From: Patescibacteria group bacterium
GTDB taxonomy: Bacteria > Patescibacteriota > WWE3 > UBA101185 > UBA10185
DNA: 42,386 bases
Assembly: GCA_018825365.1 (NCBI GenBank)
Contig: JAHJEV010000003.1
Coordinates: 66,284 to 108,669, forward strand
Direction of reading: 5' to 3'
A model generated the notes under the pieces. The model was not told the DNA's origin, ran no database searches, and saw nothing but the letters and a program-made list of their open reading frames with translations. Positions 1 through 42,386 of the stretch are shown here, one piece after another (within the stretch, counting starts at the first letter, position 1; the number at the start of each line of letters is the position of its first letter). Both the position numbers and the translations under genes were made by a program.

Positions 1-61
1 TTTTCTTTGGGAACGGACAGTTTTCCGAAGAAACTGAGAATTTTCGGTATCTGAAATTCAT
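1..61 (-). CDS. N-terminus of a small protein, possibly retropepsin-like (partial)
   Basis: An ATG at 61-59 directly follows the stop codon of the DUF5678 gene and opens a frame that runs off the window edge; it begins MNFRYRKFSVSS. In CPR genomes a small retropepsin-like aspartic protease with a similar basic start is often found directly after a DUF5678 gene, which is the only reason to suggest that identity. Only 20 codons are visible and the catalytic region is outside the window, so the function is inference. The zero-base spacing suggests translational coupling with the upstream gene. Confidence 0.4.
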   Translation of the reverse strand, partial: MNFRYRKFSVSSENCPFPKK

Positions 62-259
62 TTACAATATATAAGTTCCGTAATCTTTTGGGACTCTAGT
101 CAATACGGGGCTTTCAACCCCACTTTTTCTTGCCTTATCAATCACAATCTTGGGAGTTCTACCTACTGCCACAACATCTGCTGTGTTGGGCTTAAGGGCC
201 ACCCACTTGCTTGGGTATTTATTTAATACTTTAGATAAATCCTCCGACTTAAGTTTCAT
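62..259 (-). CDS. DUF5678-family small protein
   Basis: This 65-residue protein has the pattern typical of DUF5678: a tyrosine-proline-lysine-tryptophan-valine-alanine segment near residue 15, then VVAVGRTP and a valine-rich end (SPVLTRVPKDYG). The family is small and of unknown biochemical function, and is frequent in CPR bacteria and archaea. It has no signal peptide or membrane segment, so it is probably cytoplasmic. The next gene on the same strand starts immediately after its stop, so the two are probably one transcript. Family assignment is from the remembered sequence pattern, not from a search. Confidence 0.7.
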   Translation of the reverse strand: MKLKSEDLSKVLNKYPSKWVALKPNTADVVAVGRTPKIVIDKARKSGVESPVLTRVPKDYGTYIL

Positions 260-648
260 GGGTGAATAATATCACGAAATGATTAAAGGAAGATGAAATC
301 CGTTCTTTAAAAGAGTATCTACTGCTTAAGTTTAGAGAAAAGGAAGGACCGGAGGGATATTTTATTTAAGGATAAAAACAAGGTTACTAGAAATCCGGAT
401 CTTAGTTTACTGTTCATATGTTCCAAAATTTCCAATTGGCTGGTGGCGCGGCAACTTGTTAAAACTTTTATTACTATTATTTCTCCGTAGTTTTCCTTTT
501 AGTTTTGAAGAAACTAACATGTACACTAGACCCTCCCCAGCTCTTATAAGTATTTATTGATCCCTATTTCCCAGAATGAATAGGAAGGCTAACCAGACTA
601 GGACGATTATTAAACCTTCCAGCATACTGTTGATTATCTCCCAAGTCT
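260..648. other. Non-coding stretch with one copy of a 58-bp direct repeat
   Basis: No convincing gene is present in these 389 bases. Positions 310-367 are one copy of a direct repeat whose second copy is at 1332-1389, so the PD-(D/E)XK nuclease gene lies between the two. On the plus strand the repeat sits in a short open frame (283-369) without a start codon, reading EYLLLKFREKEGPEG, which suggests it is the end of a lost gene. I see nothing recognisable in the rest. Confidence 0.5.
310..367 (+). repeat. 58-bp direct repeat, left copy
   Basis: The sequence beginning AAAGAGTATCTACTG and ending GGAYRTTTTATT recurs at 1332-1389 with only about three differences. Both copies are on the plus strand, about 1022 bp apart, and flank the minus-strand nuclease gene. 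In both copies the same reading frame stays open through the repeat, so they may be remnants of a coding end rather than a recombination site. Confidence 0.8.
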
Positions 649-1290
649 TTACTCTACGGTACTTATATATTCACACCACTTACACCCCGGGGTTCCTTCA
701 GGAACAGGACCATTTAAAAGTTTTGAGATCTCCCCTATAAAGTTATAAAAGCCTTCCATGTCCTCCTTGATTTCAAAATACAGTGGTTTAGCCTTAAAAA
801 CCACATCTTCTCCGGGAAAGCTTATTTCTGTTGGATTTATAGCTATCACGCCCATGTTACTAACTTTTTTAGAGGGGCCCACTAGCGGGTTTTCCAGGGC
901 GTATTTGTAAGCATGTAGTTGAGGGGTAAACTTTTGAATTTTATCTTCAGCCGGATCTGTAATCTTAAAATCAATTATCGCATAGGTACCGTCATCTAAT
1001 TTTGTTGCAATGTCAAAACGTCCGCTTATGAAACAGTCATTTAACGGTGGAATTGGCTTGGATTTGAGAAATCCTTCTTTTACCTCTATTTTTCCGGAAG
1101 GTAGTTCGGAGTTTATTTCTCTTAGACCCATGCCCATAATTGCATTTTGCAAAAGTGAATTCATTTTCATAAAGACGCCCGGTATACCAATTGAGGGGAG
1201 TACAATATTATATTTTACTTTTTGGTAGTAACAGTGTTTGCAGTCTTCGTACAAGTATTTAAAGTCTGATGGTGATAGTTTATATGCCAT
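649..1290 (-). CDS. PD-(D/E)XK superfamily nuclease, RecB/Cas4-like
   Basis: This 213-residue protein carries a RecB-type nuclease core: Asp93 in GRFD, Asp107 and Lys109 in IIDFK, and QLHAY at 124-128, the usual order of motifs II, III and the trailing Q/Y motif. Two CxxC pairs, Cys17/Cys20 and Cys203/Cys206, sit at the two ends, as in Cas4- and AddB-like nucleases that hold an iron-sulfur cluster, though a zinc site is also possible. Proteins of this kind cut or resect DNA. No cas genes or CRISPR array are nearby, so this is not evidence of a CRISPR system. It is monocistronic, flanked by direct repeats and near other defence-type genes. The family call is firm; the biological role is not known. 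Confidence 0.75.
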   Translation of the reverse strand: MAYKLSPSDFKYLYEDCKHCYYQKVKYNIVLPSIGIPGVFMKMNSLLQNAIMGMGLREINSELPSGKIEVKEGFLKSKPIPPLNDCFISGRFDIATKLDDGTYAIIDFKITDPAEDKIQKFTPQLHAYKYALENPLVGPSKKVSNMGVIAINPTEISFPGEDVVFKAKPLYFEIKEDMEGFYNFIGEISKLLNGPVPEGTPGCKWCEYISTVE

Positions 1291-1331
1291 GGGTTTATTC
1301 TAGCATTTCTGCTTAAGGTTAATTTGAGGTT

Positions 1332-1389
1332 AAAGAGTATCTACTGTTTAAGTTTAGAGAAAAGGAAGGACCGGAGGGACGTTTTATTA
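1332..1389 (+). repeat. 58-bp direct repeat, right copy
   Basis: This is the second copy of the repeat at 310-367. Here the frame continues a little further (FITRTLSR, then a stop at 1408), which supports the idea that both copies derive from a coding sequence that has since been broken. The spacer 1291-1526 holds nothing else that I recognise. Confidence 0.8.
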
Positions 1390-1526
1390 CAAGGACTTTA
1401 TCAAGATAGAAGTATTTTAGACATTCTATGAAAAGAGCTATTTTGATCTGCTTATTTTAGTTGGCATTTAGCCACTCACATGTATAACTTTGATGGGTGT
1501 TCAGATTCGAATCTATACTGAAAATA

Positions 1527-2465
1527 TTATTTTTTATACTCTCTTAGGTACGCACCAAAAACTTTTTGGAATAATATAACGTTCCTATACAACCACTCGA
1601 AGTACTCTAGAGATTTATTCTCGTTAAAAATATCGTCGACTTCTTTTGAGATCTTGATCCTTGACGCAACAGGTGCATCTATCCATTCAATCTTCTGACC
1701 AACCTCCTTTTCTACCTGAGAACTCTTTTTTCTTAGGAAGTTAAATAGTTCTTTGTTCCTACTTATATAAACTTCGCAGCACAGCACACTTTCCCTAGAA
1801 TTCGCCGTTAGACCTATGTGAGCATCTGCACTGCCCATGCTGACATCGTAGTAATGCTGGGGACGTGGGGTTTGGAGTTTTAGCTTAGTGTCTTTGGCAC
1901 GAACATAGTTTTTGAATCGTGTCCAAAACTCTAGTTGTTGCAATTTTGTATCCGTTAACTCATTACTACCTGCATTAGTTTTAATGGCTTTTGCCCATTC
2001 ATTAGGACTTACAATCACATCGAATTTTGGTGCGGGGCTTGAATCTCCTATTTGCCAAAGTTCTACGTTTATTAAAAAGAAGCTAATATTTTCATCTGTG
2101 TGTTCGTTTAGCCACTCGATTGATTTTTTATGCTCTTCTCTGGCATTTCTGACGATCCAGATTATTATTTCCGTGTCATATCCAGCAGCGTAGGTAATTA
2201 TTTTTCCCAAGTGATCGTGGTTTGTATCTTCTAGTTGATTTTCGATGATTATTTTTCTTCCTGACCCGTCTTCCTCTGCTAATATGTCAACGTTGAACTT
2301 TCCGACGTTAGCTTCTGTTTGGACAAGCTTGATCTCGACTCCTACTGCCTCACTTAACAAAGATAGGTTTTCTTCCTGTGAGAGCCAGCGGGTAAAATCT
2401 ATTGCTTCGTGCCCCCATACTTCTCGAAGGTCTATTTTTTGTAGTTTTGCTAGATCCTTTTTCAT
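1527..2465 (-). CDS. DUF4268 domain-containing protein, PD-(D/E)XK-like
   Basis: The 312-residue product opens with REVWGHEAIDFTRWL, then GVEIKLVQTEANVGKFNVDILAE and IIIENQLEDTNHDHLGK (residues about 70-88), the recognisable N-terminal part of DUF4268 proteins. That region has the acidic D-x(n)-ExQ arrangement of a restriction-type nuclease fold: Asp in VDIL and Glu-Asn-Gln in IENQ. The C-terminal half (from about residue 165) is the DUF4268 part proper, with W, F and R residues spaced as in the family. The biochemical role is unproven; homologues are often found in defence islands. It lies beside a restriction-modification pair but on its own transcript, with an ATG start and a 61-bp gap to the next promoter region. 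Confidence 0.75.
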   Translation of the reverse strand: MKKDLAKLQKIDLREVWGHEAIDFTRWLSQEENLSLLSEAVGVEIKLVQTEANVGKFNVDILAEEDGSGRKIIIENQLEDTNHDHLGKIITYAAGYDTEIIIWIVRNAREEHKKSIEWLNEHTDENISFFLINVELWQIGDSSPAPKFDVIVSPNEWAKAIKTNAGSNELTDTKLQQLEFWTRFKNYVRAKDTKLKLQTPRPQHYYDVSMGSADAHIGLTANSRESVLCCEVYISRNKELFNFLRKKSSQVEKEVGQKIEWIDAPVASRIKISKEVDDIFNENKSLEYFEWLYRNVILFQKVFGAYLREYKK

Positions 2466-2613
2466 GGAGCAATTCTAACACTTTTAGAGGTACTCTGATC
2501 ACCTCTATTCATAATAGAATATAGGTAGTTGTAGTAGAAGCACTGTGATGTAAAATAACTGTACTCGAGAACTAAAATTGATAGTTTTGATCGTTGTATT
2601 ATTAATAGGTTCT

Positions 2614-3858
2614 ATGAAAGAATATTATTTAGACAAAATTTTTAAAAAAAGCAATAAGTACTTAACACAACTTTTTGATAAGCCAACGTTAGATGAGTTC
2701 GAAAGAAAAATCCATTATATCCACAAAGAAGAGGATACAAAAAAGGTAATAACGAAATTTATAAACGAATATACAAGCTTTGTAAAAAAAGAATTCCAGC
2801 GTCTTTATAAGTTATCTGATAAGAAGTTGAACAGTTTTTTGGAGGACCAGGATAATAAGGTAAAAGCTGTCTGGGGAGATTGTTATAAGGTATTGCGCTC
2901 AATGAAACCAGAATCTATACACTTAATGGTCACTTCCCCACCTTATTATAATGCAAGAGAATACACACAGTGGAAGGACCTAAAGGAATACCTTGCTGAA
3001 ATGCGACTAATAATACGCGAAGCTTACAGAGTTCTGGATAATCACAGAGTATTCGTGTTTAATGTGGGTGATATTTTTGATAACGATAATTTAGTTACAA
3101 AATCCGTTTGGGGTAAGAGAAGGCTTCCGTTAGCAGCGTATTTCATAAAAGTTTTTGAAGAGGAAGGATTCACATTTGTAGATGATTTCATTTGGGACAA
3201 GGGAGAAGTACAGAGTGAGCGTCACAAGAATGGTGACAAACCGTTCCCGTTTTACCAATATCCCACAAATTGTTATGAGCACATATTGATATTTCATAAA
3301 CACCGCTTAGACAAAACGAGGTACCCATGCCCCGTATGTGGAACGTTACAAGTGAGTGGTAACACACAGTCAGAACCTGGGATTCAGAGTTGGGAGTGCA
3401 AAAATAACGAATGTTTCACAAGAAGTAAATGTAACAGAGGAAAGAGGTTTTCACTAAAAACGTTGACTACTCAGTCCATGCAGCTAGATCAGCATATAAT
3501 ACCTGAGGAATTCGTAAAAAAGTGGAGAAGAGATATTATACGTTTTTCCCCAGTGATAAAAATAAATAGCAAGGGGGAAAATGCCCTTGGTCACACGGCA
3601 CCGTTTCCTGAAGATATACCAGATTTTGCGATCCGTATGTATTCTTATCCTGGTGAGAGCGTCCTGGATCCTTTTGCCGGTAGTTTCACCAGTGCTATCT
3701 GTGCACAGAAGTTAAGGAGGGTTGGCATTGGTATTGAAATAAATAAGAAACTGTTCAGAGATTCTATTCTAAGAAACATTAATAAAAAACTATCGATGCC
3801 CATTTTTCAAAAGGACTCTAGCATCATATCGGAATTCAATGGCCAAGGGTTTATTTAG
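2614..3858 (+). CDS. DNA methyltransferase, beta class (N4-cytosine or N6-adenine), of a restriction-modification system
   Basis: The product (about 414 residues from the ATG at 2614; a TTG at 2578 would add 12 hydrophobic residues and is less likely) carries catalytic motif IV TSPPYYNAREY near residue 107 and the AdoMet-binding motif DPFAGS near residue 354 followed by GIGIEI. Motif IV before motif I defines the beta class of amino-methyltransferases. TSPPY is common in N4-cytosine enzymes but also occurs in N6-adenine ones, so the methylated base is open. Between them, around residues 245-285, is a cysteine cluster (PCPVCG ... WECKNNEC ... KC) that looks like a zinc ribbon, an unusual insertion. 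The N-terminal 90 residues are charged and helical. It converges on the HNH endonuclease gene with a 3-bp gap, so the two probably protect and cut the same site. Confidence 0.85.
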   Translation: MKEYYLDKIFKKSNKYLTQLFDKPTLDEFERKIHYIHKEEDTKKVITKFINEYTSFVKKEFQRLYKLSDKKLNSFLEDQDNKVKAVWGDCYKVLRSMKPESIHLMVTSPPYYNAREYTQWKDLKEYLAEMRLIIREAYRVLDNHRVFVFNVGDIFDNDNLVTKSVWGKRRLPLAAYFIKVFEEEGFTFVDDFIWDKGEVQSERHKNGDKPFPFYQYPTNCYEHILIFHKHRLDKTRYPCPVCGTLQVSGNTQSEPGIQSWECKNNECFTRSKCNRGKRFSLKTLTTQSMQLDQHIIPEEFVKKWRRDIIRFSPVIKINSKGENALGHTAPFPEDIPDFAIRMYSYPGESVLDPFAGSFTSAICAQKLRRVGIGIEINKKLFRDSILRNINKKLSMPIFQKDSSIISEFNGQGFI

Positions 3859-3861
3859 ACA

Positions 3862-4962
3862 TTATTGATTGGTTATAATATCTCTTAATAATAATATAGT
3901 GTCTTTTATATCGTACGCACCTTGTATTGTATTGCAGTGTTTGTGTCCCCACCCCAAGTTGTAGGTATGGTGGTTAAGTTCTCCTGGCCTTAATCCCCTA
4001 ATGTGCATTAAAACGATCTCTGCCTGAGTGTTGTCCTCTTCTTCTCTACCTTCGTCTTGTGCAGAAACCTCAAAGAATTTATCAGGGGTCAACCCCTTGA
4101 GGCATAGGGGGCATATAGGCTGGCCAGATTCCTTGTCCCATGCTCGTATTTCACTTAAACTTTCAAAATTAAGTAGTGCATTTTCCTGACAATATTTTTC
4201 CACATGACCGAAGACTTTGTCGATATACTCTAAGACTTTTCCCGTATTTATGGCTCTTTGAATCCCTATGGCTAGATCTTCTTTAGAAGTAGAGTTAAAC
4301 ACGTTTATCAAGTAATCCTTCATTCCAGAAACCTTGAATATCATGTAAGACAATTGGTACTTTATTTTCTTTATTTCGCTTTCACTGGCGTAGTCATAAT
4401 CAAAATTTCCCAAGCCCGTCTGCTCTGGTATAGTTCGTAATCCGTATTTATTTCTAAGTGATTCTAAATATTCGGAGTTATTCGCTGTTCCACATATATG
4501 GGAGATTCTCTTGGGGGTTGTGTTGGGAATGAATAGACAGTATTGACCGGCCCACTGTTCGTCGTTGGGGACAGTGCTGCTTTTGGTGTATAGCTCGACA
4601 ACTTCGTCCCAATCTTTTCTGGAAGTAGTCTTACAAAAATGTCCAAATTTATCCCAATCTGGTATGGTCTTAAAATAGACGAATGCGTTACGACCAAGTG
4701 TTAAAGTTTTAGGAAAATCCGTCGCTACCTGCCCATTTTCGGAGAAATACTCATTGGGCTTGATACGAACGGCGTAACCTCTCTTAAAGTTGTTCAAAAA
4801 CGTAGGAGCTGTGCCCATGATCCTTTTATATGTGGATAATTGCATTATTACTCGATAAGACCTGCTGTTTCTACGTTTGTAGATTCCGTTACCGCTGCGA
4901 GCCTCACCTGTTTTATCTATTTTCTTTTTTAAGATATATGGAAAAGCGTCAGTACAGTTCAT
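3862..4962 (-). CDS. HNH-type restriction endonuclease, probable partner of the adjacent methyltransferase
   Basis: The last 84 of 366 residues form a zinc-HNH module: Cys284 and Cys287 (CPLC), His320 (LMHIRGLRPGE), His331/His332 (NHH) and His340, His342, Cys343 (GHKHC), followed by a helix. Such a pattern makes a beta-beta-alpha-metal DNA-cutting site with a structural zinc. The first 200 residues show no recognised motif and presumably bind DNA. The GELNHHTYNLGWGHKHCN portion recalls BstXI-like endonucleases, but that is from memory and not certain. It converges tail to tail with the methyltransferase, a typical type II layout in which both genes have separate promoters. The start is the first ATG at 4962. 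Confidence 0.75.
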   Translation of the reverse strand: MNCTDAFPYILKKKIDKTGEARSGNGIYKRRNSRSYRVIMQLSTYKRIMGTAPTFLNNFKRGYAVRIKPNEYFSENGQVATDFPKTLTLGRNAFVYFKTIPDWDKFGHFCKTTSRKDWDEVVELYTKSSTVPNDEQWAGQYCLFIPNTTPKRISHICGTANNSEYLESLRNKYGLRTIPEQTGLGNFDYDYASESEIKKIKYQLSYMIFKVSGMKDYLINVFNSTSKEDLAIGIQRAINTGKVLEYIDKVFGHVEKYCQENALLNFESLSEIRAWDKESGQPICPLCLKGLTPDKFFEVSAQDEGREEEDNTQAEIVLMHIRGLRPGELNHHTYNLGWGHKHCNTIQGAYDIKDTILLLRDIITNQ

Positions 4963-5023
4963 GTTGCCCCTATCCCGATTATAGCAGTAAACTAATAAAC
5001 AAAAAAGTGAAAAAGAAGAAATA

Positions 5024-5105
5024 TAGTGGGCGAGAGAGGACTCGAACCTCCAACCTTTCGGATACGGTCCTAAGCCGTACGCGTATGCAATTTCACAACT
5101 TGCTC
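5024..5105 (-). pseudogene. Decayed tRNA-Leu copy, probable left attachment site
   Basis: Positions 5026-5088 are identical over 63 bases to 16221-16283, which is the 3' part of the intact tRNA-Leu(TAG), covering acceptor 3' strand, T arm, variable arm, anticodon arm and most of the D arm. The remaining 5' part (5089-5105) is still alignable but has one deletion and several changes, so the acceptor stem can no longer form, and the encoded CCA reads CTA. Weak similarity continues into the 5' flank. A sharp boundary between identical and diverged sequence is expected of a site-specific crossover at a tRNA 3' end rather than of simple gene decay. Confidence 0.85.
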
Positions 5106-5173
5106 TATTTATATGTAATTATACATTTGCTAACCTCATTTTACTTGATGTTTCATTTGAGTAACTACCCTAA

Positions 5174-5203
5174 TGGTGGGCTATGTGTTAGGACGTGCGA
5201 ACT
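5174..5203 (-). repeat. tRNA-3'-end-like repeat, copy A
   Basis: This copy reads, on the plus strand, TGGTGGGCTATGTG then TTAGGACGTGCGAACT. It shares the leading TGGTGGGC and the terminal GTGCGAAC with six other copies in the window (8443, 10332, 11817, 15296, 35565, 36587). Read on the minus strand it resembles the last part of a tRNA: GTTCGC, a spacer, then GCCCACCA. It is the leftmost copy, 69 bp to the right of the decayed tRNA-Leu. Confidence 0.75.
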
Positions 5204-5335
5204 ACGATACATGTAACGATTTGTTAGACTAAAGGTGTGGTATATAACCTGATTTTAAAAAATATATTTGGAAATAATGGTAGGATATTTGGGGAGTAGT
5301 TGTGAAACATTGTTAATTAAATCAGCCGACTTTTA

Positions 5336-5364
5336 TTGTCAAGCGCAATTATCTGAGCTATAAG
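5336..5364 (+). promoter_or_regulatory. Sigma70-type promoter for the HerA module
   Basis: TTGTCA at 5336-5341, a 17-bp spacer and TATAAG at 5359-5364 lie 11 bp ahead of the ATG at 5376. No Shine-Dalgarno sequence fits between, so the message is probably leaderless or nearly so. Confidence 0.6.
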
Positions 5365-5375
5365 CTTATAGCATA

Positions 5376-6677
5376 ATGAATAACAAAGAAACTAAAAAAT
5401 CAATAGACTCTTGCCTGGAGGAAACATATCGTATACTCGACGCTCCCTCGGAAAAACTCATCTCTTTAAACTCCATGATCATAGAATTAATTGATAGAGG
5501 TTACTTAGATGATACACCTCGAAACAAATCTAAATACTGGACAACAATAACTTTTAGGGATGTATTTATAACAACAACGGTTAGCTCCAAACCCAGTATC
5601 GGTCTTAAAAAATGGGTGCCTTTTACATACAAAAGAAAATTAATCAACCGGCGTTATAGGTCTGTTTTCACAGAATTAGACAACGCAGTTAATCACCAAG
5701 AACAATTGGACCAAAATTTATTCAGGCATGTTCTAAGTTATGAAGAAATTAGTAAGCACTTTTTTTATTTAGCACCTGTATTTATTAGCCGATTTAAATC
5801 AAAAACAGAGATAATTCCTACTACAATATACCTGTATGGTGGCTTTGACTTTATTGGGTGGATACTACCTGAGAAAAACATTCTTTTTGACGATCATGAT
5901 AAATTAAGGGAATTTATTCAAGAAAATCAGCTTGAACCAGGTGATTTTATTGTATACTCTCCAAACACTCAAGACGCCACGGGTATAGATATTTATACCA
6001 CTTGGCAACGCGACATGGATAAATATTACCGTGAAGGAAAAAGAGATAAAATTGATTACATCTTAAGTCACGAAACAAAAATCTCTGTTCGTGACCTAGT
6101 GTACCTTTACCTGATTGAGCATAATTTTATTGCAGAGGATTCTGAAATCATTGCTTTTGTTCAAAAACATCGCCCACTAATTGGTAAAGCAACTATTATG
6201 GGTGCTATCAGCCAGTTCCGTCATCGTATAAAAACCACAAAAGTAGAATCTGCTGATTCTGCAAACGAACAATCTACTACACACGAATCGACAATCGACC
6301 CGAGATATTTACTAGCTATAATCCAGAAAAAAGATTTAGTCTACAAATACCTACAATCTAATGGTCCAGCTACTGCAGACCAAATTGCTGGTGCCATAGC
6401 AGAAATCATCGGAGTAACAAAACAAAAGCTTTTGTCTCTTACATTTATCGATCCTCAAGATTCCCGAATAATCCGACTTGAAACTGGTGAGTTTGCATTG
6501 GCTCCCCAATTAGCAGATAAAGAAAATAATCTATTACTTTCCCCGCCTCCGGATCCCATTACTGCTCCCCCCTTTGTTCAATCACGCGCTCTGAAGTATA
6601 CAAAAACTTTTTTAATTGCCATAATAACAGTGGTTTCTATTATTATCTTATTAATTATACGGTCTAAAAATATATGA
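5376..6677 (+). CDS. Tail-anchored protein of unknown function, partner of the HerA-like ATPase
   Basis: I do not recognise the family of this 433-residue protein. It is soluble and mixed alpha/beta for most of its length, with a segment reading YLYGGFDFIGWILPEKN near residue 155 and LEPGDFIVYSPN near residue 195. Residues about 310-365 (YLQSNGPATADQIAGAIAE) look like a winged-helix fold. A proline-rich linker (LLSPPPDPITAPP) leads to a single membrane helix at about 408-428 (FLIAIITVVSIIILLII) with a basic end, so the body faces the cytoplasm. The stop overlaps the start of the ATPase gene by 4 bp, implying co-translation. It could be the sensor, effector or membrane tether of a two-gene system with the ATPase; nothing in the sequence decides which. 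Confidence 0.65.
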   Translation: MNNKETKKSIDSCLEETYRILDAPSEKLISLNSMIIELIDRGYLDDTPRNKSKYWTTITFRDVFITTTVSSKPSIGLKKWVPFTYKRKLINRRYRSVFTELDNAVNHQEQLDQNLFRHVLSYEEISKHFFYLAPVFISRFKSKTEIIPTTIYLYGGFDFIGWILPEKNILFDDHDKLREFIQENQLEPGDFIVYSPNTQDATGIDIYTTWQRDMDKYYREGKRDKIDYILSHETKISVRDLVYLYLIEHNFIAEDSEIIAFVQKHRPLIGKATIMGAISQFRHRIKTTKVESADSANEQSTTHESTIDPRYLLAIIQKKDLVYKYLQSNGPATADQIAGAIAEIIGVTKQKLLSLTFIDPQDSRIIRLETGEFALAPQLADKENNLLLSPPPDPITAPPFVQSRALKYTKTFLIAIITVVSIIILLIIRSKNI

Positions 6678-8410
6678 TATACACGTGTAAATGGAACACT
6701 GATAAAAACTCGTTACCGTTGCAGGATGACTTTAAACTCCAATTTAAAGCACAAAACCAGGATGATATTCCGCTCATTCTTATCGACGACAATGATAATA
6801 AACAAAGTGTTATATACAGTTACCCCAAAAACGCAATACACCTAAGCTCACTAGTTGACTGGATCAATGATTTTCAACCCAAAAAGAACGAAGTTATTGA
6901 GTTAGTACAAGTAACCGGTACAAGTTTTAAAATTCGCATCGGTAGCCGTGAATCAAACGATGCCGAAGGTATATATCTTGGTAAGTTGAAAGATAGTTAC
7001 GCTCAATATACATCCCACCGGAATTTTATTCTTCCAACAGAAGATTTAGTCACGCACACATTTATTTGCGGTGCGACTGGTTCAGGAAAAACGGTTTTGG
7101 GTAAGGCAATTGTCGAGGAACTTGCTTTAAAAGAAATACCAGCCATTATTGTGGATCTCAAAGGTGATTTAAGCTCCCTTGGCTTAATGGCACCCCAATA
7201 CACACCAGAAACAATTGGTTCGTGGATTAACACAGAGCCCTCCAAGAAAGAAGCTCTGTGCCAACAAAAAGTAAATGAAATCAATACAGGACTTGATGAG
7301 TTTGGTTTGACTTCTGAAAAAGTTAAAACTTACATCGATTCTTTAAGTGTTGCGGTTTTCACACCTAAAGCCGGAAAGGGTATTCACCTTTCGATTTCCT
7401 CACCTTTGGCAGCACCAAAAGATATTGCTTCCTTAATGCTCAGCGATCGTTCCGAAGTACTGGAAATGATCGGTTCGTATACAGATTCCTTTATAAGAAG
7501 CCTTTTTGCTGAAAGAAAAATTGGGCGTCTTGATAAGTACAAAACTTTCCTACATGAAATAGTCCAATACTGTTGGGAACACAGTATTTCTCTGAACGGT
7601 AAAGAAGGTTTAGTTACCGTTCAGCAAATGATTAATGAACCACCCTTCCGTGAAATCGGTGGTATGAACCTAAATAAATTTATTGATGACAAAATGAGGG
7701 TTGAACTTGCCAATCGCATAGCCATGTGTCTCACAGGAGTTGAACAATTGTGGTTTGAAGGTATTCCAATAAATATCCCTATGTTGCTTTCTCGACCAAC
7801 TGAACACGGGGATAAAACACCAGTAAGCATAGTTAACGTCTCCGATTTGCCATTTGACGAACAGATGTACGTCGTTTCACATTTGGCTTATTCCATCTAT
7901 AACTGGGCTAGGCCGCAAGGAGATTCAGGTGAAAAACCACGCATACTATTTTTTATTGATGAAATAGGAGGAGGAGGAGGTAAACAAGCGTTTTATCCAA
8001 GTCACCCGTATAACCCACCCTCGAAACCACCTTTAAATGTACTCCTAAAAAAAGGTCGAACCTTTGGAATTAGTTGTTTATTTGCTACACAAAACCCAGG
8101 CGATATAGACTATAAGGGTCTAAGTAACTGTGGAACCTGGTTTGTTGGTCGACTACAAACAGAACGTGATCGGAGAAAAATAATGGAGGGAATATCTACT
8201 GCAGAAATTCAAATCCAAAATATAAAGAATAAAATTGAAGATCTGTCCTTCAAAGAATTTCTAGTTAAAACTAAAGACGGTAAGGTGAATTTTGTTAAGG
8301 AACGATGGTTAGTAACCTACCACAAGACTCTTTCCGAAAATGATTTGTCCACTATTAATGGCCCGGAAATAAAAAAACACTTTCAAGAATGTGCAAAGAT
8401 AACCAGTTAA
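6674..8410 (+). CDS. HerA/FtsK-superfamily ATPase (DUF87/DUF853-like)
   Basis: Residues 133-140 are a Walker A motif (GATGSGKT) and 424-430 a Walker B motif (ILFFIDE). Between them IPAIIVDLKGDLSS at about 155-168 matches the strand after the P-loop in HerA-like proteins of the DUF853 group. Near residues 455-500, LLKKGRTFGISCLFATQNP and NCGTWFVGRLQTERDR carry the sensor and arginine-finger region of hexameric HerA motors. The N-terminal 120 residues could be the HAS-like barrel. These proteins form rings that move DNA or drive an associated nuclease. No HerA-partner nuclease (NurA, DUF4297 or Sir2) is present; the only partner is the tail-anchored protein encoded 4 bp overlapping upstream. 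A glycine run (IGGGGGKQ) follows Walker B, which is unusual. Confidence 0.85.
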   Translation: MIYTCKWNTDKNSLPLQDDFKLQFKAQNQDDIPLILIDDNDNKQSVIYSYPKNAIHLSSLVDWINDFQPKKNEVIELVQVTGTSFKIRIGSRESNDAEGIYLGKLKDSYAQYTSHRNFILPTEDLVTHTFICGATGSGKTVLGKAIVEELALKEIPAIIVDLKGDLSSLGLMAPQYTPETIGSWINTEPSKKEALCQQKVNEINTGLDEFGLTSEKVKTYIDSLSVAVFTPKAGKGIHLSISSPLAAPKDIASLMLSDRSEVLEMIGSYTDSFIRSLFAERKIGRLDKYKTFLHEIVQYCWEHSISLNGKEGLVTVQQMINEPPFREIGGMNLNKFIDDKMRVELANRIAMCLTGVEQLWFEGIPINIPMLLSRPTEHGDKTPVSIVNVSDLPFDEQMYVVSHLAYSIYNWARPQGDSGEKPRILFFIDEIGGGGGKQAFYPSHPYNPPSKPPLNVLLKKGRTFGISCLFATQNPGDIDYKGLSNCGTWFVGRLQTERDRRKIMEGISTAEIQIQNIKNKIEDLSFKEFLVKTKDGKVNFVKERWLVTYHKTLSENDLSTINGPEIKKHFQECAKITS

Positions 8411-8442
8411 ATAACGCTTCTCTAAGACTTATTACCGACATC

Positions 8443-8472
8443 TGGTGGGCCATCTGACAGAATGTGCGAACC
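8443..8472 (-). repeat. tRNA-3'-end-like repeat, copy B
   Basis: On the plus strand it reads TGGTGGGCCATCTGAC then AGAATGTGCGAACC. It sits in the 304-bp gap 8411-8714 between the end of the ATPase gene and the convergent coiled-coil pair. It is followed by a small hairpin (CCTGT-N5-ACAGG at 8471-8485). The rest of the gap has a GC hairpin near 8598-8613 but no gene that I can support. Confidence 0.85.
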
Positions 8473-8714
8473 TGTTAGTTACAGGAAAGATTTAACAGGT
8501 GAGAGATGTTTAATACACATGAAGACCTGAAAAATGTGCCAAGTTGAAATATCTATTTTATAAATTACCACCAAATCTCTACGCTACTTTGGCTCGGCGG
8601 GGAATGTATCCCCCGTCTCATGTGAGATAAAGGAGTTTGTTACAAAAAACAAAATTGCATCCCTATTAGTAAGTCCCTATACGTTTTTTTCCACTTTTCT
8701 GAAAGACCGATGTT

Positions 8715-9005
8715 TTATTCTTCATCTTGAGTTAGATCTTGAATTTGATTAAGTACGATTTTATCCAACTCCACCCCTGCGGCTTGCTCTATTTGATCCA
8801 ATTCCAAACATAGTTTGTTGACCTCATTTATTCCATCGTCAATCTCTTTGCTAAGCTGGGCCATTTTTTGTTTCCTTTTTACATCTGAATCTGCGATAGA
8901 GTTTATCACTCCCCTAGCTTCACGAAGTAGCTTTTGTATAAGTTCATAAGACTCCTGATCATTTTGCGTATCTATTATGCTTGTATCTTTTTGTGTGTAA
9001 TCCAT
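8715..9005 (-). CDS. Small coiled-coil protein
   Basis: The 96-residue product is almost entirely charged helix: a lysine/glutamate pattern with hydrophobic residues spaced as in a coiled coil from about residue 18 to 85 (LIQKLLREARGVI, ISKEIDDGINEVNKL). It has no signal peptide or membrane helix. It follows the 415-residue coiled-coil gene on the same strand with a 6-bp gap, so the two are one operon and probably interact. I do not recognise the family and assign no function. Confidence 0.6.
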   Translation of the reverse strand: MDYTQKDTSIIDTQNDQESYELIQKLLREARGVINSIADSDVKRKQKMAQLSKEIDDGINEVNKLCLELDQIEQAAGVELDKIVLNQIQDLTQDEE

Positions 9006-9011
9006 ATTTAA

Positions 9012-10259
9012 TTATTCAGCGTCTAGAATCAATCCAGTTTTATATTTATATCTCCACAATACCCTTTTATACTCTAAATAGACGTCCTTGAAATTGGCTG
9101 TTGTCATTCTACTATCTTCCGGAAAATCGGTTATTCTAAGAAACTGTTTTAACTGTCTGGGTTTTATTATATCGCGTGCGTTTACCCCGTTTAGATTAGT
9201 AAGCTCTCTATTCCAATTTTCCACTAAATTATCAAGATCCCAAAGCTTCTGCTTCGAAGAAGTTTCTATTGCTTCTGGCATTACTTTTTCTTCTAGGTCT
9301 TTAACCCCCTGTATATACCTGGCCTCGTCTCTTTGTTTCAAAGCTTCTCGATTAGGGGGGTTTGCTGCATTTTGCTCTTTTATTTTCTCGAACTGCTCTC
9401 TTTTCGTTCTATAGGGCTCAGCCTTTTTTTCATCGATCTGCTGAATTCTCTCTTTTTGTTCTATTATCTCAAGCCTTAAATCAAATACATCCTTTTGTTC
9501 TTTTTCAGCAGCTTTCCTCCCTGTCTTTAAATGTCGCTCAATTTCTCTGATATCTTTTCTTGATACTCCCGCCTTTGTCTCCAAACGTTTTTTAATTTCT
9601 TCTATTTCATCGAGTTTAGCAACACTATCCTTGTGTTTAATTTCATCCACCTTAAGGTCTAGCTCCATAACATCGGCTGAAAGCTGGAGTTTGGAGATTT
9701 TATTCTCAATGGGTTCTAATCTTCCGTCGTAATACTCAATAAGTTTGTCAGCAATTGCATTTCTTTTTTCTATAAAGGTTGTCTTTTTTTCGACCCTTGC
9801 ATTGTATCTTGCCTGTTTTTTTTCTTTATCAAACTCCAGACGAATTTTCTCTTTTTCAATAGCGTTTAACCGTTTTTGAAGAGATGGTGTAATAACGCCC
9901 CTACCTGATAACTCCTGCATAGAAGATGTAATTTCAACGGATTTTTCGTCCAATTCACTGATCCGTCCGCCTACCTTGTTTATTCCATCTTTTATTAGAT
10001 TTGCTTTCTCATCATGCTTATCTACCCAAAACTGGTTATATGTGATTTTTAATCTACCAAGAATCCTATCTCCAATCTGCATTTTCTCGACATGCTCAAA
10101 AACGTCAGTCGCAAAATCTTTTGCTTTGCCGGATAAACTCTCGAATACTTCCTTCGCAGGACGGTCAAAAAAGTTCTGTACATCCTCTGCTGCGTATATT
10201 GCTCTATCGACAATATCTAAGGGCATAATATTAACTGTTGAAATTATAACCATACACAC
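9012..10259 (-). CDS. Large coiled-coil protein, unknown function
   Basis: The 415-residue protein has a short N-terminal region (LDIVDRAIYAAEDVQNFFDRPAKEVFESL), then long charged helices from about residue 75 to 330, with several breaks, giving an SMC-arm-like look without any ATPase motif. The last 70 residues (WDLDNLVENWNRELTNL ... FKDVYLEYKRVLWRYKYK) look globular. Starts at GTG 10259, ATG 10253 and ATG 10226 are all possible; the last gives the start MPLDIVDRAI and seems the most natural. It is the first gene of a two-gene operon with the 96-residue protein, and fills its own interval between repeats B and C. Function unknown; a structural or defence-related scaffold is possible but unsupported. 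Confidence 0.6.
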   Translation of the reverse strand: MCMVIISTVNIMPLDIVDRAIYAAEDVQNFFDRPAKEVFESLSGKAKDFATDVFEHVEKMQIGDRILGRLKITYNQFWVDKHDEKANLIKDGINKVGGRISELDEKSVEITSSMQELSGRGVITPSLQKRLNAIEKEKIRLEFDKEKKQARYNARVEKKTTFIEKRNAIADKLIEYYDGRLEPIENKISKLQLSADVMELDLKVDEIKHKDSVAKLDEIEEIKKRLETKAGVSRKDIREIERHLKTGRKAAEKEQKDVFDLRLEIIEQKERIQQIDEKKAEPYRTKREQFEKIKEQNAANPPNREALKQRDEARYIQGVKDLEEKVMPEAIETSSKQKLWDLDNLVENWNRELTNLNGVNARDIIKPRQLKQFLRITDFPEDSRMTTANFKDVYLEYKRVLWRYKYKTGLILDAE

Positions 10260-10331
10260 AGTTGTTTACAACAAAAACAATACAGAGAGCGAAAGACGTT
10301 AATAGATGTTTTTAATTTGATAAATTTTTTT

Positions 10332-10361
10332 TGGTGGGCCATCTGCCAGGATGTGCGAACC
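10332..10361 (-). repeat. tRNA-3'-end-like repeat, copy C
   Basis: On the plus strand it reads TGGTGGGCCATCTGCC then AGGATGTGCGAACC, differing from copy B at two positions. It lies between the divergent starts of the coiled-coil operon (minus) and the AbiE operon (plus). Confidence 0.9.
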
Positions 10362-10421
10362 ACTACCTCCTGAGAATTCGTCAGTGCTGGCTAATTGCTG
10401 AAAACTGCGAAGTTACTTTAG

Positions 10422-10470
10422 TTGACAGGTTTGTGATTTTTAAATATATTTAAACTGCAAGTTAGTTTAA
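10422..10470 (+). promoter_or_regulatory. Promoter and probable operator of the AbiE operon
   Basis: TTGACA at 10422-10427, a 17-bp spacer and TATATT at 10445-10450 form a near-consensus promoter. An inverted repeat, TTAAACT at 10450-10456 and AGTTTAA at 10464-10470, covers the expected transcription start. AbiEi antitoxins of known systems repress their own operon by binding inverted repeats near the promoter, so this is a good candidate operator. Confidence 0.6.
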
Positions 10471-10490
10471 AGCTAACATCCAGTAGGAAT

Positions 10491-11063
10491 ATGCAAAAAG
10501 GTGACTATTTAACTACCATACTAAGATCAACTAAAACTGTCCTAACTCTTAAGGACATTGCTCTTTTATGGCAGGATTCTGATACCAACGCCGCAAGAGT
10601 CAGACTTAACTATTACGTTAGAAGGGGGCATTTGTGTCGTGTCCGAAGAGGTTTGTATTCCAAAGATAAAAACTACAACAAACTAGAGTTAGCAACCCGC
10701 ATATTCACCCCGTCCTACATTAGTTTTGAGACGGTTCTTGCAAAAGAAGGATTGGTGTTTCAATACCAAACCCAAATTACGGTTGCGTCCTATTTAACAA
10801 GAGAAATTATTATCGATAACCAAACCTACTCCTATAGAAGTATTAAAGAACCTGTGCTTATAAATACCTTGGGGGTTGAGCTTTCTGACGAAATATCAAT
10901 TGCTACCAAAGAGCGTGCCTTTTTAGATACTTTGTATATAAATACCGATTATCATTTTGACAACCTTAGATCCCTAAATTGGGATAAAGTATTTTCGATA
11001 TTACCAATATATAAAAACAAGCGTATGACCGGAACAGTTAATAAATTATTTAAGCAATCATGA
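10491..11063 (+). CDS. abiEi: AbiEi-family antitoxin / transcriptional regulator
   Basis: The 190-residue protein has the AbiEi plan: an N-terminal winged helix (ALLWQDSDTNAARVRLNYYVRRGHLCRVRRGLYSKD at about 27-60; the R-G-LY end of the wing is typical) followed by the antitoxin domain that begins ATRIFTPSYISFETVL and includes ISIATKERAFLDTLY near residue 145. AbiEi neutralises the nucleotidyltransferase AbiEii in a type IV system and represses its own promoter. An inverted repeat at 10450-10470 could be its operator. It overlaps the toxin gene by 4 bp. The pair fills a whole interval between repeats C and D, so it looks like a self-contained module. Confidence 0.85.
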   Translation: MQKGDYLTTILRSTKTVLTLKDIALLWQDSDTNAARVRLNYYVRRGHLCRVRRGLYSKDKNYNKLELATRIFTPSYISFETVLAKEGLVFQYQTQITVASYLTREIIIDNQTYSYRSIKEPVLINTLGVELSDEISIATKERAFLDTLYINTDYHFDNLRSLNWDKVFSILPIYKNKRMTGTVNKLFKQS

Positions 11064-11755
11064 CCTTAGACATATCTCTACATAAGACGATCCTGTTTCA
11101 GATTTTGAAGGACATTTATTCTGATACCACGATCTCACCTTTTTTAGGGTTTAAAGGTGGTACTGCGGCATTGATGTTTTACAAACTTGACCGCTTTTCT
11201 GTGGATCTTGATTTTGATCTGTTGGATGAAAGTAAAGAAGATGAGGTTTTTGCTAAAGTTTTAAAAATTGCTGCTAAGTACGGTACGATAAAAGAATCAT
11301 ATAAGAAACGCTATAACTTGTTTTGTTTAATATCCTATGAGGATAAGGCTCGCAATATTAAGGTGGAGATAAACCGCAGACAGTTTGGATCAAAGTACGA
11401 AATGAAAACCTATTTAGGTATATCGATGCTGACAATGGTTTCTGAGGATATGTTTGCACACAAATTAATGGCTATGTATGAGAGAATGGGAAAGACGAGC
11501 CGTGATATTTACGATGTTTGGTTTTTTCTGTCTAACCGTTTTCCAATTAATAAAGAGATTGTGGAAAAACGCTCCAATATGCCATTTAAACAACTGATTC
11601 AAACGTGTATTTTACAACTAGAGAAAATTAATAATAACCGTATACTGGAAGGGCTTGGGGAACTGTTAACACCGAATCAAAAAGACTGGGCTAAAGCCAA
11701 ACTAAAAGAGGAAACAATAGCCTTACTAAAACTTCGTATAGAAGCAGAAAAATAA
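11060..11755 (+). CDS. abiEii: AbiEii-family nucleotidyltransferase toxin
   Basis: Near the N-terminus of this 231-residue protein, FKGGTAALMFYKLDRFSVDLDFDL (residues 31-54) shows the nucleotidyltransferase signature: Gly33-Gly34, an arginine, and the metal-binding Asp49/Asp51 pair. Later, EDMFAHKLMAMYERMGKTSRDIYDVWFF at about 131-158 holds the conserved Lys and the R-D-x-D-V helix of AbiEii/MenT toxins. These enzymes add nucleotides to cellular RNA, tRNA acceptor ends in the MenT cases, and stop growth in infected cells. All key residues are intact, so it should be active. That some relatives act on the tRNA 3' end is striking next to repeats that imitate such ends, but a link is only speculation. 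Confidence 0.88.
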   Translation: MTLDISLHKTILFQILKDIYSDTTISPFLGFKGGTAALMFYKLDRFSVDLDFDLLDESKEDEVFAKVLKIAAKYGTIKESYKKRYNLFCLISYEDKARNIKVEINRRQFGSKYEMKTYLGISMLTMVSEDMFAHKLMAMYERMGKTSRDIYDVWFFLSNRFPINKEIVEKRSNMPFKQLIQTCILQLEKINNNRILEGLGELLTPNQKDWAKAKLKEETIALLKLRIEAEK

Positions 11756-11796
11756 TATCTGATAAATAAATTCCGGTGGGTTTAGCAAATATGAAG

Positions 11797-11846
11797 TTGT
11801 TATAACAATAAAAGCGTGGTGGGCCAAGTGTCAGGATGTGCGAACC
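11797..11846 (-). repeat. tRNA-3'-end-like repeat, copy D, with palindromic trailer
   Basis: The repeat itself (11817-11846) reads TGGTGGGCCAAGTGTC then AGGATGTGCGAACC. Just left of it is a perfect 12-bp palindrome, TTGTTATAACAA at 11797-11808, then TAAAAGCG. The same palindrome and linker lie beside the 3' end of tRNA-Leu(TAA) at 37877-37898, and a close variant beside tRNA-Leu(TAG) at 16196-16218. So this repeat shares both the tRNA end and the tRNA trailer. Confidence 0.85.
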
Positions 11847-11946
11847 AGCTTTTTTTGTGACGTTAGTTATAAGCTGTGTCACTGCAAGTCTAGGATCGTC
11901 TTAAACTCAACCCACCCCCCTCAACCGTCCAATAAACTGCTAATAT

Positions 11947-11952
11947 TATAAT
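11947..11952 (+). promoter_or_regulatory. -10 box directly before a start codon
   Basis: TATAAT ends 5 bp before the ATG at 11958, placing the expected transcription start at or beside the A of ATG. No Shine-Dalgarno sequence can exist, so translation is probably leaderless. A clear -35 box is not seen. Confidence 0.5.
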
Positions 11953-11957
11953 ACTCA

Positions 11958-13826
11958 ATGAAAAAGCTTAAGAAAATAATACTGCGCATATTTTCTTTAC
12001 TTTTGCTGTTAGCTTTCAGCGCTATTTTAGTTCTTTATTCAATCTCTTATTTAATCCAATGGAATGATGACCGTGTTTCAAATAAAGGCGCAGAGGTTGT
12101 TAATGTTGAGGTAATAAGAAAAGATAATGTCTTGATCGGTCAAATAACAAACAAAGATGACGTCTCTTCAAAAAATCTTGAAGTTGGTTTAGACAACGAA
12201 GCACCTATTAATGTTAAGGAGGACGGTACATTCAGAATCGAGGATATAAATAAGGGAAATAAACACCTTTTCTATATAAATGGATCGCTCAGCAAAAAAA
12301 TCGGCTGGGCCAATGTTTCAGCTAAAAATAACAAAACCACTGCATTTATAGTAAAGCGTCCGTTGGTGGATTTTACATTTGGAGCAGATACTTATAATGA
12401 CAAAAGTTTGTATTCAGCAATAAATCACTGGTCTTTAGATCGAAGTGAGCTGTTTTACATAAATTCCACTATTGTTGCAAATATGCTAAGCACGTTTTCT
12501 GCGAGAGCCGCCTACAAAATCGATAAGGCGTTTTTTGGCCGTTCTACTCCATTTGTGGAATTAACGGGGTTTAATCAAAAGTACTTTACTCACCTTGATG
12601 ATCATGTGGAAGATAATCCAGAGGAGGAGTACACACTCAACGATATATATGGGTATACCTACGACAAAGCTGGGGTTCTTTGGATGATTACACCTATTGA
12701 TACTGTTGAATTTGCGAATCAGTTTAGAAATCTTTACGGTTCCGGGGCTATGAGATGTGAGGGATTTGCATTGTGGGATGTTGCTATGCTGAGAATTCTT
12801 GGATACGGCGTTGATGAAGTTATTGTAGGTTCATTTAGAGGGTCGGTGGGTCATGTAGCCGTTATTGTTAATACATCTTTAGGAGCAAATTATTTACTCT
12901 CAAATCAGTATTTGTTTGACAAAGGTGGTGAGGCTGCCCCTGGTACTTCTAGGTTATATGGAGATCTTAAGCAAGCTGAAAATTTTGTGGTGGAAGACAC
13001 CGGTATAGATACTTTTGCTAATGATTTTTATAACGTTTTCACGCCCGAAGCTATTGTTAACAATATGCCTGTTGAAACCTTAAAAGACTATTATGATGTT
13101 TTCTCCGAAATGATAGGTCGCCAAGTTCCATTAGTAGAAAAAGAGGAAGATTACAACAAAAAGATCAAAGACGAACCTACAATATCAATTGAGGATTACT
13201 TAAAGCAATATACACAAAGTACCAGCAACCCGTACCCTGAAATAGACACGTCGATTTACTTAAATGGAAATTGGGTTACTTACCATAACACTCTTCAAAA
13301 AGAGATTTGGGAACTAGCTTCTTTATACCCCAAGAATTCCCCGTATGTATTAGCTAAATACAATAACCGATCGCTTTTTGTGTCGAGGCCGGAACTGTAC
13401 GCACAAGTTTCTTTGAAAGGAAACAAAGTTATTGATTTGGCAAAGACTGTTAGGTCCCCCAATGCGATACTTGCTTGGATTAGCAAAAACGTAAATATGC
13501 CGGTTTATACGGAAAACACTCAAATAATGCTTGCTGATGAGCCAATTGTTTTTTCTGCAGGAAGACCTCAGGATAAGGCTATGTTGGCTTTTACCTTGTT
13601 AAAATTGAACAACTACGAAGCAGAAATAGTAATCGCAGAGGATACAAGTTACGTATTATTTAAAGAGGGTGGGAAGGTAAAAGTTTGGGACATGGCTACA
13701 TTAAGCGAAACCGGGATCATAGCTGATAGAGTGCATATTGTGTTTAATGAAAGTAAAACCTACTACCCCAACGCAAACCGTTTTGACGAAATGCCTATCA
13801 ATTTTGTAGAATTAACCAAGAAATGA
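11958..13826 (+). CDS. Membrane-anchored transglutaminase-like protein
   Basis: The 622-residue protein starts with a basic stretch and one membrane helix (about 10-34), so the body is outside the cell. Residues about 45-130 look like a carboxypeptidase-regulatory-type beta domain (VLIGQITNKDD ... VKEDGTFRIEDI). The region 255-325 fits a transglutaminase-like thiol fold: Cys267 in RCEGFALWD, His299 in VGHVAVIV, and an acidic residue candidate at Asp321 after LSNQYLF. Such proteins act as peptidases or protein cross-linking enzymes. A C-terminal region near 495-545 again resembles a second fold with AWISKNVNMPVYT. The stop overlaps the next gene by 4 bp, so it is co-translated with a surface protein that could be its substrate. 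Confidence 0.65.
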   Translation: MKKLKKIILRIFSLLLLLAFSAILVLYSISYLIQWNDDRVSNKGAEVVNVEVIRKDNVLIGQITNKDDVSSKNLEVGLDNEAPINVKEDGTFRIEDINKGNKHLFYINGSLSKKIGWANVSAKNNKTTAFIVKRPLVDFTFGADTYNDKSLYSAINHWSLDRSELFYINSTIVANMLSTFSARAAYKIDKAFFGRSTPFVELTGFNQKYFTHLDDHVEDNPEEEYTLNDIYGYTYDKAGVLWMITPIDTVEFANQFRNLYGSGAMRCEGFALWDVAMLRILGYGVDEVIVGSFRGSVGHVAVIVNTSLGANYLLSNQYLFDKGGEAAPGTSRLYGDLKQAENFVVEDTGIDTFANDFYNVFTPEAIVNNMPVETLKDYYDVFSEMIGRQVPLVEKEEDYNKKIKDEPTISIEDYLKQYTQSTSNPYPEIDTSIYLNGNWVTYHNTLQKEIWELASLYPKNSPYVLAKYNNRSLFVSRPELYAQVSLKGNKVIDLAKTVRSPNAILAWISKNVNMPVYTENTQIMLADEPIVFSAGRPQDKAMLAFTLLKLNNYEAEIVIAEDTSYVLFKEGGKVKVWDMATLSETGIIADRVHIVFNESKTYYPNANRFDEMPINFVELTKK

Positions 13827-15289
13827 AATATACCAGGGGTGTTATCTATGTGCTTCTGTTTTCGCTTCCTATCCTTTTGATCGGATGCTTCCCTTCTGTA
13901 TTTGCCATGAAATCTAAAACGGACACCACGCCTGAAACCACAATTAAAAATCAAATAGTCTTGATTGATGGAGTACCTTTTTTCTGTAAAGATGCGAAGG
14001 ATGCTCAAGAAAAAGCTGACGCACTCTTTAAGCTTTATACGGAAACAGAGTGGGATGACCCGGCTGCCGCAGTTGCGGCAAGGCAAGGTGCCTCCAGTAT
14101 GATTCAAAGTGGCTACGTTTCCCCGGAACATAGGAGTGCTAACACGCCGGTTGCCTCGACGGTTTTTAATGCTGATCCGATAACTAGCAATACTGGTAAC
14201 TTTGGACCGGCAATCACAAGCATCCTACCGGGTAAGTCGATTAATTTGGGTGATACGGACGTGGCTAAGGGAATCGGTAATTCGGCGATTGGCATAGCTA
14301 CAACCAAACTAATTGTTGATGCGGCTAATAAACAAGCAGTTGCGTCAGGTGCCCTTCCCCAAGTGAGTCAGGCTGCACTAAGCGACGTCGCCAAACTTAC
14401 GGGAAAAATAAACACTGTAGCAACTGCGGTAGATATTTCAACCGCGGGGTTAGCCTATATACAGGCAAACGAGGCCTTTATTAAAAGTGGTCAGCCGGCG
14501 GCAGACCCGAAAACGGGCACACCAAATCTCCTATATGTAGATGCATCTAATAAACTAATGGATTTGGCAGCTGCAGTAGCCCCAGTGTATTACACACCAG
14601 TATTTAATATTATGAAAGATGCCGGCCAAGGTGTCGCCACTTTACAAATCGGTCAGTCGCCGACAACTGGAATTGGAAAAGCCGAACATAAAGTATTAAA
14701 GCTTTTTTCGAACTATGCTATAACAGATGCTGAAAAAGCAGCCGTAGGACTCAGCTCAAATGAGAAAGTGACACCACCATGCTATGGCCCCAGCGCTCCT
14801 GGGTGTATTAAGCGCTTGGCTATTGCAACTAAATGTCCCCTAAATTTTATAGTGACAGCGCCAGATGGAAAAAAAGCCGGTGTCGATCCCACAACCAAAA
14901 AAGTGGTGGAAGAAATACCGGGCTCTTTTGTTCTTGATGCAGATAACTATAATGTTGATAGCCAGATAGTTTACCTGCCGGCACTGCAATCAGGTGACTA
15001 TCAAATCACGGCAACGGGGTTTGGAAAAGGAGATTACAATCTATACTACAAAACGTTTGACGCCGACGGAAACGTGCTGACTAGCCAACAATCTAAAGGA
15101 AAGATCAGTAATGGCGAAGTATTGGGAGCGAAATTTAACCCAAATGCGGACAGTTTAGCACGAGATAGCGAAAAAATTGTTTTTGTAAAAGATGTGATTT
15201 ATAAATATATTCTTCCATCAGCTGGTTTTGTACTGATTGTGCTTGTCGTTTCATTTTTAGCTTTTCGGAAAAAGAGAAAAAGATTGTAA
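13823..15289 (+). CDS. Cell-surface protein with signal peptide and C-terminal membrane anchor
   Basis: The 488-residue protein begins with a signal peptide ending in LLIGC, a lipobox with Cys22; cleavage after SVFA by signal peptidase I is the alternative. The middle (about 75-320) is rich in alanine, serine, threonine and glycine and without motifs. Around 335-440 a beta-sandwich-like domain is visible (FIVTAPDGKKAG ... YLPALQSGDYQITATGFGKGDYNLYY). A C-terminal membrane helix (about 461-482) ends in RKKRKRL, as in sortase-independent surface proteins. It is co-translated with the transglutaminase-like protein, so processing or cross-linking of this protein by that enzyme is a fair guess. 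The family is not recognised. Confidence 0.6.
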   Translation: MKYTRGVIYVLLFSLPILLIGCFPSVFAMKSKTDTTPETTIKNQIVLIDGVPFFCKDAKDAQEKADALFKLYTETEWDDPAAAVAARQGASSMIQSGYVSPEHRSANTPVASTVFNADPITSNTGNFGPAITSILPGKSINLGDTDVAKGIGNSAIGIATTKLIVDAANKQAVASGALPQVSQAALSDVAKLTGKINTVATAVDISTAGLAYIQANEAFIKSGQPAADPKTGTPNLLYVDASNKLMDLAAAVAPVYYTPVFNIMKDAGQGVATLQIGQSPTTGIGKAEHKVLKLFSNYAITDAEKAAVGLSSNEKVTPPCYGPSAPGCIKRLAIATKCPLNFIVTAPDGKKAGVDPTTKKVVEEIPGSFVLDADNYNVDSQIVYLPALQSGDYQITATGFGKGDYNLYYKTFDADGNVLTSQQSKGKISNGEVLGAKFNPNADSLARDSEKIVFVKDVIYKYILPSAGFVLIVLVVSFLAFRKKRKRL

Positions 15290-15295
15290 TTTTAA

Positions 15296-15323
15296 TAGGA
15301 TAGCTCGTCGCGATGTGCGAACT
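15296..15323 (-). repeat. tRNA-3'-end-like repeat, copy E (degenerate)
   Basis: The conserved end CGATGTGCGAACT is intact, but the left part (TAGGATAGCTCGTCG) has lost the TGGTGGGC block. It occupies the expected place between the surface-protein gene and the next module, and is directly followed by a TTGACA promoter box. Confidence 0.6.
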
Positions 15324-15326
15324 ACC

Positions 15327-15356
15327 TTGACAAAAATAAATGTTAGTATGTTATCA
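15327..15356 (+). promoter_or_regulatory. Promoter of the DUF4352-like gene
   Basis: TTGACA at 15327-15332 is followed after 18 bp by TTATCA at 15351-15356. The -35 box starts four bases after the end of repeat E, so the module begins with its own promoter right at the repeat. Confidence 0.5.
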
Positions 15357-15389
15357 TTTTGAAGAGTGGGAATGACATTTTTTAACTAG

Positions 15390-16076
15390 ATGTTTAAAAA
15401 TAAAGAAAATACAGGTAACAAAACAGTAAGGGAAATGAGTTTAAAAACTGTTATTGGGTATATCTTCAACGCACTCATCCTGATTTTTTTCATCTTTTCA
15501 GGAGTTGTAACAGTTAAAGCGGGCCAGTTGGTTGTTGGTATACTCTATTATGTTTTAGCTGCCCTGGTCGTTGTGCCTCACCACCGCCTAAGAGTCACTA
15601 AATCTTTAAAATTTGTAATTCTCGTTATACTTTTCTTTATACTTACCATAATAAGTGGTGTTAATAACACACCTGATAAACAAAAGTATGACTATTTTAC
15701 CTTAGCGCAGGAATTTAATCTAAAATATGGAGGTAATACATACTCAATTGTGGTTAAAGATGTGCGACAGGAGACCAAAATTATCGTACAACAAAAAGAG
15801 GTAACCACATCCGGTTATTTTCTCATTGTTCGGGCGGATATTGTGAATCTTGGATCGGAATCCATAGATTTTAAGCTCGGAAAAAATCCCGAGTTAATAG
15901 ATAACCAGGATAGACGCTATACTTTATATGGCTCAAATATACCTGCGGGAAAATTGCAACCTAGTGTGGCTAAGGAGGTTTCCTATTTTTTTGAAATACC
16001 CAAGGATGCATCAGGCTTAAAATTTATCATTAAAGATGGATCTGTAGTTGCTAAATCTATAGATCTGAAAAGATAA
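15390..16076 (+). CDS. Membrane protein with a DUF4352-like extracellular domain
   Basis: The 228-residue protein has an N-terminal cytoplasmic tail, three closely spaced membrane helices (about 20-42, 46-63 and 73-91), then an outside domain of some 135 residues. That domain (IVVKDVRQET ... GYFLIVRADIVNLGSESIDF ... LIDNQDRRYTLY ... VAKEVSYFFEIPKDASGLKFII) has the order of elements of DUF4352, an immunoglobulin-like fold common in surface lipoproteins. No enzymatic function is implied. It forms the last module before the intact tRNA-Leu(TAG). Confidence 0.65.
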   Translation: MFKNKENTGNKTVREMSLKTVIGYIFNALILIFFIFSGVVTVKAGQLVVGILYYVLAALVVVPHHRLRVTKSLKFVILVILFFILTIISGVNNTPDKQKYDYFTLAQEFNLKYGGNTYSIVVKDVRQETKIIVQQKEVTTSGYFLIVRADIVNLGSESIDFKLGKNPELIDNQDRRYTLYGSNIPAGKLQPSVAKEVSYFFEIPKDASGLKFIIKDGSVVAKSIDLKR

Positions 16077-16218
16077 TCATACTGCTTTTCATCCGAGTCG
16101 TTAAATTTTCCTAGAAAAATAGTTGGATACTTGGTAGAGGTCGTGATTTAGTGGTTAGTTATTGGGAAAAAGTTTGAACCTTCGAACTACTTTATTTTGT
16201 TATAAAAACAAAAAGCCG

Positions 16219-16301
16219 TGGTGGGCGAGAGAGGACTCGAACCTCCAACCTTTCGGATACGGTCCTAAGCCGTACGCGTATGCCAATTCCGCCACTCGCC
16301 C
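16219..16301 (-). tRNA. tRNA-Leu (anticodon TAG)
   Basis: On the minus strand the gene starts GGGCGAGTGGCGGAATTGGC and ends CTCGCCCACCA; the 7-bp acceptor stem GGGCGAG/CTCGCCC is perfect and CCA is encoded. The anticodon loop is CTTAGGA, giving TAG. A long variable arm, typical of leucine tRNA, is present. It forms the right border of the repeat-punctuated region, and 63 bp of its 3' part is duplicated at 5026-5088. Confidence 0.95.
16221..16283 (-). repeat. 63-bp direct repeat (attachment-core-like), right copy
   Basis: This segment of the tRNA-Leu(TAG) gene is identical to 5026-5088. The two copies are in direct orientation, 11.2 kb apart, and enclose repeats A to E and their gene modules. 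An element integrating into the 3' end of a tRNA gene leaves exactly this signature. Confidence 0.85.
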
Positions 16302-16325
16302 AAAATATAAGTAATTATAGCAAAC

Positions 16326-16348
16326 AAAAAGACCCGCTTCCGCGAGCC
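16326..16348 (-). terminator. Intrinsic terminator after the lysozyme-like gene
   Basis: On the minus strand GGCTCGC, a GGAA loop and GCGGGTC (two G-U pairs) form a 7-bp stem followed by TTTTTG. It lies 50 bp after the stop codon of the gene at 16399-16992. Confidence 0.7.
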
Positions 16349-16398
16349 CTCCTGTATAAACTAAATAATTTCTAACTAACCTTTAATTTCTTTAAGAG

Positions 16399-16992
16399 TT
16401 ATCCTAAGAACGAAACTCCAGTTCCGCCACTCTTGCAAGCATCAATCCTACTTATAAAGTAATTAACTCCGTTCCTCCAGTTAACATAGTTTGGAGGAGT
16501 ATATACTGGTGCAATCTTTTCCGGAGTATTTAGCCCCTTACTTGTATAGTTATCTCTTATACCCTTAGCAACTGTGTCAATAGCCTCATCATATGATTTA
16601 AAGTAAATTGCATTTTTACCATATATACCCCATCCGAAAGGATTGTAGGAACCTTCAATCAAAAACTTACCGCAAGTTGACTCCATACAAGAAATAGCCG
16701 GTAACAATCTGTAGTCCAGATTGTATTTATCAGCGACATCAACAAACGTTGCAGCATTTGCCTTTAATGGAGATTTAAGCTTTGTGAAAAACTTCTCCAA
16801 AGCTTCTATTCTCTCTTCCCTGCTTTTCTTGATCTGAGCATCTATAAGTCTTGCCTCAGCTGTTTTTACCGTCCTTTCGCTGTCTAACCCACTTTTATTA
16901 TCGGGTGAATTAGGCTTTGAGGTTGCAGTAACAAGGAAAATCAGGATTAAAGGCAAAATATTAACTTGTGCAAACAAGTTTCTTTTTGCCAT
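16399..16992 (-). CDS. Secreted lysozyme-like peptidoglycan hydrolase
   Basis: From the ATG at 16992 (an ATG 12 codons upstream is less likely because it would bury the signal sequence) the 197-residue product starts with a signal or anchor helix (ILPLILIFLVTATS). The catalytic domain begins near residue 80: LLPAISCMESTCGKFL holds the probable catalytic glutamate, followed by YNPFGWGIYG, a Y-F-S-Y-D-E-A-I segment and YTPPNYVNWRNGVNYFI. This order is that of glucosaminidase or SLT-like lysozyme folds. Two cysteines flank the active-site helix and may form a disulfide. It has a paralogue just upstream at 17226-18017 on the same strand. It probably acts on the cell's own wall, or on that of a host. 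Confidence 0.75.
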   Translation of the reverse strand: MAKRNLFAQVNILPLILIFLVTATSKPNSPDNKSGLDSERTVKTAEARLIDAQIKKSREERIEALEKFFTKLKSPLKANAATFVDVADKYNLDYRLLPAISCMESTCGKFLIEGSYNPFGWGIYGKNAIYFKSYDEAIDTVAKGIRDNYTSKGLNTPEKIAPVYTPPNYVNWRNGVNYFISRIDACKSGGTGVSFLG

Positions 16993-17083
16993 AGGGGTTA
17001 TTTTACCAGAATTTAGGCTATTTATCAAACGCTATAGGGTCATGGAAATAAGGCGAAAAACGTATAGAAAACGTCTAAAAGAT

Positions 17084-17120
17084 ATAAAAAACACCTCGTT
17101 GCGTGTAGCATTGAGGTGTT
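17084..17120 (-). terminator. Intrinsic terminator between the two lysozyme-like genes
   Basis: AACACCTC at 17090-17097 pairs with GAGGTGTT at 17113-17120, with an inner TGC/GCA pair in the loop. On the minus strand the stem is followed by TTTT. It ends the transcript of the gene at 17226-18017. The remaining gap holds no supported gene. Confidence 0.8.
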
Positions 17121-17225
17121 GTTGCAAAACTATTTGTTGATGGTGATTGTACATAGGTGTCAGTTTTCTGTCAACAGCTATGGGATATGAATTATAATTC
17201 CTTACCACAGATTGGGGTGTGAGGT

Positions 17226-18017
17226 TTAATTCTGAGGAGTTTTGTAGTCTTTTATAAGATCCGCAAAATGCTGTACCCCGTTGCACCAGGAGCCGTTTGA
17301 TGGTGGAGTGTATACCTTCATAATCTCACAAACATCAGTTACTCCCCTTGATATGAACTGGTCATATAAGTAGTTTGAGACCGTTCCTATTCCTTTTTCA
17401 TAGCTATCAAATGATCTTACTGTATTTCCGTATACTGCCCAGCCCCATGCGTTGTAAGTTTCTTTTCCTTCAACTTTGGGAGTGTTTTTTCCACAGCTTG
17501 ATTCCTGAAATGCAATTGATGCGGCAAGCCACCAGGGAATATTGCTTTTATCAGCTTCGTAAACAAACGACTCCCCCAATCCTTCCATCGGACACTTAAA
17601 CATTCTAAATACTTCGTTTATTCTTTGAGCTCTTGAATCTTTAGCATAGATGGTACTTGTGGCTTCGGATAATGTCAGGGGTTCTGATGCGTATATTGCA
17701 TACCTTCTTGTGTCTTCCGGCCTTGCTTTTGTGGGGGTGATCATGACTGATATTAAAAATGAGAATATAAATACAACGGACAATGATGCCCAAGCGGTGG
17801 CTGCGTCTCTTCCGAGATTTTTTCCTTTAACTTTGTTTCTTATCTTTGTTAAGATGTTTTCCCTTTGCTGTTTTTTATCTGAAATTTCTTCTTTTGTTTC
17901 AAAAATTGAGGCTACAACATCAATATTACCCTTCTTGGAATTCAAGATTGATTTCGGTTCAGCTTGTTTTAAAGTCTTTCCGTTTTTGGTGAAGAACTTT
18001 TTAGGTTTTGCATGCAT
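17226..18017 (-). CDS. Membrane-anchored lysozyme-like peptidoglycan hydrolase
   Basis: The 263-residue protein has a basic cytoplasmic N-terminus of about 75 residues, one membrane helix (about 76-95, ASLSVVFIFSFLISVMI), a linker, and a catalytic domain from about residue 140. LAASIAFQESSCGKNTP holds the likely catalytic glutamate and matches AISCMESTCGK of the neighbouring paralogue; WGWAVYG, SFDSYEKGI and YTPPSNGSWCNGVQHF follow in the same order. The long cytoplasmic tail is absent from the paralogue and may tie the enzyme to an intracellular partner. Each gene has its own terminator, so the pair arose by tandem duplication but is expressed separately. Confidence 0.75.
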   Translation of the reverse strand: MHAKPKKFFTKNGKTLKQAEPKSILNSKKGNIDVVASIFETKEEISDKKQQRENILTKIRNKVKGKNLGRDAATAWASLSVVFIFSFLISVMITPTKARPEDTRRYAIYASEPLTLSEATSTIYAKDSRAQRINEVFRMFKCPMEGLGESFVYEADKSNIPWWLAASIAFQESSCGKNTPKVEGKETYNAWGWAVYGNTVRSFDSYEKGIGTVSNYLYDQFISRGVTDVCEIMKVYTPPSNGSWCNGVQHFADLIKDYKTPQN

Positions 18018-18143
18018 TGTTTAAATACATTAACACATGTTTTGAAGAAGATTCAAGATGACAAAATTACCGGTAGCGTTTGGCATGTCTTATATGGCTG
18101 TGTTGTTGGAGTGGTTCGAAGTGAATAACCTCCTATAGTGTGT

Positions 18144-18185
18144 TAGAATGTTTCTAATTCAAACAAAAAGGAAAAGGAGAGAAAA
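18144..18185 (+). promoter_or_regulatory. -10 box and leader with strong Shine-Dalgarno site
   Basis: TAGAAT at 18144-18149 is followed by a leader (TTTCTAATTCAAACAAAAAG) ending in AAGGAGAG before the ATG at 18186. The stretch TATAGTGT ... AATGTTT ... AATTCAA is nearly repeated ahead of the gene at 21517. I find no convincing -35 box. Confidence 0.5.
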
Positions 18186-18524
18186 ATGGAAAAGAAAGTT
18201 AACCTTGTGTATAGCGTCGCATTTTTGGTTATACCACTTTTGCTAACGGGGATTATTTACGGAGAGCTGTTAATTTGGGGGTATTATGGTCCAATCGCTT
18301 TCGGCTTGACACTCCTTATTAGCTTTCTGGTCTTTTTAGCAGCCATGGTGATCGCCATTGGAGTGTGGTCTCTAACAAGGCTCTCAGAAGAATATGGGAA
18401 AGTAACCAAATCGGCCAGATTTTTCACAAATGCCTCAACAATCTTGGGGGTTTTAGCAATACTTCAGTTTGTCCCGATGATTCTGAGGGGTATCTGGCTT
18501 CTATTTGGCCTATTTTTCAGTTAG
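18186..18524 (+). CDS. Small integral membrane protein, unknown function
   Basis: The 112-residue protein has three predicted membrane helices (about 10-27, 31-62 and 87-110) separated by a short charged loop (RLSEEYGKVTKSARF). I do not recognise a family. The unit is monocistronic, with its own -10 box, a strong AAGGAGAG ribosome site and a terminator at 18548-18585. It shares this architecture and leader sequence with other single-gene units further right (21517, 22576, 25660, 27825). Confidence 0.7.
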   Translation: MEKKVNLVYSVAFLVIPLLLTGIIYGELLIWGYYGPIAFGLTLLISFLVFLAAMVIAIGVWSLTRLSEEYGKVTKSARFFTNASTILGVLAILQFVPMILRGIWLLFGLFFS

Positions 18525-18547
18525 ATGTCGTTTGGAATCACGTTTGA

Positions 18548-18585
18548 CCGCAGTTTAGTGATTTACTCACAGAGCTGCGGTTTTT
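18548..18585 (+). terminator. Intrinsic terminator
   Basis: CCGCAG at 18548-18553 pairs with CTGCGG at 18575-18580, with GTGA/TCAC pairing inside the loop, followed by TTTTTATTTT. It ends the small membrane-protein transcript and overlaps the end of the convergent mnmA gene. Confidence 0.85.
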
Positions 18586-19696
18586 ATTTTATTTCGCCGA
18601 CACCGACTACCGAATTTACGATATGAAATACTGCATATTGTCCCGGAGTTACTGCCAACTGTGGTTTTACAAAAACCAGCTTGTACAAGACTCTGCCACC
18701 AGTATTTTTATCTTTTATAATCACCGCACTTGCGGGCTTGTGTTGGTATCTGATTTTTACTTTAACTTTTATCCCCTCTTTCTTACCAGCTTGTTTTTCA
18801 AAAATACCATTGGCAAATAAAACACTTATTAAATCAATTTCCTTTTTAAGCACGTCCGATTTTTTTGTTGAAACCACTAACTCATTTGTTTTCACATTTT
18901 TCTCAACAACAAAATAGGGTCCTCCGCTAAGCCCCATATTTTTTCTCTGCCCTATTGTGTAATTTGCAAGACCATTGTGTTTTCCTAAAGTTTTTCCTTG
19001 TTTGTTTATTATTAAACCTTTTTTTACTCCAATTTCTTTTTCAACAAAACTTTTAAGTGACTTTTCGGAAACAAAACAAAAATCCTGGCTTTGAGCCAAC
19101 TTCAAATAAAAATCCAAATCTTCTTCCACCGCCATTTGATAAACTTCTTCCTTAGTTAAATTTGATAAGGGAAATATTATATTTGGCAACCATTCCTGAG
19201 GAAGCAAAGCCAAATAATAAGTCTGGTCTTTTTTCTTATCCTTTGGTTTTGAAATAAAAAGACCCCCAAGTTTTTTGCTTTTGGTTATCTTTGCGTAGTG
19301 TCCGGTTGCTACGTATTCAATTTCATTTTTCTTTGCGTATTTGAACAACTCTAAAAACTTAAGATATCGGTTGCAAATAATACAGGGATTTGGAGTTTTT
19401 GCTGATTTTAAAGTTTCGGTAAAGTATTTAATAACCTTTTCATGGAAATTCTCCCCTACTTTAAGCGTCACGTGCTTACAACTATACTTCATGCAAACTT
19501 TTTGAGCAGTTTTTATTGATTCATCTGTGCAACATGAGTTTTCTCTTACGTTGTTACAGGAATTTTCCCAGGTTCCGAATTTAAGTGACACACCAACCGG
19601 ATTCCAGCCATTTTTCTTAAGTAAAATTAGGGAGATTGAGGAGTCTATTCCGCCGGACATTCCAACAACTATTTTTCTGCCCTTTCCTTTTTCCAT
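18584..19696 (-). CDS. mnmA: tRNA-specific 2-thiouridylase MnmA
   Basis: The 370-residue protein has the PP-loop ATP-binding motif SGGIDSS (14-20), the catalytic cysteine Cys105 in NPCIICNRYLKF, the second cysteine Cys207 in SQDFCFV, and ATGHYA at about 130-134, all in the order of MnmA. It adenylates and thiolates U34 of tRNAs for Lys, Glu and Gln, using persulfide sulfur. It is the third gene of an operon: cysteine desulfurase, IscU-like scaffold, then mnmA, with a 2-bp gap to the scaffold gene. No TusA-E relay is needed when the desulfurase acts directly, as in Bacillus subtilis YrvO-MnmA. Length and motifs are normal, so it should be active. Confidence 0.95.
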   Translation of the reverse strand: MEKGKGRKIVVGMSGGIDSSISLILLKKNGWNPVGVSLKFGTWENSCNNVRENSCCTDESIKTAQKVCMKYSCKHVTLKVGENFHEKVIKYFTETLKSAKTPNPCIICNRYLKFLELFKYAKKNEIEYVATGHYAKITKSKKLGGLFISKPKDKKKDQTYYLALLPQEWLPNIIFPLSNLTKEEVYQMAVEEDLDFYLKLAQSQDFCFVSEKSLKSFVEKEIGVKKGLIINKQGKTLGKHNGLANYTIGQRKNMGLSGGPYFVVEKNVKTNELVVSTKKSDVLKKEIDLISVLFANGIFEKQAGKKEGIKVKVKIRYQHKPASAVIIKDKNTGGRVLYKLVFVKPQLAVTPGQYAVFHIVNSVVGVGEIK

Positions 19697-19698
19697 GC

Positions 19699-20187
19699 TT
19701 ACTCCAATTCTTGTGTATCTAAGTATTCTTTATACTGCTCCTCAAGCATCTTGTTGTGTCTGACAATATCTTCGTGCTTTGCTTTAAGTTCTTTTGAGAT
19801 GGGTTTCTTGTTTCTTTTGTAGTGATCGTAAATTGCATCAGACAGTGCTTCCGTTGCCAAAACTGAGCAATGAACCTTTATCGGCGGAAGTCCAGATAAA
19901 GACTGCATAATATCTGTGTTATTAACTTTTAAAGCATCTGAAAGCGGCTTTCCCTTTACAAGTTCTGTTATTACTGATGAGGTTGCAATTGCCGCAACGC
20001 ACCCGAATGTTTGGAATTTTATGTCTTTGATTATATCCTCACCCTGTTTGTTTTTCGCAACTTTGATATACATGTACATCATGTCACCGCAGGCCATATT
20101 TCCAACCTTCCCTACTCCATCGGGGTTTGCTATTTTTCCCATATTTGCGGGATTATGAAAGTGTTTCATTACCTTTTCCGTATACAT
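19699..20187 (-). CDS. iscU: IscU/NifU-like iron-sulfur cluster scaffold
   Basis: This 162-residue protein carries the three scaffold cysteines: Cys33 in ACGD, Cys63 in FGCVAAIATSS and Cys107 in HCSVLA. Residues 1-125 match the IscU/NifU N-terminal domain; a charged helical tail of about 35 residues follows. It receives sulfur from the desulfurase encoded immediately upstream (start directly after the stop of that gene) and assembles iron-sulfur clusters. It has no NifU C-terminal domain. Placing it between desulfurase and mnmA suggests that one sulfur source feeds both cluster assembly and tRNA thiolation. Confidence 0.92.
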   Translation of the reverse strand: MYTEKVMKHFHNPANMGKIANPDGVGKVGNMACGDMMYMYIKVAKNKQGEDIIKDIKFQTFGCVAAIATSSVITELVKGKPLSDALKVNNTDIMQSLSGLPPIKVHCSVLATEALSDAIYDHYKRNKKPISKELKAKHEDIVRHNKMLEEQYKEYLDTQELE

Positions 20188-21372
20188 TTAGCAGTTCCTT
20201 GTATTTAAGGGCGACATCACCCTTAATTTTGTGACTGATTTTTCTAAAGTCGTGAGGAAGTACTTTACATCTTTTTCACTTGTAAATCTTCCGATTGTTA
20301 TTCTTATTGTTCCGTGGGCATCTCCTTTTGAAATTCCAAGAGCGGTCAAAACATGTGAAGCCTCAAGTTTTGGAGATGAGCACGCCGATGATGTTGAAAC
20401 CGCAATGCCATGTGAATCAAGATCCATAAGCAGCGACTCTCCTTCAATAAAATCAAATCTTACATTTACGTTATTGCAAAGCCTTGGCTTTCCTAAAGCG
20501 GGTCCATTTAAGTGAGAGTTTGGAATTTTCTCTTTAATATATTTGGTTATTTTGTCCCTTAGTTTTGATTGTTTTTTCCACTCTTTTTTCATTTCTTTGA
20601 CGCAGATTTCAGTTGCCTTTCTAAATCCCACGATTCCGGGAACGTTTAATGTTGAAGATCTTTTGTCTGACTCCTGTCCCCCTCCGTGAAGAAGAGCCTC
20701 TATTTGAGTTCCCCCTCTAATGTACAAAATAGCCGTTCCTTTTGGCCCGTAAATTTTGTGTGAGGAGGCCGTTAAAAGATCCACATTCATTTCGTTAACA
20801 TTTAAAGGCATTTTTCCATAGCTTTGAACTGCGTCGGTGTGAAAAGTTACATTTTTATCATCGCAAATCTTGCCGATCTCTTTTATCGGCTCGATCGTTC
20901 CCATTTCATTGTTTGAGTGCATTATGGAAACAAGAAGAGTTTTATCATCAACTAATTCTTTAAGTTTTTCTACATCAACAATCCCCTCTTTATCAACGGG
21001 AGTTTCAACTATCTCAAACCCCATCTTTTTGAGATATTTGGCAGTATTTAAAACGCAGTGATGTTCAATTGGGGATATTATTATTTTCTTTTTATCCCCT
21101 TTTGCCGTTGCCGCAATACCCTTTAGTGCCCAGTTATTGCTTTCTGTTGCTGACGATGTGAAAAATATCTCGCTTGGGGTGGCTCCGAGGTAATTTGCGA
21201 TTATCTTTCTACTGCTTTCTACCGCCTCACTGGCGTCCATCCCCGGTGTATGAATTGACGATGGGTTTGCGAAATTATCCGAGAAATAAGGCTTCATAGC
21301 CTTAAGAACCCTCTTATCAACGGGGGTTGTTGCTGCATAGTCGAAATAGTATCTTTTTTGTTCCTTTTTCAT
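20188..21372 (-). CDS. iscS: Cysteine desulfurase, NifS/IscS type
   Basis: The 394-residue PLP enzyme shows FDYAATTPVD at the start, His104 in EHH, the PLP lysine Lys206 in SSHKIYGPKG, and the catalytic cysteine Cys331 in SSACSS. A long flexible loop around the cysteine and the ACSS motif place it in the class I (NifS/IscS) group. It takes sulfur from cysteine to form a persulfide, and passes it to IscU and MnmA encoded downstream. It is the first gene of the operon; the operon promoter is expected in 21373-21420, where I see no clear boxes. Confidence 0.94.
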   Translation of the reverse strand: MKKEQKRYYFDYAATTPVDKRVLKAMKPYFSDNFANPSSIHTPGMDASEAVESSRKIIANYLGATPSEIFFTSSATESNNWALKGIAATAKGDKKKIIISPIEHHCVLNTAKYLKKMGFEIVETPVDKEGIVDVEKLKELVDDKTLLVSIMHSNNEMGTIEPIKEIGKICDDKNVTFHTDAVQSYGKMPLNVNEMNVDLLTASSHKIYGPKGTAILYIRGGTQIEALLHGGGQESDKRSSTLNVPGIVGFRKATEICVKEMKKEWKKQSKLRDKITKYIKEKIPNSHLNGPALGKPRLCNNVNVRFDFIEGESLLMDLDSHGIAVSTSSACSSPKLEASHVLTALGISKGDAHGTIRITIGRFTSEKDVKYFLTTLEKSVTKLRVMSPLNTRNC

Positions 21373-21456
21373 CTTGTCTTAAAACAGTTTACGGTATTTA
21401 TACCGAATTATTCTAACATTTTAAGCTAGTTGACGCTTGTGAAACCTCAGTTTGAT

Positions 21457-21485
21457 TTGTCTTGGGACTTATAGTGTAGTACAAT
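21457..21485 (+). promoter_or_regulatory. Sigma70-type promoter
   Basis: TTGTCT at 21457-21462, a 17-bp spacer and TACAAT at 21480-21485 precede the gene at 21517. The region around the -10 box and the leader are closely similar to those of the unit at 18186. Confidence 0.65.
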
Positions 21486-21516
21486 GTTTGCAATTCAACC
21501 AAAAAGGAGAGAAAAA

Positions 21517-22353
21517 ATGATCGGGTATTTGTTGGGACTTGTTCCCTACGCTCTGGGTATTGCTGTGGGAGTTCTTCTGCCCGCGGTAATCATTGCAAGA
21601 CAGGAGATCTCAATTGAAGGTCCGTTTGGGTGGAGTGCGCTAACATTCACCCGCAGATTTCCCACCAACCACTGGTTTAGCAAACTTTACCGGTTTTACA
21701 CTGGTAAGGATAAGTGGGCGACAGAGTACCATCTAACATCCAACGCAATTTGGCTGTTTATGTACTTCCTGTCGTTTCTTTACATCCCCTACTATTCCAG
21801 GTTGGCAGGTTTTTCAAGCAGCTCCGCGCTTCTTGGAACCTTTGTATTGGCAATAGCCTCATTTGTTGAGCTTGGGTGGGTGGAGGATTACATCTGGTTT
21901 CTTATTCACCCGTATTATGGGCCCGAGCGGCACAATTCAGAATACGTGCCTTGGTTTACCAATTACAAAGGTGGCATTCCGGTAGGTTATTGGGCTGGTA
22001 TGATAGCAACGATATTGCTAACTGCAGTAGCGGCATTTTTCCTTGGGAAGCCAGAGATTTTTATAATCTGGCTAATGGTTACGGCGCTTGTGATTGTGGT
22101 TTGTTTTGGGATTATAAAACCATGGTCAAAAAAGATGCATCGTGAACCGCTAGGGAAATATTGGTGGAAAGGGATAAAATACGTGGTTATCCAAAGATGC
22201 CCCTACCCCATAGAGTCAGACAGGCCCTTTACCAGTGTCAGTGCGCATGTTATTAGCTGTGGGACCCTGAATAGGTTAATGTTGCATAACAAACTCAAAC
22301 CTTTAAATAAGGCTTTGAGAGAATCTTCTGACGATCGAAATGTACTAACCTAA
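21517..22353 (+). CDS. Integral membrane protein, unknown function
   Basis: The ATG at 21517 is preceded by AAAAGGAGAG at ideal distance; an ATG 11 codons upstream lies within the leader and is rejected. The 278-residue protein has about five membrane helices (roughly residues 4-23, 79-97, 105-122, 158-180 and 184-203), with a conserved-looking loop VEDYIWFLIHPYYGPERHN between helices 3 and 4 and a C-terminal soluble tail of about 70 residues. The histidine, tyrosine and tryptophan-rich loop could bind a ligand or metal, but I do not recognise the family. Its own promoter and terminator make it a single-gene unit. Confidence 0.65.
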   Translation: MIGYLLGLVPYALGIAVGVLLPAVIIARQEISIEGPFGWSALTFTRRFPTNHWFSKLYRFYTGKDKWATEYHLTSNAIWLFMYFLSFLYIPYYSRLAGFSSSSALLGTFVLAIASFVELGWVEDYIWFLIHPYYGPERHNSEYVPWFTNYKGGIPVGYWAGMIATILLTAVAAFFLGKPEIFIIWLMVTALVIVVCFGIIKPWSKKMHREPLGKYWWKGIKYVVIQRCPYPIESDRPFTSVSAHVISCGTLNRLMLHNKLKPLNKALRESSDDRNVLT

Positions 22354-22375
22354 ATTTTCGCTGTCTTAAACCGAA

Positions 22376-22415
22376 GCTGACTTGCGTTGAAAAATACAAG
22401 TCAGCCTATTTTTTT
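22376..22415 (+). terminator. Intrinsic terminator
   Basis: GCTGACTTG at 22376-22384 pairs perfectly with CAAGTCAGC at 22397-22405, followed by CTATTTTTTT. It ends the transcript of the membrane protein gene at 21517-22353. Confidence 0.9.
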
Positions 22416-22481
22416 ATCTACTTAGTCCATTGCTCTGACCGAGTTTTTCCCGGATTAAATACCTCACATAACTTATAGTAC

Positions 22482-22510
22482 TTGACACATTGGCCCTTTG
22501 TTGTTATAAT
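22482..22510 (+). promoter_or_regulatory. Perfect-consensus sigma70 promoter
   Basis: TTGACA at 22482-22487, a 17-bp spacer, and TATAAT at 22505-22510: an exact consensus promoter. The start codon at 22576 is 65 bp further, leaving a leader with small stem-loops (GGGCGTATTGCCC and GTGGCTTATTGCCAC). Confidence 0.85.
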
Positions 22511-22575
22511 AACGATATCTAGGGCGTATTGCCCTGTAGCCTGTGGCTTATTGCCACGTTCAAAAGGAGAAAGAA

Positions 22576-23157
22576 ATGATTGAGGTAAGGAAAGACATCA
22601 GTTTGTTTTGGCAGTTTGTACTGCTAGCCATCGTAGCCGAACTCTTTGGGTTTGGTTGTCGGTGGTTGTTCGGGGTGTTGGGCGGTTTTCTGAGTAGCCC
22701 AATGTGGCACGGATGGCTCGGCATCTTGTTGTACTGCGTTGTTTGGATATACGCTGCAATAGCATGGGTCGTTTGCTGGATTTGCAGTTATGCGTGTATC
22801 TATGGGGGTGTGCTTATCGCGCTTCTTCCTGTATTACAGGGTGCTAGTGAGCGACGTAGATCTAAGAAGGAAACCTTCAAGGTAATAGTCCAATTTCAAA
22901 CAAGGAAATTAATAAGGACATTTGAAGGGAGCCGGGGATTTGGCACTCAAGAGTTGAAAGGTTTCTTGAATGCTATTCACGCTGCTAATTTGGCCAATGT
23001 CCGAAACAAGGATATTGAAAGTTGGGTGACAGAATGTTTTGCGAAAAACCCCCAACTCATGACAATGTTCGGACTAGCTAACCTTAGTATAGAATACAGC
23101 AGGACTGGGAGGCTTCCGAAGTTTCTAATAAACCAAGTTCCTTGCCCGACGCATTAG
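22576..23157 (+). CDS. Membrane protein with soluble C-terminal domain, unknown function
   Basis: The ATG at 22576 follows AAAAGGAGA at good distance. The 193-residue product has membrane helices at about 10-40, 48-66 and 70-88, the last two rich in tryptophan and cysteine (VVCWICSYACIYGG), then a basic linker (RRRSKKE) and a cytoplasmic domain of about 95 residues. I see no catalytic motif and no recognised family. Exact-consensus promoter, strong ribosome site and strong terminator suggest high expression, which is unusual for a protein with no obvious housekeeping role. Confidence 0.65.
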   Translation: MIEVRKDISLFWQFVLLAIVAELFGFGCRWLFGVLGGFLSSPMWHGWLGILLYCVVWIYAAIAWVVCWICSYACIYGGVLIALLPVLQGASERRRSKKETFKVIVQFQTRKLIRTFEGSRGFGTQELKGFLNAIHAANLANVRNKDIESWVTECFAKNPQLMTMFGLANLSIEYSRTGRLPKFLINQVPCPTH

Positions 23158-23171
23158 TAAGTAGTAGCGAG

Positions 23172-23210
23172 GCCCTCATTTGTGAAAGTTATGCAAATGG
23201 GGGCTTTTAA
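23172..23210 (+). terminator. Intrinsic terminator
   Basis: GCCCTCATTTG at 23172-23182 pairs with CAAATGGGGGC at 23194-23204 (one mismatch), followed by TTTTAATT. Confidence 0.85.
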
Positions 23211-23219
23211 TTGGTTAGT

Positions 23220-23435
23220 TTATTCGATAGGTTGCGTTCCTGATGGAACAAACCCACCTGGGAAAGACCCAGATCTTCTCATACCGTTTGCCGGTCTTCC
23301 CTGTAAGTTTCCTCTCATTCTTTGAAAGTTTCGTGCGGTATTCATTCTTTCGAAATATCTTCCGCTATAAAACCCTAACACTAAGGAAACAGCTGCAGCA
23401 CCTATAATTGAGATTATGAATGTTTTTTTATCCAT
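23220..23435 (-). CDS. Small single-pass membrane protein, former companion of an ABC exporter
   Basis: The 71-residue protein has one N-terminal membrane helix (about 5-22, with SLVLGFYSG) and a basic, glycine- and arginine-rich outside tail (GNLQGRPANGMRRSGSFPGG). A very good ribosome site (AAGGAGG) precedes its ATG. Similar small proteins occur next to MacA-MacB type exporters, and here it directly follows the remains of a MacB permease. It has outlived the deletion of the exporter or is about to be lost. Confidence 0.6.
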   Translation of the reverse strand: MDKKTFIISIIGAAAVSLVLGFYSGRYFERMNTARNFQRMRGNLQGRPANGMRRSGSFPGGFVPSGTQPIE

Positions 23436-23459
23436 AAATCCTCCTTTTAAATTTAATAA

Positions 23460-23750
23460 TTATTCATACCTCAGAGCCTCGATTGGTTGAAGTTTTGAAG
23501 CTTTTTGGGCAGGATACCACCCAAAAACTATTCCGATTATCGAAGAAACTACTACCGCAGGTCCGATTGAGCTTACAGCCAATACACTTGGAAGTTTCAT
23601 TATATGTGTAAGTATAAGTGAGGCTCCGACACCAATTACCACGCCCACTACCCCTCCGGTTACCGTTAGGATTATTGATTCTACTAAAAACTGAGTAATG
23701 ATCGATTTTCTTTTTGCACCAAGTGCTTTTCTAAGTCCAATCTCGCTTGT
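23460..23750 (-). pseudogene. C-terminal remnant of a MacB/FtsX-type ABC permease
   Basis: In one frame from about 23750 to the stop at 23460 the sequence reads TSEIGLRKALGAKRKSI, then TQFLVESIILTVTGG and, to the end, PAQKASKLQPIEALRYE. This is the classic C-terminal end of MacB-type permeases (EIGLRKALGA and the terminal P-A-x-x-A-x-x-L-x-P-I-E-A-L-R-Y-E). The ATPase partner, the first membrane helix and the extracellular domain are all missing. An ATG at 23648 opens a 62-codon frame but is inside the domain, so no functional protein is expected. Confidence 0.85.
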
Positions 23751-23812
23751 TCCAAACCTCCTTTAATAGCATTTGCGATTTTGTGTTCATCCTCAACGAT
23801 TAGTATTTTCAT
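23744..23812 (-). pseudogene. N-terminal remnant of an OmpR-type response regulator
   Basis: The ATG at 23812 opens MKILIVEDEHKIANAIKGGL, the first strand and helix of a receiver domain with the acidic pair (Glu-Asp) used for magnesium binding. After about EQAR the sequence passes directly, one frame off, into the MacB remnant, and the frame stops soon after. A deletion therefore removed the rest of the regulator and everything between it and the permease end, probably a histidine kinase and exporter genes. Confidence 0.8.
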
Positions 23813-23879
23813 TAAGGCATATTATATTCTGAATGCTGAAAAATTTCTGAAAAGTAATCGTGTGTGTTATTCGGTCTAT

Positions 23880-24305
23880 TTATTTTGCGAAGGTTGTGTT
23901 TAATTCTATTTTTGAAATACGTTTTTCGTGGTTATCTAGTTTATTCTTAAGAGAGACCTTTTCCTGTCTGTACGATAAAACTTCGCCCATCATCTTATCT
24001 ACGCTGTTATAAAGTTTAGGAAGTAGCTTTATTGTTTCACCTATATCTCCTAACTTGGATTGAATTTTTATATCATTTATTTGCAGATTTGATATTCTGT
24101 TGTCCATACTATCCAGTCGCTTGTCTACCCCATCTAATCTGTTGTCCATACTACTTAGCCGCTCATCTACACCGTCTAGTCTATTAGTCAATCTTTTGTC
24201 CATGTTAACTAATTTTCCATCTAGATTAGCAAGTCTTTTGTTTATTGGTTCTAAATCATTTTTCATAGCTAGTTGTAAATTATCATTGTGGAACTTACAT
24301 TTCAA
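23880..24305 (-). CDS. Coiled-coil protein with 14-residue repeats
   Basis: The 141-residue protein (or 128 residues from the ATG at 24266) is a continuous coiled coil. Residues about 40-70 consist of repeating units like RLDGVDERLSSMDN, which are two heptads each, encoded by 42-bp tandem repeats at about 24100-24190. No signal peptide or membrane helix is seen. Such proteins with RLDxVDxRL repeats are widespread and of unknown function, and repeat number often varies between strains. Confidence 0.6.
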   Translation of the reverse strand: MKCKFHNDNLQLAMKNDLEPINKRLANLDGKLVNMDKRLTNRLDGVDERLSSMDNRLDGVDKRLDSMDNRISNLQINDIKIQSKLGDIGETIKLLPKLYNSVDKMMGEVLSYRQEKVSLKNKLDNHEKRISKIELNTTFAK

Positions 24306-24440
24306 TATGAATAAATATGAAAATAGACAATTGATATTTTATGATCGTCTACAGCATTGGATGTTGGCAACTTCTTACGTGTAAAAACCTTGATAATATT
24401 TCGTCTTGCACATATAAGCATGTGCATGGAGAAATAGTAT

Positions 24441-24635
24441 ATGGAAAATCGCTCAAAAGTAGACAAATTAACAATGCCTTACTATGTACGCCAAAATCTA
24501 GAACTGATCTTAAGTTCTAATAGATGTACCTTGGACTATAGAATATCCAGATTAATAGCAGACGGCACCCTGGAAAAAATAAAACCCGTATTTTATCTTC
24601 AAAGGCAACCAGGAATTAGTAAATATGTCTTTTGA
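24441..24635 (+). CDS. Short ORF resembling a winged-helix/AbiEi-like N-terminus, perhaps a fragment
   Basis: This 64-codon frame reads LDYRISRLIADGTLEKIKPVFYL in its middle (split here only for recognition: a helix followed by a beta wing). AbiEi-like proteins have the same helix then G-x-L-x-K-I-K-x-x-F-Y. The wing would normally be followed by more than 100 residues, but a TGA stops the frame after SKYVF. It is probably a truncated regulator gene, or a chance frame. There is no clear ribosome site. Confidence 0.35.
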   Translation: MENRSKVDKLTMPYYVRQNLELILSSNRCTLDYRISRLIADGTLEKIKPVFYLQRQPGISKYVF

Positions 24636-24705
24636 AGCTATCGAACTACCCGAATACGCTGATGTTACGGTAAGTAGTGGTGACTTTGAATATTGGTTTT
24701 TAAAA

Positions 24706-24782
24706 TGGTCGGGGTGGCGCGACTCGAACGCGCGACCTCACGGTCCCAAACCGTGCGCTCTAGCCAACTGAGCTACACCCCG
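24706..24782 (-). tRNA. tRNA-Pro (anticodon TGG)
   Basis: On the minus strand it starts CGGGGTGTAGCTCAG and ends CACCCCGACCA; the 7-bp acceptor stem is perfect and CCA is encoded. The anticodon loop TTTGGGA gives TGG. The T loop GTTCGAGTC is standard. Confidence 0.95.
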
Positions 24783-24828
24783 AGGAAGTTTCGTAATTCT
24801 ACCCTAAAAACCTATGCTTCTCCACATC

Positions 24829-25515
24829 TCAAAGGTTTTGGATCCATCCGCTTAGATTTAGATCAAACGTTTTGCTTTTGTATATATACCTTTTGTTATG
24901 CATCAAATCCACCATGTGAAGCTTTATAGCGTACGTACAAACTGAGGTAATTGGGCACACTGGAATGGTTTCATCCTTTTTGCTAATATCTCTGGACCAT
25001 TCTGTGATTACAAAAACATCATTGTCCAGCCAATAGGCTCTGTCAAAGTAGCAGTTTCCTCTTTCGGAGCAATCAAGAATTCTCGCATCCAGGATTTTAT
25101 CTTCTTTTAAGCCGTATAGATGTACCTGATTTGGAAAGTAGCCATCCTTATAAGTATTTCTATAGTCCAAATACATAGTTCCGCTTGGTGCGAAAACAAC
25201 CTTTAAAATATCTTTGTGGTCTAGCAAATTTTGATCAAATGCTGCTTTAACTTGGGGATCGTCAATGGACGTGATTTTTATCCACTGGCTGTTGTAAACC
25301 TCATTTTCTTCAACAAGACTAAAATCTTCCGGTGTGATCTGAAGGCCCTTGTTTCTGATGTTGGTGTTCCATCTTTGAAAATCTCTTTCGTTTTCAACTT
25401 TTAAGGGAATCTTTGTTTGGTCAATAGCTTTCTTTTTGACTTCGTTTTGGTAAACCCCAAGTGCTACCGAACAAAATATAACTGCGATAAGAAAAACGTT
25501 AACGAATTTTTTCAT
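24829..25515 (-). CDS. Secreted or membrane-anchored protein, unknown function
   Basis: From the ATG at 25515 (a start 10 codons upstream is possible but puts polar residues before the signal) the protein has about 228 residues. It opens MKKFVNVFLIAVIFCSVALG, a signal peptide or single membrane anchor. The rest is an outside domain with alternating beta strands (LKVVFAPSGTMYLDYRNTY, WLDNDVFVITEWSRD, YAIKLHMVDLMHNKRYIYKS), which could be a beta-propeller-like or seven-strand fold. Four cysteines (DCSERGNC and CPITSVC) may form disulfides. No family is recognised. It overlaps no other gene and ends shortly before tRNA-Pro. Confidence 0.6.
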   Translation of the reverse strand: MKKFVNVFLIAVIFCSVALGVYQNEVKKKAIDQTKIPLKVENERDFQRWNTNIRNKGLQITPEDFSLVEENEVYNSQWIKITSIDDPQVKAAFDQNLLDHKDILKVVFAPSGTMYLDYRNTYKDGYFPNQVHLYGLKEDKILDARILDCSERGNCYFDRAYWLDNDVFVITEWSRDISKKDETIPVCPITSVCTYAIKLHMVDLMHNKRYIYKSKTFDLNLSGWIQNL

Positions 25516-25602
25516 AGATGTATGATACCGCGATTTTACCATCAACTGTTATAGGAAAGTGAGTTAGTTGGTGGTCGTGAGAAGGTAAAGTTTGTAGAAA
25601 AA

Positions 25603-25650
25603 TAAAAACCGTAGAATTTCACTCGCTTTCGCAAAGTGTCTACGGTTTTA
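25603..25650. terminator. Bidirectional intrinsic terminator
   Basis: ACCGTAGA at 25608-25615 pairs with TCTACGGT at 25639-25646, with a second inner stem (CACT/AGTG). T-runs lie on both sides (AAAAACC left, GGTTTTA right), so it can work in both directions; its main job is to end the gene at 25660-25935. Confidence 0.85.
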
Positions 25651-25659
25651 TGCTTGAAC

Positions 25660-25935
25660 TTAGCTACCTTCAAGCCAGGTATGTACTCGTTGTGTGCGGT
25701 GGACGGTGAAGGTTTCTATTAAAGCCCTATCCCGAAGGAAAACGATGAACGCCGATTGATCAGCAAGACTTTTATCTGAAAGACACACATCGGTATCACG
25801 TCCATCCGCACTAATGTTAAATAAGCTGCGGTTTGTACTTTCTGCATCCTGGTAAGCCCACCAAGCTGCAATAGCTTTGCAGGCATCACCAAAATCTGGA
25901 AAGTGAAGGTACTTTTTAGGCAATTTGTTAGCCAT
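25660..25935 (-). CDS. Small soluble protein, unknown function
   Basis: The 91-residue protein has no signal or membrane segment. The first half is rich in aromatic residues (FPDFGDACKAIAAWWAYQDAE) and a later part shows FIVFLRDRALIETFTVHRTQ, suggesting a small alpha/beta fold. The ATG is preceded by AAAAAAGGAG at good distance, and the unit has a strong promoter (26001-26029) and terminator. No family is recognised. Confidence 0.65.
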   Translation of the reverse strand: MANKLPKKYLHFPDFGDACKAIAAWWAYQDAESTNRSLFNISADGRDTDVCLSDKSLADQSAFIVFLRDRALIETFTVHRTQRVHTWLEGS

Positions 25936-26000
25936 TCTCTACTCCTTTTTTAGATATGGGCACCTGATTTTTGGTGCGGGACTAATGATTATTACGTCCA

Positions 26001-26029
26001 TGTATACTATTCATTTGTTGATTTGTCAA
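26001..26029 (-). promoter_or_regulatory. Strong sigma70 promoter
   Basis: On the minus strand TTGACA (26029-26024), a 17-bp spacer and TATACA (26006-26001) are followed by a leader of about 65 bases with a small hairpin (GCACCAAAAATCAGGTGC) and the ribosome site of the 25660-25935 gene. Confidence 0.75.
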
Positions 26030-26138
26030 TTTAGATCAACACTCTATTAATGGTTGTTCTTGTGGATAGTATGAAGTTAAACATTAAACACTCTACGTCT
26101 CACTTAAGCTGTAATATAATAGGTGAATACTTAAGGTT

Positions 26139-27716
26139 ATGAAAAATCTAAAAACAAAATTTCCTATGATTGAGATTGCCGCACTTTTATTGTTGATTGC
26201 GTTTTTCCCACTTATTGCAAAAGTAAATTTTATGCAAAATGATGATTGGAACAGGACCACCAGTGTTGCTCGTTTCCTAAATGGAGATTTTAAACTTTTG
26301 GACGTCACCGCAACAACTTTTTATACGCAGGGAGTACTTGGTTTGTTTTTTGCTTTGATTTTCGGATTAAAGAAACTCCCCCTTTTGACTCTAATTGTTT
26401 CGGTTTTGGATTTTTATGTTTTTGCAAGAATTCTTTTTGATCATTTTAATCTCTCAAGATTCAAGTCTTCCTTAGTTTCTTTAGTTTTGTTTTTTACGCC
26501 TCTTCATATGTATTCTGCGATCGGGTTTATGACCGAGAACTACGTTATGCTCTTCATGCTTTTGTCTTTATACTTTTTCCTTTCATATGAAAAGAAACCG
26601 AAATGGTCACAATTTATATTGTTTAACATCTCAGGATTTTTGGCCTTCTTTGCAAAGCAAAGCGGACTTTTGATAAATGCAGCCGCATTTTTATACTTTT
26701 TGCTTAAGAAAAAATACAAAGAAGCCTTGATCCAACTTGGTTTTTTGGTCGTATTGCTTGGTTACTACTCTTTCTTCTTTCCAAAGACTGATGAAATGGG
26801 CGACAAGGGGTTTATAAGAGGAATTAGAATAAGTCATCTGCTTGATGTTGGTTACGCTTATTCAATAGTGTATGGGATGTTACTTGTTGCCGCCTCTTTT
26901 GCGCTTCCGATTGTTATTTATTTTGTGGTTTCTACATTTTTTAATGTTAGAAAATCGAAATTGACCATAGCGGGACTTTTAATATCTGCTATTTGTTTGT
27001 TTTTTCTTTTAAACAAAATTTACGATCCGGGAAAAATATCGTGGGCCGAGTATCCATATTTTGAAAACACTTTCGAAAGAACGGGATTTTTTCCGAGATC
27101 TGTTCTTGGAACCAAATATCAATTTAGAGGTAATTACAAACTATTTACCTATTGGGATTTGACGTCTAAAGTTTTTTTGGCTTTAGCAATTCCTTGTCTT
27201 TATGTTTACGGGAGAAAAATTATAAACATCTACTCAATATCTATAGCCGGTTACTGCGTGCTGATGATTTTTGTGAAAGTCTTTTTTGACAGATACACTC
27301 TTCCGGTAATTCCCCTTTTTATCTTGTTTTTGCTTTGTTTAAGAGTTCCAGATACGAAGCCTCTTTTAACCGAGAAGTTTTTTCCATTTGTTGTTGGATC
27401 TTTTGTTTTAGTTATGGCATTTGTTTCAACCCAACTTGCAATAGATTTTGTTTTATCAAACAACTACATTTGGGGTAAAAGTGAGCAGCTTGTAAGCACT
27501 GGTGTCAAACCGGAAAAGATAAGAGCAACAACATCTTGGGGAAAGCTTTATGGTCTTTGTTGGCAAGGAGGGTGCAGATATCTTTTCTCTTACGACACGC
27601 TTGAGAAAAACCCTTCTTTAAAAGTTGATTATGTTTTGGATGATGAAAAAGATTTAAGTTTTCCAGGAAGTATTTTTATAAAACCGAAAGTTTATCTATA
27701 TAAAAGGGTGCTTTAA
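26139..27716 (+). CDS. GT-C fold membrane glycosyltransferase-like protein
   Basis: The 525-residue protein has around 11-12 membrane helices and a short C-terminal outside part. After the first helix the loop FMQNDDWNRTTSVARFLNGD carries an acidic pair, which is where GT-C glycosyltransferases (PMT/ArnT/GT39 kind) have their catalytic aspartate. These enzymes use polyprenyl-phosphate sugars to decorate proteins, lipids or polysaccharides outside the membrane. A -10 box TATAAT at 26115-26120 lies 18 bp before the ATG. The C-terminus ends in LYKRVL, a pattern common in this group. Substrate cannot be inferred. Confidence 0.65.
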   Translation: MKNLKTKFPMIEIAALLLLIAFFPLIAKVNFMQNDDWNRTTSVARFLNGDFKLLDVTATTFYTQGVLGLFFALIFGLKKLPLLTLIVSVLDFYVFARILFDHFNLSRFKSSLVSLVLFFTPLHMYSAIGFMTENYVMLFMLLSLYFFLSYEKKPKWSQFILFNISGFLAFFAKQSGLLINAAAFLYFLLKKKYKEALIQLGFLVVLLGYYSFFFPKTDEMGDKGFIRGIRISHLLDVGYAYSIVYGMLLVAASFALPIVIYFVVSTFFNVRKSKLTIAGLLISAICLFFLLNKIYDPGKISWAEYPYFENTFERTGFFPRSVLGTKYQFRGNYKLFTYWDLTSKVFLALAIPCLYVYGRKIINIYSISIAGYCVLMIFVKVFFDRYTLPVIPLFILFLLCLRVPDTKPLLTEKFFPFVVGSFVLVMAFVSTQLAIDFVLSNNYIWGKSEQLVSTGVKPEKIRATTSWGKLYGLCWQGGCRYLFSYDTLEKNPSLKVDYVLDDEKDLSFPGSIFIKPKVYLYKRVL

Positions 27717-27762
27717 TATCCGTGGTTTGTGAGGTTAGGAAGTGTTTTGTATGGAAAGAAGT

Positions 27763-27800
27763 GGGTAACTCAAGTAGCAGTTAGCTAGCTAAAGTTACCC
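27763..27800. terminator. Hairpin between convergent genes, probable terminator
   Basis: GGGTAACT (27763-27770) and AGTTACCC (27793-27800) form an 8-bp stem with an AGCTAGCT motif in the loop. On the plus strand TCTTTTGG follows and on the minus strand ACTTCTTTCC, so it is modest in both directions and could serve both neighbouring genes. Confidence 0.55.
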
Positions 27801-27824
27801 TCTTTTGGTTAGGACAGCGAGAAA

Positions 27825-28286
27825 TTATGGACAGCGGCCCGTACGGAACAGCTCCAGTGAAGGTTTTCCCTCCTCCACATAAGAGTCATAGAGATAAAGG
27901 AGTGAAAAGGCTCGCTTTGAGAACTTTTTTTCCATTTTGGCCAAACCGCCCTTCTTTAGTCGGTGGAACTCTTCGTTTGTAAGGATAATTGTGAAGAGTG
28001 TGTTGACTGCGGCGGCAATGTTGATAAGTTCAATCAGAGGTTTCCAGTTCCCTTTAAACTCCCGTTGAAACGTATCGTCTGCCGAAATTACCACCCGAGC
28101 GGTAAGAGCCCCCTCTTTCGAGGCTGCGTTTTCTTCCACCTCAGGAAAGTACCCTTTAGGCACAGTCACGGTGACCAGGCTTCCAGCTGGTAGTTTAACG
28201 GGTTTGCCATTTCGAAGTTCGCTCTCGTCCACGTCAAGTGCGTAGATATTCCCTCTCCAGGGATACTGAAAGTAGGTAACTTCCAT
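27825..28286 (-). CDS. Soluble protein, unknown function
   Basis: The ATG at 28286 is preceded by AAAAAGGAGAGAACA, so it is preferred to the ATG 23 codons upstream, which lies before the promoter's -10 region. The 153-residue protein starts MEVTYFQYPWRGNIYALDVD, has a beta-rich first half (VKLPAGSLVTVTVPKGYFP) and a helical second half (LIELINIAAAVNTLFTIILT, KRAFSLLYLYDSYVEEG). No recognised family. It is a single-gene unit with a strong promoter. Confidence 0.65.
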   Translation of the reverse strand: MEVTYFQYPWRGNIYALDVDESELRNGKPVKLPAGSLVTVTVPKGYFPEVEENAASKEGALTARVVISADDTFQREFKGNWKPLIELINIAAAVNTLFTIILTNEEFHRLKKGGLAKMEKKFSKRAFSLLYLYDSYVEEGKPSLELFRTGRCP

Positions 28287-28326
28287 TGTTCTCTCCTTTT
28301 TGTCTGATTTTGAATTTCTCGTGGTG

Positions 28327-28355
28327 ATTGTATTGTAGATAGTGGTTAAAGTCAA
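28327..28355 (-). promoter_or_regulatory. Strong sigma70 promoter
   Basis: On the minus strand TTGACT (28355-28350), a 17-bp spacer and TACAAT (28332-28327) precede a leader ending in ATTCAAAATCAGACAAAAAG and the ribosome site. The leader resembles those of the units at 18186 and 21517. Confidence 0.75.
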
Positions 28356-28540
28356 GTACTACAGGGTAATAATATGGCTACGAAATATTGGTTCAACGGG
28401 TTGTTGATTAACCTTGTCAATGCTTTGGCTCTCCGTAGTTTGTGATGAGGTTCGAAAGTGTTTTATAAACTGGAAAGCCACTCCTTTTAACACCAAATAT
28501 AAGCTAATTTGTTTATTAGTAAAACCTGTCCCTCCAAATG

Positions 28541-29206
28541 TTATTTGTTAAATAATTTAGCTACCCAGCCGAATAAACTGAATTTACTTTCATTTTGAGT
28601 AACAAAGTTACTAATATTTGTCTGTTCCTGCTCAAGTGCTGTGATTTGATTTTGCAATATCGTCTTATCTTCCTCAATTGTTGCTCTTTCAACTAATCCT
28701 TTAAGTTGGTCTACTCTATTTCTAGTTTTTACCATCTCACTTCTGAGGCCCCCAAGATTTTTATAGTCCGATCCGATAAGGAAAGTCTTTATCTTGCTTC
28801 TGCCCTCAACCGCATTAAGTTTTTCGGAAACCTTAGTCTTGGAATCATTCTGTTGCTGTGCAATTACTCTAACTTGCTCCCCAATGCCACCTTCTCTATC
28901 AGCTACGGTTAGAAGGTTTTGAACAAAGGTTGCTACTACGCTTCTGTGAGTAGCGGCGGTTTCCTGACCTTTCCTTTCTTTTACTATGCTTTTCTTGTTA
29001 CTATTTTGGTTCTGCTCGTCTGACAGGCTATTTTGATTTTGATTATTCGCATTCCCAGTTTCTTTTCCTTTTGAATTCTGGGCCTCTATCGCTTGTCCTG
29101 ATTTAGGGGCGGCTAGTACTCTTACAAAAGAGGAAGGAACAGCAAAAACTAGAAAAGAAGATACTGCTACTAATGCTGTTAGCATCTTTGTGTTTTGTTT
29201 TTTCAT
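28541..29206 (-). CDS. Secreted coiled-coil protein
   Basis: The 221-residue protein has a signal peptide (residues 1-33, cleavage after VLAA), then a low-complexity segment rich in asparagine, glutamine and lysine (about 35-75), then a helical region (about 80-215) with HRSVVATFVQNLLTVADREGG and LIGSDYKNLGGLRSEMVKTR. Similar secreted proteins of unknown function are common in Microgenomates-type genomes as I remember them. It has its own ATG, no clear Shine-Dalgarno site and no close partners. The role is probably at the cell surface, but that is inference. Confidence 0.6.
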   Translation of the reverse strand: MKKQNTKMLTALVAVSSFLVFAVPSSFVRVLAAPKSGQAIEAQNSKGKETGNANNQNQNSLSDEQNQNSNKKSIVKERKGQETAATHRSVVATFVQNLLTVADREGGIGEQVRVIAQQQNDSKTKVSEKLNAVEGRSKIKTFLIGSDYKNLGGLRSEMVKTRNRVDQLKGLVERATIEEDKTILQNQITALEQEQTNISNFVTQNESKFSLFGWVAKLFNK

Positions 29207-29242
29207 GTTATTAGCATAGCATAAATCTTGTCAACGTATAAC

Positions 29243-30820
29243 TCATTTTAGTGTATTCGAAACAACTCTAGGTTCGAATCTATATATTACGGTAACAACC
29301 TTATTGTTTTGTACAAAAGAGTAAATAAGTTTCCTTGATCCGTAATTTATAAAGCGATAATCCATAACAAAATTCATCGGCCGTTTTATTCCGATGGCAT
29401 AAAAACCTCCCTCTACCCCATATTTTGTGTCCATATATTTTTCGCCTATACTCTTATCCTCATTAGTTATGTATTTGAAATTTTCATTATTAGTTTGATT
29501 CAGATTATTTACCAAGTCATTCACTTCATTCCAAAATCGGTGATGAGTAAAACCAAAAAGCGGTATGTAGGAGCCTCTCATATACTCCGGTTTTATTTCT
29601 TTTATTCCTTTTGCAACTAGATTAATGATATCTTTCTTTGGCCTAAGGTAATTTTTTACCTTTAGTGTTTTATTTACGAATGGATATTCCACTGAATGAT
29701 CAACATATAAAACGTATGTTTGGAAATACAAGAAAGAGACTAACACAAGAATAATCGGGGCATAAAGTATTTTTGTTACTATATGTAAGTTAATGATTGA
29801 TCCTAATCCAATTCCGGCCAGAATAATTAGAGGTAATAGGAAGTTATAGAAGTGGGTACCTGGATTTTTTACAAATATTTCAAAAAATCCAAATACGACC
29901 CCAAACCATATTAGCATTGGAAAACTTTTTTTAATGCTGATTAAACCTACGACTGCTGATATGAGCAGCAGAGGTAATGTGAGAAATGGATTATATAGTT
30001 CTGTTAGCGCTTTATATAAAGGTATTTTTGAGTATCCCAAATCAAGTCCTATTCTAGCTGTGGCGTACGTTAGGTTCCTTTCATAGAAACTGAAGGTAAC
30101 AGTGTACGGAATGATGTAAGGCAGTGTAATAGCAAGACCAAGTGTAATATTTAAAAGCAATACTTTAATAGTAGCTTTCCTGTTTTCTTTACCCTTTAGA
30201 AAAGACTTAGTGATAATAAACATAACTATTGGGGCAACTAGTATGGCATCCCAATGTGAAAGAACCGATAAACACCAAAAGAAGGTTCCCAAAAGGCTGA
30301 TTTTGAGGCTCCTTTTATCAGAAAGGGGTTGATCAATAATTTTTGAATACAGATAAAGGGCAATAAAAGAAAAAAGGAGGTTAAGATTTTGATACTGAGC
30401 TATTCTTCCAAATCCCGAAATGAAACCATTAGTAATAAAAAGAAGAGATGACAAGAAAGCCATTAATTTACTTTTAGTAATGTTTTTTACAAATAAGAAA
30501 AAGAAAACAATCGATAGTGTTGAGGCGATGCTAAACGGAAGTCTTTCAGCGGTCTCGTTGAGAAAGTTCCCGGTAAAAAGATACGGAATATATGAAACGA
30601 TAAACTGCATCGGGCCTTTTCTTTGTCTCAATAAAAAATTCCAAGCAGTCTCACCATTATTAAGACTTAGGAACGCTTTGTATTCGTCACCGTGATAGTC
30701 CGAGTAACCGAGATTTTTAAATCTTAGGGGTATCGCGAGTGAAACCAAAATAGCTATCAAAAAAATTGTAGATTTGTTTCTTTTAAAATAATCAAAGAGT
30801 TTAGATATTAATTTTTTCAT
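29243..30820 (-). CDS. GT-C fold membrane glycosyltransferase (ArnT/PMT-like)
   Basis: Starting at the ATG at 30820, whose ATGA overlaps the stop of the upstream gene, the protein has about 525 residues. After the first membrane helix the loop YSDYHGDEYKAFLSLNNGE holds the D-E pair that matches the catalytic position of GT39/GT83-like enzymes, and the body has about 11 membrane helices. The soluble C-terminal domain (about 140 residues) contains GSYIPLFGFTHHRFWNEV. It should move a sugar from a lipid carrier to an outside acceptor. It is co-transcribed with the GT87-like gene upstream, so the two may build the same glycan. An upstream start at 30880 would overlap by 64 bp and is not favoured. 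Confidence 0.75.
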   Translation of the reverse strand: MKKLISKLFDYFKRNKSTIFLIAILVSLAIPLRFKNLGYSDYHGDEYKAFLSLNNGETAWNFLLRQRKGPMQFIVSYIPYLFTGNFLNETAERLPFSIASTLSIVFFFLFVKNITKSKLMAFLSSLLFITNGFISGFGRIAQYQNLNLLFSFIALYLYSKIIDQPLSDKRSLKISLLGTFFWCLSVLSHWDAILVAPIVMFIITKSFLKGKENRKATIKVLLLNITLGLAITLPYIIPYTVTFSFYERNLTYATARIGLDLGYSKIPLYKALTELYNPFLTLPLLLISAVVGLISIKKSFPMLIWFGVVFGFFEIFVKNPGTHFYNFLLPLIILAGIGLGSIINLHIVTKILYAPIILVLVSFLYFQTYVLYVDHSVEYPFVNKTLKVKNYLRPKKDIINLVAKGIKEIKPEYMRGSYIPLFGFTHHRFWNEVNDLVNNLNQTNNENFKYITNEDKSIGEKYMDTKYGVEGGFYAIGIKRPMNFVMDYRFINYGSRKLIYSFVQNNKVVTVIYRFEPRVVSNTLK

Positions 30821-31929
30821 GGGTGCCATACGTGAAAACCATCTTCCCACTGTTTTAAGTACCAAAAGCAGAATATCCAATAAAGTATATTTGGTAAATA
30901 ATACAAAATCTGTTTTTTGTATTTTTGCGAGATTTCAAAAGTTGCCAATAGGAAAATTGGTACAAACCAAGTCAAATAGGTTCTGTTCAAAACCGGGGTA
31001 AATATAAGGAAATTCAAAGCTGAAAGAGAAGCTAAAGTGTATTTGTTTTTAATCTTGAATAAAAAGTAACCCGCTAAGATTAAAACCCACCCGAAAAACG
31101 TGGCAAGTTTGTTGTAAACAGATAGCGGAATGATCTGAAATAACTCAATTTTATAAAAATAACTAATGTAAAAAAGAAAAGGTCTGCCCTGCAACACTCT
31201 ATTTGAATGAACAAGTAGTGTACCGTTAAGGTAAGTCGTTATTTCCTTAAGCCCCAAAATAAAAGGAATGGAAACAATGATAAAAATAATTCCACAGGCT
31301 AAAACAAATTGGTACCACTTTTTTGATTTGATAAGAAATAGTGGGAGAAAAATTAAAGCAATAGGTTTAAATATCACCGAAAGTGTGAAAAAGGATGCGG
31401 TCAAAACATCGTCTTTTTCAAGATAGATTAAAGACAGAAGTATAAAAAATACAGGTATCGGATCAACTAAAGAGTAGCCGCTTCTCGCTGCCATATAGGG
31501 GTTAAAAATCCATGCGGTAAGCGCAAAAAGCCCAGCAAAGTAGTTTTTCTTGTAAAGGTGTTTAAAAAGAATTATTGCAACTCCCAAGTCGCATAACAAA
31601 ACCGGTATTTTCCAAAGTATGTAATAGGGAATTTGTGTGACAGGTGCTAAAGCGTACAAAAAAGTAAAAAGATATAAAAATCCCGGAAAATATGCGTATC
31701 CGTGTCCACCAATGTCACCTGCGTTTTTATATGATTCGATCGTTTGTTGATAGAGATTTCCACCACTTAGAAGTGTTTCGATAGCCGAAATATAAGTTCT
31801 ATAATCTTTTCCTGACTCAGGAAAATCTAATACCCGCTTAAATGTTCCACAAGCTAAAACTAGGATAACAGCAGATATTTTTAAGTATTTCAATAGAGGT
31901 TTTGATAAGAAAGATCTTAGGATGTTCAT
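30817..31929 (-). CDS. GT87/DUF2029-like membrane mannosyltransferase
   Basis: The 370-residue protein has about 9-10 membrane helices. After helix 1 comes SGKDYRTYISAIETLLSGG and then HGYAYFPGFLYLF, the loop pattern of DUF2029/GT87 polyprenol-phosphate-mannose transferases, with the conserved aspartate at the start of the loop. SVIFKPIALIFLPLFLIKS and NRTYLTWFVPIFLL near the end also fit. A homologue begins at 41417 in this window with the same motifs (HGYAYFPTMLYIY, SFKVFPIILFPVFLLKS). It is co-translated with the GT-C gene downstream. Confidence 0.75.
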   Translation of the reverse strand: MNILRSFLSKPLLKYLKISAVILVLACGTFKRVLDFPESGKDYRTYISAIETLLSGGNLYQQTIESYKNAGDIGGHGYAYFPGFLYLFTFLYALAPVTQIPYYILWKIPVLLCDLGVAIILFKHLYKKNYFAGLFALTAWIFNPYMAARSGYSLVDPIPVFFILLSLIYLEKDDVLTASFFTLSVIFKPIALIFLPLFLIKSKKWYQFVLACGIIFIIVSIPFILGLKEITTYLNGTLLVHSNRVLQGRPFLFYISYFYKIELFQIIPLSVYNKLATFFGWVLILAGYFLFKIKNKYTLASLSALNFLIFTPVLNRTYLTWFVPIFLLATFEISQKYKKQILYYLPNILYWIFCFWYLKQWEDGFHVWHP

Positions 31930-31930
31930 A

Positions 31931-32051
31931 TGACGATGATACTACAGGAAATTAACACTATAAAGTGTTATGAGCGTTTCCACTAACATTAGGATTTACG
32001 CTTTCATCATTAAGTTTTTGTGAAGTAAGTCTTTTAGAATGTCCGTAAAAG
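31931..32051 (-). repeat. Decayed duplicate of the 3' end of the ATP-grasp gene and its spacer
   Basis: This spacer matches 32826-32935 over most of its length. The match includes TACAGGAAATT-NN-CACTATAAAG, GCGTTTCCACTA and the coding end FTDILK, after which the copy loses one base and goes out of frame, with an extra insertion near 31986-32003. So the end of the ATP-grasp gene plus its spacer exists twice, on both sides of the M14 gene. Confidence 0.8.
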
Positions 32052-32825
32052 TTATATAGCGAAATAATCTGCCGTCGATTTAATTATTAGTCTGTTTGTT
32101 TCAACTCGTTTGTTTATATCGTTTTTTCCGGGGGTTTCGGTGCACGCGCATTTGGGTACACCCCGACTAAACATAAAATCTTCAAAAGTTCCGTCGTGCT
32201 CATTAAACGAAAGACCATCTTTGATGATGCTGCCTTCAATTTCGCAATCCTTTATTATTTGAAATTGTTGTGTTCCAACATCAAGTAAAGTTTGTGTAAA
32301 CTTCCCGGGAGTCTTCGAGTTCTCAAATGTATATAGATAAAACCCATCCTTTTCCGCTGGTTCTTCGTGCAATGAAATAAAACAGTCCTTTGCGCAGGAT
32401 AGCAACAAGTCGAGGTTATTCATCAAAATCAGTCCCTCCTTGGATAATGGTTCTGTGCTAGGAGGACAAAACCCCAAAGCTGCGTTTTCCCCATATTTAT
32501 TATATGGACAGCCGACCGCAAATCCAGTTGGATTCACTAAAGGCAGAAAAGAAATGTTTGCTTGTTTAGTTGCGTTTTCTTTTTCTGTTTTCAGAAATTT
32601 CAAAATCCCCCAACAACCAGCAGGTTCTTCCCCATGGAAACCACCTGCTATTAAAATATGCGGCTTACTTTTGTGAGCACGTTTGGGCGACAGAAGCGTT
32701 ATCGGGTATTTATCAACCATTCCCAAACAAGTATTTTTATAACCCGCGCTTTCGCTAACATCGCTTTGTATTGTCAGAAAAGTATCAATATCGAATGGTT
32801 TTGTTATATTATTTAGGTTCTGCAT
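32052..32825 (-). CDS. M14-family zinc carboxypeptidase / deacylase-like protein
   Basis: The 257-residue protein has the zinc ligands of M14 enzymes: His64 and Glu67 in GGFHGEEPAG and His153 in SLHEEP, plus the NPTG loop (98-101) and a catalytic glutamate candidate Glu230 in CTETPG. Length and motif spacing fit the succinylglutamate-desuccinylase/aspartoacylase or DUF2817-like branch, which cuts small amides or peptides in the cytoplasm. It has no signal peptide. It follows the ATP-grasp ligase gene on the same strand and lies between two copies of that gene's 3' end. The possible pairing of a ligase (making an amide) and an M14 enzyme (cutting one) is noted but unproven. Confidence 0.75.
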   Translation of the reverse strand: MQNLNNITKPFDIDTFLTIQSDVSESAGYKNTCLGMVDKYPITLLSPKRAHKSKPHILIAGGFHGEEPAGCWGILKFLKTEKENATKQANISFLPLVNPTGFAVGCPYNKYGENAALGFCPPSTEPLSKEGLILMNNLDLLLSCAKDCFISLHEEPAEKDGFYLYTFENSKTPGKFTQTLLDVGTQQFQIIKDCEIEGSIIKDGLSFNEHDGTFEDFMFSRGVPKCACTETPGKNDINKRVETNRLIIKSTADYFAI

Positions 32826-32935
32826 GTAGCTACGATATTACAGGAAATTTGCACTATAAAGCACTAGAGGCGTTTCCACTATCGTCATTAAGTTTTCGTG
32901 CAATAAGTCTTTTTAGAATGTCTGTAAATGGTATC
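32826..32935 (-). repeat. Original copy of the duplicated ATP-grasp 3' end and spacer
   Basis: This region codes for the last residues of the ATP-grasp protein (32854-32935) and the spacer to the M14 start. It is the intact version of the sequence at 31931-32051, about 890 bp away in direct orientation. Confidence 0.8.
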
Positions 32936-33924
32936 CCATATAAGCCTTCAATAATAAGGCCAATTGCTGTATCTAATTTCTTTGGGCCAAATGCTGGATT
33001 TAGATTTACATCTATAAAATAAAATCTTCCTGAGGCGTCCTGTCTCACATCGAATTTTCCGTAATCTTCCATTCTTGTTATCTCAAAAGCTTTTCTGGCA
33101 AATTCCTTAAGATTGGCATCTTCGTATTTCTGATATGTGTATGCTTGATCTTCAGGTTTCTTATCTGCTTCTGTCCACTGATCCTCAAAGGTTGCGATTT
33201 TATATTTCTGGCCAGGTTTATTAAATATCTTTTCAGCCATATATGTTTTAATGTTTAAACCTTGAAGCATATACACAACTATTTCTCTTCCCGCGATATA
33301 CTCTTCAACTAAAACCGATTGTTTGTATGTTTTGATAAGAAACTCCATGCGTTCTCTAAGCTCTTTCTCGTTCTCTGAGATTGCTTTATTTGATATTTCT
33401 ACCGCTCCGTGTATTTCGTTTAGTTTTGAAATTAATGGAAATCTCAAATTTATATCTAGGGGTTCGTGCGAGGTGTTGAAAAGCTGAAAATTTGGAACGG
33501 GAACACCTGAGTTTTGTAAAAGTTTTTTAGTTAAAAACTTATTGTAACAAAGAGCAAGTCCCAAAAGCCCCGCACCTGTATATGGTATGTCCATCATATC
33601 CAGAATTCCGGGAATGGTTGAGGATAGGTAGTCGTTCCCTTTTATGGAATCGACAAGATTAAAAATCATTCCGGGCCTGTTTCTTAAAATAGATGAAGCT
33701 AGTGTTTCGTTTCCGGGGTAAAGAAAAACCTGACACCCAAGTTTTTTAATTTCCTCTGCAATTATAGTTGCGTCGCTTAACGCATCCTTCTCTGTAATGT
33801 AGTGCTGTTCGGTTGAGAAGTACTCTCTTTTGACATCGCTATACACAACACCAATTTTTGGTGTCTCACTAAGTTTACTTAAGTCTGGGGGCTCCTTTGT
33901 CGAAACCGCGTCTGTACTCATCAA
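32854..33924 (-). CDS. ATP-grasp ligase, D-alanine-D-alanine ligase-like
   Basis: The 356-residue protein has an N-terminal substrate-binding region (GVVYSDVKREYF ... IFNLVDSIKG), then LDMMDIPYTGAGLLGLALCYNKFLTKKLLQ (about 108-137), the pre-ATP-grasp region typical of D-Ala-D-Ala ligases, then the ATP-grasp elements: SVLVEEYIAGREIVVYML near 204 and the metal site FYFIDVNLNPAFG at about 308-320 with Asp and Asn residues in the expected places. It joins two amino acids or related compounds using ATP. It differs from true Ddl in the omega-loop region, so the substrate may be another amino acid. The downstream neighbour is an M14 enzyme. Confidence 0.8.
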   Translation of the reverse strand: MMSTDAVSTKEPPDLSKLSETPKIGVVYSDVKREYFSTEQHYITEKDALSDATIIAEEIKKLGCQVFLYPGNETLASSILRNRPGMIFNLVDSIKGNDYLSSTIPGILDMMDIPYTGAGLLGLALCYNKFLTKKLLQNSGVPVPNFQLFNTSHEPLDINLRFPLISKLNEIHGAVEISNKAISENEKELRERMEFLIKTYKQSVLVEEYIAGREIVVYMLQGLNIKTYMAEKIFNKPGQKYKIATFEDQWTEADKKPEDQAYTYQKYEDANLKEFARKAFEITRMEDYGKFDVRQDASGRFYFIDVNLNPAFGPKKLDTAIGLIIEGLYGIPFTDILKRLIARKLNDDSGNASSAL

Positions 33925-33987
33925 GTAAAAATTATAGACATAATGTTGGAAATGTTAATAGGTAATATCCGAATATTTATAACTGAA

Positions 33988-34941
33988 TTACACACGAACA
34001 AGTGTTAATGAGTATAAGTAAAGTCCCATCAGCAACAGTAATATGACACCAACAGATTTAGGCACCGTGATGTTTTTAAAGATTTTAACAATACTAAAAA
34101 TTGTTAAGGTGGCAAAAGCAAACCAAATCCAGTCTGTTACAAATAAGTCGACCGCTTGTGAGAAAAATGCGGATATTCCCCCAATGATCGTTAGATTATA
34201 TATGTTGCTTCCAATTATATTGCCTAAAGTTAGTTTCTCTTCGTTTTCGTTTTGGCTGAATATTGTTGTTAATAATTCTGGCAGTGATGTGGCTATTGCA
34301 GTTAAAGAAAGTCCCAGAATAGCAGTACTATAGCCGGAAAGTTCCGAGAGGCTTTCGGTAGATTTTACAATTAATATCCCACCCAACATGATTCCAATTA
34401 ATGAAAGAAAAAGAGTCAGTAGACTAATGAGTGTAAAGTTCCTACCTTCGTTTTGTTGTTTACGGACCCGGAATGCATCTTCGTGAGACCCTCCCTCTAC
34501 GCCCCATTTGTATTCCAAAAATGTAACCAAAATACCCAAACCTATTAGCAAAATTCCGGAAAAAAAGGAGTTGATCTTAAAAACATATAGAATAAAAAAT
34601 ACAACTGATATTATCGCTAAAGCAGTGATTGTTCTTTGTGTCTTTGTCGTTCCTATCCTCAGTTTTCCTATTAAAATTCCGATGGGTAGTACTAATAAAA
34701 CGTTAGAAATATTAGACCCGATTATATTTCCTATAGCCAGACCATAATCATTGCTAATCGCAGCAGTTGCAGATACAGCAAGTTCCGGAAGAGATGTCCC
34801 CAACGCCACAATCGTAATTCCGGTTATTAATGGGGAGATGCGCAGTTTGTTGGCCAGTAGTTTTGAAAGCTTTACTAAAAGGCTGGTGCTTGGTAATAGA
34901 ACCAATAGTCCCAAAATAAAAATCATGGACTGAATTGCCAT
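33988..34941 (-). CDS. Calcium/sodium antiporter of the CaCA family (YrbG-like)
   Basis: The 317-residue membrane protein has two homologous halves of five helices with the alpha repeats of the family: GTSLPELAVSATAAISN and LAIGNIIGSNISNVLLVLP in the first half, ATSLPELLTTIFSQN and LTLGNIIGSNIYNLTIIGG in the second. The glutamates in the two SLPEL segments and the asparagines in GSNI are the ion ligands. It exchanges sodium or potassium for calcium across the membrane. It is monocistronic with an ATG at 34941. Confidence 0.92.
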   Translation of the reverse strand: MAIQSMIFILGLLVLLPSTSLLVKLSKLLANKLRISPLITGITIVALGTSLPELAVSATAAISNDYGLAIGNIIGSNISNVLLVLPIGILIGKLRIGTTKTQRTITALAIISVVFFILYVFKINSFFSGILLIGLGILVTFLEYKWGVEGGSHEDAFRVRKQQNEGRNFTLISLLTLFLSLIGIMLGGILIVKSTESLSELSGYSTAILGLSLTAIATSLPELLTTIFSQNENEEKLTLGNIIGSNIYNLTIIGGISAFFSQAVDLFVTDWIWFAFATLTIFSIVKIFKNITVPKSVGVILLLLMGLYLYSLTLVRV

Positions 34942-35069
34942 AGTCTAATTATACATATTTTATAAACAGCGACTTATGAAAGGGAATTGGGTTACATTGA
35001 TTGAGTAGAAAAATGTGTTAAATGAATAAACCGTTTTGCATTTCGCTGACTATTTTGTACGATTACCTT

Positions 35070-35510
35070 ATGAATACTAAAAAACAATTCGAAAATATAG
35101 TTGTGTTTTCCGCATCGACTCGTACATCTCTTGAGGCAGCAAAACAACTAGGATGTGAGGTAGCACAAATAGCCAAATCTATAGTGTTTCGCGGATCAAA
35201 AACCGGAAAACCGGTTTTAGTAATAGCTTGCGGTAACCACCGTATCGATGAGAAAAAGGTGGCTGCACTTATTGGCGAGGGTGTTGAGAAAGCTGACGCT
35301 AACTACTGTAGGGAAAAAACCGGTTTTGTCATTGGAGGAATTCCTCCCTATGGGCATCCGACTAAAATTCAAACACTTTTTGATGAGTCTTTGTTTCAGT
35401 ATGACGTTATCTGGGCGGCTGCGGGCACTCCTAATTCAGTATTTCAAACGATCCCGAGTGAACTTATGGAAAAAACATTGGCAACATGTGCTGATGTGGC
35501 ATTAGAGTGA
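35070..35510 (+). CDS. YbaK/ProX-family aminoacyl-tRNA editing domain protein
   Basis: From the ATG at 35070 (a start at 35022 adds 16 residues without family similarity) the protein has 146 residues and spans one YbaK domain. The motifs AQIAKSIVFRG with the catalytic-type lysine, VLVIACGNHRIDEKKVAAL and GFVIGGIPPYGHP match free-standing editing proteins that deacylate mischarged tRNAs, such as Cys-tRNA(Pro). Which tRNA it serves cannot be told. It is a core-type gene standing at the left edge of the second repeat array. Confidence 0.85.
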   Translation: MNTKKQFENIVVFSASTRTSLEAAKQLGCEVAQIAKSIVFRGSKTGKPVLVIACGNHRIDEKKVAALIGEGVEKADANYCREKTGFVIGGIPPYGHPTKIQTLFDESLFQYDVIWAAAGTPNSVFQTIPSELMEKTLATCADVALE

Positions 35511-35536
35511 GTAGATGAGTTGAATAATCAGGAAAC

Positions 35537-35594
35537 AATACTAATGTGCTTCCAAATTAGTATTGGTGGACCGAGTGTCAGGATGTGCAAACTA
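35537..35594 (-). repeat. tRNA-3'-end-like repeat, copy F, with hairpin
   Basis: The repeat (35565-35594) reads TGGTGGACCGAGTGTC then AGGATGTGCAAACT on the plus strand. A perfect 10-bp stem precedes and touches it: CAATACTAAT at 35537-35546 and ATTAGTATTG at 35557-35566. The hairpin could terminate the ybaK transcript, or belong to the repeat in the same way as the palindromes beside copies D and G. Confidence 0.8.
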
Positions 35595-35636
35595 TGTATA
35601 TCATCAGAACATCAATAGAAGATGTAAAATAAACGT

Positions 35637-36551
35637 GTGGAAACTCTTGAAGAAAAATTAAAGCGCGTTAAATTAGTTTTTAATATTGACGAAGTTATAA
35701 GCAGACGTACAAACCTGGATGATATTAAAAATTATTATAGGGTTAATATAATCCCCTATTTTCTTTTTCATAATAAACGAGACTTCGTTCATAATGGTAT
35801 ATCTAGAGGCAAAAGATATTCGGATAAAGATGTATATGAACAGCCCAAAATAGTAGAAAAATATATAAGAGAGATGGGTGCAAAAAGGTGTTTAGAATTA
35901 GCGACTGGAAAAGGAGCCTCAAGTTTTTATTTAGCAGAAATATTTCCCAACGTAAAATTCTTTGCTATTAATCTTGCTGACGGACAGTTAGAGATTGCTA
36001 AAAAGAAAGCCCGTCGAGTAGATAACTTCTTCCCAGAAGAAGGAGACTACCACGATTTAGGCAATTACCATGATAACGACTTTGATATAGTATTTGTGTT
36101 TGAGGCTCTTTGCCACAGCAATGACAAGGGAAAAGTCGCAAAGCAGGTATACAGACTGTTAAAGCAAGGTGGTTTGTTTATAGTCATTGATGGTTACTTA
36201 AATAAACCGTTAGGTGAACTTAGCGAAACCGAATTGTTAGCAAAAAAGCTTTCGGAAAGGGGGATAGTAGTAGAAAAATTCGAATTATATGACGATGTTA
36301 AGAAAGACATCGTTACAAAAGGTTTTCAAGTAATATATGAAAAGAATGCTTCTCTCTTGGTCCTACCTTCCTTGTATAGATTTGAGAAACTATCTCATGA
36401 AGTGCTTTTTAGAATTCCTTTGTTTGGAAAAATGATAGTCAAATTACTACCAAGAGATTTTGTTAATAACGCTTTGTCAGGTTACTTAATGCCCACTTTA
36501 ATCCAAACTAAAGTAGCTTGCTATTGCATCACTGTTTTTGAAAAGGTTTAG
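35637..36551 (+). CDS. SAM-dependent class I methyltransferase
   Basis: The 304-residue protein (GTG start; -10-like TAAAAT lies about 8 bp upstream, so the message may be leaderless) has the Rossmann methyltransferase order: CLELATGKGASSFYLAE at about 84-100 for AdoMet binding, NVKFFAINLADGQLEIAKKKA with the second-strand acid replaced by Asn/Asp, DIVFVFEALCHSND near 150-163, and LLKQGGLFIVIDGYL. It resembles the ubiE/cyclopropane-synthase-like group acting on small molecules or lipids. The C-terminal part has an amphipathic region (LFRIPLFGKMIVKLLPRDF). It forms a single-gene module between repeats F and G. Confidence 0.75.
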   Translation: METLEEKLKRVKLVFNIDEVISRRTNLDDIKNYYRVNIIPYFLFHNKRDFVHNGISRGKRYSDKDVYEQPKIVEKYIREMGAKRCLELATGKGASSFYLAEIFPNVKFFAINLADGQLEIAKKKARRVDNFFPEEGDYHDLGNYHDNDFDIVFVFEALCHSNDKGKVAKQVYRLLKQGGLFIVIDGYLNKPLGELSETELLAKKLSERGIVVEKFELYDDVKKDIVTKGFQVIYEKNASLLVLPSLYRFEKLSHEVLFRIPLFGKMIVKLLPRDFVNNALSGYLMPTLIQTKVACYCITVFEKV

Positions 36552-36566
36552 TGTTGTAATTATGTC

Positions 36567-36616
36567 GTTATGATAACCAAAAGTCGTGGTGGATCATCTG
36601 TCAGGATGTGCGAACT
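36567..36616 (-). repeat. tRNA-3'-end-like repeat, copy G, with palindromic trailer
   Basis: The repeat (36587-36616) reads TGGTGGATCATCTGTC then AGGATGTGCGAACT. A GTTAT-G-ATAAC palindrome at 36567-36577 and the linker CAAAAGTCG lie left of it, closely matching the palindrome and linker beside the tRNA-Leu(TAA) 3' end. Confidence 0.85.
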
Positions 36617-36662
36617 GAGGTAAAGTTTCTGAAATGCTGGTAAGAAAAAATCTGCGTTACTG

Positions 36663-37805
36663 TTACTCTGGAATATTTAAGGCATCTCTAGTTTTGGGGT
36701 TCTTGATTCCTTTTCTACCCGCATCCACTCCGTGGGCATTGATACATCTATCAATATAGAAAAATAGATTTTCTAAAGTGCCCTCGTAAAGTTGGACACC
36801 TTCCTCATGCATGAGTTTCTTTCCAATAACAAGTGCTCGTGCCCAGGCATTACGTTCATGGAGAGCCGTAACAGTCGCTTGAAACTCGTCGCTTTCTTTA
36901 CTAAGACGATCGGCCACGACCTTTAGCTCACTTTTTACGCATTTCGAGATACCGTCCTGCGCTGTGTCCTGCCTATTTGCCTCAGTATGAGCATAGATTT
37001 CTCTTAGAATGTTTCGTGCCTGCTCATTCAACATATTTTCAAAATCAGCTAGCGAAACCCCCGTGGCCTCAACCCGACGGTTTAACGGATAATTAGCGTG
37101 CGCGGAAAGAGTTGTTTCAATAGAAATAAATTCATGTGTTTTCACTTCCAACAGATTATTTAGTCTTTCCTCAACTTGGGGATTTTTGTAATCTGGGTTT
37201 AAGCCGACAAAAGAGCCCAAACTATCTGAGTTTACATTAAGAAATAATTGTAATGCGCGGAACTGCTCTGAAATCAAACTCTCCTGTTGTCGTTCTTTGG
37301 CGTTTTCTACGTAATCCCATGCGTGTCCTATCTCATGTAATATAGCCAAAGAAGAATCTTTAGTCTCGCCAACTAACAAACCCGTTACCCCCTTTTCTTT
37401 AGCTACTGGCAAACCGATAATGTGCTCCATATCGAAGTAATAAGGACTCAATCCTTCACATTCGTTTATAGATTTAGGGTCCCCGTCCACACTAAGTACG
37501 CCAAGAAAAGTAACTCCACTCGGTAAATACTGGTTCAGGTTCACGTCTTTTATGTAGACCGAAAGCGCCTCTCCTACTCCGCCATGAATTTTTGCGCGGT
37601 CAACATAATGTCCAGCCTCTAGCGTAGCTTTACAATCATTCCAAAAATTTGTCATTAGCTGTTGGATTTTGGGAGCATCATATACCTCTCTACCAATGGA
37701 GTGGCGACTTTCGTTTTCTGCCAATATTTGTAACTCTTCATGTGTCATTTCATATTTCGAGTCGGTACCCATCTGCGTCGAAGGGAAAGTTGTTTCAGAG
37801 GTCAT
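36663..37805 (-). CDS. HExxH-motif protein, putative metallopeptidase
   Basis: The 380-residue protein has HEIGH at 157-161 in the helix SSLAILHEIGHAWDY, the zinc-binding active-site pattern of gluzincin/metzincin peptidases. A third ligand is not obvious; candidates are glutamates in the helix about 35 residues later. Before it, FDMEHIIGLPVAKEKGVTGLLVG would be the strand and loop that precede such a helix. The C-terminal half is helical. No signal peptide is present, so it would act inside the cell. It is a single-gene module between repeat G and tRNA-Leu(TAA). Toxin, housekeeping peptidase or inactive relative are all possible. Confidence 0.6.
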   Translation of the reverse strand: MTSETTFPSTQMGTDSKYEMTHEELQILAENESRHSIGREVYDAPKIQQLMTNFWNDCKATLEAGHYVDRAKIHGGVGEALSVYIKDVNLNQYLPSGVTFLGVLSVDGDPKSINECEGLSPYYFDMEHIIGLPVAKEKGVTGLLVGETKDSSLAILHEIGHAWDYVENAKERQQESLISEQFRALQLFLNVNSDSLGSFVGLNPDYKNPQVEERLNNLLEVKTHEFISIETTLSAHANYPLNRRVEATGVSLADFENMLNEQARNILREIYAHTEANRQDTAQDGISKCVKSELKVVADRLSKESDEFQATVTALHERNAWARALVIGKKLMHEEGVQLYEGTLENLFFYIDRCINAHGVDAGRKGIKNPKTRDALNIPE

Positions 37806-37898
37806 AATTGCATTTTAGCATTGAAATTGGTGAAAAGTGCAACTCCTTCTTGTTCTTGGGTTTGCCGAAAGCGGAGTTGTTATAACAACCAAAAAGCG

Positions 37899-37984
37899 TG
37901 GTGGGCGAGGAGGGAGTCGAACCCTCATCAGCCGAAGCTGACGACATTTTAAGTGTCGCGTGTATGCCATTCCACCACTCGCCC
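37899..37984 (-). tRNA. tRNA-Leu (anticodon TAA)
   Basis: On the minus strand it starts GGGCGAGTGGTGGAATGGCA and ends CTCGCCCACCA; the acceptor stem is perfect and CCA encoded. The anticodon loop CTTAAAA gives TAA, and the long variable arm TCAGC-TTCG-GCTGA is typical of leucine tRNA. A perfect 14-bp palindrome (37876-37889) lies 10 bp after its 3' end. It borders the second repeat array. Confidence 0.95.
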
Positions 37985-38064
37985 GAATAATTAGAAACTA
38001 TCACATATTAGCAAATTTCAAAGAATAAGAAAAACCTTGTGAAGCGAGTTGAAAAATATTTTAA

Positions 38065-38140
38065 TGGCGCGCCTGGGGGGAATTGAACCTCCGACCTTTT
38101 CCTTAGAAGGGAACTGCTCTATCCGCTGAGCTACAGGCGC
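38065..38140 (-). tRNA. tRNA-Arg (anticodon TCT)
   Basis: On the minus strand it starts GCGCCTGTAGCTCAG and ends CAGGCGCGCCA with encoded CCA. The anticodon loop CTTCTAA gives TCT, which reads AGA and AGG codons. Acceptor, D and T arms are all regular. Confidence 0.95.
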
Positions 38141-38237
38141 AGACATAGTCAATTGTATTAGATTTTAGCGCACAATACAGGTTTTGTCACAGGGGTACCC
38201 TTAGCTTTAAAAGAAGCCGTGTTTTATTATTTCTTTG

Positions 38238-39512
38238 TCAATTTTTCCAAAACTTCTTTTCCTTTTTCTTCAGCACGATCGCTAACTCCCTGTGCGGCAT
38301 TTTTATCTTTCTTGGAAGTACAACGAGAGCATACAAGGCAGAAATTATTATTAAAATCCCTGCAAATAGAAAAGATGCTCCAAAATCAGATTTATAACAG
38401 ATATAACCCATTAACACGGGTCCTATCGTATAAGCTAAATTTCCGGATAGTTGATTAATGCTTACCAGATCCTGCTTTGTAGTATCAAGCCTGGTGATGT
38501 AATCCTCAAAAGTTGCGCAGATTAAAACCGTTGCAACATCATAGCCAATTGAAATTAAAACCACAAGACCCAAGATAGTAAATATATTACTGGAAAGACC
38601 AAGAAAAATTAGTGAAATTCCAGCCCCTATTCCTGCAACCAAGGCCGTCCGTTTCTTACCAAGTGATTGATACAGATGTGGAATAATCCATCCTATAAAA
38701 ATTGTTGGAAGACAGTACAAAATTAAAAACATCCCTCCCCATTTACTTTCAACTCTTAGCTTTTCGGCGTACAAAACCCCAGTTGTCCAGAAAGTTACAT
38801 CCAAAAGAGTAATCGCGAAGCTAAAAATAACCAGTGCCCATATTCTTTTTGTTAAAACCTTGATAATACTCAGTTCCTTCCAAAAACTTCGTGGTTTTTC
38901 ATCAGCACTTTGATTTCCATAATCTTTTTTCTTGTAAAAACTCATAAAGACGAAAAATACAAGCATTGTTATAGCAGTAATTATTAAAGATGCGTAAAGT
39001 GGAAGGTTAGTTTGTTTGCTCACAAGATATACTGTTATTGCAGGGCCAAGCATGTAAGATGTTGATTGAAATATAGTCATGACGGACCACGCTAGAGTGT
39101 TTTTTTCGGTTGGTAAAAATCGATGTACAAAATCGTATTTGGAGTAATTTCTCATCTCGTAATAAACGGACCATATAATCATTGCAAATATAAATGGAAG
39201 AAGATCTCTGGGTAAAAATAAAAAAGCCAAGGGCAGTCCCAGCGCAAACAGCAAAGTCCCTCCCATAAAGAAGGTATAGTCTTTAAGTGAGAAAAACTGG
39301 GCAATAATGAAATTTAAAAACATTCCGAAAAACGCAGACACTGATAAAACGGCACCTACTAAAAATGTGTTATTGAGCTTGTCCTGAATTATGACCGGAG
39401 CCATGTAAGACATAATCCCGTCATGCAGTGAAATCAGAAAGATAATAAATGAAAAAACAATGAGCGGGATGTATAACTTAAGCCTTTGCTTTCTTCGGGC
39501 AGAAAAACTCAT
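38238..39512 (-). CDS. Major facilitator superfamily transporter
   Basis: The 424-residue protein has 12 predicted membrane helices in two groups of six, separated by a charged loop near residues 195-215 (FYKKKDYGNQSADEKPRSFWK). Its N-terminus is basic and it ends KKKEKKFWKN, both cytoplasmic. The segment between helices 2 and 3 (NFIIAQFFSLKDYTFFMGG) is a weak version of the MFS signature. Substrate cannot be told. It stands between two tRNA genes on the same strand and is probably transcribed alone. Confidence 0.8.
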   Translation of the reverse strand: MSFSARRKQRLKLYIPLIVFSFIIFLISLHDGIMSYMAPVIIQDKLNNTFLVGAVLSVSAFFGMFLNFIIAQFFSLKDYTFFMGGTLLFALGLPLAFLFLPRDLLPFIFAMIIWSVYYEMRNYSKYDFVHRFLPTEKNTLAWSVMTIFQSTSYMLGPAITVYLVSKQTNLPLYASLIITAITMLVFFVFMSFYKKKDYGNQSADEKPRSFWKELSIIKVLTKRIWALVIFSFAITLLDVTFWTTGVLYAEKLRVESKWGGMFLILYCLPTIFIGWIIPHLYQSLGKKRTALVAGIGAGISLIFLGLSSNIFTILGLVVLISIGYDVATVLICATFEDYITRLDTTKQDLVSINQLSGNLAYTIGPVLMGYICYKSDFGASFLFAGILIIISALYALVVLPRKIKMPHRELAIVLKKKEKKFWKN

Positions 39513-39557
39513 ATTTATAATATTAACAGGTTAGGGAAACGTTGTAATTAGAGTCTT

Positions 39558-39633
39558 TGGAGCGACGGACCGGGGTCGAACCGGCGACCTTCTCCTTGGA
39601 AGGGAGACGTTCTACCAACTGAACTACCGTCGC
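39558..39633 (-). tRNA. tRNA-Gly (anticodon TCC)
   Basis: On the minus strand it starts GCGACGGTAGTTCAG and ends CCGTCGCTCCA with encoded CCA. The anticodon loop CTTCCAA gives TCC, which reads GGA and GGG. All arms are regular. Confidence 0.95.
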
Positions 39634-39648
39634 CTGTCTTAGTACCCT

Positions 39649-39891
39649 TTATTCTATACCATCGCTAAGCAGCTGATCAAACGGAGACGGCTCGTCATTT
39701 TCGAGTTCCGCAATGTAATCAACTTCGCGTATTTTCTTCTTCGGCTGCTTCTTTACAATTCCCAGCGCTTCTTGCACATCTTCAGGCAAATCCTCGTGTT
39801 CTGGTATAACTTGGTCTTTATCTTCCTCCTCAACTATAACTTTTTTGATCTGTTTTTTAGTTTCTTTTATTTTTTTAGGCATGTCTTTCAT
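39649..39891 (-). CDS. Small charged protein, unknown function
   Basis: The 80-residue protein has a lysine-rich first quarter (PKKIKETKKQIKKVIVEEED) and an acidic remainder (EHEDLPEDVQEALGIVKK, ELENDEPSPFDQLLSDGIE). It lacks hydrophobic core segments and is probably disordered or binds a partner. The ATG three codons into the frame (MPKK) is an equal candidate start. It ends 16 bp before tRNA-Gly and is divergent from trxB. No family is recognised. Confidence 0.55.
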   Translation of the reverse strand: MKDMPKKIKETKKQIKKVIVEEEDKDQVIPEHEDLPEDVQEALGIVKKQPKKKIREVDYIAELENDEPSPFDQLLSDGIE

Positions 39892-39945
39892 TGATAAATT
39901 TGTAAAATATTTTTAAATTGTACATAAGTGTAATACAATATTTCC

Positions 39946-40893
39946 ATGACAAGTTCAAGTACAGTTTTTGATGTAATCATAATAGGGAGCGGTCCGGCGG
40001 GTTCAACGGGAGCTTTATATACCTCCAGAGCATCCTTAAAGACGTTAGTTATAGGGGGTAATCCACCAGGAGGGCAACTTGTAAATACGACTTTGGTGGA
40101 AAATTTTCCAGGATTTCCAAATGGGATTTTGGGTCCGGAGTTAGTTTCAAATATTAGAAAGCAGATGAAAAACTATGGATCAACTGTTGTTGACGAAAAT
40201 GTCGTTAAGGTTTCCGGTTCGTTTAAAGATGGATTTACCGTAGAGACTGATTTAAATAATAAATATATTGGAAAAACTATTCTTGTGGCTTCCGGATCTT
40301 CAGCCAAATGGCTTGGACTTGAAAGCGAGCAAAGACTAAAAGGATATGGGGTCTCCGCCTGTGCGGTTTGTGACGGACCATTGTACAAAGGAAAGATCGT
40401 AGCGATCGTTGGTGGCGGTGACGCCTCTATGGAAGAGTCAGTGTACCTTACAAGATTCGTGGAAAGAGTTTATGTGCTTGTGAGATCTGCTAAGGGGGAA
40501 ATGAAGGCCAGCAAAATAATGCAGAAAAGAGCCTTTTCTAATCCAAAGCTTGAATTTTTATTTAATACAGAAGTAAAAGAGATATTGGGAGAAAAATTTG
40601 TTGAGGGATTAAGAATTTTCAACAACAAAACCAATGAAGAAAGTGAGCTTAAAGATATTAAAGGTGTGTTTATTGCGGTAGGACACCAACCTAACACAGA
40701 GTTTTTGAGGGGGGTTGTTGAGTTGGACGAAAAAGGTTACATTAAGACATTCGGGAAGCATATGACATCCGTGGAAGGTGTTTTTGTGGCTGGGGATGTT
40801 CATGATTATAACTATAGGCAGGCCGTAACGGCTTCGGGGTATGGCTGTATAGCCGCTACTGAATTAATAAGGTTTTTAACAGGAGAGAGGTAA
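39946..40893 (+). CDS. trxB: Thioredoxin-disulfide reductase
   Basis: The 315-residue flavoprotein has the FAD site IIGSGPAGSTGALYTSRA (11-29), the redox pair Cys139/Cys142 in ACAVCDG, the NADPH site VAIVGGGDASMEE (152-164), and the C-terminal FAD motif VEGVFVAGDVHDYNYRQAVTASGYGC. All are in the order and spacing of low-molecular-weight TrxB. It reduces thioredoxin with NADPH. A -10 box TACAAT at 39934-39939 ends 6 bp before the ATG, with no Shine-Dalgarno site, so it is probably translated from a leaderless message. No thioredoxin gene is adjacent. Confidence 0.95.
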   Translation: MTSSSTVFDVIIIGSGPAGSTGALYTSRASLKTLVIGGNPPGGQLVNTTLVENFPGFPNGILGPELVSNIRKQMKNYGSTVVDENVVKVSGSFKDGFTVETDLNNKYIGKTILVASGSSAKWLGLESEQRLKGYGVSACAVCDGPLYKGKIVAIVGGGDASMEESVYLTRFVERVYVLVRSAKGEMKASKIMQKRAFSNPKLEFLFNTEVKEILGEKFVEGLRIFNNKTNEESELKDIKGVFIAVGHQPNTEFLRGVVELDEKGYIKTFGKHMTSVEGVFVAGDVHDYNYRQAVTASGYGCIAATELIRFLTGER

Positions 40894-40935
40894 ATCACAG
40901 CTATTTATTTTCTTTAGACACATTCTTAGGATTAT

Positions 40936-41382
40936 TCAGAAGAAGCCGGGCATTGTATGCTGATAGGTATCGGTATCCTCTTTTGGTTCTTCTGGAGTCT
41001 CTTCGAAAAGAGGCCATCCGGGATCATCAATTGCTGGTACGTTATAAAGTTCGTTCCACTTGTAGTACTTTCCCCTACTCGTTTGTTTTGTTACAGAGAA
41101 ATATTTCGGTAATAGTCTATTTACTTCTTTTTCCTTAAGTTTCGATTTATAAACGATTTGCCTTTTTGTAAGTTCTGATATCCAATCCTGGTGTAAGGTC
41201 GCCCACATGGCCCTTGCCCTTTTTCGGTCCTTTTCACTGACTAGTAAAGAGCCTACTTTTATTTCCGACTCTTCTTTTTCTGAAGTAGGTTTTCTAACTT
41301 CTTGTTCTACCTCCTCCACTATTGAATTGATTGTTTCGGCATCCTCAGTTTCTTCTTTTGGAGTTTCTAGATCTTCTCCCAT
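40936..41382 (-). CDS. Acidic protein with a small folded C-terminal region, unknown function
   Basis: The first 45 of 148 residues are acidic and probably disordered (EDLETPKEETEDAETINSI). A folded part follows, with KDRKRARAMWATLHQDWIS and KSKLKEKEVNRLLPKYFSV, rich in basic residues and tryptophan, which might bind nucleic acid. The end is acidic again. It converges with trxB with a 42-bp gap and is divergent from the GT87-like gene. I do not recognise the family. Confidence 0.55.
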   Translation of the reverse strand: MGEDLETPKEETEDAETINSIVEEVEQEVRKPTSEKEESEIKVGSLLVSEKDRKRARAMWATLHQDWISELTKRQIVYKSKLKEKEVNRLLPKYFSVTKQTSRGKYYKWNELYNVPAIDDPGWPLFEETPEEPKEDTDTYQHTMPGFF

Positions 41383-41416
41383 AATAAAATTCTACAACAT
41401 TATGTAGAATATACGT

Positions 41417-42386
41417 ATGAAAAAGCTTTTGCCTTTTTTTAAAATTGGATTGATTTTAGGAATTTTTTTGGTATCGACCTACTTAAAATATAGAGTTTTA
41501 GATGAAGCAGGTGGGGACCTGACGATTTTTAGGCAGGCAGTTACAGAGTTTATGAGCGGTAAAAACCCATATTCCTACACTGTGGCTTCCTTTAAAAAGA
41601 ATGATCCGGGTTTAGATCACGGGTACGCTTACTTTCCAACAATGCTTTATATTTATACCCCACTTTATAGTTTTCATTTAGCCTCGGAAATTCCACTTCA
41701 AAGAGTTTGGAAAGCTTCTGTTTTTCTAGTCGAGATAGGTGTTGCCTTGATGATTATCAAAGTTCTTTATAAGAAAGATTATCTTGCGTGTTTAGCTGGA
41801 ATTGCAATGTGGTTTTTAAACCCTTTTTTGATAGCAAGAAACTCTTTTGTTTATACGGAACCTTTTGGAATTTTGTTTATGTTGTTGGCCCTATACTATC
41901 TTGAGAAAAACGATCTTTGGTCAGGAGTATTTTTTGCAATTTCATTCTCTTTTAAAGTTTTTCCCATTATTCTTTTCCCCGTATTTCTACTGAAATCCGA
42001 AAAGAGATTAAAATTTATTCTGGGAGGAGCGGTTTACATGTTTGTAATGAGCGTTCCCTTTATGGGAAATTGGGAAAACTTTTGGACCTACATTCAAGGT
42101 TCCCTGCTTGTACACGGGATGAGAGACCCTCAAGGAAGGCCTCTTTTATTCTTTATTAGTAATTATTTAGGATTCCCGCCCTACTCTTTAAAACTTGCAT
42201 CTTTTTATAAGTACATGGCTATATTACTTGGATGGGTAGTTACTTCTTACCTGTTACTAAAGAAAAAAGTAGTCGATAAATACGTTCTATCGGTAATTTC
42301 ATTTGCGGTTTTCTATATATTTACCCCCGTACTAACCAGAACATACATGCTTTGGTTTATACCAATTTATGCAATTGGCATGTATA
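41417..42386 (+). CDS. GT87/DUF2029-like membrane mannosyltransferase (partial, runs off the window)
   Basis: The open frame from the ATG at 41417 continues to the last base, giving 323 codons so far. It is a homologue of the protein at 30817-31929: DLTIFRQAVTEFMSGKNPY after helix 1, HGYAYFPTMLYIYTPLY, NPFLIARNSF, SFKVFPIILFPVFLLKS and NYLGFPPYS then FTPVLTRTYMLWFIPIY all have close counterparts. A -10 box TAGAAT at 41405-41410 ends 6 bp before the ATG, so translation is probably leaderless. The frame should end only a few dozen residues beyond the window, judged by the length of the homologue. Confidence 0.75.
   Translation, partial: MKKLLPFFKIGLILGIFLVSTYLKYRVLDEAGGDLTIFRQAVTEFMSGKNPYSYTVASFKKNDPGLDHGYAYFPTMLYIYTPLYSFHLASEIPLQRVWKASVFLVEIGVALMIIKVLYKKDYLACLAGIAMWFLNPFLIARNSFVYTEPFGILFMLLALYYLEKNDLWSGVFFAISFSFKVFPIILFPVFLLKSEKRLKFILGGAVYMFVMSVPFMGNWENFWTYIQGSLLVHGMRDPQGRPLLFFISNYLGFPPYSLKLASFYKYMAILLGWVVTSYLLLKKKVVDKYVLSVISFAVFYIFTPVLTRTYMLWFIPIYAIGMY

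What the first reader, a model, noticed from the sequence alone, without database searches (positions are those of the whole stretch)
11797..11846. Repeats share the palindromic trailer of the tRNA-Leu genes
The 12-bp palindrome TTGTTATAACAA followed by an A-rich linker and GCG stands before repeat D and before the tRNA-Leu(TAA) 3' end (37877-37898); close variants stand before repeat G (36567) and tRNA-Leu(TAG) (16196). Thus similarity between repeat and tRNA covers about 30 bp outside the tRNA-like part too. A palindrome beside a core is what recombinase arm sites or a paired terminator would look like. It supports descent of the repeats from tRNA-Leu flanks, or vice versa.
Basis: seen in the sequence. 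Interest (0 to 1): 0.65.

Follow-up and report, generated by a model that had tools for sequence, protein, structure and literature searches.

The report
tRNA-anchored gene-cassette arrays with palindromic ends

Summary
The exact 12-mer TTGTTATAACAA occurs only twice in the 732-kb genome, both times 8-10 bp from TGGTGGGC: at repeat D and at tRNA-Leu(TAA). Close variants stand at tRNA-Leu(TAG) and repeat G. Named relatives place the genome in WWE3 (Katanobacteria).

The repeats are junctions of small cassettes (0.6-4.4 kb, 1-3 genes, no recombinase) inserted in tandem at the 3' ends of tRNA genes. Each full site reads [cassette right end with palindrome]-[core TGGTGGGC shared with the tRNA]-[cassette left end CATCTGTCAGGATGTGCGAAC].

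The palindrome travels with the cassette. It is absent from the empty tRNA-Val site of a congener but present in the filled site here. It lies inside a homologous ~720-bp cassette found at two different positions in two genera. Strong palindromes occur at 9 of 24 cassette-end junctions and 0 of 49 uninserted flanks (p=1.3e-5, cut-off chosen afterwards). It is not Leu-specific (tRNA-Val(GAC) has a third array) and not a terminator.

The recombinase is unidentified and must act in trans. tRNA-targeted additive islands are known. This is a new variant: a conserved non-tRNA half-site, found in 11 of 27 family genomes and in none of 18 others of the class.

The parts
5174..5202 (+). junction site A (outermost site of array 1, ancestral left flank): TGGTGGGCTATGTGTTAGGACGTGCGAAC
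   Evidence: 42.5 bits
8443..8471 (+). junction site B
   Evidence: 45.5 bits
10332..10360 (+). junction site C
   Evidence: 50.3 bits
11797..11808 (.). 12-bp palindrome TTGTTATAACAA in the right end of the cassette left of site D (AbiE cassette); GGGTTT block 13 nt further left
11817..11845 (+). junction site D: core TGGTGGGC plus left-end half-site
   Evidence: 48.9 bits
16197..16208 (.). palindrome variant TTGTTATAAAAA beside tRNA-Leu(TAG)
   Evidence: rank 2 of 42 own tRNAs
16219..16301 (-). tRNA-Leu(TAG), anchor of array 1; its 3' end supplies the core TGGTGGGC (16219-16226)
35564..35592 (+). junction site E (outermost site of array 2)
   Evidence: 39.2 bits
   Evidence: (score 7, weak)
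   Evidence: 48.0 bits
37877..37888 (.). 12-bp palindrome TTGTTATAACAA beside tRNA-Leu(TAA)
   Evidence: rank 1 of 42
37899..37984 (-). tRNA-Leu(TAA), anchor of array 2; core 37899-37906
5376..8410 (+). cassette A-B: two genes (unknown; HerA-like ATPase)
9012..10259 (-). cassette B-C: one gene of unknown function (415 aa)
10491..11755 (+). cassette C-D: AbiEi antitoxin and AbiEii toxin pair
11958..16076 (+). cassette D-tRNA: three genes (622 and 488 aa unknown; 228 aa DUF4352-like)
35637..36551 (+). cassette E-F: one methyltransferase gene
36663..37805 (-). cassette F-tRNA: one gene of unknown function (380 aa)

Best explanation
The palindrome is the inner part of the right end of small integrative gene cassettes. 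The excised cassette would be a circle whose attachment site reads [GGGTTT - about 13 nt - TTGTTATAACAA - A-rich 8-10 nt]-[TGGTGGGC]-[CATCTGTCAGGATGTGCGAAC]. Recombination between its core and the identical 8 bp at the 3' end of a tRNA gene (Leu-TAG, Leu-TAA, Val-GAC) inserts the cassette. The tRNA keeps a full 3' end now followed by the cassette's palindrome; the old trailer is pushed outward, joined to core plus the conserved left half-site. Repeats of this at the same tRNA build an array whose inner sites can carry the palindrome and whose outermost site carries the ancestral flank. Shown: the site anatomy, the orientation, filled and empty sites, and the cassette moving as one unit with the palindrome inside. 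Inferred: circle intermediate, site-specific (probably tyrosine) recombinase acting in trans, and the palindrome as a protein-binding arm.
For: (1) 25 sites in 11 of 27 family genomes: 24 score 17.5 bits or more and one (12.4) equals the null maximum of 12.4. In 9 of these genomes the sites lie downstream of tRNA-Leu or tRNA-Val, all in the same orientation; in G002 and G022 the sites run towards a contig end where the anchor would be expected, so they cannot be placed. No match in the 18 other class genomes. (2) tRNA-Val: the empty site in congener G001 and the filled one here have the same 50-nt spacing from a conserved anchor to TGGTGGG; a 610-bp one-gene cassette lies between two TGGTGGG copies, and the palindrome is present only in the filled site. 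(3) tRNA-Leu(TAG): same-genus G025 (empty) and G023 (filled) are collinear up to TAGTGGG, then a 2.2-kb insert. (4) G025 and G026 share left flank and repeat at tRNA-Leu(TAA), then carry different cassettes up to the tRNA. (5) The same ~720-bp cassette lies at the tRNA in G023 and inside an array in G003: homology starts at the left half-site and stops at TGGTGGGC, palindrome included. (6) Palindrome score >=10 at 9/24 cassette-end junctions against 0/49 ancestral or uninserted flanks, p=1.3e-5. (7) Cassette genes are mostly unrelated to each other, 1-3 each, with no recombinase family detected in those scanned.
Against: No recombinase is linked to any site, and none was identified. About half of inner junctions (B, C and others) and 7 of 11 array tRNAs lack a strong palindrome, so it is not obligatory or has decayed. 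No reads were available to show excised circles. tRNA identity is only 8 bp, short for a classic tRNA integrase site. Some left ends diverge (G023 outermost junction; the G003 fourth site has lost its core). The score cut-off of 10 was chosen after looking at the scores; the rank tests without it are weaker (p=0.013 inner vs outermost, p=0.066 array vs non-array tRNAs).
Confidence: 0.86

Rival explanations
1. The palindrome is a transcription terminator or 3'-processing signal of the tRNA genes, and resembles the repeat flank by common use.
For: It sits 8-10 nt after the tRNA 3' end, and a T-run follows the CCA end.
Against: RNA folding z = 0.06 and -0.84; the T-run lies before, not after, the hairpin, and no terminator-like site was found there. 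Absent from the other tRNA genes of the genome and from empty orthologous tRNA trailers.
Confidence: 0.04
2. The repeats are decayed tRNA-Leu copies (tRNA-derived dispersed repeats), and their flanks were copied with them.
For: Shared TGGTGGGC and CGAAC; a real decayed tRNA-Leu copy at 5026-5105.
Against: The 22-nt half-site is conserved across genera but not clearly alignable to the tRNA interior (shuffle p 0.28, 0.18, 0.02). Homologous cassettes end exactly at the core.
Confidence: 0.04
3. The units are transposons with an 8-bp target duplication TGGTGGGC, moved by a DDE-type or Tn7-like transposase.
For: TGGTGGGC is duplicated at both ends. A subset of right ends carries AAGTTCGANTCC, roughly inverted to the left-end TGCGAAC.
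Against: The ends are not inverted copies of each other. No transposase family was found in the cassettes scanned. The same 8 bp of tRNA is always used.
Confidence: 0.06

Closest known systems
Additive flexible genomic islands with gene cassettes at tRNA genes (Alteromonas PMC4119200; Ca. Actinomarinales PMC7771536; Methylophilaceae fGI-2 PMC10872708)
   Same: Small cassettes accumulate at a conserved tRNA; a tRNA-derived direct repeat marks each insertion; cassettes are shared between genera.
   Different: Published repeats are copies of the tRNA 3' end (for example 20 and 52 nt). Here tRNA identity is only 8 bp, and the rest is a conserved non-tRNA half-site plus a palindromic right end. Found here in WWE3.
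tRNA-integrating genomic islands with tyrosine integrase (Islander, PMC4383910)
   Same: The tRNA 3' end is regenerated and a second copy of the core marks the far end; tandem insertion.
   Different: No integrase gene in or near the units; units of 0.6-4.4 kb; up to four units at one tRNA.
Integron cassette arrays and integrase-less attC clusters (CALIN; own knowledge)
   Same: One to a few genes per cassette, each with a recombination site; recombinase not in the cassette.
   Different: No GTTRRRY/RYYYAAC boxes at the ends; insertion at tRNA genes rather than attI; no integron integrase recognised.
Tycheposons (as described in PMC10872708)
   Same: tRNA-bounded cargo elements in streamlined genomes.
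   Different: 4-200 kb, with a tyrosine recombinase (xerD).

Membership tests
tRNA-anchored additive cassette islands | several cassettes inserted in tandem at one tRNA 3' end | tested here: met
   four sites before tRNA-Leu(TAG), two before tRNA-Leu(TAA), one before tRNA-Val, all co-oriented
tRNA-anchored additive cassette islands | direct repeat of the tRNA 3' end at the far end of each cassette | tested here: met
   8-bp TGGTGGGC or a one-base variant at each site; the longer repeat is not tRNA
tRNA-anchored additive cassette islands | presence/absence variation with precise boundaries | tested here: met
tyrosine-integrase genomic island (Islander type) | integrase gene within the element | tested here: not met
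   only two PF00589 genes in the genome, neither in the window; none near sites in relatives
integron | integron integrase (IntI) in the genome | tested here: inconclusive
   two tyrosine recombinases, one XerC-like by inspection and one lacking the catalytic Arg; no IntI-specific model was run
integron | attC boxes GTTRRRY / RYYYAAC | tested here: not met
   site ends read GTTCGCA / TGCGAAC, by inspection
DDE or Tn7-like transposon | terminal inverted repeats and transposase | tested here: not met
   ends not inverted copies; no transposase family in the cassettes scanned
intrinsic terminator | stable G+C-rich hairpin followed by T-run | tested here: not met
site-specific recombination system in general | excised circle and recombination activity | not testable with these tools
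   needs reads or an assay

The most novel reading that the evidence does not exclude
An integron-like gene-capture system of WWE3 bacteria in which tRNA 3' ends serve as the landing sites and a chromosomal recombinase shared by the whole family (for example the universal XerC-like protein) moves recombinase-free cassettes by a bipartite site (palindromic right end, conserved left half-site) unrelated to attC.
Probability: 0.15. Interest if true: 0.8.

Novelty: new variant of a known kind. Interest (0 to 1): 0.52.

Why it matters
It shows how a 0.7-Mb bacterium of the candidate phyla radiation acquires and swaps accessory genes (toxin-antitoxin, methyltransferase, HerA-like and cell-wall genes) without carrying the recombinase in the cassettes. 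The site is short and conserved, so cassettes can be found and counted in any WWE3 genome, and the helper enzyme can be searched for directly.

Tried and rejected
Right end as an inverted copy of the left half-site: tested with a profile, not better than random for most sites.

Terminator: rejected.

Repeat as decayed tRNA: alignment not significant for tRNA-Leu.

Linked recombinase: tyrosine and serine recombinases were searched in all 27 family genomes; none lies near a site. Serine recombinases are in 9 of the 10 genomes with a pattern-search site and 9 of the 17 others, only suggestive (counts read off); the one in this genome has an internal stop.

An outer AAGTTCGANTCC block in the right ends: 11 of 11 letters in two of them, but no overall difference between classes (p=0.21).

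IMG/VR: no match to the half-site. GTDB contig scan: five WWE3/Patescibacteria records plus one Bacteroidetes record that was not followed up and is about what chance allows.

Literature: no paper found on such arrays in WWE3.

Full report
Observation. At one mismatch the word is no commoner than its reversed control, so the position is what matters. Profile scoring of 42 of the genome's own tRNA trailers puts tRNA-Leu(TAA) first, tRNA-Leu(TAG) second and tRNA-Val(GAC) third.

Anatomy. Six sites in the window share TGGTGGGC (or a close variant) followed by a 21-22 nt sequence, consensus CCATCTGTCAGGATGTGCGAAC: A 5174, B 8443, C 10332, D 11817, E 35564, F 36587, all on the + strand. A to D lie downstream of tRNA-Leu(TAG) and E and F downstream of tRNA-Leu(TAA), both tRNAs on the - strand. 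A profile scan with a shuffled null (maximum 12.4 bits in 82 kb) added a seventh site at 17.5 bits, about 610 bp downstream of tRNA-Val(GAC), whose 3' end is also TGGTGGGC. The tRNA identity is the 8-bp core. The remainder does not align significantly to the tRNA-Leu interior.

Relatives. The named records show that the family is candidate division WWE3. In 10 of 27 family genomes the half-site is found at three mismatches with zero control matches, and the profile adds an eleventh, G006. None of the 18 other genomes of the class has it. In nine of the eleven genomes sites lie 0.5-11 kb downstream of tRNA-Leu (or tRNA-Val) and all point the same way. In G002 and G022 the sites run towards a contig end where the anchoring tRNA would be expected, so they cannot be placed. 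In G003 two of the three sites are 10-11 kb away with probable core genes between, so their assignment to that tRNA is uncertain.

Mobility. At tRNA-Val the congener G001 is empty. From a conserved anchor to TGGTGGG there are 50 nt in both genomes, but here a 610-bp cassette with one P-loop kinase gene separates two TGGTGGG copies, and only the filled site has the palindrome. At tRNA-Leu(TAG), G025 and G023 of one genus are collinear up to the core, after which G023 has 2.2 kb more. At tRNA-Leu(TAA), G025 and G026 share flank and repeat, then carry different cassettes. A complete cassette of about 720 bp is found beside tRNA-Leu(TAG) in G023 and inside an array in G003. The alignment begins at the left half-site, ends at TGGTGGGC and contains the palindrome. 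A nucleotidyltransferase gene 75% identical in G013 and G026 lies in cassettes with different neighbours.

The palindrome. Counting self-complementary pairs plus TTG/CAA ends at 7-15 bp from the core, scores of 10 or more occur at 5 of 13 inner junctions and 4 of 11 tRNAs that carry an array, against 0 of 12 outermost sites and 0 of 37 uninserted tRNA trailers. Pooled, this is 9 of 24 against 0 of 49, p=1.3e-5. The cut-off was set after seeing the scores; rank tests without it give p=0.013 (inner against outermost) and 0.066 (array against non-array tRNAs). The one outermost site with a fair palindrome, G003_a, turned out to be the right end of the cassette. A GGGTTT block stands about 13 nt further left in several right ends. 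As RNA the palindrome folds no better than shuffles and is not followed by a T-run.

Cargo. Cassettes hold one to three genes: AbiEi/AbiEii, a HerA-like ATPase, a methyltransferase, peptidases, LysM and amidase proteins, radical SAM, nucleotidyltransferases, and many unknowns. No recombinase or transposase family was detected in those scanned.

Enzyme. The genome has two tyrosine recombinase genes, both outside the window; the whole family carries at least two per genome. One looks XerC-like; the other lacks the first catalytic arginine in most genomes. A serine recombinase gene here has an internal stop. None is linked to the sites, so the enzyme acts in trans or came from a helper element. 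Its identity is open.

Known kinds. Cassettes accumulating at tRNA genes are described as additive flexible genomic islands in Alteromonas, Actinomarinales and Methylophilaceae (PMC4119200, PMC7771536, PMC10872708). The mode is the same. What differs is the site: 8 bp of tRNA plus a conserved non-tRNA half and a palindromic right end, used at three tRNAs sharing TGGTGGGC, in a candidate-phyla-radiation lineage. I found no earlier description in the library held.

Noticed in passing
window 5026-5105: Decayed tRNA-Leu(TAG) copy, 97% identical to the intact gene over 69 nt, at the outer end of array 1; probably a tRNA displaced by an older, different insertion.
   Followed up: partly
window 310-4962: PD-(D/E)XK protein, DUF4268 protein, N6/N4 DNA methylase and BstXI-type restriction enzyme side by side, with a 57-bp direct repeat at 310 and 1332 (95%).
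   Followed up: partly
G000:C3:451739-452215 and orthologues (L008, L218-L237): A second tyrosine recombinase, found across the family, has lost catalytic Arg I in most members and has Asn in place of the conserved His; a conserved, probably inactive recombinase.
   Followed up: partly
L161 (G023), 9773 and 7526 bp downstream of tRNA-Leu(TAA): Two copies of a variant site TGGTGGGCCATCGTTGACCAGGTTGCGAAC, a possible second half-site type.
   Followed up: no
L157 (G009), 148 and 314 bp downstream of tRNA-Leu(TAA): Two true 21-nt tRNA-Leu 3'-end fragments, so a different kind of element uses the same tRNA.
   Followed up: no
G003:C40:1703-1980, G023:C1:393753-393786, G025:C6:462-495: Fragments of the 5' half of tRNA-Leu(TAG) repeated just upstream of the intact gene.
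   Followed up: no
G007 contigs C9, C11, C18, C19, C23-C25: Thirteen serine recombinase domain hits in one 0.7-Mb genome.
   Followed up: no
window 31917-32055 and 32813-32934: Diverged direct duplication, 75-88% identical in pieces (D4, D8, D17).
   Followed up: no
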